Positions 1 to 64,000 of a DNA stretch of 64,000 nt are shown here, in pieces. Origin of the DNA: Chloroflexota bacterium. Lineage in GTDB: Bacteria; Chloroflexota; UBA11872. Below the pieces are notes generated by a model. That model was not told the DNA's origin. It searched no databases and was given only the letters and a program-made list of their open reading frames with translations. The position numbers were made by a program, and so were the translations under genes. The number at the start of each line of letters is the position of its first letter. Positions within the stretch are counted from its first letter, which is position 1. The stretch is taken from positions 1 through 64,000 of the forward strand of contig JAPOYR010000013.1 of assembly GCA_026706485.1 (NCBI GenBank), given 5' to 3'.

Positions 1-78
1 TTACAGGTCGAGCTCCCACCGGAACGTTCGTAGTTCGGTACGCTCTGGCCCACCATTCACCAGCCAGAAGGAGCCCCG

Positions 79-522
79 ATGTCCGGCGTGAAGCCCATCC
101 CCGACGGCTACACCGCGATTACGCCCTACCTGATCGTTGAGAATGCGGCTGCGCTGATCGATTTTCTCACGCGGGCGTTCGGAGCGGCCGAGCGGATGCG
201 TCTCGCGATGCCTCAGGGCGGCATCGGCCATGCCGAGGTGGAGATCGATGGCGCGGTGCTGATGCTGTCCGACGCCATGCCGCCGGAGTTTCCGGCTGGC
301 TCGTCGAAGCTTCACCTCTATGTCGAGGATGTGGACAGCGCCTATGCCCAGGCGATGAGGGCTGGCGCGACCTCCCTGGCCGAGCCCGCCGACCAGTTTT
401 ACGGCGACCGCGCCGCCCGCGTCGTGGATCCCTGGGGCAACCACTGGACCATTGCCAGCCACGTCGAGGATGTCGACATGGATGAAGTCACTCGCCGCAT
501 TGCGGCCATGGAGCAACCGTAG
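79..522 (+). CDS. VOC-superfamily (PhnB-like glyoxalase/bleomycin-resistance fold) protein
   Basis: A 147-residue cytoplasmic protein with the layout of a single VOC domain of the PhnB/YdcA-like type. It opens with a 'TPYLIVENAAALIDFLTRAF' strand-helix, continues with a central 'GHAEVEIDGAVLMLSD' strand pair, and ends with 'DPWGNHWTIASHVEDV', which is characteristic of this family. VOC proteins bind a metal or small ligand; the substrate cannot be read from sequence. The ATG at 79 is preceded by AGAAGGAG at 66-73, a strong ribosome-binding site, so the start is secure. No neighbour in the same operon helps with function, and the next genes form a separate signalling block. Confidence 0.85.
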   Translation: MSGVKPIPDGYTAITPYLIVENAAALIDFLTRAFGAAERMRLAMPQGGIGHAEVEIDGAVLMLSDAMPPEFPAGSSKLHLYVEDVDSAYAQAMRAGATSLAEPADQFYGDRAARVVDPWGNHWTIASHVEDVDMDEVTRRIAAMEQP

Positions 523-747
523 ACGGTTCCCTGCGCCCGTGTGATGACCCTCGAAACGGATGGGTGAAGTGCTACCATCCGCGCAGGCTGGCGGAGAGGC
601 GTCATTTTAGATGTTTGAGCATCGCAGGCCGTTATCCGTTGGCGGACTCAGGCTGACCGGTCGGGCATCTCGTTGGGTCGGAGGGCGGTCGACATACCGG
701 GCGCGGCGAGTGCTTGACGGAAGCTTGAGGAGAAGGGGACTACCTCG

Positions 748-1158
748 ATGGACGTGGACACCCAGTGGAAAGGGTCGCGGCGAACGCTCTTCCAGGCCAC
801 CCGGATAGGATCAGAGGGAATGAACACGAATTGGGAATCGCACGACGGCGCAATTGTTGCCACGGTCGACGGCCGCGTCGACGGTGCCAATGCCCATGAG
901 TTTCAGGAAGCGCTGGAAGCCGTGATCAAGGCGAGCGAAAGCGCCGTGATCCTCGACTTCGAGCAGTTGTCCTACATCAGCAGTGCCGGTCTTCGGGTCG
1001 TCCTGCTGGCCGCCAAGGAGCTCCGCAAGCAAGACAAGCAGTTCGCCGTCTGCTCGCTGGCGGGTTCAATCCTCGAAGTGTTCAAGATCAGCGGGTTCGA
1101 TCAGATCATCCCCGTTCATTCGACGCAGGCCGAGGCAATCGCCGCCGTCACCGCCTGA
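748..1158 (+). CDS. STAS-domain anti-sigma factor antagonist (RsbV/SpoIIAA-like)
   Basis: A 136-residue STAS protein. The stretch 'VILDFEQLSYISSAGLRVV' around residues 67-85 matches the antagonist phosphorylation loop, with Ser78/Ser79 as the candidate phosphoacceptor. In partner switching the unphosphorylated antagonist binds an RsbW-type kinase/anti-sigma factor and frees its sigma factor or other partner. The ATG at 748 follows a good ribosome-binding site (GAGGAGAAGGGG, 727-738). The STAS domain itself begins near Met25 (position 820), so a shorter product of 112 residues is possible. The receiver-phosphatase and RsbW-like genes lie directly downstream, about 80 nt away, giving a complete three-part switch. 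Confidence 0.9.
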   Translation: MDVDTQWKGSRRTLFQATRIGSEGMNTNWESHDGAIVATVDGRVDGANAHEFQEALEAVIKASESAVILDFEQLSYISSAGLRVVLLAAKELRKQDKQFAVCSLAGSILEVFKISGFDQIIPVHSTQAEAIAAVTA

Positions 1159-1235
1159 TTGATCGTCGCGCTTCTCCGGGCGCGTTCATCCGAAACCGCA
1201 TTGGTAGTGCAAGGTAGTCAGATCGGGAATTGGGC

Positions 1236-2405
1236 ATGACGGATCGCCCATGCAAAATCCTCGTCGTCGACGACGAGCCGGACCTCGAGCCGCTCGTGCT
1301 GCAGCGTATGCGTCGCAGTATCCGGCGTGGCAAATACGAGTTTGTCTTTGCCCACAACGGAGTGGAGGCGCTCGAGCGTCTGAACGAGGACGACGAAATC
1401 GACATGGTCCTCTCGGACATCAACATGCCGCAGATGGACGGGTTGACGCTGCTTGACCAGATTCCCAAGGTCAATCCCAACATCCGCTCGGTGATCATTT
1501 CCGCCTACGGCGACATGAAGAACATCCGCACCGCGATGAATCGCGGTGCGTTCGACTTTGTGACCAAGCCGGTCGACTTTAACGATTTGCAAGTGACGAT
1601 TGATCGGACGCTGCAGCACATGAACGAATGGCGTGCCGCGTTGGCGGCCCGTGACAAGCTGGTCTCGCTGCAAAACGAGCTCGACGTCGCGAGCAAGATG
1701 CAGCAGTCAATCCTCCCCAGGAAATTTCCCGTGCGCGACGACTACGAAGTCTTCGCCAACATGGCGCCGGCGCGTAACGTTGGCGGGGACTTCTATGACC
1801 TGCTGCAACTGGATGACGGTCGAATCGGTCTGGCCGTGGCGGACGTTTCGGACAAGGGCGTGCCGGCCGCGCTATTCATGATGTCGACGCGTACGCTGCT
1901 GAAGGGCGCGGCCATTGGCCACGAAGGCCCAGGCGAGGTGCTGCGCGAGGTCAATGACTTGCTGAACGAGAGCAACGAGTCCGCGATGTTCGTCACGGTC
2001 CTCTACGGCGTGTATGACCCGGCGACCCGAGAATTCATCTATGCGAACGGCGGTCACAACACTCCGCTCGTGGTGCACGCCGACGGCAGTTCGACCGAGC
2101 TGCCCCTTACCGGCGGCGTTGCCCTGGGCGTGGTGCCGGAGTTGCCGTACGACCAGGGGGCCGTGACCCTGGCCCTCGATGACACCGTGGTGCTCTATAC
2201 CGACGGCGTGACCGAGGCCATGAACGCGGACGGCGAGGAGTTTGGGGTCGAGCGGCTTCAGGAGACCTTTGCCGCAAGCCCCCCTCAAGACTCTCAGCAG
2301 GCCAATCGGACCGTGTTCGAAGCCGTTCAGGCGTTCGCCGGCGATACGCCGCAGTCCGACGACGTCACCTGCCTGGTATTCCGACCTCGTGAGGCTGCGT
2401 CATGA
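1236..2405 (+). CDS. Response regulator with C-terminal PP2C (SpoIIE/RsbU-type) phosphatase
   Basis: A 389-residue two-domain signalling protein. Residues 1-125 are a receiver domain, with the acidic pair in 'VVDDEPD', phosphoacceptor Asp61 in 'VLSDINMPQMDG' and the conserved Lys in 'VTKPVD'. A short coiled-coil linker with the 'ASKMQQSILPRKFP' motif follows. Residues from about 170 are a SpoIIE-type PP2C phosphatase with metal-binding 'GGDFYD', 'DVSDKG', 'YTDGVTEA' and 'QSDDVTCLV'. The family dephosphorylates STAS antagonists, here probably the product at 748. The ATG at 1236 gives a standard receiver start; a TTG lies two codons upstream. The stop overlaps the next start by 4 nt (ATGA), which suggests translational coupling. 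Confidence 0.93.
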   Translation: MTDRPCKILVVDDEPDLEPLVLQRMRRSIRRGKYEFVFAHNGVEALERLNEDDEIDMVLSDINMPQMDGLTLLDQIPKVNPNIRSVIISAYGDMKNIRTAMNRGAFDFVTKPVDFNDLQVTIDRTLQHMNEWRAALAARDKLVSLQNELDVASKMQQSILPRKFPVRDDYEVFANMAPARNVGGDFYDLLQLDDGRIGLAVADVSDKGVPAALFMMSTRTLLKGAAIGHEGPGEVLREVNDLLNESNESAMFVTVLYGVYDPATREFIYANGGHNTPLVVHADGSSTELPLTGGVALGVVPELPYDQGAVTLALDDTVVLYTDGVTEAMNADGEEFGVERLQETFAASPPQDSQQANRTVFEAVQAFAGDTPQSDDVTCLVFRPREAAS

Positions 2406-2815
2406 GCGCCCGGTTGTCGCTCACGGTTAAGACACAGGCCGAGGAGCTGGCGCGAATCACCGCCGCCGTGGAGGACTTCGGCGAGCAGGAGGAATGGCCG
2501 CCGGACCTCGTCTTTCGCGTGAACCTGGCGCTCGAGGAGCTGGGCATGAACATCATGAATCACGGCTATGACGCGGGGCTTCACGAATTCGATATCACGC
2601 TCACCTCCGAGGACGATACGCTGACAATCGAGATCGTCGACGATGGCCGGCCATTCGATCCGCTGCATGACGCCAAGCAGCCCGATGTGGGCGCGGCGAT
2701 TGAAGATCGACCGATCGGCGGGCTCGGCATCTACTTTGTGCGCGAGATGATGGATGAGATGCACTATCGGCGCGAGGACGGCAAGAATCACCTCACCCTC
2801 GTGTCGCGCAGATGA
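2402..2815 (+). CDS. RsbW-like ATP-binding serine kinase / anti-sigma regulatory factor
   Basis: A 137-residue stand-alone GHKL ATPase. The N box is 'ALEELGMNIMNHGY', the G1 box is 'VDDGRPFDPL' and the G2-like region is 'GGLGIYFVREMMDEM', as in RsbW/SpoIIAB-type anti-sigma kinases (HATPase_c_2). In these switches it phosphorylates the STAS antagonist and holds the downstream partner inactive. It overlaps the receiver-phosphatase gene by 4 nt, so antagonist (748), phosphatase (1236) and kinase are all encoded together. No sigma factor gene is present in the window, so the regulated partner is either encoded elsewhere or is not a sigma factor. Confidence 0.88.
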   Translation: MSARLSLTVKTQAEELARITAAVEDFGEQEEWPPDLVFRVNLALEELGMNIMNHGYDAGLHEFDITLTSEDDTLTIEIVDDGRPFDPLHDAKQPDVGAAIEDRPIGGLGIYFVREMMDEMHYRREDGKNHLTLVSRR

Positions 2816-2904
2816 TCGACGTTGACTGGAGCAGCGATACTCGGCCGGTCTGACGCGAACGACGCACGCGGGCGGGGCACTGTCGACTCACCGCCGAATT
2901 GACG

Positions 2905-4305
2905 ATGTCGGACTCCTCAACCAGCACGCCAACCTCGCGCCGGGCCGACCGGGGCGCTGATCGGAATTGCAGCCAACCCGTCGCCTTGGTTCGGCCGCGC
3001 GGAACCCGCGTGACGCGCCGACCGGCAACGCGTACGCGAGTGGCACGCGCGACCCTCACCGGAATTCTGGGCATCGCCGCGCTCTTGCTCGGGGTGGTGC
3101 TCGCCGGCTGCGACCCCACAACGTCCTCGGACGACGTTCAGCGTCCGACGAGCGAGGCGACGCCTGAAACCGGGCCAGGTACCGCGGCCGTGCCGGCCGG
3201 GGAGCCCGGCGTCTCCGGCGACCGCATTCTCTTCGGCCAATCGGCGGCGTTCCGCGGGCCTGCCCAGGAGCTGGGTCTCAATATGCGGCTCGGCATATTG
3301 GCCGCGTTTCACGAAGCGAACCAGCAGGGCGGCGTTCATGGACGCCAGATTGACTTGACCTGGCTCGACGACTCATACGAACCGGAGGCTGCCGCCACCA
3401 ACACGCTTGAGCTCATCAACGAGCAAAACGTCTTTGCGCTCATCGGCGCCGTGGGCACGCCGACATCCCGCTCGGCAACTCCGGTGGCGAAAGCCGCCGG
3501 GGTGCCCTATATCGGACCCTTCACCGGCGCTGAATTCCTGCGCGACGCCGCAACCTTGGACAACGTAATCAACATGCGCGCGTCGTACTACCAGGAAACC
3601 GAGGAGATGGTGAATCGCCTCACCACCGACCTGGGGGTGACGCGCATCGCCGTGCTCTACCAGGACGACTCCTACGGCCTGGCCGGATTCAACGGGGTGC
3701 GGCTGGCGCTGGAACGCCGCGGCATGGAGATGGCCGCGCTCGGCATCTACACGCGCAACACCACCGCCGTAAAGCGGGCGCTGCTCGACCTTCGCCAAGG
3801 CAACCCTGAAGCGGTGATCATCATTGGGGCCTATCAGCCCGTCGCCGCCATGATCGCCTGGGGACGTGAGACCGGCTTCGATCCCATCTTCATGACCGTG
3901 TCATTCGTCGGCAGCAACGCGCTGGCCGAGGAGCTGGGCGCGGGCGGGGCCGGCGTCTTCGTGACCCAGGTCGTCCCCTTCCCAACGGATGATTCCCTGC
4001 CGGTTGTCCGGGCCTATCACCGAGCGCTCGCGGACTACGATCCCGACGCCATTCCCGGCTTCGTGTCCTTCGAAGGCTATCTGGCGGGACGGCTGGCGGT
4101 TGCGGGGCTCGAACGCTGCGGCCGCAACGTGAGCCGAGCGTGCCTGTTCGAAAGCTTCCGCAGCTCCGAGCCCTACGACATCGAGGGCTTTCCTCTGAGC
4201 TACGGCGCCGGCGACAATCAAGGCTCGGACCAGGTGTTTCTCACCGTCCTCGGCCCTGACGCCAACTATCACCCGGCCGAAACGCTGCGGGACGTGCCCC
4301 GATGA
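2905..4305 (+). CDS. Type-1 periplasmic-binding lipoprotein (LivJ/TorT-like), probable sensor partner of the adjacent kinase
   Basis: About 466 residues. The N-terminus is basic, with a hydrophobic stretch and a lipobox ending 'VVLAGC'. The lipidated Cys is residue 69 from this start. A Thr/Pro-rich linker follows, then a type-1 periplasmic-binding fold resembling branched-chain amino-acid receptors ('ILFGQSAAFRGPAQELGLNM', 'ALIGAVGTPTSRSATPVA', 'VLYQDDSYGLAGFNGV'). The long stretch before the signal makes a GTG at 3010 (residue 36) an attractive alternative start. No permease or ABC ATPase genes are nearby. Instead the stop overlaps the histidine kinase start by 4 nt. I infer that it presents a ligand to the kinase, as TorT does to TorS. 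Confidence 0.85.
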   Translation: MSDSSTSTPTSRRADRGADRNCSQPVALVRPRGTRVTRRPATRTRVARATLTGILGIAALLLGVVLAGCDPTTSSDDVQRPTSEATPETGPGTAAVPAGEPGVSGDRILFGQSAAFRGPAQELGLNMRLGILAAFHEANQQGGVHGRQIDLTWLDDSYEPEAAATNTLELINEQNVFALIGAVGTPTSRSATPVAKAAGVPYIGPFTGAEFLRDAATLDNVINMRASYYQETEEMVNRLTTDLGVTRIAVLYQDDSYGLAGFNGVRLALERRGMEMAALGIYTRNTTAVKRALLDLRQGNPEAVIIIGAYQPVAAMIAWGRETGFDPIFMTVSFVGSNALAEELGAGGAGVFVTQVVPFPTDDSLPVVRAYHRALADYDPDAIPGFVSFEGYLAGRLAVAGLERCGRNVSRACLFESFRSSEPYDIEGFPLSYGAGDNQGSDQVFLTVLGPDANYHPAETLRDVPR

Positions 4306-6497
4306 ACGCGTGGATCCAGCGCCGCCTGGCAAGCCGCTATCGAATCTCCACCCAATTGCTCCTTGGCATCTGGGGCGCCGTCGCGCTGACGGTCGCCGCG
4401 GGATTGGTCGGCTGGTTTTCCTTTAATCGAGTCGGTGACGAGCAGAGCCGCGTCAACGAGGGCAGCGTGCCCGAGCTGGCTGCCGCCTTCGGCGTGGCCG
4501 ACTACAGCAGCACGCTCGTTGCGGCCGCCCCGCGGCTCACCACGTCCCCCACACTCGACGACGTGGCGCGCGTCGCCGTCAGCATCGACGAGGCCTATGG
4601 CGCACTCGAGGCGCAGCTGGCCGTGCTCGAGCGCGGCGCCGCCGAAGATGAGCGCGTCCAGCGGATTCGCGCCCACGCCGACTCCTTGATCGCCAACATC
4701 GAGTCCATCGAGGCGGATATGGCCTACTACTTCGACCTCACCCAGCGCAGCGCCGCCCTGCGACTCGAGCTTGCCGACCTGCGCTTCCGTCTGGATAGCG
4801 TCGTCATTCCCGCCATCGACGACCAGTTTTTCTACGCCATGACGGGCTATCGCAACCTGGGCGAGCCGCCGGCGCCGCGAAATGAGCACTTCTCGGAAAC
4901 CGAATTCAGCAGCTATCGGCGCTTGGCTGAGATGCAAGCCGATGCCAGCATCGCCGAGCAGCTGCTGGCCTCCGCCTCGATTCTGTCGGAGCCCGCCTTG
5001 CTGGAAGCGTTGCGCGAGCGTTTCGAGGCTGCCGCCCGCCGCATCCAGCGCAACCTGGCGGCGCTTGAATCGGACGCGCTGCGCGCCGAAGTTGCGCCGG
5101 TCTTCGACCAACTGCTCGAGCTTGGCATCGGCGGGGAGACTGGCTTCGATCTCCTTGCCGCCGAGCTGGAGTTGGTTGCTCGACAGCGCGATCTTCTGGC
5201 AAGCAACCAGGAGATCACGGTTGATCTGATCGCGGAGGTCAATGGACTGGTGAGCGCCGCCCAGGCCAGTGTCGAGGAAGCCACTGGCGCGTCAACGCAG
5301 GCGATCTTCACCGGCCGCGTCCTCCTGCTGGCCATTAGTGCGGTCAGCGTCACCGGCGCCGTTCTAATTGCTTGGCTCTTCGTCGGTCGCTTCATTTCGA
5401 GCCGGCTGCAGCGGCTCTCCGACTGGATGCGGCGCCTCGCCGGCGGCGACCTGGAGACGACCGTGGAACTCAGCGGTCGCGATGAGATTGCGGAAATGGC
5501 GGCCGCCCTCGAGGTATTTCGGCAGCACGCGCTGGAGATTCAGCGCCTGAACCTGGTGGAAAAGCTGGCCAACGAGCTCCAGAGCAAGAACGATCAGCTC
5601 GAAACGGCGCTCGGCGACCTGCAACGCGCCCAGGACCAAATCGTCTCGCAGCAGAAGCTGGCGGCGCTGGGTGAATTGACCGCCGGCGTGGCCCACGAGA
5701 TCAAGAACCCGCTGAACTTCGTCAAGAACTTCTCGGAAGTGTCCGAGGAGCTCATCGTGGAGTTGAAAGAGGTGCTTGAAGAAGAAGCCGAGAGCATTAG
5801 CGAGGACCAACGCGAATACATCGATGAAATCGCCGGCGACCTCACCGACAATCTCGGGCGCATTCGATCCCACGGCGAAAGGGCCAATCACATCGTCCAC
5901 GACATGTTGATGATGGGCCGGGGCTCGGGCGACCGGCAGGCCACGGATATCAACCGGCTGCTCGACGAACACGCGCGGCTCGCCTATCACAGCGCGCGGG
6001 CGACGGACACGGAATTCCAGCTCGACCTGAAGCAAGACATGGACCCGGAGGTCGGCGAACTCGAGGTCGTGCCGCAGGATCTCGGCCGGGTGTTCCTCAA
6101 CATGGTGAGCAACGCCTGCTACGCCACCGACGAGAAACGCCGCAGCGGCGCCGACGCCGACGGCGAGCGCTACTTCCCCACGCTGTGGCTCGTGACCCGC
6201 CGTGGCGACGAGCACATTGAGGTCCGGATCAAAGACAACGGCATGGGAATGCCTGCCGACATCATCGACAAAATCTTCAACCCGTTCTTTACGACCAAAC
6301 CGACTGACCAGGGCACCGGGCTCGGTCTTGCCATATCCAGCGATATCGTGCGTCAGCACGGGGGCAATATCCGGGTCGAATCCGAGCCGGGCGAAGGCAC
6401 CGAGATGATCGTTGAGCTGCCCTTGGAACCGCCGGCGGCCGCGCTGGCCGGAGCCGCCGATGGAGACGGCGCCGCGACCGAGGCGACATCCGTATAG
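4302..6497 (+). CDS. TorS-like membrane sensor histidine kinase
   Basis: 731 residues. A membrane segment at about 18-40 is followed by a roughly 300-residue helical periplasmic domain rich in Glu/Ala/Arg, as in TorS sensors. A second membrane segment lies at about 340-361, then HAMP (about 362-415) and a coiled coil. The HisKA domain has phosphoacceptor His465 in '[12 protein letters not shown]', and the HATPase domain has N box '[11 protein letters not shown]', G1 'DNGMGMP', F box 'FFTTKP' and G2 'GTGLGLAIS'. Its gene overlaps the binding lipoprotein by 4 nt. The only receiver encoded nearby is on the PP2C protein at 1236, which is therefore the likely phosphorylation target. TMAO as ligand is not implied. 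Confidence 0.93.
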
Positions 6498-6606
6498 GCT
6501 CGCCGACACGCACCAGTCGGTGTCTGGCGGTTGAATGCGCGCGTCGATTGCAAGCGTCCGGCCCAGGAGACGACGCACGAAGACCATGGTGGGAGGCGAG
6601 CCTTCG

Positions 6607-7293
6607 ATGACACACGCGCACTTCAGCGACGAGCTGTTCGAGTTCTTGTACGAGCTGCGGTTGAACAACAATCGGGATTGGTTTCAGGCGCAGAAGGTGA
6701 GATACCAATCCGTCGTGCTGCGGCCGATGGCGGACTTCGTGGCCGATTTCGGCGCCTACCTGCCGGATATCAGCCCGCACTTCGTGGCGGATCCGCGCAC
6801 ACATGGCGGCTCGATCTTTCGCATCTACCGCGACGTTCGGTTCTCAAAGGACAAGAGCCCCTACAAGACTCACGCCGCGCTGCACTTCCGCCACGAGACG
6901 GGCCGCGAAGTTCACGGCCCAGGCTTCTATCTGCACCTGGCGCCGGGGGAGGTCTACGCGGGTGTGGGGATTTGGCGCCCGGCCTCGGAGACGCTGACCA
7001 AGATTCGGGATGCCATCGTGGCCCACCCGACGAAGTGGACGGAGGCAATCTCGGACAAGGGATTTGCCGAGGCGTTTGCGCTGGAAGGTGAGTCGCTCAA
7101 GCGGCCTCCGCGAGGCTACGACGCCGGCCATCCGCAAATCGACGACCTGAAGCGCAAGGACTTCGTAGCGTCGACGGACTTCACGCAGGAGGACGCCACG
7201 TCGCCCGACTTCATCGAACGCTATGCGGACGCATGCCGCACGGCGTCGCCCTTCATGGAGTTCCTGACCACCGCCGTCGGGTTGGCCTGGTAG
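6607..7293 (+). CDS. DUF2461 / TIGR02453 family protein
   Basis: A 228-residue cytoplasmic protein with the hallmarks of the TIGR02453 family. These are 'LNNNRDWFQAQKVRYQ' near the N-terminus, 'FRIYRDVRFSKDKSPYKTHA' in the middle and 'GPGFYLHLAPGEVYAGVGIW' after it. The biochemical role of this widespread family is unknown. The ATG at 6607 is chosen because GGGAGG (6590-6595) precedes it and the family begins close to 'FSDELFEFL'; an in-frame ATG at 6586 would add seven residues. It is followed by a 110-nt gap before the ATP-grasp gene, so it may be independent of both flanking operons. Confidence 0.88.
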   Translation: MTHAHFSDELFEFLYELRLNNNRDWFQAQKVRYQSVVLRPMADFVADFGAYLPDISPHFVADPRTHGGSIFRIYRDVRFSKDKSPYKTHAALHFRHETGREVHGPGFYLHLAPGEVYAGVGIWRPASETLTKIRDAIVAHPTKWTEAISDKGFAEAFALEGESLKRPPRGYDAGHPQIDDLKRKDFVASTDFTQEDATSPDFIERYADACRTASPFMEFLTTAVGLAW

Positions 7294-7403
7294 GCGCGAC
7301 CGGCCCAAGCATCGCAGCCCGACGGAGTGGCAAGATGAGAGAGTGGCCGTGGATCCGCACCGACCGTGGCTCATCGGGTCTGCGTCACGGATAAGGCGTC
7401 ATC

Positions 7404-8846
7404 GTGGATTTCGACACCTACGAACTCGATCCGGCCGTCTACGACGAGATGCTGTTGCCCGACGGCGCCCCCCGAGACCACTGCCGGCCGCTCTACGACG
7501 CCCTGCGCCGAATGTCCTCCGAGGAACTCAGCGGCGTCCAGGAACGCGCGACCCGCTCCTTTTCGCATGAGGGCATTTCGTTCACGGTCTATGGCGAGGC
7601 CGAAGCCCAGGAGCGAATCATTCCCATCGATTGCCTGCCGCGGCTGCTTTCCGGCGCCGATTGGCGGCTGATCGAGTCGGGCCTCGCGCAGCGGCTCACC
7701 GCCCTCAATCGATTCCTGCAAGACGTCTACAACGAGGCCCGAATCGTCGCCGACGGGGTGATCCCCGCGGACGTCATCCGCGGCTGCCCGCAATACCGCA
7801 TTGAAATGCGCGGCTTCTCACCGCCGCACGGCGTCTGGGTGGGAATCTGCGGCACCGACATCGTGCGGACCAACGACGGGTTTCATGTGCTCGAAGACAA
7901 CCTGCGCGTCCCGTCCGGCGTTTCCTACATGATTGCCAATCGCAAGGTGATCAAGTCTGGCTTGCGGCGGATCTATCGCGGCGCCAGGGTGCGCGAGGTG
8001 GAGCACTATGGGCGCCTGCTGCAGACGACGCTGCGTGAACTGGCGCCCTCCGGTCGCTCCGACCCCTGCATTGCCCTGCTGACGCCCGGGGTCTACAACG
8101 CGGCCTTCTACGAGCACATGTTCTTGGCGGGGGAAATCGGCGCGGAGCTGGTGGAGGGTCGCGACCTGGTCGTCAACGACGGCACCGTCTATATGCGCAC
8201 GACCGCCGGGCTGCGTCGGGTCGACGTGATCTACCGGCGCATTGACGACGATTTCCTCGATCCGCTGGTCTTCCGGCCGGACTCGTTGCTCGGCGTGCCC
8301 GGGCTGCTGCACGCTTGCAAGCGCGGCAGCGTTTCCCTGGTGAATGCGCCCGGAACCGGCGTTGCGGACGACAAGAGTGTCTACGCCTACGTGCCCGACA
8401 TGATTCGCTACTACCTGGGGGACGAGCCGATCCTGGCGAACGTTGAAACGCACCTCTGCCGCCGTCCGGAGAGCCTCGAGTACACGCTCGACAACCTGGA
8501 GAACCTGGTCGTCAAGCGCGTGGGCGAGTCTGGGGGCTACGGCATGCTCGTGGGTCCTCACGCGACACCCGCGGAGCGCGCGGCCTATGCGGAAGAGCTG
8601 CGGGCCAATCCGGCGGATTTCATCGCGCAGCCGGTGCTCGCGCTTTCCCGCGCGCCGTGTCTCATCGACGGCCGCTTCGAACCGCGGCACGTCGACCTTC
8701 GGCCCTTCGTGCTCAATGGCCGCCAGACGCGCATCGTTCCCGGGGCGTTCTGCCGCGTGGCCCTGCGCCGGGGCAGCCTGGTGGTGAACTCCAGCCAAGG
8801 CGGCGGCGGAAAAGACCTTTGGGTACTCAACGACCAGGCAAACTGA
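7404..8846 (+). CDS. Circularly permuted ATP-grasp amidoligase (DUF404/DUF407 type)
   Basis: 480 residues with a GTG start. The family signatures are present: 'PIDCLPRLLSGADWRLIESG' leading into 'LNRFLQDVYN', then 'GVWVGICGTDIVRTNDG', 'VLEDNLRVPSGVSYM' (ATP-grasp acidic metal ligands) and 'LENLVVKRVGESGGYGM' (nucleotide-binding loop). Permuted ATP-grasp ligases of this type are predicted from comparative genomics to form amide or peptide bonds in systems that also encode alpha-E and transglutaminase-like proteins. Both partners occur here (10397 and 11370). Unusually, an ammonium transporter gene separates this ligase from them. The product of the pathway is unknown. Confidence 0.9.
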   Translation: MDFDTYELDPAVYDEMLLPDGAPRDHCRPLYDALRRMSSEELSGVQERATRSFSHEGISFTVYGEAEAQERIIPIDCLPRLLSGADWRLIESGLAQRLTALNRFLQDVYNEARIVADGVIPADVIRGCPQYRIEMRGFSPPHGVWVGICGTDIVRTNDGFHVLEDNLRVPSGVSYMIANRKVIKSGLRRIYRGARVREVEHYGRLLQTTLRELAPSGRSDPCIALLTPGVYNAAFYEHMFLAGEIGAELVEGRDLVVNDGTVYMRTTAGLRRVDVIYRRIDDDFLDPLVFRPDSLLGVPGLLHACKRGSVSLVNAPGTGVADDKSVYAYVPDMIRYYLGDEPILANVETHLCRRPESLEYTLDNLENLVVKRVGESGGYGMLVGPHATPAERAAYAEELRANPADFIAQPVLALSRAPCLIDGRFEPRHVDLRPFVLNGRQTRIVPGAFCRVALRRGSLVVNSSQGGGGKDLWVLNDQAN

Positions 8847-8931
8847 GGTCGCAGTCCAACAGTGCCGTTAGAAATATTCAGTAGCAATAACTACACTCGC
8901 CCCGCCAGCCGTCCCTAGCCGAAGGACCGCC

Positions 8932-10314
8932 ATGCGTGCTGTCGTGAGTTCCATGACCAGACCGTTTCCGCGACGCCTCGTCCTCATTCTGCTGTTGGCA
9001 CTCGCCATCCCGCTGTTGATACCCAACGTGGCACGCGCCGCGGTGTCGGAAGAGGCGACCTTTGTCTTCAACACGTTTGCGTTCCTGATTTGGGGAGCCC
9101 TGGTGATGTTCATGTGCGCCGGCTTCACCATGCTGGAGTCCGGGTCGGTGCGCACCAAGAACGCCTCCATGATCTGCCTCAAGAACATCGGCATCTACTC
9201 CATCGCCGGCCTCGCGTACTTCATCATCGGCTACAACCTCATGTACGTGGATGTCGGCTCGGTGATCGGTTCGTTTAACTTCCTCTACGGACCGTCGAGC
9301 GCCGAGCTCGATCTGCTGGGCGGAGATGACGCCGCGCTCTCCAGCGTCGTCGCCAACGGCTACTCCTCGATGTCCGACTGGTTCTTCCAGATGGTCTTCG
9401 TGGCCACCGCCGCGTCAATCGTGTCGGGCGCGCTGGCCGAACGGGTCAAGATGTGGTCGTTCTTTCTGTTCACGCTCCTGCTCACGGCGTTCATCTACCC
9501 CATCGTCGGGGCATGGACCTGGGGCGGGGGCTGGCTGTCCGAGATGGGATTCCAGGACTTCGCCGGCTCGACCATCGTCCACAGTGTGGGCGGCTGGGCG
9601 GCTCTTGCCGGAATCCTGGTCGTCGGGCCGCGGCTGGGCAAGTTCCGCAAGGATGGCACCGCCCGACCCACGCCGCCGTCGAACATCCTGGTCGTCACGC
9701 TCGGCGTGTTTATCCTTTGGCTCGGATGGTTTGGATTCAACGGCGGCTCGCAGCTGGCCTTGGGTAGTGCCTTCGACGCGGTCGCCATGAGCCACGTGCT
9801 CGTCAACACCAACTTGGCGGCGGCGGCGGGCGTCGTGGCCGCCATCGCGATCTCACGCTCGATCATGGGGCGCACGGACCTCTTCGTCGGACTCAACGGC
9901 GCGATCGCGGGGCTGGTTTCGATTACCGCGGGCCCTGATATCGTGGATCACTACTGGGCCATCATCATCGGCGCCATTGGCGCGATTCTGTGCACTCTCG
10001 GGCTCAAGCTGCTAGAGAAGCTCAAGCTGGACGATGTGGTCGGGGCCGTTCCCGCCCACCTCTTCGCCGGCATTTGGGGAACCTTGGCCGCGGCAATTGC
10101 CGGTGGTGCCAGCTTCGGCGTGCAGGTCGTCGGCGTGCTGGCGGTTGGCGCCTTCGTGTTCGTGGTTTCTTACCTCGTGTGGCGCCTCATAGACCTGACG
10201 ATCAAGGTCCGCGTGTCGCGCCAAGTCGAGCAACTGGGCCAGGACGCCGGCGAGTTGGGAATCGAGGCCTACCCAGAATTCGTCCTCATGCCGGAGGAGT
10301 TCGACGAGGACTAG
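8932..10314 (+). CDS. amt: Ammonium transporter (Amt/MEP/Rh family)
   Basis: 460 residues with an N-terminal signal-like hydrophobic segment (about 15-36) and eleven further membrane helices. Family motifs include 'FMCAGFTMLESGSVRTKNA', 'FFQMVFVATAASIVSGALAE', 'FAGSTIVHSVGGWAALAG' (first pore His) and 'VPAHLFAGIWGTLA' (second pore His). The C-terminal cytoplasmic tail carries 'YPEFVLMPEEF', resembling the conserved Amt tail. The start may be 8932 or the ATG at 8953. No P-II (GlnK) gene accompanies it, although amt-glnK pairs are common. It lies inside the ATP-grasp/alpha-E/transglutaminase set and is followed at once by a strong GC hairpin. Confidence 0.95.
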   Translation: MRAVVSSMTRPFPRRLVLILLLALAIPLLIPNVARAAVSEEATFVFNTFAFLIWGALVMFMCAGFTMLESGSVRTKNASMICLKNIGIYSIAGLAYFIIGYNLMYVDVGSVIGSFNFLYGPSSAELDLLGGDDAALSSVVANGYSSMSDWFFQMVFVATAASIVSGALAERVKMWSFFLFTLLLTAFIYPIVGAWTWGGGWLSEMGFQDFAGSTIVHSVGGWAALAGILVVGPRLGKFRKDGTARPTPPSNILVVTLGVFILWLGWFGFNGGSQLALGSAFDAVAMSHVLVNTNLAAAAGVVAAIAISRSIMGRTDLFVGLNGAIAGLVSITAGPDIVDHYWAIIIGAIGAILCTLGLKLLEKLKLDDVVGAVPAHLFAGIWGTLAAAIAGGASFGVQVVGVLAVGAFVFVVSYLVWRLIDLTIKVRVSRQVEQLGQDAGELGIEAYPEFVLMPEEFDED

Positions 10315-10322
10315 CCCGGTTG

Positions 10323-10351
10323 GGCGCCCGTCGCACGCAGCGGCGGGCGCC
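10323..10351 (+). terminator. 12-bp GC hairpin just after amt
   Basis: The arms GGCGCCCGTCGC (10323-10334) and GCGGCGGGCGCC (10340-10351) pair over 12 positions with one G-U wobble and a five-base loop. It begins nine bases after the amt stop codon. No T-run follows, so it is either a weak or factor-assisted terminator, or a transcript-processing or stabilising stem between amt and the alpha-E gene. Confidence 0.5.
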
Positions 10352-10396
10352 GGCCGGCTGCGGTGACTTCATCGCGGCGAATTTGGTCTGAATCGC

Positions 10397-11365
10397 ATGT
10401 TGGTGCGCAGCGCTCAGGGTCTCTACTGGATGAGCCGCTACCTGGAGCGCGCCCGGCGACTCTGCCGGTTGCTGCAGCTGCAAACGGAGTCGCTGGTCGA
10501 CCGACCCACTCGAGAGATTCACTTCGGCTGGAGTCGGATCTATGCCAGCGTCAATCGTGATCCGCCGGCGGGGCGAATCGAGCTGCTCGGCAGCGACGAC
10601 TACACCCTGGCCGACTCCTACACCCTGGCCGGCGACTTGACCTTCGAGCGCTCCAATCCCGACTCGGTGTGGAGCTGTTTCGACCAGGGCCGGGAAAATG
10701 CCCGCCAGATTCGTCAATCCATCAGCACGCCGATGTGGACCCAGTTGAATCTGGCCTACCTGCGCCTGCAGCAGTTGGAGATGCCGGACATTTGGGCGGT
10801 CTCGCCCGAGAGCTTCTACGCCGACACGGTGGCGCAGATCGACACCTTCGTGGGCGTGGCCGCGGCCACGATGTACCGCGGCGAAGGCTGGCGCTTCATG
10901 GAGCTCGGTCGATTTGTGGAACGGGCGCAACTCCTTGCCGCACTGCTCTTGGCGCAGCTCGATGCCGGGCAGCATGTCGAAGAGGCCTCCGACGTGGACT
11001 GGACCGGCTTGCTGCGCCTCTGCCACGCGTTCGAGGTCTACAACCGCCGCTACAGCGTCGCCGTGCAGCCGCGCCAGGTGCTGGACCTGCTCGTCACTGA
11101 CCCGCGTCTGCCGGACTCGCTGGGCCGATCGATCGACCGTGCCGCGGAGGAAATCGCTGCGATCGGCCCGGGTCCCGACCCGGCGTCCAGCGGCGCGCTG
11201 CAGCGCCTGGCCGGTCGAATCGGCGGCGTGATCCACTACCAGTGGCCCGACCATGACGACTGCCGGGCGCTCCTAGAGCAGGTGCGTACGCACTGCTACG
11301 AGCTTCACGATCGGGTGACGGCGGCGTATTTCGACTATGAGATCGAAGACGCTCCCTCGAACTGA
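10397..11365 (+). CDS. Alpha-E domain protein (DUF403)
   Basis: 322 residues, almost entirely helical, opening with the family signature 'MLVRSAQGLYWMSRYLERA' and containing 'SVWSCFDQGRENARQIRQ' and 'GEGWRFMELGRFVERAQLL'. Alpha-E proteins consistently accompany circularly permuted ATP-grasp ligases and transglutaminase-like proteins, and are thought to be structural or catalytic partners in peptide-bond chemistry. The biochemical role is not established. Here it sits 82 nt after the amt stop and immediately before the transglutaminase gene (4-nt gap), so the last two are clearly one operon. Confidence 0.92.
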   Translation: MLVRSAQGLYWMSRYLERARRLCRLLQLQTESLVDRPTREIHFGWSRIYASVNRDPPAGRIELLGSDDYTLADSYTLAGDLTFERSNPDSVWSCFDQGRENARQIRQSISTPMWTQLNLAYLRLQQLEMPDIWAVSPESFYADTVAQIDTFVGVAAATMYRGEGWRFMELGRFVERAQLLAALLLAQLDAGQHVEEASDVDWTGLLRLCHAFEVYNRRYSVAVQPRQVLDLLVTDPRLPDSLGRSIDRAAEEIAAIGPGPDPASSGALQRLAGRIGGVIHYQWPDHDDCRALLEQVRTHCYELHDRVTAAYFDYEIEDAPSN

Positions 11366-11369
11366 TCCG

Positions 11370-12242
11370 ATGGCTGGCCCGGCCGCCTACGACATCGAGC
11401 ACGTCACTCGCTACCGCTACTCCTCGCCCGTCAGCGGATGCGTGATGTCGCTGTGCCTCGAGCCACGGCAGGACGCCGGCCAGCGCCTGCTGCGCTTCGA
11501 CATCGAAACCGACCCCCCGGCCCCCATGAACGCCGAGGCGGACAGCTTCGGCAACACCAAGCGCGTGCTCAACGTCCACCGGGAGCACCGCGCCCTCGCG
11601 ATCACTGCCCGTGCCACGGTTGAACAGACGCCGGCGCCCCCGCTTCCGGAATCGCTTGGTGCGGACGCCTGGGAGGAGATTGGTGGGTGGCAGGACTCCT
11701 TCACGCTCTGGGACTTCACCCGGCCCAGCGTGCTGACCCGGCCCTCGCCGGCCCTCTCGGCCTTCACGGATCGACTCGGCATTGAACCGGCGGAGGATCC
11801 GCTCCACGCCGTGCAACGGCTGTCGAATCTGCTCTACCGAAACCTTGACTACGTGCCGGGAAGCACGACGGCGATATCGCCGGTCGACCACATCCTGGAA
11901 ACGAGCCGCGGCGTCTGCCAGGACTACGCCCATGCCATGATCGCCATCGCGCGTTCCTGGGGCGTGCCGACGCGGTACGTGTCCGGCTATCTTCATATCG
12001 ACGATCCCGACGGGGGCGACGCGCCGCAGTCAGCGAGCCATGCCTGGGTCGAGTGTCTGCTGCCCAAGCTTGGGTGGGTGGGCTTTGACGCCACCAACGA
12101 CCGCCCGGCCGGTCTTGGGCATATCCGGCTGGCGGTCGGACGCGACTATCGCGACGTGGCACCGACGAGCGGCATCTTTCGCGGCGGCGGCGAGAGCCAC
12201 ATCGAGGTCGAGGTGCAAGTCCGGCCCCGCGGAGCCGGATGA
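11370..12242 (+). CDS. Transglutaminase-like cysteine protease-fold protein
   Basis: 290 residues. The N-terminal beta domain ('YDIEHVTRYRYSSPVSG') is typical of bacterial transglutaminase N-terminal regions. The catalytic core shows Cys183 in 'SRGVCQDYAHAM', His224 in 'SASHAWVECLL' and Asp240 in 'GFDATND', so the triad is intact. Such proteins may cleave or form amide bonds and belong to the ATP-grasp/alpha-E gene set. The start is uncertain. ATG 11370 lies four bases after the alpha-E stop, while ATG 11337 would overlap the alpha-E gene by 29 nt and add 11 residues. No signal peptide is visible, which favours a cytoplasmic role. Confidence 0.92.
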   Translation: MAGPAAYDIEHVTRYRYSSPVSGCVMSLCLEPRQDAGQRLLRFDIETDPPAPMNAEADSFGNTKRVLNVHREHRALAITARATVEQTPAPPLPESLGADAWEEIGGWQDSFTLWDFTRPSVLTRPSPALSAFTDRLGIEPAEDPLHAVQRLSNLLYRNLDYVPGSTTAISPVDHILETSRGVCQDYAHAMIAIARSWGVPTRYVSGYLHIDDPDGGDAPQSASHAWVECLLPKLGWVGFDATNDRPAGLGHIRLAVGRDYRDVAPTSGIFRGGGESHIEVEVQVRPRGAG

Positions 12243-12296
12243 CGAGCGCCGCGCGCTCATCCCCGGGCAAACAGCCCTCGATTCGTAGAATTGGAC

Positions 12297-14522
12297 ATGC
12301 AGCGGCCGCCGCACCCCGACGAGCGTTCAGACCCCAACGAGCCGTCGACTGACGGACTGAATCCGCAGCAGCGGACGGCGGTGGAGCACCTGGTCGGCCC
12401 GCTGCTCGTCTTTGCCGGCGCCGGCACCGGCAAGACGCGCGTCATCACGCATCGCGTGGCCAAGCTCATCACGCACGGCGTGGCCCCCTGGCACATCCTG
12501 GCGGTCACGTTCACCAACAAGGCGGCCAACGAGATGCGTGAACGCATCATCGACCTGGTTGGGGTCTCGGCGGGCGGCGTCAACGTCGGGACCTTTCACG
12601 GCCAGTGCCTGCGGATTTTGCGCCGAGACTTTCACCGCATCGGGTGGGAGTCGGATTTCTCGATCTACGACGCGACCGATCAGCTTCGGGCCGTCAAGCA
12701 GGCCATGACGGACCTGGGCATGCCGCTGAACACCATCAGCCCGCAGGCCGTGCGAAACGAGATCTCCCGCGCCAAGGACGAGCTGGCAACGCCGCACGAA
12801 TACGCGGAGCGCGCCGACGGGTTCTTTCAGGAAACGACCGCCAGCATCTATCACCGCTACCAGCGCATCCTGCGGAACGCGCAGGCGGTCGACTTCGGCG
12901 ACATGATTGCCTACGCGGTCCGGATACTGCGCGAGTCGCCGGATGCGCGAACCGCCTACCACGACCGCTTCCGCTTCATCCTGGTTGACGAATACCAGGA
13001 CACGAACCGCGCCCAGTACTACTTCGTTCGTGAGCTGGCCGCCGGTCACGGCAATGTGTGCGTGGTCGGCGACGACGACCAGAGCATCTACTCGTGGCGG
13101 GGCGCCGACATTCGCAACATCCTGGAATTCGAGCAGCAGTTTCCGGCGGCGTCGGTGGTTCGGCTGGAGCGCAACTATCGCTCGACGAAGCGAATTCTCG
13201 CGGCGGCGAACCAGGTGATCTCGAAGCTCGCCACGCGCGCGCCGAAGACGCTGTGGACCGATCGGGACGACGGCGACGCGTTGGGCGTCATCGAGGCCCT
13301 TGACGAGGACGACGAGGCGCAGCAGGTCCTGGAGGTCGTGCGCAAGCTGACCACGAATCACCAGGTGGCCCGGCGCGATATCGCCATCATGTACCGCACG
13401 AACGCGCAGTCCCGGGCCTTCGAGGAGCTCTTCGTGCGCCTGGGCGTGCCCTACCAGCTGGTCGGCGCGACGGAGTTCTACAGCCGCAAGGAAGTTCGCG
13501 ACGTGTTGGCGTACCTGCGCGCGGTGGCCAATCCGCGCGACCTGCTGAGCTTCGAGCGCATCGCCAATGTGCCTCGACGCGGGATCGGCGCCACCACGCT
13601 GAAGACTCTCCGCGCGTGGTCCGAGCAGACGGGTCTGGCGCCCGGCGAGCTGGTGCGCTGGCTCGCGCAGCAGGCCGACGCGCCCGATGCCGTGCAAGCG
13701 GAGGCGCCGCTGCGCGGCCGGGCCCGCCGCGCGCTGACGGAACTGGGTCGCGTCATGCGGAAGCTCGATGCGCTCGCATCCGAGCTTCCGGTGGGTAGCC
13801 TCATCAACGCGGTGGTGCAAGAAACCGGCTACGACGACGTGCTGGACAACGACCCGGACCGCCCGGAAGAGCGTTGGGAGAACGTAGTCGAACTGGCGGC
13901 GGCCGCCGGCAAATATGACGAGTTTCAGCCCCGCGAAGGCTTGCAGCGCTTCCTCTACGAAGCAGCGCTCGTCTCCGAGGTCGACAACCTGGCCGAGCAA
14001 TCCGAGGCCATCACCATGCTTACCTATCACGCCGCGAAGGGATTGGAGTTTGGCGTGGTGTTCATGACGGGTATGGAGGAGGAGCTATTTCCTCACATCA
14101 GGTCCCAGGACGACCCGGACCAGATGGAGGAAGAGCGGCGTCTCGCCTATGTCGGCATCACCCGGGCGCAGGACCGCCTCTTCATGTCCTATGCGCGGTT
14201 TCGGTCGGGGTGGGGGACGCCGGTGCGCTTTCCTTCGCGCTTTCTGAACGACATTCCGCAGGAGCATTTGGTGTATGAGCGCCGCCTGAACGAGCAGCCG
14301 GGCATTCCGTCCGCCGGACTGGTGACCTCGCAGGCCGAGCCGCAGGCGCCGACGGAGCGCACGTTCCGGGACGGCCAGAAGGTGCGGCATCGCGTGTTTG
14401 GCGACGGCCTGGTCGTGGCCGGCAAGGTCACGCGCTTTGACGAAGAGGTGACGGTCATGTTCGAAACCGAAGGCCTCAAGCACCTGGCGGTCAACATGGC
14501 CAACCTGGAGGCCCTCAACTGA
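12297..14522 (+). CDS. UvrD/PcrA-type superfamily 1 DNA helicase
   Basis: 741 residues, the usual size for PcrA/UvrD. Motif Q/I is 'LNPQQRTAVEHL' and 'AGAGTGKTRV', motif Ia is 'TFTNKAANEMRERI', motif II is 'LVDEYQDTN', motif III is 'DDDQSIYSWRGAD', motif IV is 'RLERNYRS', motif V is 'LTYHAAKGLEF' and motif VI is 'EERRLAYVGITRAQ'. The C-terminal extension ends in a Tudor-like 'GQKVRHRVFGDGLV' stretch as in PcrA. These 3'-5' helicases act in excision repair and replication restart. ATG 12297 is preferred over a TTG two codons upstream. Its stop overlaps the proposed start of the HAD phosphatase, which is followed closely by a DNA ligase gene. Confidence 0.96.
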   Translation: MQRPPHPDERSDPNEPSTDGLNPQQRTAVEHLVGPLLVFAGAGTGKTRVITHRVAKLITHGVAPWHILAVTFTNKAANEMRERIIDLVGVSAGGVNVGTFHGQCLRILRRDFHRIGWESDFSIYDATDQLRAVKQAMTDLGMPLNTISPQAVRNEISRAKDELATPHEYAERADGFFQETTASIYHRYQRILRNAQAVDFGDMIAYAVRILRESPDARTAYHDRFRFILVDEYQDTNRAQYYFVRELAAGHGNVCVVGDDDQSIYSWRGADIRNILEFEQQFPAASVVRLERNYRSTKRILAAANQVISKLATRAPKTLWTDRDDGDALGVIEALDEDDEAQQVLEVVRKLTTNHQVARRDIAIMYRTNAQSRAFEELFVRLGVPYQLVGATEFYSRKEVRDVLAYLRAVANPRDLLSFERIANVPRRGIGATTLKTLRAWSEQTGLAPGELVRWLAQQADAPDAVQAEAPLRGRARRALTELGRVMRKLDALASELPVGSLINAVVQETGYDDVLDNDPDRPEERWENVVELAAAAGKYDEFQPREGLQRFLYEAALVSEVDNLAEQSEAITMLTYHAAKGLEFGVVFMTGMEEELFPHIRSQDDPDQMEEERRLAYVGITRAQDRLFMSYARFRSGWGTPVRFPSRFLNDIPQEHLVYERRLNEQPGIPSAGLVTSQAEPQAPTERTFRDGQKVRHRVFGDGLVVAGKVTRFDEEVTVMFETEGLKHLAVNMANLEALN

Positions 14523-15193
14523 GCAGCGCGTTTGCCGGGTGGACCTTCATCTTCGACTTCGACGGCACGGTGAGCCCGGCGGACATGGGCCACGTCATCT
14601 TCGATGCGCTGGCAACCCCGGAGTGGAGGGTCATCGACGACCGTTGGATCCGGCGCGAGATTCCCACCAGCGTGCGGGCCCGCGCCCAGTTCGATCTGGT
14701 GGATCCCGACCTCAGGGCCATGCACCGGCTCATCGACCGGCAGGCGGTCGATCCCGCCTTTCCGGCGTTGGCGCGCGGCCTTCAGAGTGACGGCGCCGAA
14801 GTGCAAATCGCGAGCGACGGTTTCGGCTTCTATATCAGCCGAATGCTTGCGGCAGCCGGTCTGGCCGATCTGCCGGTGGACTCGAATCGTCTCGAGGTGC
14901 GCCGCGGCGCCATCGTGCTCGAGTTTCCCTACGAGCAGGACGGCTGCGGGCACTGCGGCATGTGCAAGGCCCTGCCGGTGCGGCGGGCAAAGGCGCGCGG
15001 GCGTCGTGCGGTGTATGTGGGAGACGGCTACTCGGACCGTTGTGCGGTGACCGAGGCCGACGTGGTCTTCGCCAAGGATAGCCTCGCGGCTCATTGCCGG
15101 GCCGAGGGCATTCCTTACCATGCCTTCGCCAGTCTTGCCGACGTTCAGGCCTGGGTGTCACACCGAACGCAGGTCGGCGAGAGCCGCCGCTGA
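14519..15193 (+). CDS. HAD-IB phosphatase (MtnX/phosphoserine phosphatase-like) with a probable CTG start
   Basis: 224 residues. HAD motif I 'FIFDFDGTVSPAD' has nucleophile Asp13 and acid/base Asp15, motif II is 'VQIASDGFG', motif III lies in 'CGHCGMCKALPV' and motif IV is 'VYVGDGYSDR'. The Cys-rich 'CGxCxxCK' segment resembles MtnX. The first ATG or GTG in frame (GTG 14570) lies after motif I and would remove both catalytic aspartates. A CTG at 14519 restores them. It overlaps the helicase stop (CTGA) and follows GGAGG at 14507-14511 with a seven-base gap. I therefore place the start at CTG. Position between helicase and ligase genes makes DNA-end dephosphorylation a possibility, but only as inference. 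Confidence 0.82.
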   Translation: MSSAFAGWTFIFDFDGTVSPADMGHVIFDALATPEWRVIDDRWIRREIPTSVRARAQFDLVDPDLRAMHRLIDRQAVDPAFPALARGLQSDGAEVQIASDGFGFYISRMLAAAGLADLPVDSNRLEVRRGAIVLEFPYEQDGCGHCGMCKALPVRRAKARGRRAVYVGDGYSDRCAVTEADVVFAKDSLAAHCRAEGIPYHAFASLADVQAWVSHRTQVGESRR

Positions 15194-15194
15194 C

Positions 15195-16925
15195 ATGACC
15201 TTCCGCGAGCTTGCCGTCATCTTCGAGCGCCTGGATGAGATCAGCGCGCGCAACGCCATGATCGACATCCTGGCGGAGGTTTACGGCACTGTTGGGCCGG
15301 ATGAAGCGGCCCAGGTGACCTATCTGATTCAAGGCCGCCTGGTGCCGAAGTTCGTCGATCTCGAATTCGGCGTCGCCGGACGCCTCATGATCGAGGCGCT
15401 GGCGCAGGCGTTCGACCGGGACCACGCGGAGGTCGAGTCCGTGTCGCGAGAGACGGGCGATCTCGGCACGGCGGCGGAGCGGCTGACGAGCCACGAGGGC
15501 GGCGACCTTTCGGTGGGCGAGGTATTCGCTCGGCTGCGCGAAGTGGCCGAGGCCGAGGGACCGGGATCCCAGGAGCGCAAGGTGCAGGGCATCGCCGCCA
15601 TCCTCCAGGAGCTGGACGCGCGCTCGAATCGCTACCTGCCGCGGATTCCGCTGGGTCGCCTGCGACTTGGAGTGGGCGATCCCACGGTGATGGACGCGCT
15701 CTCAGTGGCCAAGGTGGGTGACAAATCCGAGCGCAAGGTGATCGAGCGCGCCTACAACCTGACCAGCGACCTGGGATTGGTCGCCCACGACTACGTCGCC
15801 GAAGGTCGCGCCGCCATGGAAGCGGTTGACGTGCGCGTGGGCTATCCCGTGCGCATGGCCCAGGCCGAGCGTCTCTCCAGCGGCGCCGAAATCGTCGAGA
15901 AGATCGGGCGCGCGGCGGTGGAGGCCAAGTACGACGGCTTTCGGGTGCAGATTCACCGCGACGGGACCACAGTCAGCATCTACAGCCGCAACCTGGAGGA
16001 CATGACGGGTATGTTTCCCGAGGTCACGGAATCCGTGCTGGCGCAGGTGCGCGCCGACCAGGCGATCTTCGAGGGCGAAGCGATGGGCGTGGACCCGGAC
16101 AGCGGAGAGTTTCTGCCGTTCCAGGTCACCGTGTCACGCAAGCGCAAGCACGGAATCGAAGAAGCGGCGGCCACCATGCCCCTCACCGTGCAGGCGTTCG
16201 ACGTGCTCTACGACGGCGAAGACGTGACCACGCTCCCATTCAACGAGCGCCGCCAGCGGCTGCAAGCGCTGATCGCACCCGGCGACGGCATCGTGGTGTC
16301 GGACGTGCTCGAAACCGAGGATCCGGAAGCCATCGATCGATTCTTCGGCGCGCAGGTGGACGCGGGCCTCGAAGGCGTGCTCGCCAAGCGGCTGGACGCG
16401 CCCTACGAGGCGGGCAAGCGCAACTTCAATTGGATCAAGCTCAAGCGCAGCTACTCGGCGGCGCTCAACGACACGCTCGACTGCGTGCTGATCGGCTACT
16501 GGCGCGGTCGCGGCAAGCGCGCCGCCTGGGGCATCGGGGCGCTGCTAAGCGCGGTGTGGGATCCGGAAAGCGAGACCTTCAAGACCATCGCGCGCATCGG
16601 CACCGGATACTCGGACGAGGAATGGGTCCGCATTCGCGAGATGCTGGACGCGCACGCGGTGCCCGAGCAACCGGCATCCGTGGACTCACACGTGACGCCG
16701 GACGTGTGGAGCACGCCCACCCATGTGGTCGAGGTGCTGGCCGACGAAATCACCCTGAGCCCCACCCACACCGCCGGTCGCAGCGAGACCCAGCAGGGCA
16801 TGGCGCTGCGCTTCCCGCGCGTGCTGAACTTCGTGCGCGAGGACAAGGACCCCACCGACGCCACCACGGTTGCCGAAGCCAGGGCCATGTTCGAGCAGCA
16901 GACGGGCAAGGCCGGCGGAGGCTGA
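15195..16925 (+). CDS. ATP-dependent DNA ligase (archaeal / LigB type)
   Basis: 576 residues. An N-terminal helical DNA-binding domain ('TFRELAVIFERLDEIS') is followed by the adenylation domain with nucleophile Lys245 in 'EAKYDGFRVQIHR'. Further nucleotidyltransferase motifs are 'DQAIFEGEAMGVD' (III), 'LEGVLAKRL' (IV) and 'NFNWIKLKRSY' (V). An OB fold lies at the C-terminus. The length and N-terminal domain match archaeal replicative-type ligases and mycobacterial LigB rather than NHEJ LigD. ATG 15195 lies one base after the phosphatase stop. An upstream GTG-type extension would overlap that gene. Bacteria normally also have NAD-dependent LigA, which is not in this window. Confidence 0.95.
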   Translation: MTFRELAVIFERLDEISARNAMIDILAEVYGTVGPDEAAQVTYLIQGRLVPKFVDLEFGVAGRLMIEALAQAFDRDHAEVESVSRETGDLGTAAERLTSHEGGDLSVGEVFARLREVAEAEGPGSQERKVQGIAAILQELDARSNRYLPRIPLGRLRLGVGDPTVMDALSVAKVGDKSERKVIERAYNLTSDLGLVAHDYVAEGRAAMEAVDVRVGYPVRMAQAERLSSGAEIVEKIGRAAVEAKYDGFRVQIHRDGTTVSIYSRNLEDMTGMFPEVTESVLAQVRADQAIFEGEAMGVDPDSGEFLPFQVTVSRKRKHGIEEAAATMPLTVQAFDVLYDGEDVTTLPFNERRQRLQALIAPGDGIVVSDVLETEDPEAIDRFFGAQVDAGLEGVLAKRLDAPYEAGKRNFNWIKLKRSYSAALNDTLDCVLIGYWRGRGKRAAWGIGALLSAVWDPESETFKTIARIGTGYSDEEWVRIREMLDAHAVPEQPASVDSHVTPDVWSTPTHVVEVLADEITLSPTHTAGRSETQQGMALRFPRVLNFVREDKDPTDATTVAEARAMFEQQTGKAGGG

Positions 16926-16969
16926 GGTCGTTTCGCCGCCCAAGTCCGTACGCCGTGAGACACCGGAAA

Positions 16970-17052
16970 TGTCATTCCGAACGCAGTGAGGAATCTAAGG
17001 ACGTTGTGCCTTCTCCCTGCTCCCTAGATTTCTCGCTTCGCTCGAAATGACA
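16970..17052. repeat. 83-bp palindromic dispersed repeat, copy 1
   Basis: Imperfect inverted arms of 28 nt lie at 16970-16997 (TGTCATTCCGAACGCAGTGA...) and 17025-17052 (...TCGCTTCGCTCGAAATGACA), separated by 27 nt. A second copy with the same arms and a related centre occurs at 45075-45158. This one is between the convergent ligase and VOC genes, and could fold into a long hairpin serving as a two-way terminator. No transposase is nearby. Confidence 0.85.
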
Positions 17053-17114
17053 AGAGAGAGGCGCGAGTGCTCGGCGCCCGGTGGCCCGCGCTGCGTGCAG
17101 CGTGGGACCGGCCG

Positions 17115-17176
17115 CCGTTCGTGGTGAGCCTGTCGAACCATGGACGGCGCCCTTCGACTGCGCTCAGGGCGAACGG
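17115..17176. repeat. Second palindromic repeat type
   Basis: The left arm at 17115-17139 (CCGTTCGTGGTGAGCCTGTC...) and the right arm at 17150-17176 (...TGCGCTCAGGGCGAACGG) are imperfect reverse complements around a 10-nt centre. The sequence type resembles intergenic palindromes common in high-GC environmental bacteria. It sits 60 nt after the first repeat in the same convergent gap; nothing else is seen in 16926-17204. Confidence 0.7.
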
Positions 17177-17204
17177 AGCCTAGTTGTGCCCGATGGCCCG
17201 CCGC

Positions 17205-17561
17205 CTACCCCACCGGTTCGATCACGAGCGGATGCTTCGGCTGGTAGATGCCGATCCAGGCGTCGCCCGGAACCTCGATCCGAGTCGCAATGCCCCACTC
17301 TTCCTCATGGATCGGCTCGACCAGCTTGACGCCCTTGGCTTGCAGCCTCGCCACTGTGGCATGAAGGTCGTCGCACAGCAGGTGCAACTCGTGGTCGCGG
17401 TCGCCATCCTCCGGATGCAGCCCGACCTCCGTGGGCGGCAGCGCGAAGACTAGCCATCCGTCGCCGGCGTTGACCCAGGGGAACTCGAGCACGTCGCGAA
17501 AGAAGGCCCGCGCGGCCTCGGCGTCCTTGGTGAAGATCAGTGAGTGGACTCCGATGAACAT
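17205..17561 (-). CDS. VOC-superfamily (glyoxalase-like) protein
   Basis: A 118-residue single VOC domain. 'GVHSLIFTKDAEAARAFFRD' at the N-terminus, 'ELHLLCDDLHATVARLQAKG' in the middle and 'IEVPGDAWIGIYQPKHP' at the C-terminus are the standard alternating elements. His6, the central His of 'HELHL' and the Glu of 'TRIEVPG' region are candidate metal ligands. The substrate is unknown. It is transcribed toward the DNA ligase, with the two palindromic repeats in between, and away from the SDR pair, whose first start is 120 nt from its own. Confidence 0.85.
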   Translation of the reverse strand: MFIGVHSLIFTKDAEAARAFFRDVLEFPWVNAGDGWLVFALPPTEVGLHPEDGDRDHELHLLCDDLHATVARLQAKGVKLVEPIHEEEWGIATRIEVPGDAWIGIYQPKHPLVIEPVG

Positions 17562-17680
17562 TGGTAGTTCTCCGACTCGTCGGACGGCGTTTCCATCTTG
17601 CCCGACAGATGGGGTTCGCTCCCCACGGTCTGAGTGGCATTCAAGCTAGGCTGGACCCGCACGGCGCCATGGAGCGGCAG

Positions 17681-18445
17681 ATGTCTCTTCTTGACGGCTT
17701 TCGGCTTGACGGCCGCCGCGCGCTGGTCACCGGCGCCAGCCGTGGAATCGGGCGGTCCATTGCCGAGGCCTTCGCGGAGGCGGGCGCGGACGTGGCGCTT
17801 GCCGCGCGCACGGTGCCCGACCTCGAAACGGTTGCCGCGGCGGTCGAATCGCGCGGCCGCCGCGCGGTCGTGCTGCCGCTCGACGTGCGCGACGTGGCGG
17901 CCGTCGAAAAGGCCGTCGCCAAAGCGGCCGAAGCCTTGGGCGGCCTGGACATCCTGGTGAACAACGCGGGGGTCTACTTCCATGCGACCGTCGACGACCT
18001 CACGCCGGAGCAATTCCAACTGGTGCTCGACGTCAACCTGCGGGCCGTCGTGTTCGCCATGCAGGCGGCGCGACCGCTCATGCGGGCGGGCGGCGGCGGC
18101 GTGGTCATCAACATCAGCTCGGTTGCCGCGGAGAAAGGTTCGCCCAACGTCTACGGCGCCAGCAAGGCGGCGCTGGAGAGCTTCACCCGCAGCGCCGATC
18201 GCGATTGGGCGCTGGACAACATCCGCTGCGTGGCGATCGCGCCGGGGATGATCGACACGGACATGGAGGCGGAGTTCCTCGCCGACCCGGCGCGCATCGA
18301 TCCGGTGATCGCGACCACCGCGCGCCGCCGCGTGGCCCAGCCGGACGAAGTCGCCGCCGCCGCGGTCTTTCTCGCCTCGCAAGCGGCCGACTTCATCAGC
18401 GGCGCCGTGCTCAACGTCGACGGCGGCCGCAGCGCGAACTACTAG
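17681..18445 (+). CDS. Short-chain dehydrogenase/reductase (first of a tandem pair)
   Basis: 254 residues, classical SDR. The NAD(P)-binding 'TGASRGIG' begins at residue 17, 'NNAG' is at 94-97, and the catalytic residues are Ser146, Tyr158 and Lys162 ('YGASK'). The C-terminus 'FLASQAADFISGAVLNVDGG' is typical of 3-ketoacyl-ACP-reductase-like and glucose-dehydrogenase-like members. The substrate is not identifiable. ATG 17681 is chosen because GGAG at 17671-17674 precedes it by six bases; ATG 17669 is an alternative. The stop is two bases before the GTG of a paralogous SDR, so the two are co-translated and probably arose by tandem duplication. Confidence 0.93.
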   Translation: MSLLDGFRLDGRRALVTGASRGIGRSIAEAFAEAGADVALAARTVPDLETVAAAVESRGRRAVVLPLDVRDVAAVEKAVAKAAEALGGLDILVNNAGVYFHATVDDLTPEQFQLVLDVNLRAVVFAMQAARPLMRAGGGGVVINISSVAAEKGSPNVYGASKAALESFTRSADRDWALDNIRCVAIAPGMIDTDMEAEFLADPARIDPVIATTARRRVAQPDEVAAAAVFLASQAADFISGAVLNVDGGRSANY

Positions 18446-18447
18446 CC

Positions 18448-19203
18448 GTGAACGATGCATTCTCGCTTGCCGGTCGCCGGGCGCTGATCACCGGCGCGAG
18501 CCGCGGCGTCGGTCGCGGGATCGCCCTGGCGTTCGCCGAGGCCGGCGCCGACGTGGCCCTTGCGGCGACCGACTCCCGGAAGCTGAACGATGTCGCCGCC
18601 GACGCCCGACGGTGCGGAGTTGCCACGCACCCGATCACCGTCGACCTCTCGGACGTTGATGCCGTCTTGAACATGGTCGATCAGGCGCACTCCGCTTTGG
18701 GCGGACTGGACGTGCTGGTCAACAACGCGGCGGTCCACGGCGGGGATGCCAGCACCGACACCTCGGTCGAGGAGTTCGAGCGCCTCGTGAACGTCAACCT
18801 GCGAGCGCCGGTGTTCGCGGCGCAGCGGGCGGGAACGTACATGCGGGCCGCGGGCCGCGGCGTGATCATCAACATCGGCTCGACGGCCTCGGTACGCGGC
18901 CTGGGGGTTTACGGTGCGGTCAAGGCCGGGCTCGAATCATTCACCGAGGGGCTGGCCCGAGCGTGGGGGCCCGACGGCATTCGCGTGGTGGCGATTCAGC
19001 CGGGACTCATCAGCACCGACGCGACGGCGTCCCTGGAGCAGGACCCCGAACGGCTCGAACGCTTCCTGAGCCAAACGCACTTGCGGTGCATTGGGCAACC
19101 TCGTGACGTGGCCGGCGCGGCCGTGTTTCTGGCCTCGGACGCGGCCAGCTTCATCACGGGTGTCGTGCTTCCGGTCTCGGGTGGTCGCGTCTACAAGCTC
19201 TAA
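18448..19203 (+). CDS. Short-chain dehydrogenase/reductase (second of a tandem pair)
   Basis: 251 residues with a GTG start at 18448, two bases after the preceding SDR stop. It keeps 'ITGASRGVGRGIA' for cofactor binding, 'LVNNAAV', 'IINIGSTAS' and the catalytic pair in 'VYGAVK', ending with 'FLASDAASFITGVVLPVSGG'. It aligns over its full length with the upstream SDR, so the pair probably acts on related substrates or as a heteromer. A longer reading of the frame, back into the previous gene, has no SDR character and is not supported. Confidence 0.92.
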   Translation: MNDAFSLAGRRALITGASRGVGRGIALAFAEAGADVALAATDSRKLNDVAADARRCGVATHPITVDLSDVDAVLNMVDQAHSALGGLDVLVNNAAVHGGDASTDTSVEEFERLVNVNLRAPVFAAQRAGTYMRAAGRGVIINIGSTASVRGLGVYGAVKAGLESFTEGLARAWGPDGIRVVAIQPGLISTDATASLEQDPERLERFLSQTHLRCIGQPRDVAGAAVFLASDAASFITGVVLPVSGGRVYKL

Positions 19204-19216
19204 ACAGCCCAACCCC

Positions 19217-19222
19217 TATAAT
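19217..19222 (+). promoter_or_regulatory. Candidate -10 element for gatC
   Basis: An exact TATAAT lies 30 nt upstream of the gatC start, in a GC-rich context where it stands out. The matching -35 region is poor (CTACAA at 19191-19196, 20-nt spacer), so this is a tentative promoter for the gatCAB-gdh group. Confidence 0.35.
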
Positions 19223-19252
19223 TCGGTTCGGTTCGCCCAACCCGATTTCCCC

Positions 19253-19543
19253 ATGATCGACCGCGAGCAAGTGGTGCATGTCGCGGCCTTGGCGCGTCTG
19301 GCGCTGTCGGAGGCCGAGATCGACCGCATGCAGGCCGACCTGCAGCAGATCCTGCAGGCATTCGAGGCGCTCAATGCGCTAGACGTTTCCGACGTGTCTC
19401 CAACGGCGCAGGTGATTCCGCTCGCCACCGTCGAGCGACCGGATGAAACCGAGGCGCCACTCTCGCGCGACGACGTGATGCGCAACGCGCCGAGAGTCGA
19501 GCGGGACCAGATTCGCGTTCCCGCCGTGCTTCCGGAGGAGTAG
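19253..19543 (+). CDS. gatC: Glu-tRNA(Gln)/Asp-tRNA(Asn) amidotransferase subunit C
   Basis: 96 residues, the standard GatC length. It begins 'MIDREQVVHVAALARLALSE', matching the conserved GatC opening, continues with 'LQQILQAFEALNALDVSDV', and ends with 'LSRDDVMRNAP' followed by 'VPAVLPEE'. GatC is the small scaffold that binds GatA to GatB in the complex converting misacylated Glu-tRNA(Gln) to Gln-tRNA(Gln). It is followed by gatA (39-nt gap) and gatB, a complete gatCAB cluster. Confidence 0.96.
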   Translation: MIDREQVVHVAALARLALSEAEIDRMQADLQQILQAFEALNALDVSDVSPTAQVIPLATVERPDETEAPLSRDDVMRNAPRVERDQIRVPAVLPEE

Positions 19544-19582
19544 CGGGCGTGCCTGACTGCCGGGCCGGCAGGGAGTCGTCGC

Positions 19583-21052
19583 ATGGCTAACGATCTCTTC
19601 CGGCTCACCGTCACCGAAGCGGGGGACGCGCTGGCGGCCGGAGACACTTCCTCGGTCGAACTCACTCGCAGCGTGCTGGACCGCATCGACGCCGTCGACG
19701 CGCGCACCGGCGCCTATTTGCGGGTGACGGCCGATGCCGCGCTGGCTCAAGCCGAGGCGGCGGATGCTCGGCGTGCACGCGGCGACGCCGGACCGCTGCT
19801 GGGCATCCCGCTGGCGATCAAGGACGTGCTCTGCACCGACGGGGTCGCCACCACCTGCGCCTCGCGCATCCTCGAAGGCTTCGTGCCGCCGTTCGACGCC
19901 ACGGTCGTCGCGCGGCTCAAGGCCGCCGGCGCCGTGCTCGTGGGAAAGACGAACATGGACGAGTTCGCCATGGGCTCGTCGAATGAAAACTCGGGGTACC
20001 ACCCGGTGCGCAATCCGTGGGACCTTTCCAAGGTCCCGGGGGGATCGAGCGGCGGATCCGCGGCAGCGGTGGCGGCGGACGAGTGTCTGGCCGCGCTTGG
20101 CTCCGATACGGGCGGGAGCGTGCGGCAGCCCGCGGCGCTGTGCGGCTGCGTGGGCCTCAAGCCGACCTACGGTCGCGTGTCGCGCTACGGGCTGGTGGCG
20201 TTCGCGTCCTCGCTCGATCAGGTCGGACCGCTCACGAAATCGGTACGCGACGCCGCCGTGCTCCTCGCGGCCACTGCCGGACACGACCCGCGCGATGCCA
20301 CCTCACTGCCGGAGCCGGTGCCCAACTTCGCGGCGGAGCTCGACGGCAGTGTCGAGGGACTGCGCGTGGGCGTGGCGCCCGAGTATTTCGGTGAGGGCAT
20401 TGACGCGGGCGTGGCCTCGGCGGTTCAGGATGCGATTGGCGCCCTGGAAGCCAACGGCGCGGAGGTTTGCGAAATCACGCTGCCTCACACCGAGTACGCG
20501 CTGCCGGTCTACTACGTCATCGCCCCCTCCGAGGCCAGCGCGAACCTGGCTCGCTACAACGGCGTCAAATACGGGCTGTCGGACCCGCAGGCCGACGACG
20601 TGGACGAGATGATGGCCACGGTGCGCGCGCAGGGCTTCGGCGCCGAGGTCAAGCGGCGCATCATGCTTGGAACGTTTGCGCTCTCTTCCGGCTACTACGA
20701 CGCCTACTACCTGCGCGCCCAAAAGGTGCGCACCCTTATCAAGCAGGACTTCGACACGGCCTTTGAGGCGGTGGACGTGATCGCCGCACCAACCTCGCCG
20801 ACCGCGGCCTTCGACCTCGGTGGGCGGACCGCTGATCCGTTGGCGATGTATCGCGCCGACGTGCTCACCCTGCCCGCGTCGCTTGCGGGCCTTCCGGCCA
20901 TCAGCGTGCCGTGCGGATTCGTGGACGGATTGCCGGTGGGCCTGCAGCTCATCGCGCCGCCGCTGCACGAGGTGCGCCTGCTGCGCGTGGCCGACGCCTA
21001 TGAGCGACTTCGGCCGGCGACGCCGGCGCCGCGGCAGGCGGTGGAGGCATGA
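19583..21052 (+). CDS. gatA: Glu-tRNA(Gln) amidotransferase subunit A
   Basis: 489 residues, the expected GatA size. It carries the amidase-signature Ser-cisSer-Lys core. The Lys is in '[13 protein letters not shown]', the cis-Ser region is '[15 protein letters not shown]' and the nucleophilic Ser is in '[13 protein letters not shown]'. These are followed by '[20 protein letters not shown]', which is specific to GatA among amidases. GatA hydrolyses glutamine and channels ammonia to GatB. ATG 19583 follows AGGGAG with suitable spacing. The stop overlaps the gatB ATG by four bases. Confidence 0.97.
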
Positions 21053-22515
21053 CGATGCCCTCCGGCTACCGCGTGGTTATCGGACTCGAGACCCACGTGC
21101 AGCTCAAGACGGCCAGCAAGATGTTTTGCCGCACCAGCGCGGCGTATGCGTCCGCGCCGCCAAACACCCTGGTGTGCCCGGTATGCCTTGGCATGCCGGG
21201 CGTCCTGCCGGTGATCAATGCGGCCGCCGTCGATCTCACGATCATGACGGGGCTCGCCCTGCACAGCGAGATTCCCCCGCACGCCAAATTTGACCGGAAG
21301 AACTACGCGTATCCGGATTTGATGAAGTGGTACCAGATTTCGCAATACGACCTGCCGCTGTGCGTCGGCGGCTGGCTGGAAGTCGCGGCCAACGGCGAGA
21401 CCCGGCGCATCCGCATCACCCGCGTTCACCTGGAGGAGGACACCGCCAAGCTGACGCACGTGGTCGGCGACGACGGCCAGCCGGCGAGCTTGATCGACGT
21501 GAATCGCTCCGGCGTGCCGCTGATGGAGATCGTCACCGAGCCGGACATCACCAGCGCGGAAGAGGCGATGGCCTACGGCCTCAAGCTGCGCAACATCTTG
21601 CGCTGGCTGGGCGTGTCCACGGCCAACATGCAGGACGGCGCGCTGCGGATCGACGCCAACGTGTCCGTGTGGCCGATCGGCGCCGAGGTCGGCAATACGA
21701 AGGTCGAGGTCAAGAACATGAACTCGTTCCGGGCGCTGGGCCAGGCGCTGGACTACGAGATCGAACGCCAGATAGACCTCTTGGAGCGCGGCGAGCGGCT
21801 GGAGCAGGAAACGCGGGGTTGGGACGAGAGCGACGCCCGCACCGTGTCCCAGCGCACCAAGGAATATGCCCACGACTACCGCTACTTTCCGGAGCCCGAT
21901 CTGCCGCCACTCGAGATCACGCGCGAGCGCGTGCAGCGACTGACGAAGCAAATGCCGGAGCTTCCCGATGCCGTTCGGCAGCGGCTGGTGGACGAGCTTG
22001 GCGTCACTTCAGCGGACGCCGACGAGCTGATCGAGGACCGTGACCTCGCCGCCTACACCCTCGACGTCATCGAGCGTCATGCCGGAGGGGCGGCGGAGGT
22101 CGTGACGTGGGTGCTCCAGGACGTGCGACGGTTGCTCAATGCGCGGGAGCTGGGGTCCGACGGCATCCCCATTTCCGCGGCCGCGATGGCGCAGCTGTTG
22201 GCGCTGCGAGCCCAGGGCGATCTGAGCAGCACGATGGCCGGCACGGTGCTCGAGGAGATGTTCGCTACCGGGAAGTCATTGGAAGAGGTCGTGGCTGCCC
22301 GCGGCCGGCAGATCAGCGATAGCGATGCGTTGGTGGAAATCGCCCGCGAGGTCATGGCCGCCAACCCGCAAGCGGTCGCGGACTACCATGCAGGGAAAGA
22401 TCGCGCAGTTCAATTCCTGATGGGCCAGGTCATGCGGCAAACACGCGGACAGGCCAATCCGGGCAAGGTGACCGAGTTGCTGCGCGCGGAGCTAAGCCGC
22501 GACCGCGGCGCGTGA
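21049..22515 (+). CDS. gatB: Glu-tRNA(Gln) amidotransferase subunit B
   Basis: 488 residues. Conserved GatB sequences include '[19 protein letters not shown]', '[15 protein letters not shown]', '[19 protein letters not shown]' and '[15 protein letters not shown]', followed by a C-terminal YqeY-like tail domain. GatB phosphorylates the tRNA-bound Glu and completes transamidation. The Cys residues of the zinc site in the N-terminal part are visible ('FCRTSAAYA', 'CPVC'). The gene overlaps gatA by 4 nt and ends 16 nt before the glutamate dehydrogenase start. Confidence 0.97.
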
Positions 22516-22531
22516 GGTGGGGATGGGCGCA

Positions 22532-23800
<1,269 letters not shown>

Positions 23801-23824
23801 GGGCGCCTGGCCCGGCTGCCCGAT

Positions 23825-24355
23825 CTAGTTGGTCGCGCCGTCGCGCACGGCCTGCCACGTGAACGGGCGGCCGTCGTCAAAGCGGGCGCCAACGTCCGCG
23901 AACGCGTCGCGCCCTTCGTCATCGGGGTTGTAGAGCCGCGTCGGCGAGTTGAGCAGGACGGCGGGCTTGTCGCCGACGACCATGAAGCCGTGGTGGACGA
24001 GCCGCGGGATCAGGACGCAATGCTGCGCGTCATCGCCGGAGATTTCGCCGAGCGGCAGCAAGTCGAGCGTGCCTTGCGTCGGCGATTCGGGCCGCCCGTC
24101 CCACAGGGCAAGCACGATCGAGCCGGCTGCCACGATGAAGCGGTCCTCCTGGTGCTGGTGCACGTGCCATTCATCCTCGTCGCGGGCCAGTCCGGCCGGG
24201 GTGACCGAGTAGTAGGTCTGCGCGAACGCCCGCGTGTCCGGGTCGTAGATGTCGGGCCAATCGGTTCGAAGAATCTCGACGAGTGTTCCGGACTCGTCCC
24301 GATTGACACGCAGCGGCCGCGCGACCGCGTCATGGATCCGGAGGTGAAACCGCAC
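23825..24355 (-). CDS. RmlC-like cupin (dTDP-4-dehydrorhamnose 3,5-epimerase family)
   Basis: 176 residues with a GTG start at 24355, preceded on its strand by GAGCGAGGAGA. The cupin core includes 'AQTYYSVTPAGLARDEDEWH', 'HVHQHQEDRFIVAAGSIVLA' and 'VLIPRLVHHGFMVVGDKPAV', which match the epimerase-family beta barrel including the His-rich strand. Whether it acts on a dTDP-sugar is open, since no other rml genes are nearby. The open frame continues upstream to 24760, but that stretch has no family character and overlaps the small plus-strand gene, so it is excluded. It is convergent with the glutamate dehydrogenase gene. Confidence 0.82.
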   Translation of the reverse strand: MRFHLRIHDAVARPLRVNRDESGTLVEILRTDWPDIYDPDTRAFAQTYYSVTPAGLARDEDEWHVHQHQEDRFIVAAGSIVLALWDGRPESPTQGTLDLLPLGEISGDDAQHCVLIPRLVHHGFMVVGDKPAVLLNSPTRLYNPDDEGRDAFADVGARFDDGRPFTWQAVRDGATN

Positions 24356-24418
24356 CGGTCTCCTCGCTCCCCACGCCTGCCGATGCAGTGTAGGCGAACG
24401 GCGACAGTAAAAGCCCAC

Positions 24419-24450
24419 TTGACATCGGTAACGTGCCGGAGTGCTAGCAT
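24419..24450 (+). promoter_or_regulatory. Candidate promoter for the small gene at 24483
   Basis: A perfect TTGACA (24419-24424) is followed by TGC-TAGCAT (24442-24450), an extended -10-like element. The spacer of 20 nt is longer than ideal. It lies 33 nt upstream of the proposed ATG, and explains why an in-frame GTG at 24441 is not used as the start. Confidence 0.4.
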
Positions 24451-24482
24451 GCACAGGCGACTTGAGGGACAGGTCGGCAGCG

Positions 24483-24830
24483 ATGCCTCGCACGAGCCCG
24501 AGCCCTGCGACGCGGATGTCGTACCAACGCCGGCAGCGCGTCCGGGACACCGCCATGAGCATGGCGAACACCATTGGCGCCAAGTATTCGGATTTGCGCG
24601 TCACGATCGACATGGAGAGCGTTGACGGCGAGGACGCGTTCGTCTGGATCGAGGTGCTGCGGGGACTGCGTCCGGCGGAGCTCCCCACGTTCATCGACCG
24701 TCTGGCGCGGCAGTGCGCCCGCCGTACGGGCTTCTGGATCGTGCCGCGAATCGTCAGCACGAGTGTTGAGTCGCAGCCGGAATTGCGCCTGCGGCCGCGC
24801 GTCGGCTCCGCTCGGCCCTCGGTAACCTAG
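24483..24830 (+). CDS. Small hypothetical protein
   Basis: 115 residues, not assigned to a family I recognise. The first 25 residues are basic and Ser/Pro-rich. The body ('TIGAKYSDLRVTIDMESVDG', 'EDAFVWIEVLRGLRPAELPT', 'FIDRLARQCARRTGFWIVPR') alternates charged and hydrophobic residues like a compact alpha/beta fold. An alternative start is ATG 24516. It is divergent from the cupin gene and convergent with the Gfo/Idh gene, three bases from the latter's stop. A good promoter candidate precedes it. I believe it is a real gene because of that promoter and its protein-like composition, but no function can be given. Confidence 0.6.
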   Translation: MPRTSPSPATRMSYQRRQRVRDTAMSMANTIGAKYSDLRVTIDMESVDGEDAFVWIEVLRGLRPAELPTFIDRLARQCARRTGFWIVPRIVSTSVESQPELRLRPRVGSARPSVT

Positions 24831-24833
24831 CGG

Positions 24834-26003
24834 CTATCCGTCCAGCTCGTCGATTGCGACCGGTCGACCGGCGGCGTGTGACTCGTAGGCGGCGTGCACG
24901 ATCTCAACCGCGCGGCGTCCGACATCGCCCGGCGATGAATTTGAGTCCGTGAGCCCCAGCGTCAGTTCCACCAGCTCATGGGGCGGCCCGTCACAGCGAT
25001 AGGCCCCATCGTCCACGCCGACATCGAATTCCTGATTGGCCCCATCGTCCCGGAAAACGGCTAGCCGCGCTCGATCGATGTCATAGAGCAGCGCGCCCTC
25101 GCTGCCGAAAACGCGCAGGTCGAGCTGGAAGCGCCCGCCCACCGGAACCGCGGCCGTGCCTGATACCGACGCCAGGGCGCCGCTGCGAAAGTGCACCGTC
25201 AGGGCGTTGTGCAGATCGATTCGCGCGCCGCCGTCCGCCATAGCCGCGTACACGGCCTCGGGTTCGAGATCCGTGAGCCAGGTGAGCAGACCAAGCGCGT
25301 GACTGAGCTGCGCCTGGCCGTAGCCCCCGTGGGAAAGCCCGGGGTCCGTGTAGTTGTCGAACTCCGGCGCCACGAGCGGAGGCTCGCCGAAGCGGAACGC
25401 CGTGCCCATGAAGAACTCCTTCGACGGCGACCCCATGTGACAGGCCACGTGCTCGACTTCACCCACCGCTCCGCTGTCCATCAATGCCTTGGCGCGGACG
25501 GTGAGCGGTCGGTGGTGCCAGCCATAGGACACCAGCAGGTGACGCCCCACGTCGCGCGCCAGCGCGACCAGGCGACGCGCGTCTGCCGCCCGCGTGCACA
25601 TGGGCTTCTCGACGAGGACGTGGCAGCCTGCCTTCAGGGCCGCGGCGGCATGCGCGAAGTGGTGGCGATGCGGCGAGGCCACGACGACCGCGTCGAGATT
25701 GTGGCTGAGGAGCTCTTGGACGTCTGGTGTTGCGTGTTCGAATCCGAAGTGCTGGTGCACCCGCGCTAGCACCGCGGCGTCGAGGCCGCACACCGCCACC
25801 ATCTCAACGTCGCTGCGCGCGGCCAGGAGCGGCATGTGGTTGGTGGTGGCCCACCAGCCCGCCCCAATGAATCCGATGCGGGCCTTGCGGCTTGAATGCT
25901 GTGGCCGGCGCGCCGCCTCCGCGATCATCTCGTCCGAGAGAATCCCGACGTCCGTGTAGGGAGACTCGGCGGCAGACGTCTCCGGGCCTGAGTCACCAGT
26001 CAT
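24834..26003 (-). CDS. Gfo/Idh/MocA-family oxidoreductase
   Basis: 389 residues. After a 40-residue N-terminal extension comes the Rossmann motif 'IGFIGAGWWATTNHMPLLA', then 'DAVVVASPHRHHFAHAAAAL' and the signature 'HVLVEKPMCTRAADARRLV', containing the conserved Glu-Lys-Pro. The C-terminal alpha/beta domain carries 'VEHVACHMGSPS' and 'GGYGQAQLSHALGLLTWLT', with a likely catalytic His. Members oxidise or epimerise sugars and cyclitols using NAD(P). The substrate is unknown. It is followed on the same strand (58 nt) by the aldo/keto reductase gene, which may belong to the same pathway. Confidence 0.9.
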   Translation of the reverse strand: MTGDSGPETSAAESPYTDVGILSDEMIAEAARRPQHSSRKARIGFIGAGWWATTNHMPLLAARSDVEMVAVCGLDAAVLARVHQHFGFEHATPDVQELLSHNLDAVVVASPHRHHFAHAAAALKAGCHVLVEKPMCTRAADARRLVALARDVGRHLLVSYGWHHRPLTVRAKALMDSGAVGEVEHVACHMGSPSKEFFMGTAFRFGEPPLVAPEFDNYTDPGLSHGGYGQAQLSHALGLLTWLTDLEPEAVYAAMADGGARIDLHNALTVHFRSGALASVSGTAAVPVGGRFQLDLRVFGSEGALLYDIDRARLAVFRDDGANQEFDVGVDDGAYRCDGPPHELVELTLGLTDSNSSPGDVGRRAVEIVHAAYESHAAGRPVAIDELDG

Positions 26004-26061
26004 GCTGCGCGAATGTCCTTGGTGTCAAACCCGACGCTGCCGGTTCGTGGGTGGGATTGGT

Positions 26062-26871
26062 TCATGGACGAATGGCGTCCAGCGCCTGCTGTTGCTCGGC
26101 GGAAAGCGTCCAGCCTGCCGCCCCGCACAGCTCGTCCACCCGATGGGGCCGCTCGGTCTTGGGGATGGCCATTACCCGGTCGTGGTCCAGCAGCCAGCGG
26201 ATCGCGACTTGCGCCGGGGTCTTGCCGGCCTCGTTTGCGATCTGCCGGATGACCGTGGAATCGGGTCCGGAAACGACGCGTCCCAGCGCCAGCGGCGCAA
26301 AGGCGATGACGGTGATGTCGTTGGCCTGGCAGTACGGCAAGATTTCGGCCTCGATCCGCCGATCGAGGACGCTGTATGGGACTTGGTTCGCGACGAGCGG
26401 CGAGCTCTCCAGGGCATCCTGGGCGTCCGCCATTTGTTGAACGTCGAAATTGCTCACGCCGATGTAGCGAATCACGCCGTCGGCGACCAGCTGCTCCATC
26501 GCGGCCATGGTCTCGGTGATGGGAATCGTCGCGCTGGGCGAGTGAATCTGGTAGAGATCGATGACGTCGATGCCGAGTCGCTCGCGGCTGGCGAGCGCAT
26601 GCGAAATCACGCTGTCATGCCGCAGGTTTTGCGCGCTGATCTTGGTGGCCACGAAGGCGGACGCGCCGGCTTCCCGCAACTCGCGGCAGACGATGCGCTC
26701 GGCGGCGCCGGGCTCGTCGCCAACGGCGTTGTACGACTCGGCCGTGTCGATGAGGTTCGCGCCGAGCTCAATCGCGCGACCCAGGACCCCCGGCTCGCCG
26801 TGGTAGCGGGCGGTGCCGAACCCGATGCTCGGGATCAATTCGTCGGTGGGCCCGAGGGGGACGTATTCCAT
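26062..26871 (-). CDS. Aldo/keto reductase
   Basis: 269 residues from ATG 26871; the open frame upstream to 27144 has no family resemblance. AKR features are 'SIGFGTARYHGEPGVLGRAI', 'GANLIDTAESYNAVGDEPGA' (catalytic Asp and Tyr), 'ASAFVATKISAQN' (Lys), 'IDLYQIHSPSA' (His) and 'YIGVSNFDVQQM'. The C-terminal part 'AIPKTERPHRVDELCGAAG' is the NADPH-binding loop. It resembles the group that includes 2,5-diketogluconate reductases, but the substrate cannot be fixed. It lies upstream of and on the same strand as the Gfo/Idh gene. Confidence 0.9.
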   Translation of the reverse strand: MEYVPLGPTDELIPSIGFGTARYHGEPGVLGRAIELGANLIDTAESYNAVGDEPGAAERIVCRELREAGASAFVATKISAQNLRHDSVISHALASRERLGIDVIDLYQIHSPSATIPITETMAAMEQLVADGVIRYIGVSNFDVQQMADAQDALESSPLVANQVPYSVLDRRIEAEILPYCQANDITVIAFAPLALGRVVSGPDSTVIRQIANEAGKTPAQVAIRWLLDHDRVMAIPKTERPHRVDELCGAAGWTLSAEQQQALDAIRP

Positions 26872-26974
26872 GCGAATCTCACTCGTCCATTTGGCCGCAG
26901 GCCCCCAGTGTAAGTCGGGGGGCGCCAGGGTCGCAGTCCTTGGCGTCGTCGAATAGGTGACCCGCCCGAAAGCG

Positions 26975-28717
26975 CTATGGCTCGACCGAATACACCTCGG
27001 ATTCCGGGAAGAAGTTGAACCAGCCGAACCAGTAGGCGAGGTGGCCCGGCAGGCGTTCCAGGCGCTCGCCGCTGGGCCCGAGGAGCGCGTCCTCGGTGAC
27101 CTGCCAGACGGCCCCGCTCTCGTCGCGCAGCGTTTGCGGGTCATCGCCCGCGCTGAACTCGAGGCTTCCGCCGTCGAAGGCGCGAACTTCGGCGCCCGCC
27201 GGCCAGATGGCAGGCGCCCCGAGCGTGCGGTCGCGGCCCTGACCCTTCAGATTGCCGCGCGGCGCCACGATCACCACGCGTTGACCCGCGAGCTCATCGT
27301 TCACGACGACGTGCTCCGTCAGCAGCGTGGTCGGGTAGGCGCGCCGGATGCCGTTGATGGAGAGGCCAAACACACGATCCTTGGTGCGGAGTTCGGGGCT
27401 GTCGAACGGCACCGGGAATCGCGTCTCCGGGCTGGCAAAGTATGCGCCGTACGCGGCGCCGGGCGTGTAGGCGCGCGCGTATCCGGTTTTCCAATCAAGT
27501 GCCACCGTGTCGGGATGTTGGGCCGTCCAATCGGCCCACGTCGATACCACGACCGGCAGGATGTTGAGCTGAATGCCGCTCGTCGCGAGCGGCCCGAGCA
27601 CCGGCTCGCCGCTCAGCTGATTCCACAACGATCTGGTGTTGCGGTCGTACATCAGCTTGTTGCTGCGCATGAGGAGGCCGGAGGTGCCAAACGTGAACAC
27701 GGTGTCGGCGACCCGCCCGTCAAACAGCACCCCGGCGCCGCAGAGCGTGCAGTAGGCGAGCGAGACGGGGACGCCGCCCACGACGTCGTTGGCCATCTCG
27801 TGCCAGTCCAGGATTCGCAACGGATACGCCCGATGGTCGCCATTGATGGACACGCCGAACAGCAGGTCATCAGGCTCGAGATAGTCGATGTCCGCCGCGG
27901 GGAGGAACGCCGGATTCTCCAACGGCGGGATGCCGTCCACCCGTACGCCGCCCCAGATAATTTCCTCGGAGCGAATCTTGCCGGGATCCGGACCTTGGAA
28001 GAATTCGGTCATGACGGGGTCGATGGCTCCCAGCAGCCAGCCCTTCCACTGCGAAAAGCCGGGGGGCGCTTGCAGGTCGGACTTCGCGTACCACTCCGCC
28101 CATCCCGAGACATAGATGAACACCTGGCCGGTGAGCGCCTTGAGCGCGCCCAAGACGCCGGGGACGCCGGGTCCCTGGATGACCGCCAATTCGTTGAATC
28201 GAATGAGCTCGACGAGCACGGCGACAAATCGCTGGTCGCCGGACGCCACAATTGCGTCGACGATTGCCTTCGTGCGGGGCCTGTTCCGACGGTCCAGCAG
28301 CCCATAGAGCAGCACTTCCACATCGGCGTCGTCGAACGGCGGCTCGGGGATTGGGGCGTCGGTGATCGGTGTCGGCGCCACCGTGGCGGTCGGTTGCGGC
28401 GTCGGTTCGGGGGCGGCCGTCGGCTCGGGTGTGGGAGTGACGCGCGCGACCTCAGGCGACGGGGAGTCCGTGGGCTGAGCATCGGCCGTGCGCGCCGGCG
28501 GCAGGCGGCTTTCGGTTACGGCGGAATCGTCGTCGCACGCCGCGAGCGCCAGCGCCGCGGATGCGCCCGCGGCGCCCAGCAACAGGCGGCGGCGGTTGAT
28601 CGGACGGCGCCTGCCACGGGACAGGGGACGAGCCGGTGAAATCTGGGAATCCCTTGTCGTCAATCCAACGCCATTGAAGCGCACTACGTGTGGAAAGTCT
28701 GGACGGTTTCTTGGCAT
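26975..28717 (-). CDS. DUF3179-domain lipoprotein with a Tat-like signal
   Basis: About 580 residues. The N-terminus has 'RRRPINRRRLLLGAAGASAA' leading to a lipobox 'LALAAC' (Cys61 from this start), so it is a probable lipoprotein with a twin-arginine-like export signal. A long Thr/Pro/Glu linker follows. The C-terminal two-thirds match DUF3179: 'DIDYLEPDDLLFGVSINGDH', 'AYPLRILDWHEMANDVVGGV', 'VSLAYCTLCGAGVLFDG' and 'DRNTRSLWNQLSGEPVLGPL'. The paired Cys of 'YCTLCG' may bind metal or act in redox; the function is unknown. The start is uncertain: ATG 28777 and 28735 and GTG 28681 are also in frame. The gene is divergent from the amidohydrolase. Confidence 0.85.
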   Translation of the reverse strand: MPRNRPDFPHVVRFNGVGLTTRDSQISPARPLSRGRRRPINRRRLLLGAAGASAALALAACDDDSAVTESRLPPARTADAQPTDSPSPEVARVTPTPEPTAAPEPTPQPTATVAPTPITDAPIPEPPFDDADVEVLLYGLLDRRNRPRTKAIVDAIVASGDQRFVAVLVELIRFNELAVIQGPGVPGVLGALKALTGQVFIYVSGWAEWYAKSDLQAPPGFSQWKGWLLGAIDPVMTEFFQGPDPGKIRSEEIIWGGVRVDGIPPLENPAFLPAADIDYLEPDDLLFGVSINGDHRAYPLRILDWHEMANDVVGGVPVSLAYCTLCGAGVLFDGRVADTVFTFGTSGLLMRSNKLMYDRNTRSLWNQLSGEPVLGPLATSGIQLNILPVVVSTWADWTAQHPDTVALDWKTGYARAYTPGAAYGAYFASPETRFPVPFDSPELRTKDRVFGLSINGIRRAYPTTLLTEHVVVNDELAGQRVVIVAPRGNLKGQGRDRTLGAPAIWPAGAEVRAFDGGSLEFSAGDDPQTLRDESGAVWQVTEDALLGPSGERLERLPGHLAYWFGWFNFFPESEVYSVEP

Positions 28718-28785
28718 GTGGCGAATTGGCGGCATTTCCTGCCATGCTGGTTGGCAGACTCGCGCCCAACGCTCCATGAATACCC

Positions 28786-29658
28786 ATGCCTGACCCCGAC
28801 ATCATTGACGCGCATGTTCACGTCTGGAGCGCCGACACGGAGCGGTTCCCATTTGCGCCGGGCTTTGGTCCCGACGACCTGTGGTTTCCCAGCTTCGACG
28901 GCGCGGAGCTCGCGGCCCGTGGGAAGCCCGCCGGCGTGGGCCGGTTCAACCTGGTGCAGATGACCTGGTACGGCCTGGACCACTCGTACATCGTGGACCT
29001 CATCCAGCGCGATCCACGGCGTTTCGCGGGCACCGGGATCGTACCTGCCATCGTGGACGTCGGGCTGCCGGAGCCCGACCGCGCGATGCAAGCGCTGGCC
29101 GAGCAGGGCATTCGGGCGTTTCGGGTTCGTGGGCAATCGACGCGCCCGGACGTTCCCGGCGGCGAGCAATGGCTCGATCACCCGGCGTGCGAGGCGATGT
29201 TCCGCATGTCGGCGGCGGACGACCTGCCCCTCAGCTTTCTTTGTGGGGCCGCTGACTTGCTCGAGATCGATCGGATGTGCGCCAGGCACGGCGATGCGCC
29301 GGTGATCCTGGACCACCTGGCGCGCCTTGGACCGGCCACGGGCGCCACCGCGGAGGACGTGGATGCGCTATGCGCCGTGGCCCGCCACCCGCGGACGATG
29401 GTGAAAGTGAGCGCATTTGGCGCGCTGAGCCGGGACGGGCCACCGTATCTGGACATGCTGCCGATCCTTCGCCGGGTGCTGGACGCATACGGGCCGGAGC
29501 GGTGCATGTGGGCCAGCGACAGCCCCCTGCAGACGGTGTCTCCGCACAGCTATGCGACTTCCATAGGCCTGCTGGCCGAGCACGCCGATTTCCTCAGCGA
29601 AAACGACCTTGCCCAGGTGTTGCACGGCACGGCCGAGCGCGTGTTTTGGCCAGATTGA
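28786..29658 (+). CDS. Amidohydrolase-2 family metal-dependent hydrolase
   Basis: 290 residues of TIM-barrel type. 'IIDAHVHVWSADTERFP' provides the HxH metal ligands. A conserved Arg strand follows ('IRAFRVRGQSTRP'), then 'APVILDHLARLGPATG' with a metal-binding-position His. The C-terminus holds 'RCMWASDSPLQTVSPHSY' with the catalytic Asp. Relatives include 2-pyrone-4,6-dicarboxylate lactonase and fuconolactonase-like enzymes, so a lactonase or decarboxylase acting on a sugar acid or aromatic acid is plausible. It precedes an SDR and a DHDPS-like aldolase on the same strand, a combination that fits a sugar-acid catabolic route by inference. Confidence 0.88.
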   Translation: MPDPDIIDAHVHVWSADTERFPFAPGFGPDDLWFPSFDGAELAARGKPAGVGRFNLVQMTWYGLDHSYIVDLIQRDPRRFAGTGIVPAIVDVGLPEPDRAMQALAEQGIRAFRVRGQSTRPDVPGGEQWLDHPACEAMFRMSAADDLPLSFLCGAADLLEIDRMCARHGDAPVILDHLARLGPATGATAEDVDALCAVARHPRTMVKVSAFGALSRDGPPYLDMLPILRRVLDAYGPERCMWASDSPLQTVSPHSYATSIGLLAEHADFLSENDLAQVLHGTAERVFWPD

Positions 29659-29719
29659 TGGCTTTCGGCGGCACGGCCATGAGGCACAATCGCCCGAGGT
29701 GATGGATTGGAGGCCAACG

Positions 29720-30466
29720 GTGGCAGCTGATTTTGACGGTCGCGTGGCCCTCGTCACGGGAGCGGCTCGAGGCATGGGACGAGCGATAGCGGAACTCTTG
29801 ACGGCGCGCGGTGCGCGGGTAGCCGTGAACGACCTGAACCCGGAAGCGACGGCCGCGACGGCCGAGGCCTGCGGAGCCGAGTCTCTGGCGGTGCCCGGCG
29901 ACGTCTCCGATCGGGACCGGGTGCGCGCCATCGTCGCGGAGGTAGCCGACCACTACGGACGGCTGGACGTGCTCGTCAACAACGCGGGCGTGGCGTTCCA
30001 TCGGAAGATCGACGAGATCACCGATGACGAGTGGTCGTTGGTGTTCGCGGTCAACGTGCAGGCGGTGTTCACGTTCATTCAAGCCGCGATGGGGCCCATG
30101 GCCGCCAACGGCTACGGACGCATCGTCAACTTCTCGTCGACGGCGGGCAAGAATGTCAGCACGGTTGCGGGCGCCCACTACACGGCATCCAAGGCGGCGG
30201 TGCTGGGCATCACGCGCGCCTCGGCCCTGGAGCTTGCGGTGCACGGGATCACTGTCAACTCCGTGTGCCCGGGCATGATCGACACGCAGATGATCAATGA
30301 GGCGTGGCCCAGGGAACGCATCGAAGCCTATATTCCCTCGATTCCGCTGCAGCGCCTCGGTCAGCCTGAGGAAGTCGCGGAGCTGGTGGCGTTCCTCGCG
30401 TCCGAGCGTGCCGGGTACATGACCGGTGCGGCGGTTGACATAACCGGCGGGGAGCTGATGGTATGA
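29720..30466 (+). CDS. Short-chain dehydrogenase/reductase
   Basis: 248 residues. 'LVTGAARGMGRAIAE' starts at residue 11, 'NNAG' is at 87-90 and the catalytic residues are Ser140, Tyr154 and Lys158 ('YTASK'). The C-terminus is 'FLASERAGYMTGAAVDITGG'. The GTG start at 29720 is chosen because GGAGG (29709-29713) lies six bases upstream. GTG 29699 and ATG 29702 are also in frame but lack a well-placed site. It lies between the amidohydrolase and the DHDPS-like gene (19-nt gap), and probably oxidises a hydroxy group of the shared substrate. Confidence 0.92.
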   Translation: MAADFDGRVALVTGAARGMGRAIAELLTARGARVAVNDLNPEATAATAEACGAESLAVPGDVSDRDRVRAIVAEVADHYGRLDVLVNNAGVAFHRKIDEITDDEWSLVFAVNVQAVFTFIQAAMGPMAANGYGRIVNFSSTAGKNVSTVAGAHYTASKAAVLGITRASALELAVHGITVNSVCPGMIDTQMINEAWPRERIEAYIPSIPLQRLGQPEEVAELVAFLASERAGYMTGAAVDITGGELMV

Positions 30467-30485
30467 GGGCCGACGGCGCCCGAGC

Positions 30486-31379
30486 GTGAGTCACTGGCGC
30501 GACGCGGACGAAATCCGGGCCCGGCTGCGCGGGCCGGTGAATCCATTGCCGACCAAGTTCACCCCCGACGGCGAGATCGATCCGGACGGCATGCGCGCCA
30601 CCATTGACGTGTCGCTCGACGCCGGCGTCGAGGTCATCATGCTCACCTGGGGCGAGGGGCTGGTGTCGCTGCTCACCGACGACGAGGTTGCCGAGATTCA
30701 CCGCATCGTGATCGACCACGTCGGGCGGCGCGCGGTCACCATCGCCTGCGACGCCATGTGGGGGCTCAACAAGGCGCGCGAATTCGCGGCGTATGCGGAC
30801 GGGCTGGGCTTCGACCTCTACATGGCCCGTCCGGCCGAGTGGGCGCGAGGCACGCCCGAGTCGCTGGCGGATTGGTACCGCGGTGTGGCGCAGCAGACGC
30901 GCGTGATGTTCGTGGGCGACGTGCCGCTGCGCACCTGCGAGTTGGTCGAGGACGAGCCGAACCTGCTCGCATTCAAGGAGGACATCGACCTCGCCTACGC
31001 CCATGAGGTCCTGATGCGCTGGGGCGACCGCTGGCCGATGACCGGCGGCGGGGGCATGAAGCGCCACCACCTGCTGTGGCCTCACGGATGCCGCTCATGG
31101 CTGGATGTGTTCGTGCGCTCCTATCCCGAGCCGGCGATGACCTATTGGGACGCGTTGCAGCGGGGCGACGGCGCCACGGCGTGGGCGACCATCGAGCGTT
31201 CCGAGTTGGCCATCGGGCCACTCGTGGCGGCGTGTCGGGTCGGCGGCAACGGCTTCTTCGCGTCCATGGGTGAGGCGCATGGCGTGTCGCCGCGCTGGCG
31301 GCGCTCTCCGGCGCCGAACCTCACCGACGAGGAGATCGCCGACCTGCGCGAGGCGCTGCGGGCGCTGAACCTGGCCTGA
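30486..31379 (+). CDS. Dihydrodipicolinate synthase / N-acetylneuraminate lyase family protein
   Basis: 297 residues with a GTG start. The TIM-barrel aldolase layout is recognisable: 'VNPLPTKFTPDGEIDPDGMR' at the N-terminus, 'GVEVIMLTWGEGLVSLLTDD' in place of the usual 'GTTGE' loop, and the Schiff-base Lys164 in 'NLLAFKEDIDLA'. The usual catalytic Tyr before the 'P-Y-Y' type loop is replaced by 'YMARPAEWARG', and the pyruvate carboxylate-binding loop is altered. It is therefore a divergent member, unlikely to be the lysine-pathway enzyme, and its role is more likely in sugar-acid breakdown. It is the last gene before the glycosyltransferase array. Confidence 0.85.
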   Translation: MSHWRDADEIRARLRGPVNPLPTKFTPDGEIDPDGMRATIDVSLDAGVEVIMLTWGEGLVSLLTDDEVAEIHRIVIDHVGRRAVTIACDAMWGLNKAREFAAYADGLGFDLYMARPAEWARGTPESLADWYRGVAQQTRVMFVGDVPLRTCELVEDEPNLLAFKEDIDLAYAHEVLMRWGDRWPMTGGGGMKRHHLLWPHGCRSWLDVFVRSYPEPAMTYWDALQRGDGATAWATIERSELAIGPLVAACRVGGNGFFASMGEAHGVSPRWRRSPAPNLTDEEIADLREALRALNLA

Positions 31380-31413
31380 TGTCCGTGGCCGCCGGCTTGG
31401 ATCTGACGGGCAC

Positions 31414-33684
31414 TTGACCGCGTTGGAACGACTGGCGCGAGTGCCGCGGCCTGGTTGGGTGGTCACCGGGCTGCTGTGTCTCCCCTGGTTCGTGCTTCTG
31501 GGCTGGTTGGCGAGCGTGAGCTGGTTCATCACCGACGACGCGTTCATCAGCTTTCGCTACGTGCGCAATCTGCTCGAGGGTCACGGATTGGTCTTCAATC
31601 CCGGCGAGTACGTGGAGGGCTACACCAACTTCCTGTGGGTGCTCGAGCTCGCGGCGATCTGGCGCCTGTTCGGGATCCGCCCGGAGGACGTGGCTCAATG
31701 GCTGTCGGTCGGCTACACCGTGGGCACGATCGCGGTGATGCTGTGGTGGGTGGCGCGGATGCCGTGGCTGCGCCACCGAGGGCTGATCGCCTGGATGGCG
31801 TTGGGGTTGATCTGCGGCAGCGCCACGTTTGCCGTGTGGACCTCGGGCGGCGGGCTGGAGACGCGGCAGTTCACGTTCTTCGCCCTGGTTGCGGTGGCCG
31901 CCTTGAGCGTGTTCGGGGCCAACCGCTGGGCGCTGCTGGCGGCCTCGTTGAGCCTGGCCGCCGCGGCGTTGACGCGGCCCGAAGGCCTGCTCGTGGCGGC
32001 TTGCTGCGTCGGCTGGTTCGTGGCGCACCGGTGGTTCACGGCGCGAAAGTGGGACTGGCGCGGGACGCTGGCTTTGGCCGGCCCCTTCGTCGTGCTGATT
32101 GGCGGGCACTTTCTGGCGCGGTATCGGTACTACGGCGAATGGCTGCCGAACACGTACTACGCGAAGCACGTGGGGCCGTGGTACGAGTCGGGGTTTCGGT
32201 ATTTGTGGTCCGCGGCAATTGAGACCGGGCTGTATCTGCTGATCCCACTGGCGGTGGTGGCGCTGCGGGGTCGGTGGCGAGAGCACCGCGATGGGATCTA
32301 TGCCCTGGTGCTGCTCCTGGTTGGGGCGCACATGGTCTATTTGCTCGAAATTGGTGGCGACCTCTACGAATACCGACCGATGGACTACTACTGGCCGTTG
32401 CTGGCGGTGCCGGCGGCGGAGGGTGTCGTGCGGGTGGGTGCGTGGTTGTCGAACTCATTGCGGCAGTTGTCCCGGCGCCTGCGGTGGGCCGGTCCTCGGA
32501 CGCTGGCGGTCGCGCTTTTCGTACCGCTGCTCTTCTATGCCGGCGCAATTCAGGCACTACTCCTGTTCGAGAGCAAGGAAGCGCCCCGTCCCGATTGGGG
32601 CGTCCCTCCGCAAGTCGTGCTCGACGCATCAAACTCCGGGTGGTTGCAGGCTGCGCCGGGGATGCCGGCGCTCGTCGCCATCTCAAATGACTTGCGCTTA
32701 GCCTCCGAGCCGCACTTCGTCGGCCTGAGGACCCAGCAACACCACCAATACAACGCTCCGACGATACCCGGATGGCAGGCCTATGAGGAATCCTCTCGCC
32801 TGGTCATTCCAGCCGATGCCGTGATGTCTTCGTCGACAATCGGAATCGTCTCCTACTACCTGCCGAACCTCACGGTGATCGATTTGTTTGGGCTGGCCGA
32901 CCACACCATTGCCCGCAATCCGGTCACTCTGACGAACAGTGAGCGGCGAATCGCTCACGACCGCTCCGCACCGCCTGGCTATGTTCAGCGCCGGGGGGTG
33001 AACATCCGTCTCTCTCCGGCCGTTGCCACCGAAGCCAAGGCGCTGGCTGGGGCCAACTATGCGCTCCGAGTTGGCCCAGGAACCTGGATGCCGTTCGACG
33101 TCTTCGATCACGCGTGGGCCAACGAGCGATTCGACGACTTCGATCTGCGAGCGACCAATCGATTCTCACAGACTGATCCGGCCGGGAATCGCTTTGCGAA
33201 AGACGGCGTTCGGTATGTGGGTGAGCAGTTTCTCGGGCGCTTTGACGGGACCGATCTGGATGGCTGGCATCGTGAAGTCAAGGCGGTCACCAACCACGAG
33301 TTGGCGCCGTTTCGGGACAGGCGCTTTCCGGTGAGGGGCCACGTGGGGCCCGGGTTCCTCACGACCTACTACCCCGGCAAATGGGAACGGACGGGCCGGG
33401 CGACGTCTCCGACGTTTACGGCGCGGGACGATCAATACCTCGTGTTCCTGATTGCCGGAGAGGAGCATGACCGTGTGGGCCTGCGGCTGCTGGCCGACGG
33501 CGAAGAGGTTGCCCTGTGGCGGGGCGCCAACTGGGAGGCGTTTGAGCTCGTGGTGTATCCGTTGCGCGACGTTGCCGGCAGAGAGCTGCAACTCGAAATC
33601 ATCAACAATGAGATTGGGGACCGCCCGCGCCTCATGCTCGATCACGTGATGTTGGTCCGAAGGGAATCGGTGACGAGCCAATGA
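31414..33684 (+). CDS. GT-C membrane glycosyltransferase, copy A (AftB-like)
   Basis: 756 residues. After the first membrane helix comes 'FITDDAFISFRYVRNLLEGH' with the Asp-Asp of GT-C enzymes, then 'NPGEYVEGYTNFLWVLELAA', 'WTSGGGLETRQFTFF', 'ALTRPEGLLVAACC' and 'GEWLPNTYYAKHVGP'. This motif set resembles mycobacterial AftB-type transferases that use polyprenyl-phosphate sugars. Residues up to about 380 hold roughly ten helices. The region from about 390 to 640 is exoplasmic and differs among the three copies. The last 100 residues form a conserved beta-rich domain ('FLIAGEEHDRVGLRLLADGE'). The TTG at 31414 is the longest plausible start. Two paralogues follow at 34450 and 39893. Confidence 0.87.
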   Translation: MTALERLARVPRPGWVVTGLLCLPWFVLLGWLASVSWFITDDAFISFRYVRNLLEGHGLVFNPGEYVEGYTNFLWVLELAAIWRLFGIRPEDVAQWLSVGYTVGTIAVMLWWVARMPWLRHRGLIAWMALGLICGSATFAVWTSGGGLETRQFTFFALVAVAALSVFGANRWALLAASLSLAAAALTRPEGLLVAACCVGWFVAHRWFTARKWDWRGTLALAGPFVVLIGGHFLARYRYYGEWLPNTYYAKHVGPWYESGFRYLWSAAIETGLYLLIPLAVVALRGRWREHRDGIYALVLLLVGAHMVYLLEIGGDLYEYRPMDYYWPLLAVPAAEGVVRVGAWLSNSLRQLSRRLRWAGPRTLAVALFVPLLFYAGAIQALLLFESKEAPRPDWGVPPQVVLDASNSGWLQAAPGMPALVAISNDLRLASEPHFVGLRTQQHHQYNAPTIPGWQAYEESSRLVIPADAVMSSSTIGIVSYYLPNLTVIDLFGLADHTIARNPVTLTNSERRIAHDRSAPPGYVQRRGVNIRLSPAVATEAKALAGANYALRVGPGTWMPFDVFDHAWANERFDDFDLRATNRFSQTDPAGNRFAKDGVRYVGEQFLGRFDGTDLDGWHREVKAVTNHELAPFRDRRFPVRGHVGPGFLTTYYPGKWERTGRATSPTFTARDDQYLVFLIAGEEHDRVGLRLLADGEEVALWRGANWEAFELVVYPLRDVAGRELQLEIINNEIGDRPRLMLDHVMLVRRESVTSQ
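31831..32153 (+). repeat. 323-nt segment identical to 40370-40692
   Basis: By direct comparison, copy A and copy C of the glycosyltransferase are identical over these 323 nt, then differ at the next base (G here, C at 40693). A second identical stretch is 32398-32534 with 40937-41073 (137 nt). Both have the same offset of 8539. Confidence 0.93.
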
Positions 33685-33762
33685 CCGCGTGTGCAGCATT
33701 GATTGGGGCCGCTCCGACCCGGTCAGGCGGTGAGAATGGTCGCCTCAGGCGAGAGTCAATCG

Positions 33763-33867
33763 ATGACAGTTGATCCGTTTGTGATTCCCGGCCTGCTGCT
33801 CCTGACGTCGGCGCTTATCGTGCTAGCCGCGGGAGGTTACGCCGTGGCTCGCGTTGCGCTGCGGTAG
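33763..33867 (+). CDS. Possible 34-residue single-span membrane peptide
   Basis: The frame encodes 'MTVDPFVIPGLLLLTSALIV' followed by 'LAAGGYAVARVALR', a plausible one-helix membrane peptide. It ends at TAG 33865. The same frame continues four codons later with an ATG at 33880, so it could also be the first half of an interrupted gene. A decayed relative follows copy B at 36865. In 33685-34449 I see only this pair and an AT-rich patch near 34290-34370. Confidence 0.4.
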   Translation: MTVDPFVIPGLLLLTSALIVLAAGGYAVARVALR

Positions 33868-33879
33868 GACGACGAGCGC

Positions 33880-34065
33880 ATGGCGCTGGCGCAGGGGCTG
33901 GTAGTCGGCCTTGCCCGCTGGGGCATCATCACAAACTTCCTGTTGTACGTAGTGCCGGGGCTCTCCGCTGCCGCCGTGATACCGGGCGTGCGGATCAGGA
34001 TTGCCGAGGACGGAGAAGCAGCCTTCGAGCCGTTTGCGGAGGTGCTTGGCGGGAGAACCCTCTAG
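33880..34065 (+). CDS. Possible 61-residue small membrane protein
   Basis: The frame encodes a hydrophobic segment ('GLARWGIITNFLLYVVPGLS') and an acidic C-terminus. It is in the same frame as the peptide at 33763, separated only by the TAG at 33865 and four codons. The two may be separate small genes or one gene with a nonsense change. No homologue is recognised, and no strong ribosome-binding site is seen. Confidence 0.35.
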   Translation: MALAQGLVVGLARWGIITNFLLYVVPGLSAAAVIPGVRIRIAEDGEAAFEPFAEVLGGRTL

Positions 34066-34449
34066 GCCCGCGGCGCGGCCCAGTAGCGTCGAGCCGGGCG
34101 CGTATCTCAATCGTTGCGGATGCCCCAAACGGGCCTGCCGGGCCAAGGCTCGTGCGGATGGGATTGAGCGACCCTCGGATTCAGCGGCCAATCCTGTGAG
34201 ATCGCGTGTAGACGGCCGCACAGCGACTGTCTGGAACCCTGCTTATCGGGGGCATGCTGCCCAGTATCGGTAGAGCGGAGGTCTGGAGTCTGGCTCGTTT
34301 GTAAATATGCATTCACGTCCTTAGGATTCACGAAGAAATCAGCATATCTTGGAAAATGGCCCCTTGACGCCGAAACCAGATGCATTGCTCGTCCCTGCGC
34401 TTTCTCGACCATTGAAAGCCGAGGCGCCGCAAACTCATTGCGCGGGCTG

Positions 34450-36735
34450 ATGCCGTCGCGGCGAATGCCCCGGGTAGCCGCCGCGCTGGCGCTCGTTCTC
34501 TGGTTGGCCCTGCTGGGCTGGCTGGCGAGCGTTGGGTGGTTCATCACCGACGACGCCTTCATCAGCTTTCGTTATGTGCGCAACCTGCTCGACGGGCATG
34601 GCTTGGTCTTCAATCCCGGCGAGTACGTGGAGGGCTACACCAACTTCCTGTGGGTGCTCGAGCTCGCCGCGATCTGGCGCGTGCTAGGCATCCGGCCGGA
34701 GGACGTGGCCCAGTGGCTGTCGGTGATCTATACCGTGGGCACGATTGCCGTGATGCTGTGGTGGGTAGCCCGGATGCCGTTTCTGCGGCATCGCGGGCTG
34801 GTGGCCTGGATGGCGCTGGGGTTGATCGGCAGCAGCGCGACGTTCGCCGTGTGGACCTCAGGCGGTGGGCTGGAGACGCGGCAATTCACGTTCTTCACGC
34901 TGGTCGCGGTCGTCTGCTTGAGCGTGTACGGGACCAATAGTATTTCTCGATGGAATATTTCGGGGGGGGGCAATCGCTGGGCGTTGGCGGCAGCCTCGCT
35001 GAGCCTGGCCGCCGCGGCGTTGACACGGCCCGAAGGCCTGCTGGTGGCGGCGTGCTGCGTGGGTTGGTTCGCGGCGCACCGGTGGTTCACGGCGCGGCAG
35101 GTGGATTGGCGCGGGACGTTGGCGCTGGCGGGCCCCTTCGTGGTGCTGATTGGCGGCCATTTTCTGGCGCGGTATCGGTACTACGGCGAATGGCTGCCGA
35201 ACACGTACTACGCGAAGCACGTGGGGCCGTGGTACGAGTCGGGGTTTCGGTACTTGTGGGCTGCGGCGATTGAGACGGGGCTGTATCTACTGATCCCGCT
35301 GGCGGTGGTGGCGATGGGGAGTCGGTGGCGCGAGCACCGCGATGGGATCTACGCCCTGGTGCTGCTCCTCGTGGGGACGCACATGGCCTATCTCTTCGAG
35401 ATTGGCGGCGACCACTTCGAGTATCGGCCGATGGACCACTACTGGCCGTTGCTGGCGGTCCCGGCGGCCGAGGGCCTGGCCCGTGTGGGCGGCGGGCTGT
35501 GCGCATGGCTCAAGCGCTGGTCCCACTACCCGCGGCGGCTCGGACCACGGACCCTGGCAGTCGCGCTATTCGTGCCCGTCCTCTTCTACGCCAGCGCGAT
35601 TCAGGGCGTTCTGCTATTTGAAGGCCGGACAATGCTTCAGTCCCAAGATGCCGCTCCGTCACAGGTAGCGCTTGATGACCAGAATGCTGCCTGGCTACTG
35701 ACGGTGCCGGGGATGCCGGCGCTGGTCGCCCTTTCGAACGACCTGCGATTTGAGTCCGGTCGACATCTGGTTGGGATGAGGACCTACGAGCATCACGCCG
35801 CCGCCAGATGGCGCATCGGCGGGTGGCAGCCCTACGAGCACACGGCGAGCCGGTTTCTTCCGGGCGATGCGGAAATGACCATGGACGCAATGGGCATTGG
35901 TCCCTATTTCCTGCCCGATGTGGTGTTTGTCGACGTGTTCGGGCTGGTCGATGCGACCGTGGCCAGGAATCCAGTTGCCAGGTCGAACAGCGAGCGAGTG
36001 ATTGCCCACGACCGCACCCCTCCGCCGGGCTACCTGCAGCGTCGAGGGGTAAACATTCGCATCGATCACGCGGTGACAACCGAAGCCCAAGCGCTTGTCA
36101 GACGGAATTACGCGCTGAACGTTGGCCCGGAAATATGGATGCCGTTCGACGTTGTCGATCACCTGTGGGCGAACGAACGCTTCGCCAATTTTGACCTGCG
36201 CGCAAGGAACCGATTCTCGTCGACCGATCCAACGGGGAATCGCTTCACCGTTGACGGTGTCCGCTATGTGGGTGAGCAATTCCTCGGGCGCTTTGACGGA
36301 ACGGATCTGGATGGCTGGCATCGCGAGGTCAAGGCGGTCACCAACCACGAGTTGGCGCCGTTCCTCGACAGGCGCTCTCCGGTGAAGGGCCGCGTGGGGC
36401 CCGGGTTCCTCACGACGTACTACCCGGGGAAATGGGAGCGCACGGGGGAGGCGTACTCGCCGGTATTCACGGCCAGGGACGATCAATACCTGATGTTCCT
36501 CATCGCCGGGGAACGGCATGACTTGGTGGGCCTGCGCCTGCTGGCCGATGGCGAAGAAGTGGCCGTGTGGCGCGGTGACAACTGGAGGCGCTTTGAAATG
36601 GTGATCTATCCGTTGCGCCAACTCGCCGGCAAAGAGCTGCAGCTGGAGATCTTCAACCACGAGATTGGCGACCGGCCGCGCCTCATGCTCGATCACGTGA
36701 TGCTGGTCCGGGAAGAGGCCGCGGTCAGCTCGTGA
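34450..36735 (+). CDS. GT-C membrane glycosyltransferase, copy B (AftB-like), with a G9 tract
   Basis: About 761 residues, sharing the architecture of copy A: Asp-Asp loop 'FITDDAFISFRYVRNLLDGH', 'GEYVEGYTNFLW', 'GEWLPNTYYAKHVGP', a divergent exoplasmic middle, and the conserved C-terminal beta-rich domain. It alone carries a 12-codon insertion at 34939-34974 ('SISRWNISGGGN') containing nine consecutive G residues (34962-34970). Loss or gain of one or two G would frameshift the gene at about one quarter of its length. The start may be TTG 34438, ATG 34450 or ATG 34465. The upstream 384 nt (34066-34449) contain no gene I can support. Confidence 0.87.
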   Translation: MPSRRMPRVAAALALVLWLALLGWLASVGWFITDDAFISFRYVRNLLDGHGLVFNPGEYVEGYTNFLWVLELAAIWRVLGIRPEDVAQWLSVIYTVGTIAVMLWWVARMPFLRHRGLVAWMALGLIGSSATFAVWTSGGGLETRQFTFFTLVAVVCLSVYGTNSISRWNISGGGNRWALAAASLSLAAAALTRPEGLLVAACCVGWFAAHRWFTARQVDWRGTLALAGPFVVLIGGHFLARYRYYGEWLPNTYYAKHVGPWYESGFRYLWAAAIETGLYLLIPLAVVAMGSRWREHRDGIYALVLLLVGTHMAYLFEIGGDHFEYRPMDHYWPLLAVPAAEGLARVGGGLCAWLKRWSHYPRRLGPRTLAVALFVPVLFYASAIQGVLLFEGRTMLQSQDAAPSQVALDDQNAAWLLTVPGMPALVALSNDLRFESGRHLVGMRTYEHHAAARWRIGGWQPYEHTASRFLPGDAEMTMDAMGIGPYFLPDVVFVDVFGLVDATVARNPVARSNSERVIAHDRTPPPGYLQRRGVNIRIDHAVTTEAQALVRRNYALNVGPEIWMPFDVVDHLWANERFANFDLRARNRFSSTDPTGNRFTVDGVRYVGEQFLGRFDGTDLDGWHREVKAVTNHELAPFLDRRSPVKGRVGPGFLTTYYPGKWERTGEAYSPVFTARDDQYLMFLIAGERHDLVGLRLLADGEEVAVWRGDNWRRFEMVIYPLRQLAGKELQLEIFNHEIGDRPRLMLDHVMLVREEAAVSS
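34501..34859 (+). repeat. 359-nt segment identical to 40025-40383
   Basis: Copy B and copy C are identical base for base over this stretch, and differ at the next base (A here, G at 40384). It covers the first helix, the Asp-Asp loop and the second and third membrane segments. Confidence 0.93.
34939..34974 (+). other. 36-nt in-frame insertion with G9 homopolymer
   Basis: Copies A and C read Asn-Arg-Trp at this point. Copy B has twelve extra codons before the Arg-Trp, ending in TCG GGG GGG GGC, a run of nine G (34962-34970). The insert is AT-rich apart from the run, and looks like an imperfect internal duplication of the Asn..Arg-Trp codons. Confidence 0.8.
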
Positions 36736-37042
36736 TCACACCGGCGGGGCATTGATTGACGCCACGGCGGTGCCCACCGATGTGGGCCCCCTCCGGCTCG
36801 CGGGGGCTGACATGACGGACTCCCTACTCTTGCGCCGGACGATTCACCGGCTGAGAGTCGATGAATGCCTGTTGATCCGACCGTCGTTTCCGGCCTGCCG
36901 CACCTCGCCGTCGGTCGCCGTGATGGCGCTTCGCGACGGCGGAGCCCCCGGAGTCCGCTGCGCGCGCAGACTATAGACTGGCAAGCCCGGCGGCTTTCGT
37001 ATCCCAGACGGTGGCAGTCCACGTAGCGCTTGCGGGAGTGAT
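36736..37042 (+). other. Gap with a decayed copy of the post-copy-A small gene
   Basis: From about 36750 the sequence aligns with the region after copy A: 'GCATTGATTG' near both stops, a shared GAGAGTC, and 36865 onward (ATGCCTGTTGATCCG) against 33763 (ATGACAGTTGATCCG). The hydrophobic peptide is lost through indels. A 74-codon open frame at 36752 has no protein-like character. Confidence 0.55.
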
Positions 37043-39592
37043 GTGAGGCACGGAGTACTGGTCCGTGCGTTGCCGGGTATCGCGCTTGTGGCTGCCGCGC
37101 TGGCTGCCCTGCTGATCGTGCTTGCCGTGGACACTCCAAGCGGCGAGTCCGTGGTTCCCTTGGAGACGACGCCGACTCCGGTGCCCCCGCCGGAACCGGC
37201 GGTCGAGGCAACGCCTGACCCGGATGACGCATCGCCCCCGGAAACCATGGTTGAAATGGGGAGACGGATGTACGCGCTGCACTGCGCCGTGTGTCACGGG
37301 GAAAACCTCGAAGGAGGAATCAGCCCGTCGCTTGCCGGACCCGAGCTGTCCGATCGCTATGCCACGGCACTCGACCTCTACGACTACATCCGCAACCGCA
37401 TGCCCGCCGGAGGCGTTGGCCCCGGGGGCCTCATCGATCCCGAGTATCTCCAGATCACCGCGTTCATGCTTAACCAACGCGGCGTGTTGGCCAGTGATGT
37501 CGAGCTCACGATTGATCTGGCCGACGCGACCCCGCTGGAGCCGACGGACACATCACTGTCGGCCGTCGTCGCATTGCCGCCACCACCGCCAGAATCAGCG
37601 CCGGTTCTCACGCCCGCGGCCAGCGGCAATACGCCGCCGCAACTGCCCGCCTTGGTTGAGCCGGCGACGGTGCTGCTTCGCGACGGACTTTCGCCAGTCT
37701 TCGTCACGCTGCAGACGGGGCCGTTTGTCGACGCGGACCCGGACGATCGGCACACGGCGACAGAGTTCGGAATCTGGGAGCTGGGCGGCTTTACTCGGGT
37801 TTGGACCGCCCTGGTGACGGCCAACCCTCTCGACCAAGCGACGCTTGAGCGCGGGGTCTTCGAGGGTTCCCTCGCAGGGCGAATGAGCCTCGACCATAAG
37901 ACGACCTATGCCATCCGTGCGCGCCATCGCGATTCCAGCGGCGACCCGCTGAGCGAGTGGTCGGCGTGGTCGGACCTGTGGATGGTGGTGACGGCCAAGC
38001 ACGATAACCCGACTGCCCGGCCGATGCGGTTGCGTGACATCCAGACGCACAGCCTTCGCTGGCAGGCGGACGACGGCAGGCCGGTCGCGCTGACGACCGG
38101 CGCCACGCTGCTGATCACCAGCCCGATCAGCGGGCTGCATGAAATCTCCGGCGCCGCCACGGGCAATGTCGTGCGGGACTTCGAACCGGCCGAGCGCTAT
38201 GCCAGCGTATTCTTCAGGTTTGAGGCTGGCCCGGATGGCCTTGAGGTCCCCGCATCGGAGCTGTCGTTCCTCGACGCGACGGGAGTGCGGCGGATCGCGT
38301 GGCTGCCCTGGCTCAAGCTTGATCCAGGCGCCGTGCTCATTGCCGCGCCGACGGCCACGGGCGCGTTTCACTTTGAGGCGGACGATACACCGCTGGGCCT
38401 TGCTGGCACCGAGCCCAAGCTGTTTTCCCACTCCCAGGCCCGCGCGCCGGCGGTGCCCTGGCGCGTACGTGAGGGATTTCGCGTCGAGTTGGTGGCGGAA
38501 GGATTCAACCTGCCGGTGCTGCTGGCACCGGCGCCATCGCCATCCGACGCCCCGGACGCGCCCGTGGCCTACGTCACCGAGCTCGCCGGCGCAGTCAAGG
38601 CGCTCGGACGGGACGGTTCGGTGTGGACGTATGCGTCGAACATCCTCGGTGAGCAGCCGTGGGCGCCGATCACGGAGTTTGAAGGCGAAACCGGAACGAT
38701 TGGAATCGCGGTCGATCCCCAGACTGGCGATGTCTATGTCACGACCACGTACCGCTCCGGCGACGAGCTTTACAACAAGATTGTGCGCCTCGAGAGCGAC
38801 GACGGCGGCCGCACGGCGGCGCGCGCTGTCGACGTGCTGCGCATGGAGGGCGAAGCGACGGAACCTTCGCACCAGATTCAGGGGCTGCTATTCGGCCACG
38901 ATGACCGGCTGTACGTAGCGGTCGGCAACGGGGCGGTTCATTCCACCCGGGGACTTGACAACGCCTACTTTGGCGGCAAAGTGCTTCGCCTGAATCGGGA
39001 CGGCAGCGCGCCGCGTGACAATCCCCATTTCGACCCCGCGCAACCCGCAGCGCCGGTGTCCTATCAGTGGGCGAAGGGGCTGCGCAACTTCGTCGCGCTG
39101 GCTCAGCGCCCTGGCGACGGTGCCATCTATACGGCAGAGAACGGCGATCACGTTGACCGCCTGCTGCGCGTGGAGACGGGGCAAAACTATGGCTACACGG
39201 GGACTGACCGCAGCCTCCTGCAGCGTGGATTGTGGTTCTTCGAACCGGCCATTGCGCCCGTTGGCGTTGCCTTTGCTGTCGACGGGGCATTTCCGGCGGA
39301 CCGTCAAGGCAATCTATACGTGGGCGCATTCGGGCCGGAGCCCCATAGCTTCGTCCGTGGGACCGTTGACAATGGCAAGGCAATTTGGGAAATCAAGCTG
39401 GACGCCGCTGGGGCGGTCGTGGGGCGTCCGACGATATTCGTGAAGTATGTCGGCGCTGGCGTGGCGCCGATTACGGGCGTGGCCTACCTGGCCGACGGGT
39501 TGTATTTCTTGGAATTCACTGCCGACATGCCGCAAGGGGTGAACCCGGAGCCCGCCGGTCGACTATGGCGCGTCGTGCCGCTCGCGGGCTGA
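37043..39592 (+). CDS. Secreted cytochrome c / PQQ-type sugar dehydrogenase beta-propeller protein
   Basis: 849 residues with a GTG start after GGGAG. An N-terminal membrane anchor or signal (about 8-29) and a Pro/Thr linker precede a class I cytochrome c domain with heme motif 'CAVCHG' (Cys81, Cys84, His85) and a likely axial Met in 'RNRMPAGG'. A Pro-rich linker and an unassigned beta-rich middle (about 210-470) follow. The C-terminal 350 residues look like the glucose/sorbosone dehydrogenase propeller ('VRLESDDGGR', 'SHQIQGLLFGHDDRLYVAVG', 'YQWAKGLRNF', 'YTAENGDHVDRLLRV', 'NYGYTGTD'). It would oxidise a sugar or alcohol outside the membrane and pass electrons to its own heme. It sits between copies B and C of the glycosyltransferase. 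Confidence 0.87.
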   Translation: MRHGVLVRALPGIALVAAALAALLIVLAVDTPSGESVVPLETTPTPVPPPEPAVEATPDPDDASPPETMVEMGRRMYALHCAVCHGENLEGGISPSLAGPELSDRYATALDLYDYIRNRMPAGGVGPGGLIDPEYLQITAFMLNQRGVLASDVELTIDLADATPLEPTDTSLSAVVALPPPPPESAPVLTPAASGNTPPQLPALVEPATVLLRDGLSPVFVTLQTGPFVDADPDDRHTATEFGIWELGGFTRVWTALVTANPLDQATLERGVFEGSLAGRMSLDHKTTYAIRARHRDSSGDPLSEWSAWSDLWMVVTAKHDNPTARPMRLRDIQTHSLRWQADDGRPVALTTGATLLITSPISGLHEISGAATGNVVRDFEPAERYASVFFRFEAGPDGLEVPASELSFLDATGVRRIAWLPWLKLDPGAVLIAAPTATGAFHFEADDTPLGLAGTEPKLFSHSQARAPAVPWRVREGFRVELVAEGFNLPVLLAPAPSPSDAPDAPVAYVTELAGAVKALGRDGSVWTYASNILGEQPWAPITEFEGETGTIGIAVDPQTGDVYVTTTYRSGDELYNKIVRLESDDGGRTAARAVDVLRMEGEATEPSHQIQGLLFGHDDRLYVAVGNGAVHSTRGLDNAYFGGKVLRLNRDGSAPRDNPHFDPAQPAAPVSYQWAKGLRNFVALAQRPGDGAIYTAENGDHVDRLLRVETGQNYGYTGTDRSLLQRGLWFFEPAIAPVGVAFAVDGAFPADRQGNLYVGAFGPEPHSFVRGTVDNGKAIWEIKLDAAGAVVGRPTIFVKYVGAGVAPITGVAYLADGLYFLEFTADMPQGVNPEPAGRLWRVVPLAG

Positions 39593-39892
39593 GTCCGAGA
39601 CGAGGCTGGAGGCGTGGGCGACCGACGCTGCACAGCGCGCGATCAGCGCCGACTCACGTGCGAGGATTTCGCCGAACGACGTCGGAGTCGCCGTTGCGAC
39701 CTCAGAGCGGTTGTTCAGAGTCTGCATGGAGGGTTAGGTCTCGCGAGGTGTTCGCAGATGTCTCGTGAGTGCGGTCGGCTGTTCCACGCCTCGACAACAC
39801 TGTGACAGCCGCTCGCTTCGCTAGGATGTGGTTTCCTGCCCCTCAAGTTCTCGGAGGGTCGTTGCGGCTTTCGGCGCGCGAGTTCGCCAGGC
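39593..39892 (+). other. 300-nt gap without a supported gene
   Basis: Between the propeller gene and copy C I see no protein-like frame, repeat or clear promoter. Open frames here are short, Arg/Ser-rich and overlap one another. Confidence 0.5.
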
Positions 39893-42208
39893 ATGAAGCC
39901 GGAGCACGATGGAGCTTGGAGTTCCGTGCGCGTCTCTGACGGTACAGACCCAATAAGAGTCGCGCTCGGCCGGGCACGCGATCCCCGCACCCACTCGTTC
40001 GTCATCGCGCTGGCGCTCCTTCCCTGGTTGGCCCTGCTGGGCTGGCTGGCGAGCGTTGGGTGGTTCATCACCGACGACGCCTTCATCAGCTTTCGTTATG
40101 TGCGCAACCTGCTCGACGGGCATGGCTTGGTCTTCAATCCCGGCGAGTACGTGGAGGGCTACACCAACTTCCTGTGGGTGCTCGAGCTCGCCGCGATCTG
40201 GCGCGTGCTAGGCATCCGGCCGGAGGACGTGGCCCAGTGGCTGTCGGTGATCTATACCGTGGGCACGATTGCCGTGATGCTGTGGTGGGTAGCCCGGATG
40301 CCGTTTCTGCGGCATCGCGGGCTGGTGGCCTGGATGGCGCTGGGGTTGATCGGCAGCAGCGCGACGTTCGCCGTGTGGACCTCGGGCGGCGGGCTGGAGA
40401 CGCGGCAGTTCACGTTCTTCGCCCTGGTTGCGGTGGCCGCCTTGAGCGTGTTCGGGGCCAACCGCTGGGCGCTGCTGGCGGCCTCGTTGAGCCTGGCCGC
40501 CGCGGCGTTGACGCGGCCCGAAGGCCTGCTCGTGGCGGCTTGCTGCGTCGGCTGGTTCGTGGCGCACCGGTGGTTCACGGCGCGAAAGTGGGACTGGCGC
40601 GGGACGCTGGCTTTGGCCGGCCCCTTCGTCGTGCTGATTGGCGGGCACTTTCTGGCGCGGTATCGGTACTACGGCGAATGGCTGCCGAACACCTACTACG
40701 CGAAGCACGTGGGTCCGTGGTACGAGTCGGGGTTTCGGTATTTGTGGGCCGCGGCGATGGAAACGGGGCTGTATCTGCTGATCCCGCTGGCAGTGGTGGC
40801 GCTGCGGGGTCGGTGGCGAGAGCACCGGGATGGAATCTATGCCCTGGTGCTGCTGCTGGTGGGAACGCACATGGCCTACCTCTTCGAGATCGGGGGCGAC
40901 TACTTCGAATACCGCCCGATGGACCACTACTGGCCATTGCTGGCGGTGCCGGCGGCGGAGGGTGTCGTGCGGGTGGGTGCGTGGTTGTCGAACTCATTGC
41001 GGCAGTTGTCCCGGCGCCTGCGGTGGGCCGGTCCTCGGACGCTGGCGGTCGCGCTTTTCGTACCGCTGCTCTTTTACGCCAACGCCCTTCAGGCAGCACT
41101 GCTATTCGAGGGCAAGGCGGTGGCCAAGCTCGATGGCAGCCAATCTCTGCAGATCGCGCTTGGAAACCAGAACACGGCCTGGTTGTTGGCCGCGCCCGGT
41201 ATGCCGGTGTTGGTGGCCGTCTCCAACGACCTGCGCTCAGAGTCCGAGAAACGGCTGGTGGGCCTCCGAACGCATCAACGCAGCCACCATGCCCATAGAA
41301 TTCGCAAATGGAAGCCTTACGAAGACTTCTCCGGTCAGGTTATCCCCAGCGATGCGGTGACGGTCATGGGAGCCGTCGGGATTGCCCCCTATTTCGTGCC
41401 AACGTTGGAGGTGGTCGACAGCTTTGGACTAGTCGATGCGACGGTCGCCCGCAACCCGGTGACACCGACCGACAGCGAGCGGCGAGTTGCTCACGACCGC
41501 AGTCCGCCGCCGGGCTATCTGCAGCGGCGGGGGGTGAACATCCGGCTCCATTCGTCCGTTGCAACCGAAGCCGAGGCACTGGCTCGGGCCAACTATGCGG
41601 TCGAAGTTGGCCCAGGAATCTGGATGCCGTTTGACGCCTACGATCACGCGTGGGCGAACGCCCGATTCGGCGACTTAGGTCTGCGAGCCGAAAACCGCTT
41701 CTCGCAGGACGACCCGGCCGGCAATCGCGTGATCAAGGACGACGTGCGCTACGTGGGCGAGGAGTTTCTCGGGCGCTTCGAGGACCGGGGGTTGGATGGC
41801 TGGCGACGCGAGAGCAAAGCGGTCACCAATCACATTCTGGGTCCCTTCTACGACCGCGTGTACCCCGTTGAAGGGCACGTGGGCCCTGGGTTTCTCACGA
41901 CGTACTACCCGGGAAAATGGGAGCGCACGGGGGAGGCGTACTCGCCGGTATTCACGGCGAGAGACGATCAATACCTGATGTTCCTCATCGCCGGGGAACG
42001 GCATGACTTCGTGGGCCTGCGCCTGCTGGCTGATGGAGAAGAAGTGGCCGTTTGGCGCGGTGACAACTGGAGGGCCTTTGAAATGGTGATCTATCCCTTG
42101 CGCCAACTCGCCGGCAAAGAGCTGCAGCTGGAAATCTTCAACCACGAGATTGGCGACCGGCCGCGCCTGATGCTCGATCATGTGATGCTGGTTCGACGGG
42201 AATCATGA
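39893..42208 (+). CDS. GT-C membrane glycosyltransferase, copy C (mosaic of copies A and B)
   Basis: 771 residues from ATG 39893; a GTG at 39926 with GGAG upstream is an alternative start. The architecture matches copies A and B, with an Asp-Asp loop, 'VEGYTNFLW', 'LPNTYYAKHVGP', a variable exoplasmic middle and a C-terminal beta domain. The nucleotide sequence is chimeric. Positions 40025-40383 equal copy B, 40370-40692 and 40937-41073 equal copy A, and 41890-42190 is again close to copy B ('GKWERTGEAYSPVFTARDDQ'). The switch from B to A falls within 40370-40383. It lacks the G9 insertion. The enolase-superfamily gene follows 34 nt later. Confidence 0.87.
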   Translation: MKPEHDGAWSSVRVSDGTDPIRVALGRARDPRTHSFVIALALLPWLALLGWLASVGWFITDDAFISFRYVRNLLDGHGLVFNPGEYVEGYTNFLWVLELAAIWRVLGIRPEDVAQWLSVIYTVGTIAVMLWWVARMPFLRHRGLVAWMALGLIGSSATFAVWTSGGGLETRQFTFFALVAVAALSVFGANRWALLAASLSLAAAALTRPEGLLVAACCVGWFVAHRWFTARKWDWRGTLALAGPFVVLIGGHFLARYRYYGEWLPNTYYAKHVGPWYESGFRYLWAAAMETGLYLLIPLAVVALRGRWREHRDGIYALVLLLVGTHMAYLFEIGGDYFEYRPMDHYWPLLAVPAAEGVVRVGAWLSNSLRQLSRRLRWAGPRTLAVALFVPLLFYANALQAALLFEGKAVAKLDGSQSLQIALGNQNTAWLLAAPGMPVLVAVSNDLRSESEKRLVGLRTHQRSHHAHRIRKWKPYEDFSGQVIPSDAVTVMGAVGIAPYFVPTLEVVDSFGLVDATVARNPVTPTDSERRVAHDRSPPPGYLQRRGVNIRLHSSVATEAEALARANYAVEVGPGIWMPFDAYDHAWANARFGDLGLRAENRFSQDDPAGNRVIKDDVRYVGEEFLGRFEDRGLDGWRRESKAVTNHILGPFYDRVYPVEGHVGPGFLTTYYPGKWERTGEAYSPVFTARDDQYLMFLIAGERHDFVGLRLLADGEEVAVWRGDNWRAFEMVIYPLRQLAGKELQLEIFNHEIGDRPRLMLDHVMLVRRES
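40025..40692 (+). repeat. Chimeric segment: 40025-40383 from copy B, 40370-40692 from copy A
   Basis: Direct comparison shows 359 nt identity with 34501-34859 and 323 nt identity with 31831-32153. The two identity blocks overlap by 14 nt (40370-40383), where all three copies agree. Recombination between paralogues therefore occurred inside that window. Confidence 0.92.
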
Positions 42209-42242
42209 GTCAGTCTGAGGCTGGCGCTTGGGGGCACCCACG

Positions 42243-43457
42243 ATGCGCATAACGGAAATCCGCTCACTCCTTCACCATCCCGCGCGATTGACGCTGATTG
42301 AGGTTCACACGGATGCGGGAATCGTGGGGCTAGGGTCCACGGCGTCCCCGCCGGGCATGATCGACGCGATCATCGAAGATCCCAGCGATGGGCTGGGCCT
42401 TTTTGTGGTGGGACAGGATCCTACCGATCCCAAGGCGCTGTGGCGGCGGATGGTTGAACGTTGGCCGGCGCAGCGGGGACGGGCCGATCACAGCGGCTTG
42501 CAGGCCAACGCCATGGGGGCCATCGACATGGCGGTGTGGGACATCGCCGGCAAGGCCGCCGGCAAGCCGGTGCACGAGCTGCTGGGCGGCGCTCGCCGGG
42601 ACCGCGTGCTGGCCTATGGCTCCGCGTCCACGATGTTCTACGCCGCAAGCAAGAAGAGCGACGAGACGGAGCGTGAGCGCGAGCTGCGGCACAAGTCGCC
42701 GGAGGAGATCGCCAGCGAGTGCACGACGCTCCGCGAGCAGTGCTTCAAGGCGGTCAAGTTCGGCTGGGGCGACGACTTTGACGACGACGGAATGGCCAAG
42801 CTCGCCGCGGCCCGCGAGGCGCTGGGGCCCGATGTCCGCCTGAGTGTCGATTTCGGCTGCCCCGCCTACTTCGACCCCGATTGGACTGTTGCGGACGCCA
42901 TTGCCGCCGCCCGTAAGCTCGAAGCGTACGACGTGTACTTCTTCGAGGAGGCCTTGCACCCATTGGACGTGGACGGCTTCGCCGAGGTGACCGCGGCCAC
43001 GTCCGTCCACATCGCCACCGGCGAGAGCCTGACCACGACCGAGGAGTTCGAGCCATTCATCCGGCGTCGCGCGCTCGATATCGTCCAGCCGGACGCCGCG
43101 CAGATGGGGATCACGCAGACGCTTCAGGTGGCGCGCGACGCCGAGGCCGCGGGCATGATGTGCGTGCCCCACGGCCCGTGGACGGTCTTCACCGTCACCT
43201 GCCACACGCAGATCCTGAGCGTGGTGGGCCTGGAACCCATGATCGAATACCCGGCGCTGGTCAGCTATCGCGGTGAGGGCCTCATCACGCAACGAGCCAC
43301 GGCACTGGCCAACTACGAGCTCGTGGAGACGCCGCCCGAGCTGGTGGACGGGCACGTGATGCTGCCGCAAGGTCCCGGCCTGGGCCTCGGCGACTTGGTG
43401 CCGGAAGCCGTGGAGCGCTATCAGGCCCTGATGCACGAGGCGGCATCGGCGTCTTGA
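42243..43457 (+). CDS. Mandelate racemase / muconate lactonizing enzyme family (enolase superfamily)
   Basis: 404 residues from ATG 42243, which follows GGGGG at a suitable distance; a TTG five codons earlier is less likely. The capping domain starts 'MRITEIRSLLHHP'. The barrel shows 'FKAVKFGWGDDF' (Lys-x-x-Lys region), metal ligands Asp in 'LSVDFGCP', Glu in 'YFFEEALHP' and Glu in 'IATGESLTTTEE', then 'QPDAAQMGITQT' and a His in 'CVPHGPW'. These fit an acid-sugar dehydratase or racemase of the MR subgroup. The specific substrate is not decidable. It heads a catabolic stretch that continues with the M81 peptidase gene. Confidence 0.9.
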   Translation: MRITEIRSLLHHPARLTLIEVHTDAGIVGLGSTASPPGMIDAIIEDPSDGLGLFVVGQDPTDPKALWRRMVERWPAQRGRADHSGLQANAMGAIDMAVWDIAGKAAGKPVHELLGGARRDRVLAYGSASTMFYAASKKSDETERERELRHKSPEEIASECTTLREQCFKAVKFGWGDDFDDDGMAKLAAAREALGPDVRLSVDFGCPAYFDPDWTVADAIAAARKLEAYDVYFFEEALHPLDVDGFAEVTAATSVHIATGESLTTTEEFEPFIRRRALDIVQPDAAQMGITQTLQVARDAEAAGMMCVPHGPWTVFTVTCHTQILSVVGLEPMIEYPALVSYRGEGLITQRATALANYELVETPPELVDGHVMLPQGPGLGLGDLVPEAVERYQALMHEAASAS

Positions 43458-43551
43458 CAGCGTGGTGTTGATTCGGGCGCATTTGGCTCAGCGGCCGATA
43501 CCCGCCGGCTCGCGTACCATCGCATCCGATCACCGGCACTCTTGAGGCGCC

Positions 43552-45033
43552 ATGCGCATCGCCACCGGCACCATTGCCCACGAATCCAGCACCTTCACGC
43601 CGATTCCCACCCCCTACGAAGCATTCTCCGAAGGTTCGGCCCTTGGCATCGTGCGCGGGCAGGAGATCCTCGAGGCGCACCGCGATACCAACCGCGAGCC
43701 TGCCGGCTACCTGGACAGCGCCGAGGAGCGCGGATTCGATCTCGTAGGGCTGCTGTGGACCGCGACGCAGCCATCAGGCCCAATCGAGGCGTCGGCGTGG
43801 AGTCGTCTGAAGGGCGAGTTCGTCGAACGCTTGCAGGCCGCCATGCCGGTCGACGGCGGACTCTTCGACCTGCACGGCGCGATGGTTGCGGAGGGCGTCG
43901 AGGATGCCGAAGGCGACCTGCTAGAGGCCATCCGCGAGGTCATGGGGCCCGACCGGCCGATCTTCGTGACGCTCGACCTCCACTGCAACATCACGCCGCA
44001 GATGGTCGAGATGGCCGACGTCATCATCCCGTGCGACAACTTCCCGCACACCGATCTGCGCGAGCGCGGGCGCGAGGCCGCCGACCTGATCGTGCGCACG
44101 CTGCGGGGTGAGATTCAGCCCGCGATGAGCTGGACCCAGCTGCCGCAGCTCTGGGTGGCGGGGCAGTTCACGGGGCTGCAGCCGTTCAAGTCGATCATCG
44201 AGCGGGCTCACGAGCTGGAGGCGCAACCGGGCATCCTCACGGCCTCCGTGGCGCCGGGGTTCACCTGGGCCGACATCGAGCACGCCGGGTCCTCGGTGAT
44301 CGTCATCGCGGACGGCGACCAGGCGCTGGCCGACCGCGAGTCGCGCGCGCTCGGCGAGTGGGTGTTCGCACAGCGCGGGCACTTCGACGCACACATGGTG
44401 AGCTTCGACGAGGCCGTGCAGACCGCGCAGGCGATGGACAGCTGGCCGGCAGTGATCTCGGACCCACAGGACAACCCCGGCGCGGGAACGCCCGGCGACT
44501 CCACCGGCATGCTGCGGGCGTTCCTCGAGGCCGACCTTCAGAACGCACTGCTGGCCTGCATGTGGGACCCCGAAGTGGCGGCGGCCGCGACGGTTGCCGG
44601 AGTCGGCGCTGAGCTGACCGTCGAGGTGGGCGGCAAGTCGATCGCTACCCAGGGCGCGCCGGTGCCCATCACCGCGACCGTCGAGCACCTGTGGGACGGC
44701 CGGTTCACCATCGAGGGCCCGATGCATGCCGGCATCCTCGAGGATTACGGCCCAACGGCGGTGCTCCGGCGCGGCGGCGTGCACGTGGCCGTGATGACCG
44801 AGCGCAGCCAGATCTATGACCTGGAGCCGATTCGCCAGATGGGATTCGACCCAGCCTCCCTTCGCTGGATCGGTCTCAAGTCCATCAATCATTTTCGGGC
44901 CGCGTTCTCGCGGGTATCGGACAGCATTCACCGGGTCGAGTTCCCCAGCTGCCAGCCGCACGACGCGCGCAAACTGCCCTTCAGGCGCCTGCGAAGGCCA
45001 ATCTGGCCGCTCGACGAGGACGCGAGGCTTTAG
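43552..45033 (+). CDS. M81-family metallopeptidase (MlrC-like)
   Basis: 493 residues, the normal size for MlrC-type proteins. The N-terminus 'RIATGTIAHESSTFTPIPTP' is the family opening. Metal ligands are expected in 'GGLFDLHGAMVAEG' and 'VTLDLHCNIT', with 'NFPHTDLRERGREAADL' completing the catalytic region. The C-terminal MlrC domain has 'DNPGAGTPGDSTGML'. The archetype linearises peptide degradation products of microcystin, but most members act on unknown amide substrates. Its neighbours, HyuA/HyuB and an enolase-superfamily enzyme, suggest breakdown of small cyclic amides or amino-acid derivatives (inference). Confidence 0.92.
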   Translation: MRIATGTIAHESSTFTPIPTPYEAFSEGSALGIVRGQEILEAHRDTNREPAGYLDSAEERGFDLVGLLWTATQPSGPIEASAWSRLKGEFVERLQAAMPVDGGLFDLHGAMVAEGVEDAEGDLLEAIREVMGPDRPIFVTLDLHCNITPQMVEMADVIIPCDNFPHTDLRERGREAADLIVRTLRGEIQPAMSWTQLPQLWVAGQFTGLQPFKSIIERAHELEAQPGILTASVAPGFTWADIEHAGSSVIVIADGDQALADRESRALGEWVFAQRGHFDAHMVSFDEAVQTAQAMDSWPAVISDPQDNPGAGTPGDSTGMLRAFLEADLQNALLACMWDPEVAAAATVAGVGAELTVEVGGKSIATQGAPVPITATVEHLWDGRFTIEGPMHAGILEDYGPTAVLRRGGVHVAVMTERSQIYDLEPIRQMGFDPASLRWIGLKSINHFRAAFSRVSDSIHRVEFPSCQPHDARKLPFRRLRRPIWPLDEDARL

Positions 45034-45074
45034 CCAGCGGGCGACGACCGGCGATCCATTCCGGGATCTGGAAG

Positions 45075-45158
45075 TGTCATACCGAAACGCAGTGAGGAAT
45101 CCGAGGACGCTGCGCCTGCTCCCCATCTCTTAGATTTCTCGCTCCACTCGAAATGACA
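45075..45158. repeat. 84-bp palindromic dispersed repeat, copy 2
   Basis: The same element as at 16970. The left arm starts TGTCATACCGAAACGCAGTG (45075), the right arm at 45131-45158 ends TCGAAATGACA, and the central spacer is related (GGACGCTGCGCCTGCTCCCC). Again it sits between convergent genes (M81 peptidase and HyuB). Confidence 0.85.
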
Positions 45159-45199
45159 GATCGGTGCCATCGCAAGCCAAGTGCTCGGGCGGGGACGAG

Positions 45200-46831
45200 C
45201 TAGATCTTTCCCTCCCTGCGGTCTCGCTCGATGAAGTCCGGGTCACGCTCGGCCGGATCGCCGTAGCCGCCGCCGCCCGAGGTCTGCATGGAGATCACCT
45301 CGCCGGCGGCGATCGGCATGTTGGAGACCTTGTTCGGCAGCCGGCGCTCGTCTTTGGTGTCGGGATTCAGCACGTAGCGACCCGAGACGCCGGGCTCACC
45401 GCCCAGCATGCCCAGCGGGGCGAACTTGTAGTGATCGCCCAGCAGGTTCAGCCGGGCGCCCTCAACGAGCACCCGGATGTCACGCCGCAGACCCAAGCCG
45501 CCCCGGAACTTTCCCGCCCCGCCGGTGCCTGGGAGCAGGGAGTAGTGCTCGACGCGCAGGCGCGGATTCGACTCCACGACCTCGATCGGCGTCGTCGCCA
45601 GGTTGTGGACGTGGGCGCTGTAAGCATCCAATCCGTCTGACGTGGGCCTCGCTCCCCAGCCGCCAACCTCGATTTCGAAGTGAACCCAGGGCGCGCCGGT
45701 GTCGGGGTCGAAGCCGCCGATATTGCAGATGTTGCTCGCGCCGTAATAGCCGGCGGTGACCCGGTCGGGAATCGCCTGCACCAACGCCTGCATCATGGCG
45801 TCGACGATCCGGTGGCAGGTGGTGACGCGGCTGGCAACCGGCGCCGGCGGCCCGGCATTCACCAGCGATCGCTCCGGCGCCCGGACCGTGATCGGTCGGC
45901 GCCAGGCGTCGTTCTTGGGAATGTCCTCGCCGATGGTCGCCATGGCCACGTACATGACGCTGCTGCGCGTCATTTCCATCGTGGCGCTTACCGGTCCGGC
46001 GGGTTGCGGCGAGGTTCCGGCAAAGTCCACCTCAAGCGCGTCGCCGCGACGCGTGACGGTGGCTTCGATGCGCAGCGGATCGTCCGTGATGCCGTCGTCG
46101 TCCACGTGGTCGACGCCGCGGTAGGTGCCTTCGGGGATGAGCGCCAGCCGCTGCCGCACCTGGCGCTCGGTGCTGTCGAGGATTTCGGCCATGGCGGCGC
46201 GGGCCGTCGCGGGGCCGTACTCGTCGGCTAGTGCGTGCAGCGTCGCCTCTCCGAGCGAGGTGCAGGCCCACATGGCCGTCAGGTCGCCGCGGAGCTTTTC
46301 TGGCTCTCGCACATTCAACAGGATGAGCTGGAGCAATTCTTCATTGAGCTCACCACCGCGAATGATCTTGCTGGGCGGAATGCGCAAGCCTTCGTGATAG
46401 ATCTCGGTGGCGGAGGCCAAATACCCACCGGCTGCGCCGCCGCCCGTGTCCAACATGTGGCCGATGGCGCCGGCAAATCCGATCAGCTCGTCGCCGCTGA
46501 ACGCCGGCCGAAATACGATGTAGTCTGGCAGGTGCTGGGCCTCGCAGGCGTAGGGGTCGTTCAGGAGCACGACGTCGCCCGGCTGCCAGTCGTAGCCGGT
46601 GCGGATGAGATATCCCATCGGCGCGGACATGGTCATCATCTGGAACGGAATCTGCGACGACTGCGCCACCATGCGGCCTTCCGCGTCGAAGATAGCGGTC
46701 GAGTAGTCCAGGACCTCGCGGATCACCGTCGAAAACGAGCTCTTCCAGAGCGTGACGGCCATCTGCTCCGCGCCGGCCACCAGGCGGTTTCGGATGAGCG
46801 CGAGCGTGATCGGGTCGACGGCGGCGCTCAT
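45200..46831 (-). CDS. hyuB: Hydantoinase B / oxoprolinase family protein
   Basis: 543 residues. Family motifs are 'DPITLALIRNRLVAGAEQMA', 'DPYACEAQHLPDYIVFRPAF', 'GHMLDTGGGAAGGYLASATE', 'IYHEGLRIPPSKIIRGGELN' and the C-terminal 'GGAGKFRGGLGLRRDI'. Its partner HyuA is encoded upstream with a 4-nt overlap. Together they hydrolyse cyclic amides such as hydantoins, 5-oxoproline or N-methylhydantoin with ATP, or carboxylate small ketones in related systems; which one cannot be told. It is convergent with the M81 gene across repeat copy 2. Confidence 0.93.
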   Translation of the reverse strand: MSAAVDPITLALIRNRLVAGAEQMAVTLWKSSFSTVIREVLDYSTAIFDAEGRMVAQSSQIPFQMMTMSAPMGYLIRTGYDWQPGDVVLLNDPYACEAQHLPDYIVFRPAFSGDELIGFAGAIGHMLDTGGGAAGGYLASATEIYHEGLRIPPSKIIRGGELNEELLQLILLNVREPEKLRGDLTAMWACTSLGEATLHALADEYGPATARAAMAEILDSTERQVRQRLALIPEGTYRGVDHVDDDGITDDPLRIEATVTRRGDALEVDFAGTSPQPAGPVSATMEMTRSSVMYVAMATIGEDIPKNDAWRRPITVRAPERSLVNAGPPAPVASRVTTCHRIVDAMMQALVQAIPDRVTAGYYGASNICNIGGFDPDTGAPWVHFEIEVGGWGARPTSDGLDAYSAHVHNLATTPIEVVESNPRLRVEHYSLLPGTGGAGKFRGGLGLRRDIRVLVEGARLNLLGDHYKFAPLGMLGGEPGVSGRYVLNPDTKDERRLPNKVSNMPIAAGEVISMQTSGGGGYGDPAERDPDFIERDRREGKI

Positions 46832-48897
46832 GTCGGTGCGACCTCAAGCACGATGTCGCCCGTCGCGTGCACGTGGGCCGATGTGGCGGGCGGCACCACC
46901 AGCGTCGTCTGGTCTTGAATGATCAGGGCCGGGCCGTCGATTTGGTCGTCGCGGCCGAGACTCTCGCGTGCAAACACGGGCGCGTCGTGGCTATCCCCGG
47001 CCCAAATCATCGGCTGAACGCCGAGTTGGCGCCGGGCCAGCGGCTCCGCCGGGAGCGCAAGTTCGGTCGAGCCGGGACGTACCGTCCGGGCCGTGATGCT
47101 GGCGCGCAGCGTGACCCACTCGATCGGCGCGCCTTCGTCTCGATGCCCGTGCAGCCGTGCGTGCGCTCGGTGGAATTCGCGACCCACCTGGCGCCGCATG
47201 TCGCCATCGAACGCCGCCGGCTCGTCGAGCCACACCGGCACCTCGTAGGCCTGGCCGGTGTAGCGAGCATCGACGCCGAGACGGGCGCCAATTGCCTGGT
47301 CCTCGAATCCGGCTTCACGCAGCTCGCGCACGCCTTGGTCGCGCATGTCGGCGAAGCGAAGCTCCACCTCGGGAAGCTCGAGCTCGGTTTCGGCGCTGAG
47401 CATGGCGGTGGAGAAGTCGCGGCGAGCTTCGGCCACGAGCAGGCCGCGCGCCGACTGCACCCCGGCCTCCGGCGGAATCACGACCCGGTTGCAGCCAAGC
47501 TCGCGCGCGAGGTCCGCCGCGTGCATGGGTCCGGCCCCGCCGAACGCCACCATCACGAACTCCCGCGGATCGTGACCGCGCGCCACGGAGACGAGCTCCA
47601 ACGCCCGTCCCATTTTCGCGCCAGCAAGCGCCAGGATGCCCTCCGCCGCGGGCTCGACGCTCATGCCCAGCGGGCCGGCGACGTGTTCGGCCACCGCCCG
47701 CCGCGCGGCGTCAACGTCCAACTGGATATGACCGCCGGCAAACCGATCGGGCCGCAGGCGACCGAGCACGGCATTGGCGTCGGTGGTCGTGGGACGCGTG
47801 CCGCCGCGGCCGTAGCAGGCCGGCCCCGGCTCCGCGCCGGCGCTGGCCGGACCCACGTAGAGCGAGCCGCCGGTGTCCACGCCGGCGATCGAGCCGCCGC
47901 CGGTGCCGATCTCGACAAGATCGATCACCGGGGTGCGAAGCGGATAGCCGGTGCCGAAGCCTCCGTGCACTCCCCCGCCGATCTCGTAGTCGTTGTTGAT
48001 GGTGACGTGACCATCGCGGATCAGGGTGGCCTTGGTGCTGGTGCCGCCCATGTCGAACGAGATCACGTTGGACGCTCCCAGCCGCCTTCCGACCTCTGCG
48101 GCGGCGATCACCCCCGCTGCCGGTCCTGACTCGACGATCGAGGCCGGTTCGCGGGCCACCGTGGCGGCGGGCGCCATGCCGCCGCTCGATTGTATGACCG
48201 AGAGCGGTGCGCTGATGCCGCGCGTCGTGAGCCGGGAGTCGATGTCGCCGATGTAGGTCGCAACCCGCGGCAGAACCGCCGCATGCACCGCCGCCGTGCT
48301 GAAGCGCTCGTACTCGCGATACTCGCGGCACACGGCGTGACTGGCGACCACCGGCAGGCGCGTCTCGTCCGCAATGACGGCGGCGGCCTCCCGCTCATGC
48401 TGCGGGTAGCCGTAGCTGTGCAGAAACGCCACCACGATCGCCTCGGCCCCCAGGTCCTTCAGTTGGTGGGCGGCGCGCACCACGTCGGCCACGTGGAGGG
48501 GTTCGACGATTGAACCGTGGGCGCCGATGCGTTCGCGCACCTCCAGCCGCCGCTCGCGCGGGATCAAGGCTGGAGGCTTTTCCAGAAATAGGTTGTAGAG
48601 GTCGCGCCGCTGGTGACGCCCAATCTCCAGCACGTCGCGAAAGCCTTGGGTCGTCACCAGGCCCAGCCGCGCCGTGGTTCCCTCCAGCACGGCGTTGGTG
48701 GCGACGGTGGTGGCGTGGACGATCTCGCGGATCTCCTTCACGCTGGAGGCGGCCTGCCAACGGTCGAGCACGTCCATGAGGCCTTCCGCCGGATTGGCCG
48801 GCGTGGTCAGGACTTTGGCCGACCAGGTGCGCCCGTCGTCCGCCACGGCGAACAGGTCAGTGAACGTGCCGCCGATGTCGATGCCAACGCGAGTCAA
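46828..48897 (-). CDS. hyuA: Hydantoinase A / oxoprolinase family protein
   Basis: 689 residues with an ASKHA-type ATPase fold. The phosphate-1 loop is 'GIDIGGTFTDLFAVADD', followed by 'VHATTVATNAVLEGTTARLG', 'SSGGMAPAATVAREPASIVE', 'ISFDMGGTSTKATLIRDG' and 'FGGAGPMHAADLARELGC'. It forms the ATP-dependent half of the HyuAB enzyme. ATG 48897 is at the family position (residue 1 is two residues before 'VGIDIGGT'). It is divergent from the sialidase-like gene with a 101-nt shared upstream region. Confidence 0.94.
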   Translation of the reverse strand: MTRVGIDIGGTFTDLFAVADDGRTWSAKVLTTPANPAEGLMDVLDRWQAASSVKEIREIVHATTVATNAVLEGTTARLGLVTTQGFRDVLEIGRHQRRDLYNLFLEKPPALIPRERRLEVRERIGAHGSIVEPLHVADVVRAAHQLKDLGAEAIVVAFLHSYGYPQHEREAAAVIADETRLPVVASHAVCREYREYERFSTAAVHAAVLPRVATYIGDIDSRLTTRGISAPLSVIQSSGGMAPAATVAREPASIVESGPAAGVIAAAEVGRRLGASNVISFDMGGTSTKATLIRDGHVTINNDYEIGGGVHGGFGTGYPLRTPVIDLVEIGTGGGSIAGVDTGGSLYVGPASAGAEPGPACYGRGGTRPTTTDANAVLGRLRPDRFAGGHIQLDVDAARRAVAEHVAGPLGMSVEPAAEGILALAGAKMGRALELVSVARGHDPREFVMVAFGGAGPMHAADLARELGCNRVVIPPEAGVQSARGLLVAEARRDFSTAMLSAETELELPEVELRFADMRDQGVRELREAGFEDQAIGARLGVDARYTGQAYEVPVWLDEPAAFDGDMRRQVGREFHRAHARLHGHRDEGAPIEWVTLRASITARTVRPGSTELALPAEPLARRQLGVQPMIWAGDSHDAPVFARESLGRDDQIDGPALIIQDQTTLVVPPATSAHVHATGDIVLEVAPT

Positions 48898-48998
48898 TCT
48901 GCTGTCCGCCGCGTGATGTCGCAGGGTGGGATTGTAGTCGCGACCCGCCTGGATACCGGCCGCCTATACTCGGCACAGGCGACCCCCGGAGACCGCTT

Positions 48999-50099
48999 GT
49001 GATCGAGGTCATCGAGTCCGGTCTCGTCTTTCGCAGCCCGGAATCGCAGGCGCCGCCGCTGCACACCTGGCACCCGACGGCTGTCTTGCTCGACTCGGGT
49101 GAGTTGGTAGCCGCCTTCGACATCGCCGACCATGCCGAGAGCCTGGACTACGCGACCTACATCGCTCGTTCGACCGATGAGGGGCGCACGTGGTCGGCGC
49201 CGGCCCGCATGTTTCACGACTCCGTTGAAGGCCGGGTGACCAGCTTCGCACGCATTGCCCGCGTGGGGCCCGATGAGTTGATCGCGACCGGTGCTCGCGC
49301 CCACCGTAGGCCCGACGACGACAGCCTGGTGAACCGCGACACGTTGGGGTTCGTGCCGGTCGACCTGATCGTGCTACGCAGCGCCGACGGCGGGCACACG
49401 TGGAGCGGCCCCGAGACCATCGAGCCGCCCCTTGAGGGACCGTCGTTCGAGATCTGCCACGCGGTGATCATGCTGCGCGACGGCCGCTGGCTGTGGCCTA
49501 CGGCGACCTGGAAAGGCTGGGACGGCGACGCGCCGAATGGCATGAAGGCCATCGCGCTCGTCTCGTTCGACCGCGGTGCGACCTGGCCAACCTATTTCGA
49601 TGTCTTGGACCAATACGACCGCCACGTGTTCTCGTGGGAGCAATCCGTCGTGGAGCTTCCCGACGGGCGGCTTTTGCAGGTCGCGTGGGCCTACGACGAA
49701 ATCTCGGGACACAGCGAACCGACGCCCTATGTGATTTCGGCGGATGGCTGGAAGTTCTCGGAACCACGGGCTACGGGCTTGCGGGGGCAAACCACCAAGC
49801 TTCACGTATTGGCGGACGGCACGGTGCTGGCGCTCTACCGGCGCGACGACCGTCCCGGGCTATGGGCTCAGCGGGTCCGCATCGACGGCGAAATGTGGGT
49901 CAATCTGGAAGACCTGGCGGTCTGGCAGGGCGCGCCGTCGGGCATGGCGGGCGAAGGCGCCGGTGCGGACGAGCTGGTGGATCTGCAGTTCGGTTTCCCA
50001 CAGATGCTCTCATTGCCCAACGGTGACGTGTTTGCCGTCCTTTGGTGCCAGGAAGACGGCATCCGCAACATCCGCTGGTTCCGCATTCGCGTGACTTAG
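48999..50099 (+). CDS. Sialidase/neuraminidase-fold (BNR repeat) protein
   Basis: 366 residues with a GTG start. Three Asp boxes of the S-x-D-x-G-x-T-W type are visible: 'ARSTDEGRTWSAP', 'LRSADGGHTWSGP' and 'VSFDRGATWPTYF'. These mark a six-bladed propeller as in exo-sialidases. There is no signal peptide, so the protein appears cytoplasmic. True sialidases need an Arg triad, and I cannot confirm that here, so a general propeller glycosidase or hydrolase is the safe call. It lies between divergent hyuA and convergent GH42-like genes. Confidence 0.82.
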   Translation: MIEVIESGLVFRSPESQAPPLHTWHPTAVLLDSGELVAAFDIADHAESLDYATYIARSTDEGRTWSAPARMFHDSVEGRVTSFARIARVGPDELIATGARAHRRPDDDSLVNRDTLGFVPVDLIVLRSADGGHTWSGPETIEPPLEGPSFEICHAVIMLRDGRWLWPTATWKGWDGDAPNGMKAIALVSFDRGATWPTYFDVLDQYDRHVFSWEQSVVELPDGRLLQVAWAYDEISGHSEPTPYVISADGWKFSEPRATGLRGQTTKLHVLADGTVLALYRRDDRPGLWAQRVRIDGEMWVNLEDLAVWQGAPSGMAGEGAGADELVDLQFGFPQMLSLPNGDVFAVLWCQEDGIRNIRWFRIRVT

Positions 50100-50189
50100 A
50101 TTCACGCCTGCCAGGAATTGGCGGCGACCGATCCGTGCGACGCCCATTGGACGAGCCCAGGGTGAACCGATTGGCTAAGGCGCCTGGCC

Positions 50190-52301
50190 TCACCGCGATC
50201 CTTCCAACGCCAGGTGCACCACCGCGTGCTTCCAAGCCGGGATCGTGATCTCGAATGCGCCGTCGTTGAGTGGAATCTCGGTCTTCGTGAGCAGGTTGCG
50301 CACGGTGTTGGGGCCGCGCGTGGGGCGGACGGTGACGGTGGCCGAGGAGCGCTCGAGATTGAAGAGAAAGGCCACGTCCCCGCTCTTGGCCGATCCGCGG
50401 ACCACAGGCACGACGCCCGAGTCCTCGATCGCCAGCGGCGCTTCGATGGCGGCCTCGCGCACGGGCGGGAGTACCAGGTCCGGGTGGCCCGCGTTGCCGA
50501 AGCCGGCTGACAGCGACAGTCCCCACCAGGTGAACCGCCCGTCGGCGCTGCGCACGGCCACCGTTTCGCCTTCCAGCGAGGCGATAGCCGTTGCGCCGTT
50601 CTTGGGCTCGTGGACGGCATAGCCGCACGGCGTGCTGATCGAGATTGCTCCAGCCGCCACTTGGAGCACGTTTCGACCTTCGGCGATGTCCTGCTCGGTG
50701 ATGGCGTTGAAGTCCGCCACCCGCACGCCGAAACGTTCGGAGAATCCCTCCGGCGGCCCGTAGGACGACTGCCCATCGGGTTGGTAGAGCCCAAAGCTCC
50801 CATCCGCCACGAGCTGCACGTCGGGGTTGTCGTCTAGTGTCTGCTCGATGCGTTGGCGCAGCTCGTCGGTCATGAGCGCTGCGTTGGTCAGGAAGATCAG
50901 CCGGTAGGGCGACCAGTCCATGCCGGGAGACACGATGTCGACCGGAATGCCGTTGGCCCAGAGCGTGCGGTGGACGCCGCGCAGGTCGTCCAGATAGCGG
51001 TCGTCTTCGTCGTTGTAGCTAAAGAGCTCTTGGGACTCGCCGTGGTAGACGACGGCAACGTCCGCGGTACCGCACCTGAGCGGCAGGTGGTCCTCCATGC
51101 CGGCCATTTGGCATAGGGCCTCGGTGGTGGATTGCCAGCGGGCGGTGGGTTGCCCGTCCAGAGCAATCAGGTTGTAGCCCGGGGACTCGAAACTGAAGTA
51201 CTCGGGGCGATATTGCCAGTACATGGCGCCCGCGCCGCCCGAGGCCAGGCACATCCACAGCAGCATGGTGGGTTCCTCGGGCGCCGATTGCTTGCGCCAG
51301 GTGACGCCGCCGCGCGACATGCCCGAGTAGATCTCTTCGTTCCACCAGCGACCGTTCTTGCCAATGCTGCGTGACCAGTCGTAGCCGAAAGCCCGCTCCG
51401 ACAGCTTGTAGGGATCTTCGGAGGTCAGCAGATTGTTGGACGACATGGACATGCCCCAGCTGTCGGCCACCGGCGCGCACGCGGTGTCCTGCGGGCGCGG
51501 ATACCAGGCGCCGTGCGAGCGCTTTTCATGCACCGGGTCCACGTCGTTGGCGACGTCCATGACCCACTGGAGATGGCCGGCCAGGTTCTCGTAGTGGAAT
51601 TGCTTGTACAGCAGCATTTCGACGACGTTTTGGTTCGAGCGCGGCGGCTGCACGTCTTCCCAGCGGCGATAGCGGCGGTGCACACGCGCGTTTAGCTCGT
51701 CGAGCGTGAAGCGCTCTTTCAGCCAGGCGTCGTAGCGGGCCAGCGTGCTGGGGCAATAGCACGGGAGGCCGTCGGAGGTCTTGCTCCACGCCGCCGAGAG
51801 CGCGATGCCGTCCCAAAGGCCCCACACCAGCAGGGCCGGGTGGTCCTTGTATCGTCCGATCATGTAGCGCAAGAGCTTTTCGCCGTATTCGCGCCACGCC
51901 GGATGGTCGTAGCAGTGAATCTGGCTGCCCTGCGGATAGGCCGGGCTGGCGCTGGTCAGCGAGACGTGGTTGCGGTAGCTGACCACGCGCATGTCGTAGT
52001 GCTCGCGCGTCAACCACTCCGGGCAGGCGCCGTGCGTGGCCAGCGGGAGGTCGAGCCACACCCGCAAGTCGTGCTTGTGCGCCAGATCGAAGAGCAGGTC
52101 GATGTCGTCGGTCTCGTATTGGCCTGGGCGAGGTTCGAGATGGTTCCAATAGTTAAAGGTGCGGATGATCCGCATGCCGCCGGCGCGAATGCGGGCAAAG
52201 TCGTCGTCCCACAGCTCGGGCTTGGGAACGGGCGCGCGGTAGTACTCCACGCCGACAGGAAATGGGACGCCAGGAATGCCGAACTGGTTGTCGCTGGACA
52301 C
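50190..52301 (-). CDS. GH42-like beta-galactosidase-fold protein lacking the usual acid/base Glu
   Basis: 703 residues from GTG 52301, preceded by AAGGGG; the frame open to 52406 adds nothing family-like. The barrel opens 'GVEYYRAPVPKPELWDDDFA' and continues 'GMRIIRTFNYWNHLEPRPGQ'. The zinc/structural segment 'GLPCYCPSTLARYDAWLKER' and 'RRWEDVQPPR' match GH42-like proteins. At the position of the catalytic 'W-N-E-P' loop the sequence reads 'WGLWDGIALS' (Asp164-Gly165), so the acid/base Glu is missing. The nucleophile region 'WWNEEIYSG' (Glu322/323) is present. The trimerisation domain ('YRLIFLTNAALM') and a C-terminal beta domain are intact. No signal peptide is seen. Confidence 0.85.
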   Translation of the reverse strand: MSSDNQFGIPGVPFPVGVEYYRAPVPKPELWDDDFARIRAGGMRIIRTFNYWNHLEPRPGQYETDDIDLLFDLAHKHDLRVWLDLPLATHGACPEWLTREHYDMRVVSYRNHVSLTSASPAYPQGSQIHCYDHPAWREYGEKLLRYMIGRYKDHPALLVWGLWDGIALSAAWSKTSDGLPCYCPSTLARYDAWLKERFTLDELNARVHRRYRRWEDVQPPRSNQNVVEMLLYKQFHYENLAGHLQWVMDVANDVDPVHEKRSHGAWYPRPQDTACAPVADSWGMSMSSNNLLTSEDPYKLSERAFGYDWSRSIGKNGRWWNEEIYSGMSRGGVTWRKQSAPEEPTMLLWMCLASGGAGAMYWQYRPEYFSFESPGYNLIALDGQPTARWQSTTEALCQMAGMEDHLPLRCGTADVAVVYHGESQELFSYNDEDDRYLDDLRGVHRTLWANGIPVDIVSPGMDWSPYRLIFLTNAALMTDELRQRIEQTLDDNPDVQLVADGSFGLYQPDGQSSYGPPEGFSERFGVRVADFNAITEQDIAEGRNVLQVAAGAISISTPCGYAVHEPKNGATAIASLEGETVAVRSADGRFTWWGLSLSAGFGNAGHPDLVLPPVREAAIEAPLAIEDSGVVPVVRGSAKSGDVAFLFNLERSSATVTVRPTRGPNTVRNLLTKTEIPLNDGAFEITIPAWKHAVVHLALEGSR

Positions 52302-52440
52302 GTCAACCCCTTGCTGGACGACGCGTTCGCCGGATGGGTCGGCGAGGCAATTCCGCGCGCTTGGCATGGTGGGGCGGCCGGCGCGGGCCGTCAAGGCGCG
52401 AGGCATTCGCCTGGCTCATGAACCGGACGAATCGCCGTCA

Positions 52441-52467
52441 CTTGACATAAATTAGGGTTGAGTCAAG
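52441..52467. promoter_or_regulatory. Small inverted repeat upstream of the GH42-like gene
   Basis: CTTGAC (52441-52446) and GTCAAG (52462-52467) are exact inverted arms around a 15-nt AT-rich centre, in the gap between the GH42-like and RidA genes. It could be an operator or promoter element. The remaining gap (52302-52530) shows nothing else. Confidence 0.3.
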
Positions 52468-52530
52468 CCATACATGCGCGACCGGCACGTGAGTCGCGTA
52501 CTGGACAGGACGCCCGCCGGGGACGCCACG

Positions 52531-52989
52531 CTAGCGCCTGAGCTGAAACACCGCCTCGACGGACAGCGGGACGTTGCGCGGCATGGTGCCCACGCCCACC
52601 GCCGAGCGAACGCCCCGGCCTTCGGGGCCAAACACCTCGAGCATGAGCTCCGAGCAGCCGTTGACGACTTCGCTGGCCTGGTCCATGCCCGGCGCGGCGT
52701 TCACGTGACCCAGCATGCGCACGACCCGATCGATGCGATCGAGCGAGCCGACCGCCCAGCGCGCGGCGGCCAGCAATCCGATGCCCGCCGCCCGCGCCGC
52801 CTGCTTGGCTTCCGCGACCGTGTAGTCCGTGCCCACCTGTCCCGGACGCCAGTCCCCTCCCGGCGAGTGGCCCGAGACCCACACCAGATCGCCCGTGACG
52901 ACGGCTGGGATGTAGGGCGCGTCCGGCAGCGGCGGCGGCAGGTCCGGCAATTCGATCCCCAAAGCGGCAAGACGGCTTTCAGGCGACAT
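52531..52989 (-). CDS. RidA/YjgF/YER057c-family protein
   Basis: 152 residues, slightly longer than RidA, matching the YjgH/YoaB-like subgroup. 'LVWVSGHSPGGDWRPGQVGT' is the strand-loop that forms the trimer interface, 'GLLAAARWAVGSLDRIDRVV' is the central helix, and 'GVRSAVGVGTMPRNVPLSVE' carries the conserved Arg-Ser-Ala and the final Pro-Val-Glu. Some members deaminate reactive enamines or imines; others have unknown roles. It is encoded upstream of the GH42-like gene on the same strand, separated by 229 nt. Confidence 0.9.
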   Translation of the reverse strand: MSPESRLAALGIELPDLPPPLPDAPYIPAVVTGDLVWVSGHSPGGDWRPGQVGTDYTVAEAKQAARAAGIGLLAAARWAVGSLDRIDRVVRMLGHVNAAPGMDQASEVVNGCSELMLEVFGPEGRGVRSAVGVGTMPRNVPLSVEAVFQLRR

Positions 52990-53128
52990 GGCTAAGGCTC
53001 CGACGTGACTGTGGCCTCATGGAGTCTAGCGGCGCGGAATGGTCGGACGCCGATTTGCCCGTATACAGTGATAGCCTGCCGCAGACGATCAACGCTTGCT
53101 CGACTGGAAGTCCAAGGAGGACCCAGGA

Positions 53129-53683
53129 GTGAAATCAGAATCGTTCGACCACCCCGGAGCCACCGGCAAGACGCTGCGCGACGCGGAGTTCGAGGGCGGG
53201 GTCATTCCCTACTACCGGTTGCTGATCTCACTGTATTTCGCCATCACGATCGTCGGGATCCCGCTGATCCCGTTTTGGCTGATCTTCAGCCTCTGGTACG
53301 CCCCGGAGTATCACCGGCGCCTGTCGGCCCGCCTGACCTCACAGGCCATCGAGATTCGGAAGGGCGTGTTCAATCGCCGTGAATCCACTATCCCGCTCAA
53401 CCGGGTCACCGACCTGCGTCTACACGACGGCCCGATCATGCGCCGCTTCAAGGTGCGCGGCTTGCGAGTGGAAACCGCGGGCCAGTCCGGGCAGTACGCC
53501 AGCAGCGAGGGAGATTTGGTTGGCGTAGTCGACGCCGAGGAGTTTCGCAATGCGATTCTCATGCAGCGTCAACGAGTGCTGGGGGCTGAGCCGGACGAAG
53601 ACGCGCCCACGCCGGCCACGGGAACCACCGAATTGCTCACCGAGATTCGTGACATCCTGGCGCGGATGGAGTCCAAGGAGTAG
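53129..53683 (+). CDS. Bacterial PH-domain membrane protein (YdbS/bPH_2-like)
   Basis: 184 residues from GTG 53129, which is preceded by AAGGAGGA at 53113-53120; a TTG upstream at 53096 is therefore rejected. Two membrane helices lie around residues 28-58 ('LLISLYFAITIVGIPLIPFW'). The bPH_2 domain follows: 'LTSQAIEIRKGVFNRRESTI', 'PLNRVTDLRLHDGPIMRRFK' and 'LRVETAGQSG'. The C-terminal tail ends in a short amphipathic helix ('ELLTEIRDILARMESKE') that may mediate assembly. The physiological role of these proteins is unclear. Confidence 0.88.
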   Translation: MKSESFDHPGATGKTLRDAEFEGGVIPYYRLLISLYFAITIVGIPLIPFWLIFSLWYAPEYHRRLSARLTSQAIEIRKGVFNRRESTIPLNRVTDLRLHDGPIMRRFKVRGLRVETAGQSGQYASSEGDLVGVVDAEEFRNAILMQRQRVLGAEPDEDAPTPATGTTELLTEIRDILARMESKE

Positions 53684-53738
53684 CCGCACCTCCGCAGTGG
53701 CCGGCGCGACCGTCGGCACTGACCGCGTCAGCGATGGG

Positions 53739-53766
53739 ATGGGCTTAGGACCCGCGCCCATTTCTG
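53739..53766 (+). terminator. Weak hairpin in the convergent gap
   Basis: ATGGGC (53739-53744) pairs with GCCCAT (53756-53761), followed by TTCTG. It lies between the convergent PH-domain and large membrane protein genes. The stem is short, so this is only a candidate terminator. Confidence 0.3.
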
Positions 53767-53775
53767 TGTGGCCGG

Positions 53776-56379
53776 CTAGGCGCCATCGCGTTCGACGATC
53801 TCAACGTCAAAGGACACCTTGTCGTCGAACCATGCGACGCCTTCCTTGACCATGCCGATAGTCAGGGAATATCTGCCGGGGTGCGTTGGCGTATCGATGG
53901 GACCGGCGAAGGTATACGCCGATCCGGGCACGACCGGGTCCCAGCGTGAGAATCCATCAAGGTCGATGAATAGCCGGTCTTCGAGTTGCTGAGGGGCGCT
54001 CGAAGGGGAGGGACCGCTTTCGAACACCCACGAGTATCCCAAGCGAAAATGGCCGTCCCAACGTTCGGACCCAAGGTTGGTCGCTGAAGCAACGATGCGG
54101 GCAGACTCGCCGGATACAACGGTCTGGGTAAGGTCGAGCACCTGCACCTGGGTGTCCAAGACAGGGTTCCAAACCGGGGCGTCGAAGGTCTCAGGCGGCC
54201 TCACGGTTACGGTCGCCTCGGCTAATTCGAATCCTTCGAATCCCAACACCAGCCGATAGGCACCGGGAGCATCGGGGGCGCTGAGTCTCACGGGGACAGC
54301 GACCGCGCCCATTGCTTGGATCACCGGCGGCGGCTGGAATTGAGCGACCCGGGTCAGCGGCGCTGCACCGGAGCTTGGCTCCCAGCGCACGTCGAGCTCG
54401 TAGGTTCCCTGGGGGACCGGGCTTAGCCACGGCGCGGCGTTGGCATTGAGCAGGTTGAGAGGCGCGACCAGTTCCCGGCCTGCCGCAAGGTCTCCCAGAA
54501 ACACTCGCCCTGAGATCGAGTCCCAGGACGACACGGGGCTCGCGAATCCGTGATCCCCCAAACGGAGCACGACGAACCGCCCGACGTCGGTCCGCGACCC
54601 GGCGACCGGCAGGTCCGCAAGTGCCCGCGTCCAAGCTTCGGGGCTGCCCTTGTGCATCTCGTCGGAATTGAGAATGACCGTGCGCACTCCCAGGGCGTGA
54701 AGCGCTGCGTAGATTCGCGGAGCGTCGGTGTGATTCAGCCCGTTCACCAGGCCCGCCAGGTGCTCCTGAGTCGGCGGAATATAGCCGTTGTAGCCGTTCA
54801 GCAGCGGCAGAACCGAACTCTCCGCGCTCCACGTCATGTACCTCGACTTCGTTTCCGGATTCTTGAGTATCGGGACCACGATTGTCGGATCGCGCGGGAG
54901 TGTCCGAAGAAAGGCCTTTAACTCGCTCTCTTCCGGCTGATGATGAAGGCTAAACGACGGCCGGCCGACGTCCAGGGCCAGGAGCACGGCTACTGCCGGA
55001 ACTAAGAGCAGTCGCCAGTGTCCGAAGCGACCGGCGAGAGCCCATATAGCCGCAAATCCAATCCCCGCCAGCATGCTGAGCCCCAGATGGGCCCCCAAGG
55101 CCCATCGATTCACCGCCCGCAGCGACTGAACGCCCGGAATATGCTCGAACACGAACTCATAGGGAAGCGAGGTGTCGGTTAACTCCCCGTCCCAATGCAA
55201 TATGGGACCAAGAGACAACACGAAGCATGTGATGGCTATCAACGCCGCCAGGACAATGGCCATTCGCTGTCGCGTTTTCGCAATCACATACACCAGACCT
55301 AGGGCCGCGAATACAGCGCCCGCCAGGCCGGAAACGAAATAGGGAGGGTGTGAGACGGCATCGGTCCAAAAGGCCGACCGGATCCACCATCCGCCTCCCC
55401 ATGAACTCAAATACTCCGGCAGCACACCGGACTGATTGACGGTCTCGTCGATACGTCGAATCGCGCTCCACGACAGATAGAACTGCAAGTAGCCGAATCC
55501 AAGCAATGCCGACAGGACGAGAGCCGGCAGGCCGCCCACGCTCAACGATCGGATGGCGCCGAATCTGCCGTTCTCGAAGCGACCCCACAACAGGCTTATG
55601 AGAAGGAACAACAGGAATATCCAAGCCGCAAAGAACCCCCAGTAGATGGAAGTCGCAAACTGCAGGAACAATGACATCGTCGCGCCGAGGAAGTTCTTGC
55701 CGGGATTTTCTTTGAGGGCTCCGAACAAGAACCAAAGCATGAGCGGAGTCCACCACGCCATCAGCAATTGATGATTGGGAATGAATAGCTGCGGCAGAAT
55801 TGCAAAGCTGAAGACTGTTCCTGCGACCATGCCGGCCGCCCAGCTGTCCGTGATCCGCCGGACGAGAAGGTGCATGGCCCAGCCATTGAAGACGAAGAGG
55901 GAGATGTACATGACGTTGAATCCGCCGGCGGGTCCCAGGATCCAGGCGGCAACTATGTAGACGGGAAGCGATCCCAACAGAAGATCGCCGAAGAAAAGAG
56001 CGCCAGGTGTCAGGTAGTAGAAGTTGCCATTGAAGAAATTGGGTAGATCGTTGAAGATTGCATAGCGTTGCCATTCCATAAGGGCGTGTATCAGGATTGG
56101 ATCCGAGCCGATATAGATCTTGTGTCCGGTCAGATTAGATGCAAGGGGCCATGTGAATACGAGGGTGGCTATCGTGAAAATGATTGGTGGGATGATATGT
56201 GTTCGACCAGCGCCTTGCGTTTGATGGCTGGCTTGCGGCTGGCGTTGGTTGATGGCGTTGATCAGGGGAGAGGGATGCGCTTGGGTTGGCGTGCGGATAG
56301 TAGCAGTGAGCCAAGTGCAGGATCGGGCGCGGTCGGCAACTGCCCAACTCGCACGATGTGCGCGCCCGTCTGCCGCCAC
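53776..56379 (-). CDS. Large polytopic membrane protein of probable GT-C glycosyltransferase type
   Basis: Up to 867 residues. About ten membrane helices (roughly residues 60-470) follow 'HIIPPIIFTIATLVFTWPLA', with a GT-C-like loop 'YIGSDPILIHALMEWQRYAI'. The C-terminal 390 residues are soluble and beta-rich, probably exoplasmic. The family is not certain. The only canonical start before the first helix is GTG 56379, which leaves just 14 nt to the divergent sulfatase ATG. The first Met in frame lies after the first helix, so a non-canonical start nearer residue 50 is also possible. The gene is visibly less GC-rich than its neighbours, especially at 55200-56250, which suggests acquisition from elsewhere. 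Confidence 0.75.
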   Translation of the reverse strand: MAADGRAHRASWAVADRARSCTWLTATIRTPTQAHPSPLINAINQRQPQASHQTQGAGRTHIIPPIIFTIATLVFTWPLASNLTGHKIYIGSDPILIHALMEWQRYAIFNDLPNFFNGNFYYLTPGALFFGDLLLGSLPVYIVAAWILGPAGGFNVMYISLFVFNGWAMHLLVRRITDSWAAGMVAGTVFSFAILPQLFIPNHQLLMAWWTPLMLWFLFGALKENPGKNFLGATMSLFLQFATSIYWGFFAAWIFLLFLLISLLWGRFENGRFGAIRSLSVGGLPALVLSALLGFGYLQFYLSWSAIRRIDETVNQSGVLPEYLSSWGGGWWIRSAFWTDAVSHPPYFVSGLAGAVFAALGLVYVIAKTRQRMAIVLAALIAITCFVLSLGPILHWDGELTDTSLPYEFVFEHIPGVQSLRAVNRWALGAHLGLSMLAGIGFAAIWALAGRFGHWRLLLVPAVAVLLALDVGRPSFSLHHQPEESELKAFLRTLPRDPTIVVPILKNPETKSRYMTWSAESSVLPLLNGYNGYIPPTQEHLAGLVNGLNHTDAPRIYAALHALGVRTVILNSDEMHKGSPEAWTRALADLPVAGSRTDVGRFVVLRLGDHGFASPVSSWDSISGRVFLGDLAAGRELVAPLNLLNANAAPWLSPVPQGTYELDVRWEPSSGAAPLTRVAQFQPPPVIQAMGAVAVPVRLSAPDAPGAYRLVLGFEGFELAEATVTVRPPETFDAPVWNPVLDTQVQVLDLTQTVVSGESARIVASATNLGSERWDGHFRLGYSWVFESGPSPSSAPQQLEDRLFIDLDGFSRWDPVVPGSAYTFAGPIDTPTHPGRYSLTIGMVKEGVAWFDDKVSFDVEIVERDGA

Positions 56380-56393
56380 TTACATTGGCGAGC

Positions 56394-57671
56394 ATGCAGC
56401 GTCCAAATGTCCTGATCGTCACCACCCACGACACGGGACGGTTTGTTGAGCCATATGGCGTCGCAACCGTGGAGACGCCAAATCTCAATCGTCTGGCGGC
56501 TGAAGGGGTGCGGTTCGATGCCTACACCACGGCGCCGCAGTGCTCGCCGAGCCGGGCGAGCCTCACGACCGGCCGCTATCCCCACGCCAACGGCACCATG
56601 GGTCTCACCCACGGCGAGCATCGCTGGGACCTGGATTCCCGCGAGCGCACCATCCCGCAGATCCTGCGCACGGCCGGCTACCGCAGCGGCCATTGGGGCG
56701 TGGAGCACGCCGCGCGCGATCCCCGGCGCATCGGCAATGACGTGTACGACGAGAGTCCCGACGTTGCGTCGATCATTGCCGGGGTGGCCGCGTTCATCGA
56801 CGCCGATCCCGAGCGTCCCTTCGTGGTGCAGATTGGCCTTACCGAGACTCACCGTGTGAGCGATCACGGCTTCGGCGGCGCGCCGTTCGACGCCAGGGGG
56901 ATCACCGTGCCCGCCTACCTGCGGGATGCGCCGGGCACGCGCGCCGACCTGGCCGACTTTCAAGGCTGCGTCAATCGAGCCGACGCGCACCTCGGCCAAA
57001 TCCTCAAGGCGCTGGAAGAGCGCGAGTTGCTGGATGGGACCCTGGTGCTTTTCGTGAGCGACCACGGCATCGCCTTCCCCCGCGCCAAGTGCACGCTCTA
57101 CGATCCGGGCGTCGAAATCTCGCTGATCGCGCGGCTGCCGGGAACTCCGCTGACCGGCGGGGCTGCTCCTGACGGCATGGCCAGCATCATGGATGTCGTG
57201 CCAACGCTGATTGAGCTGACTGGCGCGGAGGCCCCGTCCTATCTGCACGGCGCCTCGCTGCTGCCGCTGGCTGCCGGCGCGTCCCCGGGTCATGCCGAGC
57301 TGTTCGTCGAGAAGACCTACCACAGCTACTACGACCCCATGCGCGGCATCCGAACCGATGGCTGGAAATACATCCGAAACTTCGAGGCCGGGCTGGGTGT
57401 CGAGGTGCCGGCTGACGTTGCGGGGGGAGGCGCCTATCGTGACCTGGTCGGCCGATTGGAGCCGTCGGTGCATGCGCCCGCTGAGCTGTACGACCTTGAA
57501 TTGGATCCCAATGAACGGTCCAACCTGGCCGGCCACGCGGAATACGCACGCATCGAGGCCGAGCTGGAAGCCAAGCTGGCGCAATGGATGCACGAGACGC
57601 GCGACCCGCTGCTTGACGGCCCGGTGGCGTCACCCTTCTATCGCAGGGCTGTGCACGGACTGTTGGGCTAG
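56394..57671 (+). CDS. Type I sulfatase (heparan N-sulfatase/SGSH-like)
   Basis: 425 residues. The formylglycine motif 'CSPSRASLTTGRYPHANGTM' starts at Cys50, so it needs a formylglycine-generating enzyme that is not in this window. The opening 'RPNVLIVTTHDTGRF' carries the metal-binding acidic residue, 'LFVSDHGIAFPRAK' has the second metal site with the catalytic His, and 'NGTMGLTHGEHRWDL' is like N-sulfoglucosamine sulfohydrolases. No signal peptide is apparent, so it may act on sulfated sugars after uptake. ATG 56394 is at the family position; an upstream in-frame start at 56358 would overlap the divergent membrane-protein gene. Confidence 0.92.
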   Translation: MQRPNVLIVTTHDTGRFVEPYGVATVETPNLNRLAAEGVRFDAYTTAPQCSPSRASLTTGRYPHANGTMGLTHGEHRWDLDSRERTIPQILRTAGYRSGHWGVEHAARDPRRIGNDVYDESPDVASIIAGVAAFIDADPERPFVVQIGLTETHRVSDHGFGGAPFDARGITVPAYLRDAPGTRADLADFQGCVNRADAHLGQILKALEERELLDGTLVLFVSDHGIAFPRAKCTLYDPGVEISLIARLPGTPLTGGAAPDGMASIMDVVPTLIELTGAEAPSYLHGASLLPLAAGASPGHAELFVEKTYHSYYDPMRGIRTDGWKYIRNFEAGLGVEVPADVAGGGAYRDLVGRLEPSVHAPAELYDLELDPNERSNLAGHAEYARIEAELEAKLAQWMHETRDPLLDGPVASPFYRRAVHGLLG

Positions 57672-57721
57672 GCGTGTCACCATGGCGGTGACGCCGGTCG
57701 CGATTGGGGGCGTTGCCACTC

Positions 57722-58447
57722 GTGTGCGCAAGGTATAGCCGTCACTCGGATCCTCAGGTCCTCGCGGACTTCTTCAAGTCCGCGCCGCTCGAGCCGGCGG
57801 TTGCGCCGCCGCCGAACTTCAACGTTGCGCCCACCCAGCAGTCGCTGGTGGTGTTGGATGAGCCTCGTCGACTGGAGGTCATGCGCTGGGGGCTCATTCC
57901 CGCGTGGGCCAGGGACGCGAGATTTGGCGCGCGCACCATCAATGCGCGCGCCGAGACGGTGGCAGACAAACCGGCCTTCCGAGCCGCGTTTCGCGCGCGT
58001 CGCTGCCTCGTGCCGGCTGACGGCTTCTACGAATGGACGGGGCCTCGCAATCGGCGTCAACCGCACTACATTCACCGTGCCGACGGCCATCCGCTGGCAT
58101 TGGCCGGTCTGTGGGAGTGGCACGCCGAGTTCGGCCTGTCGTTCACGATCATCACCACGGCGCCCAGCACCTGGATGTCGGCCGTTCACAGCCGCATGCC
58201 GGCGATCCTCGAGCCGGGCGACTGGGATGCCTGGCTTTCGCCCGGCGATGACGACCCGGGGTGGCAGGCGGCCCTGTTGCGTCCGGCGGCGGAGAACGTG
58301 CTGCGGAGGCACCCGGTCAGCCGCGACGTCAACACCGTGGCCAGCAGCGGACCCGAGCTGATCCAGCCAATCACCGCTCCGGAGTCGCAGGCATCGTCCG
58401 ACCGGGACTCACAGCCGACCCTCTTTGGAGATCGAGGAGACCATTGA
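57722..58447 (+). CDS. SOS-response-associated peptidase family (SRAP, YedK/HMCES-like)
   Basis: 241 residues. With the GTG at 57722 the protein begins Met-Cys-Ala-Arg-Tyr, placing Cys2 at the N-terminus after Met removal. This is the catalytic residue that forms a thiazolidine crosslink with abasic sites in single-stranded DNA. Other SRAP residues are 'NFNVAPTQQSLVVLDEPRRL', 'LEVMRWGLIPAWARDARFG', 'INARAETVADKPAFR' (Asn and Glu of the active site) and 'MSAVHSRMPAIL' (active-site His). The upstream part of the frame would bury the Cys, so it is excluded. The family protects replication forks. It is downstream of the sulfatase by 50 nt, with no obvious functional link. Confidence 0.93.
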   Translation: MCARYSRHSDPQVLADFFKSAPLEPAVAPPPNFNVAPTQQSLVVLDEPRRLEVMRWGLIPAWARDARFGARTINARAETVADKPAFRAAFRARRCLVPADGFYEWTGPRNRRQPHYIHRADGHPLALAGLWEWHAEFGLSFTIITTAPSTWMSAVHSRMPAILEPGDWDAWLSPGDDDPGWQAALLRPAAENVLRRHPVSRDVNTVASSGPELIQPITAPESQASSDRDSQPTLFGDRGDH

Positions 58448-58504
58448 CCAACCACCGTAGGTCAGCAGGGTGGCACGCGGGATCGGTGGGGCCCCGTAGC
58501 TGGC

Positions 58505-59701
58505 ATGAAGGCCAGGCAAATGCCTGATCTCCAGTCTGAGCTTGCCGAGCATGGCTACGTGATCATCAGGCGAACGATTCCGCCCGAACGACTGAACGGG
58601 CTCCGGGCAACCTTTGAGATCCTGGTCGAGCGGCAATTCGACCGATGGCGGCGCGAACGGGACGCGGCGGGCCAGTGGCCGGACAGCTACTTTGCCCGTC
58701 AGCCGCGGATCCTGATTCAGCGCGTGGTCGACGCGTCAACCGCCGCAGCGGTGGAGCTTTGCCTGGAGGAGGGCACGCTCGGCGTGAGCCGCCGGCTGAT
58801 GCAGGCGCCGCACGCCGCGCCGACGCTGATGTCGCTGATGTGCAACCCCTCGGAGGACCACGGACCGGATCGCTGGCACCGCGATATCCGACCGGCGTCG
58901 CTTGCTCCGCTGGCCGGTCTGCAGCACGACGCGCGAGCCAATGGCCCGGCGTACGTGCAGTGGAACCTTCCACTCTACGACGACTCGGTGCTGTGGGTGG
59001 TGCCCGGCAGCCACTGGCGCGTGAATACCGACGAGGAGAACGACATCCTGGCGCGAGATCCGTCGGTGCCCCTGCCCGGCGGAATCCCCGTGGAGCTGAA
59101 CGCAGGCGACGCCGTGGTCTATCTCAACACGATGCTGCACTGGGGCAGCGACTACAGCGCCAGGCTGCGCCGCACGATTCATCTCGGCTATCGAGCGTTT
59201 GGCGCCGCCATCTATCCGCACGCCCACGCGTTCAACTGGGACTTGGACTTCACGAGCCGCCTTTCCGCCGACACGCGCCGCCAGTTCAAGTCCTTTTTCG
59301 AGCTGCATGCCAACGAGCGGCGGGTGATCGAAGCGGTGCTTCGCGCGGCGCTCGAGCGGGATGCCGACGAGTTCCAGCGACAGTTGGCGATCCTGCATCC
59401 GGGTGCCGAGGGTCGCATGGTGGCCCTGGTGCTGCTGTCCAAGCTCGTCTTACGCCTCGCCGGCCTGGCCCGGACCGATCGTGCCGGATTTGATCGGCGC
59501 AAGGACATTGCGGATGCCTTTTCCGCCGGTGAGATCGAGTCGATTGAGCGCCGGTTCGCCGGGCTCGACGCCGCGCTGCGCGCACCAGACGACCACGTCG
59601 TGCCGGGCTTCCAGGACGGCCCGGCGGGCTACGCACACAACGACATGCCGGCGGGATTCGGCGTCGACGAGTTCATCGGCAGCTGGGGCGTGGCCGCCTA
59701 G
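58505..59701 (+). CDS. Phytanoyl-CoA dioxygenase (PhyH) family 2-oxoglutarate oxygenase
   Basis: 398 residues, longer than most PhyH proteins. The Fe(II) ligands are His and Asp in 'DRWHRDIRPAS', with the distal His in 'NTMLHWGSDYSA' and the 2-oxoglutarate Arg in 'RLRRTIHLGYRAFG'. The N-terminus 'ELAEHGYVIIRRTIPPERLN' is the usual PhyH start. The C-terminal 120 residues are a helical extension of unknown role. ATG 58520 has a better-placed AAGG and would remove five residues. The gene is convergent with a second PhyH gene at 59741, 39 nt away, but the two proteins are only distantly related. Confidence 0.9.
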   Translation: MKARQMPDLQSELAEHGYVIIRRTIPPERLNGLRATFEILVERQFDRWRRERDAAGQWPDSYFARQPRILIQRVVDASTAAAVELCLEEGTLGVSRRLMQAPHAAPTLMSLMCNPSEDHGPDRWHRDIRPASLAPLAGLQHDARANGPAYVQWNLPLYDDSVLWVVPGSHWRVNTDEENDILARDPSVPLPGGIPVELNAGDAVVYLNTMLHWGSDYSARLRRTIHLGYRAFGAAIYPHAHAFNWDLDFTSRLSADTRRQFKSFFELHANERRVIEAVLRAALERDADEFQRQLAILHPGAEGRMVALVLLSKLVLRLAGLARTDRAGFDRRKDIADAFSAGEIESIERRFAGLDAALRAPDDHVVPGFQDGPAGYAHNDMPAGFGVDEFIGSWGVAA

Positions 59702-59740
59702 CTCCGTGGCACCGGCGCGATTCGCAGTTTCGTCGGCGTC

Positions 59741-60646
59741 CTACATGCCGGGAGCTACGTCCTCGTCCTCGCCTTGCTGCGTCGCGAAGAGGGATTGATA
59801 GCCCCCTGACCAGTCTGGAGGAATTTGGCACGGACGCGGATCGTGGTGGGCATATCGGGCCGGCTTGCCGCGCACGACTGTGCCGTAGTAACTCGACATA
59901 ATCGGATTGTAGGTGTAGGTGAAGGCGTCGGCGGAGGAATAGGCATAGAGCAGCAGCGGCCGCCCGGTGTCCGATTGGTTCGGCGGCGATCCGTGGACGG
60001 TGCGACAGTTGTGGATGGTCAGTGAACCCGCCGGTCCGGTCATGTATTCGACGTTCTCGAGGTCCAGGCTGGCCGCGTCGGCGTCGGAAAGCGCGCCGTT
60101 CCAGGTCCCGTCGTCGTTGTAGAGGTCGAAGAGCGGGCCGTTGTGGCTGCCCGGCAGGCCGCCCAGCGGTCCTTGATCGGGACCGCAGTCGTAGAGCAAG
60201 GTGCCGATCGTCGCCGGCGAGTAGTTCGTGTGCGGCCAGAACTGCACGTCCTGGTGCCACTTCACCTCTTCGCCGCCCTCCGCCCATTTGAAGTTCAGCT
60301 TCGAGTGGTGAAACTTCACGTCGGGCCCGACAATGTCCGCCGCCACGTCGGCCACGATGGAGTCCGAGGCGAACTCCCAATACGCGGCGTGTTGCTCGAC
60401 GGGGCTTGTCAGGCGGCGGAGGCGGGGATTCTCGGCGGTGTGGTCGGGCTCCAGGTCCCACACGGCGTCGGATTCCGTGACTTCGCGGCTCCGCTCGACG
60501 AAATCGTTCGTGACGTCGCGCAGCCGCTCGATCCACTCGTCGGGCACGACGTTCTCGACGAGGAGATAGCCCTTCTCGAAATACGACTCGCGCTGAGCCT
60601 GGGTCAGCACGCGCGGCGGATGGGAGAGGATTTGCTCTGGCGTCAT
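59741..60646 (-). CDS. Phytanoyl-CoA dioxygenase (PhyH) family 2-oxoglutarate oxygenase
   Basis: 301 residues. 'FEKGYLLVENVVPDEWIERL' opens the double-stranded beta helix. The Fe(II) ligands are in 'VKWHQDVQFWPHT' (His-x-Asp) and the distal His in 'RTVHGSPPNQSDTGRPLLL', whose Arg binds 2-oxoglutarate. The spacing 'GPLGGLPGSHNGPLFDLYND' is typical of the PhyH/ectoine-hydroxylase group. The substrate is unknown. ATG 60646 is at the family position. It lies divergent from the GyrI-like gene with a 191-nt gap that contains no supported feature. Confidence 0.92.
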   Translation of the reverse strand: MTPEQILSHPPRVLTQAQRESYFEKGYLLVENVVPDEWIERLRDVTNDFVERSREVTESDAVWDLEPDHTAENPRLRRLTSPVEQHAAYWEFASDSIVADVAADIVGPDVKFHHSKLNFKWAEGGEEVKWHQDVQFWPHTNYSPATIGTLLYDCGPDQGPLGGLPGSHNGPLFDLYNDDGTWNGALSDADAASLDLENVEYMTGPAGSLTIHNCRTVHGSPPNQSDTGRPLLLYAYSSADAFTYTYNPIMSSYYGTVVRGKPARYAHHDPRPCQIPPDWSGGYQSLFATQQGEDEDVAPGM

Positions 60647-60837
60647 GGCGTAGCCTCCGAGGTTCGCGGGCTCGTCGTCATTAGCGTATCTGAGTATTTC
60701 TGGATTCGCTCGTCATCCAAGTCTGCGGCGTGCTGGAAAGCACGGGACGCCGGCACCGAGCCGTGCTGGCGCGGGACGCATTCTGTGCGATCATCCCTAG
60801 CGCATTCCGGCAGTCAGCCGAAACGCCTGCGATCTGA

Positions 60838-61317
60838 ATGACTACAAACGGCTCGACAACTAGCGACATCACGCTCCAGCACGTCTCGTCTCAACCAACC
60901 CTCGTCGTGCGCTTCAACTTCGGCGGGCGTGACGTGGGCGAGCTGATGGGGCACGCCTTGGACGCGGTGCAGGAGTATCTGACGCGCGCTCAGATGAGCC
61001 CCGTGGGCCCGCCATTCACCCGCTATCTGGCGATGACTGACGAGGTCAAGCGCGCCGAGACCGGGTTTCCCGTGGAGTGGGCAATCGAAGGCGGTGACCT
61101 GGTCGTCGCCAGCCAGCTTCCCGCCGGACGAGTGGCTCGCATGATCCACACGGGGCCGTACGAGAATCTGATGGACGCGCACAACTCGATGGTGGATTGG
61201 ATCCGGGATCGCGGCCTCACGCCGGCGGGCGGTCCCATCGAGATCTACCTCAACGATCCCTTCGATGTCGAGGATCCTTCGGAGTTTCAGACCGAGATCA
61301 TTTGGCCCGTTGAGTGA
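60838..61317 (+). CDS. GyrI-like small-molecule-binding domain protein
   Basis: 159 residues of a stand-alone GyrI/SHS2-type domain. 'LQHVSSQPTLVVRFNFGG' opens the fold. A first repeat half holds 'GPPFTRYLAMTDE' and 'FPVEWAIEGG'. The second half has 'LPAGRVARMIHTGPYENLMD', including the hallmark His-x-Gly-Pro-Tyr, and ends 'NDPFDVEDPSEFQTEIIWP', where the acidic ligand-binding Glu is normally found. Relatives are effector-binding domains of AraC-type regulators and small proteins that bind cyclopropanoid or gyrase-directed compounds. It has no DNA-binding domain. The gene is convergent with the Gfo/Idh gene at 61376. Confidence 0.85.
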   Translation: MTTNGSTTSDITLQHVSSQPTLVVRFNFGGRDVGELMGHALDAVQEYLTRAQMSPVGPPFTRYLAMTDEVKRAETGFPVEWAIEGGDLVVASQLPAGRVARMIHTGPYENLMDAHNSMVDWIRDRGLTPAGGPIEIYLNDPFDVEDPSEFQTEIIWPVE

Positions 61318-61375
61318 CGCGCGGCGCGGCGAGGCCGACAGCCTCACCTCTGGCTGACACCCGCGGCCCAGGTAT

Positions 61376-62467
61376 TTAGACGGCGGGCACCACCACGGGT
61401 TCGACCTGGCCAGAATCGATCGAGCGATTCATGGCCAGCACCACCGCCAACGTGCGCATGCCGTCGGCATATGTGCTCAGGATGCCGGAGGTGTCGCCCG
61501 TGCGGACCGCGTCCAGGAACGTAACCATCTCCTGGTAGTGCATGAAGTCGGGCGGTGCGTCGAGTGGCGCGCCGGGTTTCCGCGAGCCGTCGCGGCCCAG
61601 GCTTGGAGCACGGGGAAACGCGTCGTGGACGACGGTTCCTTCACCCTTCGGATCGCCGACGGTGCCGAACACGCCCGGTGCGTTTCCGGCGGGTTCCAGC
61701 TCCAGGTGGAAATCCGGGCCATTGAACTCGAACTTGGTGTACCCCCAGGGCGCCGCCCATGAATGCACCTGGTAGCCCACCGCGCCGGAGTCGAACTGGA
61801 TCGTGCTGACGGCGGTGTCCTCGACCGTAAAGCCAGGACCCTTGGGGCGCGCCACGTTGCTGCCGAACGCGTGGACACTCGTGATCTCACCGACGAGATA
61901 GCGCATGAGATCGGCGTAATGGATGGCTTGGTCCAGCAAGGGGCCGCCAGAACGGGCTTTGTCAAAAAACCACGGGCGGAAACCGCCCGTGAGCGCCGGG
62001 GCGCTGAGATAGGTGCACAGCACAAGGCTTACCGTCCGGCCGGCGAGCAGCTCGCGCATTCGCTGAACCGGCGGCAAGTAGCGCATGTTGAATCCGGCCA
62101 TGCACACGATGCCGCTGTCGCGCACGATGTGGGCCACGGTCTGCGCGTGCTCCAGGGAGTCCGCGGGCGGCTTCTCACAGAATACGGCTACGTCTCGCTC
62201 GGCCGCCCGCTCGAACACTTGGCGTCGGATCCCCGGCGGCACGCAGATGAGCACGGCATCCAGCCCGCGCTCCGCGTCGAACATGGCGTCGACCGACGGA
62301 TAGGTGCTGGCGCCGGCCCGGCTTGCCAGCTTGGTGGCCTGGGCGTCGTCGGCATCACACACGGCGACGACGCGATTGCCGGGAATGAACTCCAGGTTCG
62401 AGTAGTGGCGGGTGCCGATGCTGCCGGCGCCAATGATGCCGATGGCGAGTTCGTCGGATGGCGTCAT
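61376..62467 (-). CDS. Gfo/Idh/MocA-family oxidoreductase
   Basis: 363 residues. The Rossmann motif is 'AIGIIGAGSIGTRHYSNLEF', then 'LDAVLICVPPGIRRQVFERA' and the Glu-Lys-Pro signature in 'RDVAVFCEKPPADSLEHAQT'. The C-terminal half shows 'GGPLLDQAIHYADLMRYLVG' with the likely catalytic His. It probably oxidises a sugar or inositol with NAD(P). Its start is 9 nt from the stop of the isomerase gene on the same strand, so they form an operon. That pairing is typical of inositol- or sugar-degrading clusters. Confidence 0.92.
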   Translation of the reverse strand: MTPSDELAIGIIGAGSIGTRHYSNLEFIPGNRVVAVCDADDAQATKLASRAGASTYPSVDAMFDAERGLDAVLICVPPGIRRQVFERAAERDVAVFCEKPPADSLEHAQTVAHIVRDSGIVCMAGFNMRYLPPVQRMRELLAGRTVSLVLCTYLSAPALTGGFRPWFFDKARSGGPLLDQAIHYADLMRYLVGEITSVHAFGSNVARPKGPGFTVEDTAVSTIQFDSGAVGYQVHSWAAPWGYTKFEFNGPDFHLELEPAGNAPGVFGTVGDPKGEGTVVHDAFPRAPSLGRDGSRKPGAPLDAPPDFMHYQEMVTFLDAVRTGDTSGILSTYADGMRTLAVVLAMNRSIDSGQVEPVVVPAV

Positions 62468-62476
62468 GTCAGTCTC

Positions 62477-63325
62477 CTATCCGCGAGGCACGCCGGCTTC
62501 GCGAAATGCGCCGTCCAGGGTGGCATAGGCGAACTCGGCGGCGGCCACGGGGAGGTAGGCCGGCTTGTTCCAGACCATGCCACTCACCTCCAGGGTGATG
62601 AAGTCGTCCCACCCGGCCTCATGCATGGCCCGCACATAGCCGGTGGTGTCCAAGTCGCCTTGGCCGAGCAGCAGCAGGTCGAGGCTGCCGTCGTCGTAGA
62701 CGCGCGTGTCGGTGACGTGGGTATGCCCGGTGATCGGCACCAGCGCCGGAACCGCCTCCTCGACCGTCTCGCCGGCGAGAAAGAAGTGCACCATGTCGAA
62801 GTGCAGTTTGACGCGCTCGTGGCCGATCTGCTCGATCAGCCACAGCGCGCGGGTGGTGCGGTCGACGGCGGCTCCGGAGTGGGCCTCGATTGCGAGGTGA
62901 AAGCCCTCTCGCTCGGCGAGCTCCCCATACTCCCGGCCCGCCTCGGCCAGCGAGTCGCGGATCTTGAGCCATTCGAAGTCCCGCCCGCCGATCCCGAATG
63001 CCAATACCGGCTCGCGGTCCGGCACGAAGTCTCGCACCAGGCCATTGAGCTCGCGGGCAAATTCGAAGTTCGCGGCATGCTTGGCGGCCTCTGTTTCATG
63101 CACGTGAAGAGCCGTGGCGAACGAGGCCGGCACGCCCATGTCGTGATCGGCGAGCAATCCACGAATGGCCGCGCGTCGGCTCGGAGTCATCGCCTCCGGC
63201 AACGAACCGACGTGGCGCGGCCCAGTGCAAATCTCGACGCCGTCGTAGCCGATGTTCGCCAGGATCGGAATGGCGTCTTCGAGCGTGTGCTTCGGCATGG
63301 CGTAGGTTCCGTAGGCGATCTTCAT
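62477..63325 (-). CDS. Sugar phosphate isomerase/epimerase-like TIM-barrel protein (IolE/Hyi type)
   Basis: 282 residues from ATG 63325; the frame open to 63391 is not family-like. Barrel strands include 'KIAYGTYAMPKHTLEDAIPI', 'NIGYDGVEICTGPRHVGS' and metal ligands Glu in 'FHLAIEAHSGAA', Asp in 'VKLHFDMVHFF', His in 'ITGHTHVTDTRV' and Glu in 'FITLEVSGMVW'. All four positions of the divalent metal site are present. The reaction is probably an aldose-ketose or inosose conversion, not more exact than that. It is the upstream gene of a two-gene operon with the Gfo/Idh dehydrogenase. Confidence 0.9.
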   Translation of the reverse strand: MKIAYGTYAMPKHTLEDAIPILANIGYDGVEICTGPRHVGSLPEAMTPSRRAAIRGLLADHDMGVPASFATALHVHETEAAKHAANFEFARELNGLVRDFVPDREPVLAFGIGGRDFEWLKIRDSLAEAGREYGELAEREGFHLAIEAHSGAAVDRTTRALWLIEQIGHERVKLHFDMVHFFLAGETVEEAVPALVPITGHTHVTDTRVYDDGSLDLLLLGQGDLDTTGYVRAMHEAGWDDFITLEVSGMVWNKPAYLPVAAAEFAYATLDGAFREAGVPRG

Positions 63326-63437
63326 GCGCTGAGGCTCCGTGTGCTTGGGCAGGTGGCCCGGTGGCTGCCGTCGCCCCCGAGACGAAGGCAAAGAGGTTGG
63401 CTGGATGTCTTCCGAATTGACGCCGGCAAGCCTCGCA

Positions 63438-63875
63438 TCATGACGCGGTGTGGTTGTTCAGCGGTCGACGCGCCGCGTCCACGAACTCCCGCCAGCCGCT
63501 GGCTTCCCACTCGCGCCGGCGTTCATTGATGCCCTCGATGAGGGTCTCGCGCGTGAATTCGTCGGCGACCAGACGCGTGGTCTCCACGTAGCGGACCAGT
63601 CGGTCGAGCTCGCGGCCGATCGATGAGCGAGCGAGATCTGTCGCGGCCTCGACGTCAGTCGGTGAGTCCGGCGCCCGGCGTAGCTTCGCCGCGCGCTTCC
63701 GATACATTTCGATCCATGGAAGCGGCACTTCGCCCTCATTCACGATGAGCTCGGCGAAACGATGTCGCTCTTCGATCTGGCTTGCCGCCCGCCGAATCAT
63801 CCACAAAGCCCAGAGAATCACGCCCGTGCATACGAGGGCAATGAGCAACGTCAGTGGGACGATCAACTGAAGCAT
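63438..63875 (-). CDS. Small membrane protein with a charged helical cytoplasmic domain
   Basis: 145 residues, no family recognised. One membrane helix at residues 3-27 ('LIVPLTLLIALVCTGVILWA') is followed by a highly charged, mostly helical domain ('MIRRAASQIEERHRFAELIV', 'RRAPDSPTDVEAATDLARSS', 'ETLIEGINERRREWEASGWR'). The Met at 63875 gives a membrane-anchored start. It lies 113 nt upstream of the isomerase gene on the same strand; co-transcription is possible. The 74 nt beyond it toward the window end contain no other start. Confidence 0.7.
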   Translation of the reverse strand: MLQLIVPLTLLIALVCTGVILWALWMIRRAASQIEERHRFAELIVNEGEVPLPWIEMYRKRAAKLRRAPDSPTDVEAATDLARSSIGRELDRLVRYVETTRLVADEFTRETLIEGINERRREWEASGWREFVDAARRPLNNHTAS

Positions 63876-63949
63876 GACTACCGGCTATTCGAACCGCCGA
63901 CCCGATTCGCCTCGCCAAACCCGTGCGGCGGGCAGTCGGGCAGGCGGAC

Positions 63950-64000
63950 TCAAGCGGTTACGCCGCGAAGATCGAGCTCCTCGGCAAAGTGACAGGCGGA
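63950..64000 (-). CDS. Possible C-terminal end of a gene truncated by the window
   Basis: On the minus strand the frame ends '...HFAEELDLRGVTA' with TGA at 63950-63952. Only 16 codons are visible, so neither identity nor reality can be judged; it is listed because the frame is open to the edge. Confidence 0.3.
   Translation of the reverse strand, partial: SACHFAEELDLRGVTA

Follow-up and report, generated by a model that had tools for sequence, protein, structure and literature searches.

The run of nine Gs (G9) inside a glycosyltransferase gene in the window (the whole 64,000-nucleotide stretch of Chloroflexota DNA analyzed) is probably a contingency, or phase-variation, switch, and the genus has a few other tracts of this kind. 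The G9 run looks like a slip switch because comparable runs occur in relatives, both in members of this gene family and in enzymes that modify DNA, and often have a length that breaks the gene. For surface-glycan and restriction-modification genes, slipped-strand phase variation is the best reading of these tracts. The features of the window that bear on the argument are the following.

31414..33684, + strand: copy A, a tract-free paralogue of 756 aa, 76% identical to copy B.
34438..36735, + strand: copy B, an AftB-like GT-C glycosyltransferase of 765 aa, with an in-frame ATG at 34450.
34939..34974, + strand: insertion of 36 nt (12 residues) containing the G9 tract, delimited by alignment.
34962..34970, + strand: G9 tract, candidate slippage switch, in frame at its present length.
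39893..42208, + strand: copy C, a tract-free paralogue of 771 aa, 80% identical to copy B.

An earlier note on this DNA had described a 36-nt insertion with nine in-frame Gs in copy B alone, and both the open reading frame (ORF) and an alignment confirm that description. The nine Gs, with TC directly 5' of them, lie within the 765-aa ORF of copy B, and neither the other two copies nor three congeneric genes have the insert. Outside the G run the insert is AT-rich, and CAAT flanks both sides. In silico, copy B stays open over 764-767 aa with 6, 9, 12 or 15 Gs, ends after 187 aa with 8 Gs and ends after 278 aa with 10 Gs, so that tract length sets the reading frame, as in a contingency locus. 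The frameshift after "about 170 residues" given in the note is correct for the point at which the frame changes. The tract site of copy B has no counterpart in the other genomes, and an ON/OFF pair was never seen there.

What does copy B encode? Copies A, B and C are read as GT-C glycosyltransferases from sequence comparisons. They have no Pfam match at E 0.01, and they score 34.4, 34.3 and 32.0 bits, respectively, against the NCBIfam model of AftB (NF041481), matches that fall in the N-terminal part and are weak but consistent. Comparison of the copies with the AftB structure (PDB 9dlf) gave E values of 3.4e-4 for B and 0.009 for A. The N-terminal GT-C region of AftB, a mycobacterial terminal beta-(1->2)-arabinofuranosyltransferase, aligns with the copies; in the DD motif region the second D is shared, and the AftB C-terminal motif has a weak likeness in them, but the 34.3 bits of copy B are far below the equivalog cut-off of 1050 bits. 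A fold model of copy B built from five sequences had a mean pLDDT of 37.5, too low for fold assignment. The "surface glycosyltransferase" of the earlier note thus stands only as a distant AftB-like GT-C enzyme, for which we infer a surface role. Pairwise dN/dS among the three copies is 0.23-0.26. Among 24 genomes of the order, relatives with more than 60% identity occur in the genus and in one sister-genus genome, and a search of viral contigs returned no relative of the copy B gene.

The three copies form a mosaic (window positions 31414-42208), in which C is identical to B over one block of 200 alignment columns and to A over a different one; in the center, all three share about 60% identity. 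This pattern points to exchange between the copies and suggests a fast-diverging middle.

One possibility is that the insertion is neutral, sitting in a tolerant loop of one redundant paralogue, and that its G run arose by chance in a GC-rich genome and was not kept for switching. The 3.37-Mb genome has a GC content of 66-67%, the insert lies in a poorly conserved loop without counterpart in the other copies, and copy B is in frame at its current length. The G9 of copy B is the only G/C run of at least 7 in the window. In a 384-kb sample comprising the window and 16 stretches of 20 kb, G/C runs of length 5, 6, 7, 8 and 9 number 359, 49, 3, 0 and 1, the last being that of copy B, and the whole genome holds four runs of exactly 8 and three of at least 9. 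Since the excess over this decaying series is modest, tract length alone proves little. Nor are poly-G counts raised relative to the class: the idea that the genus has unusually many poly-G tracts was rejected, as 39 of 41 class genomes have at least one run of at least 9. The placement of the tracts is unusual for the class and their number is not, and the case for switching rests on where the tracts lie in relatives.

We therefore turn to all G/C runs of at least 9 in five clean congeneric genomes, one genome per species (G000, which contains the window, to G004). These genomes hold 14 such runs (3, 2, 5, 3 and 1 per genome): eight of length 9, three of 10, two of 12 and one of 15. Three are in the glycosyltransferase family, three in methyltransferases, one in a sulfatase-like gene, three in membrane-protein genes and four in 5' or intergenic regions.

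In frame: copy B, the G002 glycosyltransferase and two membrane proteins (L075; L067, 790 aa with C15 on the coding strand).
Out of frame: the G001 glycosyltransferase, the G000, G003 and G004 methyltransferases, a sulfatase-like gene (L065) and a large membrane protein (L069).
5' region: near the start of two leucine-rich-repeat proteins (L068, L072).
5' region: upstream of a cyclophilin-type lipoprotein gene (L070), at four bases from its ATG.
Intergenic: between divergent genes (L071).

Of the ten coding tracts, six shift the frame, and the sequence that follows is still intact: the two halves match intact homologues, of about 940 aa for L069 and 750 aa for L065, or a single domain. Drifting lengths would leave about one tract in three in frame, and the four in ten seen are close to that. 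The L069 family consists of membrane proteins of about 950 aa with no Pfam match, and it has 11 to 15 matches in each of the five genomes.

The sixth genome of the genus, G005, was left out; its runs of at least 9 number 96, and the four poly-G clusters fetched from it all include N runs or contig ends. Artefact poly-G therefore exists in related assemblies. Errors in homopolymer length are common in general, and in some g2 genomes, as in G005, poly-G clusters lie beside N runs and contig ends, so it could be asked whether the tract length in copy B, or its whole insert, is an error of sequencing or assembly. We regard such an error as quite improbable, since the copy B tract is 34 kb from the nearer end of a 344-kb contig, its insert is in frame and adds 27 further ordinary bases, and tracts recur in these families in independent genomes, two of the tracts sharing a homologous site.

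That homologous site is a second tract position in the glycosyltransferase family. A homologue in G002 (contig JAJDUU010000016) has an in-frame G12 run, which lies in a different insertion, about 50 residues beyond that of copy B. At the homologous position in G001 there is a G10 run, with the two halves of the gene in different frames, and both runs are inside a related insertion. The relatives thus differ in tract length at one site (G12 versus G10), and with one tract in frame and the other out of frame, the site has both states in two species. Over 540 comparable codons downstream of the out-of-frame G10, dN/dS in the G001 gene is 0.225 (0.295 upstream), so the sequence beyond the tract is still constrained. 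The tract at this site persists across two species at dS of about 0.45-0.99.

Two other readings in this family were set aside. One was that G001 contigs end at the tract: two start downstream of the tract site with identical sequence, and the breaks therefore lie at repeats between paralogues. A frameshift in one G014 glycosyltransferase copy was rejected as a switch, as there is no repeat at the frameshift. The sequence TTGACATAATG directly precedes two poly-G runs, that of the G001 glycosyltransferase insert (L066) and that of the G003 intergenic region (L071); its presence at these unrelated sites may be chance.

The second family with long tracts comprises split genes (METHYLTRANSFERASES) for DPPF-type amino-methyltransferases (PF01555). 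In the genome of the window, a G12 run splits a methyltransferase-HNH nuclease gene into two frames (L074:1453-2695, G000:C2), and G003 and G004 each have a gene with a G9 run, again out of frame. PF01555 matches both halves in G000 (L074) and G003 (L072); in G004 (L073) it matches the downstream half, and the DPPF motif lies in the upstream one, which is 50 residues long. A fourth case is a G8 tract in another G004 methyltransferase (L132). The G000 gene has an HNH-type end recognized by Pfam, to which the end of the G8 case is similar by alignment, and the two G9 genes have in common an Mrr-like end (a weak match). The methyltransferase tracts occupy three different sites. Genes of this build, split by a repeat tract in G000, G003 and G004, are predicted to be phase-variable restriction-modification genes. 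A motif scan of 400 genomes of the phylum for methyltransferases with a run of at least eight Gs before an F-x-N-E motif found them only in G003 and G004; the sole scan match outside the genus (G150) is a gene other than a methyltransferase, and the reversed control matched four genomes.

Poly-G runs are also present in a sister-genus N6-methyltransferase distantly like MAD2 (NF047738, 29.9 of 720 bits; L198, L199, L200). G009 has an in-frame G10. Of two copies in G011, one has a G14 that puts the gene out of frame after a short upstream part, and the other has a G25 beside the end of a contig. These tracts are suggestive and were left out of the tract count. Most other sister-genus tracts examined are near contig ends or in unclear ORFs.

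The glycosyltransferase and PF01555 families make up 0.11% and 0.26% of the DNA of the five genomes (17.9 kb and 41.6 kb of 16.27 Mb). With three of the 14 tracts apiece, the families give binomial p values of 4.8e-7 and 6.0e-6, respectively, and counting the shared glycosyltransferase site once (2 of 13) gives p 9.3e-5; the choice of gene classes came after inspection of the tracts, though both are classic phase-variation targets. The long tracts are thus concentrated in putative surface and restriction-modification genes. Runs of exactly 8 are mostly in ordinary places, with 1 of 18 in the two families (p 0.064), and the signal is therefore in the longer runs. That the other long tracts of the genus are often in predicted genes of the classic target kinds favors phase variation. 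A neutral insertion consequently appears unlikely, as the 14 tracts are far from random with respect to the two families, the glycosyltransferase tract at the second site has persisted in two species over the divergence given above, and recurrence at a second site in the same gene family would not be expected. The earlier note had proposed phase variation, and the proposal gains comparative evidence from the second glycosyltransferase site and the gene classes, while the tract of copy B itself is in frame at a site unique to it.

If copy B is phase variable, slipped-strand mispairing at replication would add or remove Gs in its tract, and the gene would flip between a full-length glycosyltransferase (currently ON with 9 Gs, and also with 6, 12 or 15) and a truncated, inactive protein. 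Tract length would then be expected to change within a population, truncation presumably abolishes the activity of copy B, and its product may be a surface glycan. With the tract-free neighbors A and C staying on, the glycan coat of the cell could vary in one step. The same set would include the tracts in methyltransferase-nuclease fusions, in other membrane or surface genes and in 5' regions, and the switching may be selected.

An alternative mechanism is programmed transcriptional slippage or frameshifting, by which each gene would yield two proteins rather than switch between cells. Transcription can slip at runs of at least 8, for which one study names mainly A/T runs (PMC3711429). The shifted frames of copy B end quickly, at 187 or 278 aa, with no evident second domain, and tracts also occur in 5' and intergenic regions, which makes this mechanism very improbable.

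Phase variation by slipped-strand mispairing would place copy B beside well-studied genes. Contingency genes of Campylobacter, Neisseria and Helicobacter have intragenic G runs of about 8-12, are often surface-glycan or LOS glycosyltransferases and are ON or OFF according to frame. The tracts described here share with those poly-G/C genes (compare PMC8355987) the intragenic G runs in putative surface-glycan genes and the predicted frame-dependent ON/OFF states. Those hosts are Gram-negative, host-adapted and mostly pathogens, whereas the bacteria here are uncultured, GC-rich Chloroflexota, in which each clean genome has only 1-5 tracts and the enzyme is of the AftB-like GT-C kind. A study of C. 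jejuni describes Cj0031 as a phase-variable, single-gene Type IIG methyltransferase and endonuclease (PMC4889913). The fusions found here are likewise predicted from sequence to combine both activities in one gene, but their motif order is DPPF ... DPFCGCGTT and they end in an HNH or Mrr-like nuclease. For sortase-dependent pili of Bifidobacterium breve, a G-tract switch was demonstrated by maximum depth sequencing (PMC9187656). As proposed here, a G tract within a gene acts there as an ON/OFF switch through slippage at replication, and the host is a high-GC commensal; the system differs in that switching was shown there and is inferred here, and in its phylum and gene classes.

The earlier note held that phase variation is little described in bacteria of this kind, and literature searches agree. 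With partial coverage, searches on phase variation in Chloroflexota or Chloroflexi, on sponge symbionts and on homopolymers and slipped-strand mispairing found no report for the phylum. In the available text of PMC3711429, Chloroflexi appears only as a row of a frame-transition table, and the available parts of PMC6329791 and PMC10924106 report no switching in this phylum. As far as searched, the mechanism is known, and new are the bacterial group and the combination of targets.

Most known cases of phase variation by simple repeats come from host-adapted pathogens, with a few from commensals. We lean, with some reserve, towards the broader idea that this whole genus of uncultured Chloroflexota has a poly-G repertoire that switches surface glycosyltransferases, leucine-rich-repeat surface proteins (through 5' tracts) and single-gene restriction-modification fusions. 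Such a repertoire, judging by the literature searches, would be the first in the phylum; it would extend the strategy to a deep and little-studied lineage, and phage defense and surface coat would vary together across a population. The tracts would also provide a read-level marker of surface and defense heterogeneity in environmental populations, and methyltransferases and glycosyltransferases that look "broken" in an assembled genome may represent OFF alleles rather than pseudogenes.

Two further observations concern the distribution of poly-G runs. In G000, two G8 tracts 1.7 kb apart have near-identical flanking protein sequence and represent tandem copies (L154, L158; G000:C4:369400, 371118). 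Several other genomes (G018, G007, G015-G017 and G227) have from 40 to about 200 runs of at least nine Gs, and G018 is a single contig with its 40 runs spread along it.

Follow-up and report, generated by a model that had tools for sequence, protein, structure and literature searches.

The window analyzed here (the whole stretch of DNA, 64 kb), from an uncultured member of the Chloroflexota, contains three genes predicted to encode GT-C glycosyltransferases, all on the forward strand: copy A (31414..33684; 756 aa as called), recognized from its ORF call, homology, and a search of its own genome; copy B (34438..36735; 765 aa), from its ORF call and alignment; and copy C (39893..42208; 771 aa), which repeats and alignment resolve into A-like, B-like, and private segments. 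The start codon of copy A is uncertain, with the frame open from about 31369, and copy B carries a 12-aa insertion that A and C lack. A cytochrome c/glucose-sorbosone dehydrogenase-like gene (37043..39592, forward strand; Pfam) splits the array between B and C. On the left lies a DHDPS-family gene (30486..31379, forward strand) and on the right a mandelate racemase/muconate lactonizing (MR/MLE) family gene (42228..43457, forward strand), and both flanks are supported by synteny: the DHDPS-family gene also adjoins the first copy in the same-genus genomes G002, G003, G004, and G005, and the MR/MLE gene lies beside the final copy of G003 and beside the lone gene of G004 and of G005.

The source genome (G000) consists of 13 contigs, with the array inside one of 344 kb, and a search of that genome found no copy beyond A, B, and C. 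The genes flanking the array are catabolic. Only three sugar-related neighbors were seen within about 20 kb (within window positions 23828-24826 and 48864-52415): a weak match to dTDP-4-dehydrorhamnose 3,5-epimerase, a BNR-repeat (sialidase-like) protein, and a GH42/GH35 family protein. A search between A and B for a second, degraded cytochrome gene found none. At the equivalent place in G003, a cytochrome-type gene is reduced to its last ~128 codons (79% identical; L038 512-895, minus strand), and the cytochrome c/glucose-sorbosone dehydrogenase-like gene thus appears to be decaying or being lost in that species. A mobile-element origin was not found in plasmid and phage searches, which returned distant partial relatives only from plasmids and, among phage records, zero matches to the longest tract of identity described below (tract 1).

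Predicted fold and domain layout

No Pfam family scored above its cut-off for the three proteins, and the only informative PDB match by sequence was the arabinosyltransferase AftB (E of 0.003); on the AftB equivalog model NF041481 they reached 32 to 34 bits, missing the cut-off of 1,050 bits. An AlphaFold2 model of copy C built from 36 homologues (pLDDT 78.9, pTM 0.79) places membrane helices up to residue ~412, a periplasmic domain up to ~600, and a beta-sandwich thereafter. Foldseek searches of the PDB with this model returned EmbC, AftB, EmbB, ArnT, and ALG12, all of them GT-C (E of 1e-8 to 1e-4), and A, B, and C are accordingly modeled as GT-C enzymes with the arabinosyltransferase (AftB/EmbC) fold. 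The beta-sandwich (residues 600-771) resembles CBM35, CBM4, and CBM22 (E of about 1e-3 to 5e-3, TMt of 0.45 to 0.60); in an earlier model from a 15-row alignment (pLDDT 48), the C-terminal part was the most confident and matched CBM16, CBM22, and CBM61.

Residues D62, T91, and R221 of AftB are reported to be catalytic or donor-binding (PMC12041299), and the residues aligned to them lie within the membrane half and are conserved. The DD within WFITDDAF falls on the D62-containing DD motif of AftB, and the EGYT threonine and RPEG arginine align with T91 and R221; AftB E172 matches GGLET only once a gap is shifted, and R372 falls outside the alignment. DDAF is present in every covering row save one copy from the same-family genome G011, which has EDAF and keeps the second Asp (L042 4487-6079; SEDAF versus TDDAF in the others, the first Asp being replaced by Glu).

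The membrane half, of ~350 residues, is the best-conserved part of the family across the phylum. Protein identity between the three copies is 87 to 95% over residues 45-394, 57 to 60% over residues 395-600, and 81 to 85% over residues 601-771. The sequence-only reading had described the genes as differing strongly outside their identical tracts; this is true of the periplasmic domain but not of the membrane half, at 87 to 95% protein identity.

Identity tracts and the mosaic of copy C

Three exact repeats (all forward strand) underlie the mosaic structure that the sequence-only reading had reported for copy C, and all three were recovered. Tract 1 (40024..40383) is identical to copy B at 34500-34859 over 360 nt on recheck, one more than the 359 nt first given; tract 2 (40370..40692) is identical to copy A at 31831-32153 over 323 nt; and tract 3 (40937..41073) is identical to copy A at 32398-32534 over 137 nt. 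Direct reading of the sequences side by side bears out the crossover window at 40370..40383 (forward strand), a 14-nt interval common to A, B, and C in which copy C switches from B-like to A-like. Copy C is private before 40024, and between tracts 2 and 3 a segment (40693..40936, forward strand) stands ~11% off both of the other copies (88.5% identical to A, 89.7% to B). Tract 3 ends inside the last predicted transmembrane helix (at residue ~393 of a helix spanning residues 381-412). The identity tracts fall mostly in the catalytic membrane half and stop at its last helix.

Beyond 41073, copy C is diverged from A and B for ~600 nt. This region holds its variable periplasmic domain (41075..41692, forward strand; residues 395-600), marked by the 57 to 60% amino acid identity between copies and by a conflicting tree, with equivalents at approximately 32536-33156 in A and 35587-36207 in B. 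Two further tracts lie downstream. In the C-terminal carbohydrate-binding-like domain, B and C are 93.7% identical in the alignment over 41890..42200 (forward strand), including exact pieces of 44, 47, 35, and 35 nt, and A/B and A/C are only about 79% identical over the same stretch. Copy A in turn is ~92% identical to B across alignment codons 641-680 (33226..33357, forward strand, approximate bounds), with 35 nt exact (33277-33311 = 36328-36362), in a region that differs from C by about 30 to 45%. All exact direct repeats of at least 30 nt found in a scan of the whole window lie between A, B, and C. Because B-like, A-like, and private segments alternate in C and a separate A/B tract is present, the mosaic is wider than first noted, a patchwork built up by several exchanges that differ in age and not by one crossover.

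A recombination test had been suggested by the sequence-only reading, and both 3SEQ-style and GENECONV-style permutations reject chance. The codon alignment of A, B, and C has 648 polymorphic columns, and at 428 of these C sides with A or with B but not with both (223 A-like, 205 B-like). The one-sided sites are ordered in long runs: 44 B-like sites span 40030-40369, 37 A-like sites span 40384-40741, and a second A-like run of 44 sites spans 40948-41068. Permutation gave p<=1e-5 in both directions for the 3SEQ-style walk and p<=5e-5 for the GENECONV-style run test. When only synonymous sites in the conserved half were counted, the latter test gave p<=2e-5 for A/C and for B/C and was not significant for A/B.

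These synonymous sites bear on the idea that the likeness of the membrane halves needs no explanation beyond strong functional constraint or a recent duplication. The phylum-wide conservation of the membrane half speaks for it, but synonymous differences number zero inside the tracts and are frequent just outside them in the same region, and adjacent segments give conflicting trees (see below). Constraint and simple duplication yield neither pattern, and as a sole explanation they are contradicted by the synonymous-site run test and extremely improbable.

The tracts could also raise the suspicion that the mosaic of C was assembled from collapsed or misjoined near-identical repeats, since common short reads are shorter than the 360- and 323-nt tracts and contigs of related MAGs break inside these genes. 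However, the overlap at the B/A junction is 14 nt, below any usable k-mer, and therefore a de Bruijn graph misjoin cannot make the B/A switch in C. Moreover, C has private segments between its tracts, the array sits well inside its 344-kb contig, and the combination of a homogenized membrane half with an old variable domain recurs in separately assembled genomes. With so short an overlap and relatives that behave alike, we consider an artefact very unlikely and favor recombination over repeat misassembly, as the sequence-only reading had done. Its further claim that the recombination between copies was recent is likewise supported by the exact tracts, the permutation tests, and the conflicting segment trees.

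The view of C as the recombinant stands in part. Its mosaic structure holds; its role as recipient does not follow, since C donating tracts to A and B is equally short, with the same event count as C receiving two tracts. Outgroup distances favor neither direction for tracts 1 to 3: in tract 1, A is nearer to G005 than B is (92.0% versus 87.9%), and in tract 2 the distances of A/C and of B hardly differ (87.6% and 86.3%). The incoming DNA may also have come from another cell, C (or A/B) having acquired allelic or paralogous sequence by recombination between strains. The segments of C unlike both A and B could derive from an unsampled allele or copy, but the long perfect tracts match copies in the same genome, and intragenomic exchange explains them without an outside donor. 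We regard a between-strain origin as possible, if on the unlikely side; the two routes are not mutually exclusive, and exchange within a genome cannot be told here from exchange with the alleles of other cells.

Arrays in related genomes and the histories of adjacent segments

We found family members in the same-genus genomes G001 to G005, in G011 from the same family, and in G034 and G037 from the same class; class and phylum searches added distant homologues and no more close arrays. Each species is represented by one assembly, so that exchange is inferred across species and was not observed within a population, and the arrays of the relatives come from apparently short-read assemblies. The number of copies differs from one species to another. 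In G004 and G005 a lone gene sits with the DHDPS-family gene to its left and the MR/MLE-family gene to its right; the count in G003 is at least three, including two interrupted by contig ends; three tandem copies occur in G011, together with the start of a fourth at a contig end; and G037 has two. Contigs break inside these genes with shared ends of 141 nt in G003 and 55 nt in G002, as expected of near-identical repeats. G003 also has copies outside the syntenic array (L037 1-1588 and L039 1-312), one of them beside a PNPase-like gene, which suggests that family members can move to other loci. G001 retains only an N-terminal remnant off the syntenic locus (L047 8398-8883), a pseudogene with an in-frame stop.

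The sequence-only reading had proposed comparison with related genomes for other chimeras, and the same behavior recurs in them, with a chimera-like copy in the independent genus of G011. There, copies 2 and 3 share an exact tract of 305 nt and copies 1 and 3 share exact tracts of 218 and 516 nt, and copy 3 looks like a 2/1 mosaic. The tracts themselves are beyond doubt; the join could be the choice of the assembler, because the overlap at the switch, 55 nt, equals the apparent assembly k-mer (the length of the contig ends shared in G002). Copy 3 of G011 is also split over two frames near codon 527 (L042 6016-6079), by either a frameshift or an assembly error.

Adjacent segments of the genes have conflicting histories. 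In the membrane-segment tree, A groups with C (support 99/98) and a grouping of A with the G003 copy G003_30c is rejected (p-AU of 0.0011). In the variable-domain tree, A groups instead with G003_30c (support 100/99), and AU tests reject A+C (p-AU of 0.00026), A+B+C (3e-7), and the three G003 copies together (4e-5). From these AU-tested trees it follows that the variable-domain types are older than the split between G000 and G003 and that the membrane halves were homogenized afterward. Synonymous divergence agrees: dS between A, B, and C is 0.8 to 1.7 in the variable domain versus 0.1 to 0.55 in the membrane half, and dN/dS between related variable types is 0.17 and 0.69. With synonymous divergence between paralogues this high, the variable domains are old, and between related types they are under purifying selection. 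Some exchange has also reached the variable region, since C and A resemble each other somewhat more there than either resembles B.

Positions within the arrays have shifted as well. For A and for the G005 gene, the nearest neighbor changes sharply at the border between constant and variable regions. The leader of A is orthologous to that of the first-position gene of G005, G003, G002, and G004 (85% identical to G005 and 78% to the first-position gene of G003) and is only about 50% identical to B, C, and the other copies of G003. In G003, in turn, the variable type of A belongs to the final copy of the array, the one immediately preceding the MR/MLE gene; by similarity, the same variable type occupies different array positions in different species. 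The flanking genes of G005 are the nearest to those of G000 (mostly 92 to 97% amino acid identity), and its single gene pairs the variable type of the first G003 copy with final codons nearest the last G003 copy (94% versus 70%). Part of the cytochrome gene persists within the G003 array, which makes a loss of copies in G005 through unequal crossover the simplest account. One candidate explanation, that all copies share an ancestral mosaic from an ancient duplication, was rejected by outgroup comparison, neighbor switches, and AU tests: outgroup distances, neighbor scans, and trees reveal outgroups without the same mosaic.

The sequence-only reading had gone further and called the array an active shuffling system. 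Dedicated or selected diversification, reshuffling glycosyltransferase specificity at high frequency in the manner of antigenic variation, would find some encouragement in the recurrence of exchange in at least two genera and in a constant/variable layout with breakpoints at the domain border. However, a Pfam scan of 27 further ORFs in the window found no recombinase or transposase domain, and no long inverted repeats occur within 29000-44000, so that neither the site-specific recombinase nor the inverted sites of a shufflon were found in the regions scanned. Silent donor cassettes feeding one expression locus, the mark of antigenic or phase variation, are likewise absent from G000, which has three full-length copies only. 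The variable domains are old (paralogue dS as above) and under purifying selection, and the flanks are catabolic rather than part of a surface-polysaccharide locus. We therefore judge such a system unlikely; with each genome represented by one assembly, the claim of active shuffling goes too far, and a dedicated mechanism is not needed, because plain homologous recombination between tandem paralogues suffices.

Taken together, A, B, and C very probably form a paralogous GT-C family undergoing repeated ectopic homologous recombination through gene conversion and unequal crossover. The membrane half, with its catalytic and predicted donor-binding motifs, is patchily homogenized between copies of one genome, and the next ~200 residues, an outward-facing domain, are old, separately inherited types. 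The conserved membrane half would provide the homology for strand exchange by the general recombination machinery of the cell; breakpoints would then collect within this half and at its border, and leaders and membrane halves would be re-paired with different variable domains. A stronger version, in which the genes act as constant/variable cassettes whose homogenized GT-C half is rejoined to varied acceptor domains and alters surface glycans on a population timescale, is doubtful.

Likely function, precedents, and meaning

The modeled enzymes most likely transfer a sugar from a polyprenyl-phosphate carrier to an extracytoplasmic glycan. From the fold and motifs, a pentofuranose donor is plausible, because the genome also has a UbiA-family gene near the model for DPPR synthase (decaprenyl-phosphate phosphoribosyltransferase). 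It scores 198 bits, just under the cut-off of 207 (G000 contig C6 149268-150134; L090 9053-10168), and lies on another contig than the array, between aconitase and DUF72 genes; its product is a candidate source of the polyprenyl-phosphate pentofuranose donor. The acceptor glycan cannot be named from the catabolic flanks. Acceptor binding is the role of the C-terminal modules in EmbC and AftD, and the CBM of GT136 binds its polysaccharide (PMC11127046); given the likeness of layout to these three, the variable domain may help to select the acceptor glycan.

The GT-C fold, the DD motif, and conserved residues aligning with the donor-binding T91 and R221 are shared with AftB (PDB 9dlf/9dlh, PMC12041299) and with EmbC/EmbB, and the joining of a membrane domain to a C-terminal carbohydrate-binding-like domain resembles EmbC. 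Unlike AftB, the genes described here occur in multiple tandem copies and reach at most 34 bits on the equivalog model (cut-off 1,050). GT136 and the three-component O-antigen pentofuranose systems (PMC11127046) likewise combine a GT-C enzyme and C-terminal CBM with a polyprenyl-phosphate pentofuranose, here a prediction; unlike in those systems, the array is not clustered with such a synthase or a flippase.

Recombination between paralogous glycosyltransferases is already known. The closest precedent is Helicobacter pylori futA/futB, paralogous fucosyltransferase genes that swap short segments by homologous recombination, with chimeras, including alleles from the other locus, among sub-isolates of one patient and with exchange linked to phase variation at homopolymers and to changes in repeat number (PMC2583950). 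In both systems, glycosyltransferase paralogues recombine in one genome; here the proteins are membrane GT-C enzymes, the array has three genes, and exchange is deduced from single genomes of several species. Concerted evolution of bacterial release factor genes (PMC4530459) and Mycobacterium tuberculosis antigen genes (PMC13061034) is reportedly similar in that paralogues are closer than orthologues over part of the gene; unlike in those cases, homogenization here ends at a domain border and variable domains shift array position. A literature search for this exact array returned nothing relevant. New here are the host group, the family of enzymes involved, and how sharply a homogenized catalytic half is set off from old variable domains whose array position differs between species.

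The pattern is ordinary gene conversion, clearly displayed: a natural example, from uncultured bacteria, of a membrane enzyme in which recombination homogenizes one domain and leaves the adjacent one as old, separable types. Short-read metagenome assemblies break such arrays, and copy number and variant types are consequently undercounted. If the variable domain sets the acceptor, re-pairing of this kind would offer a plain route to new glycosyltransferase specificities.
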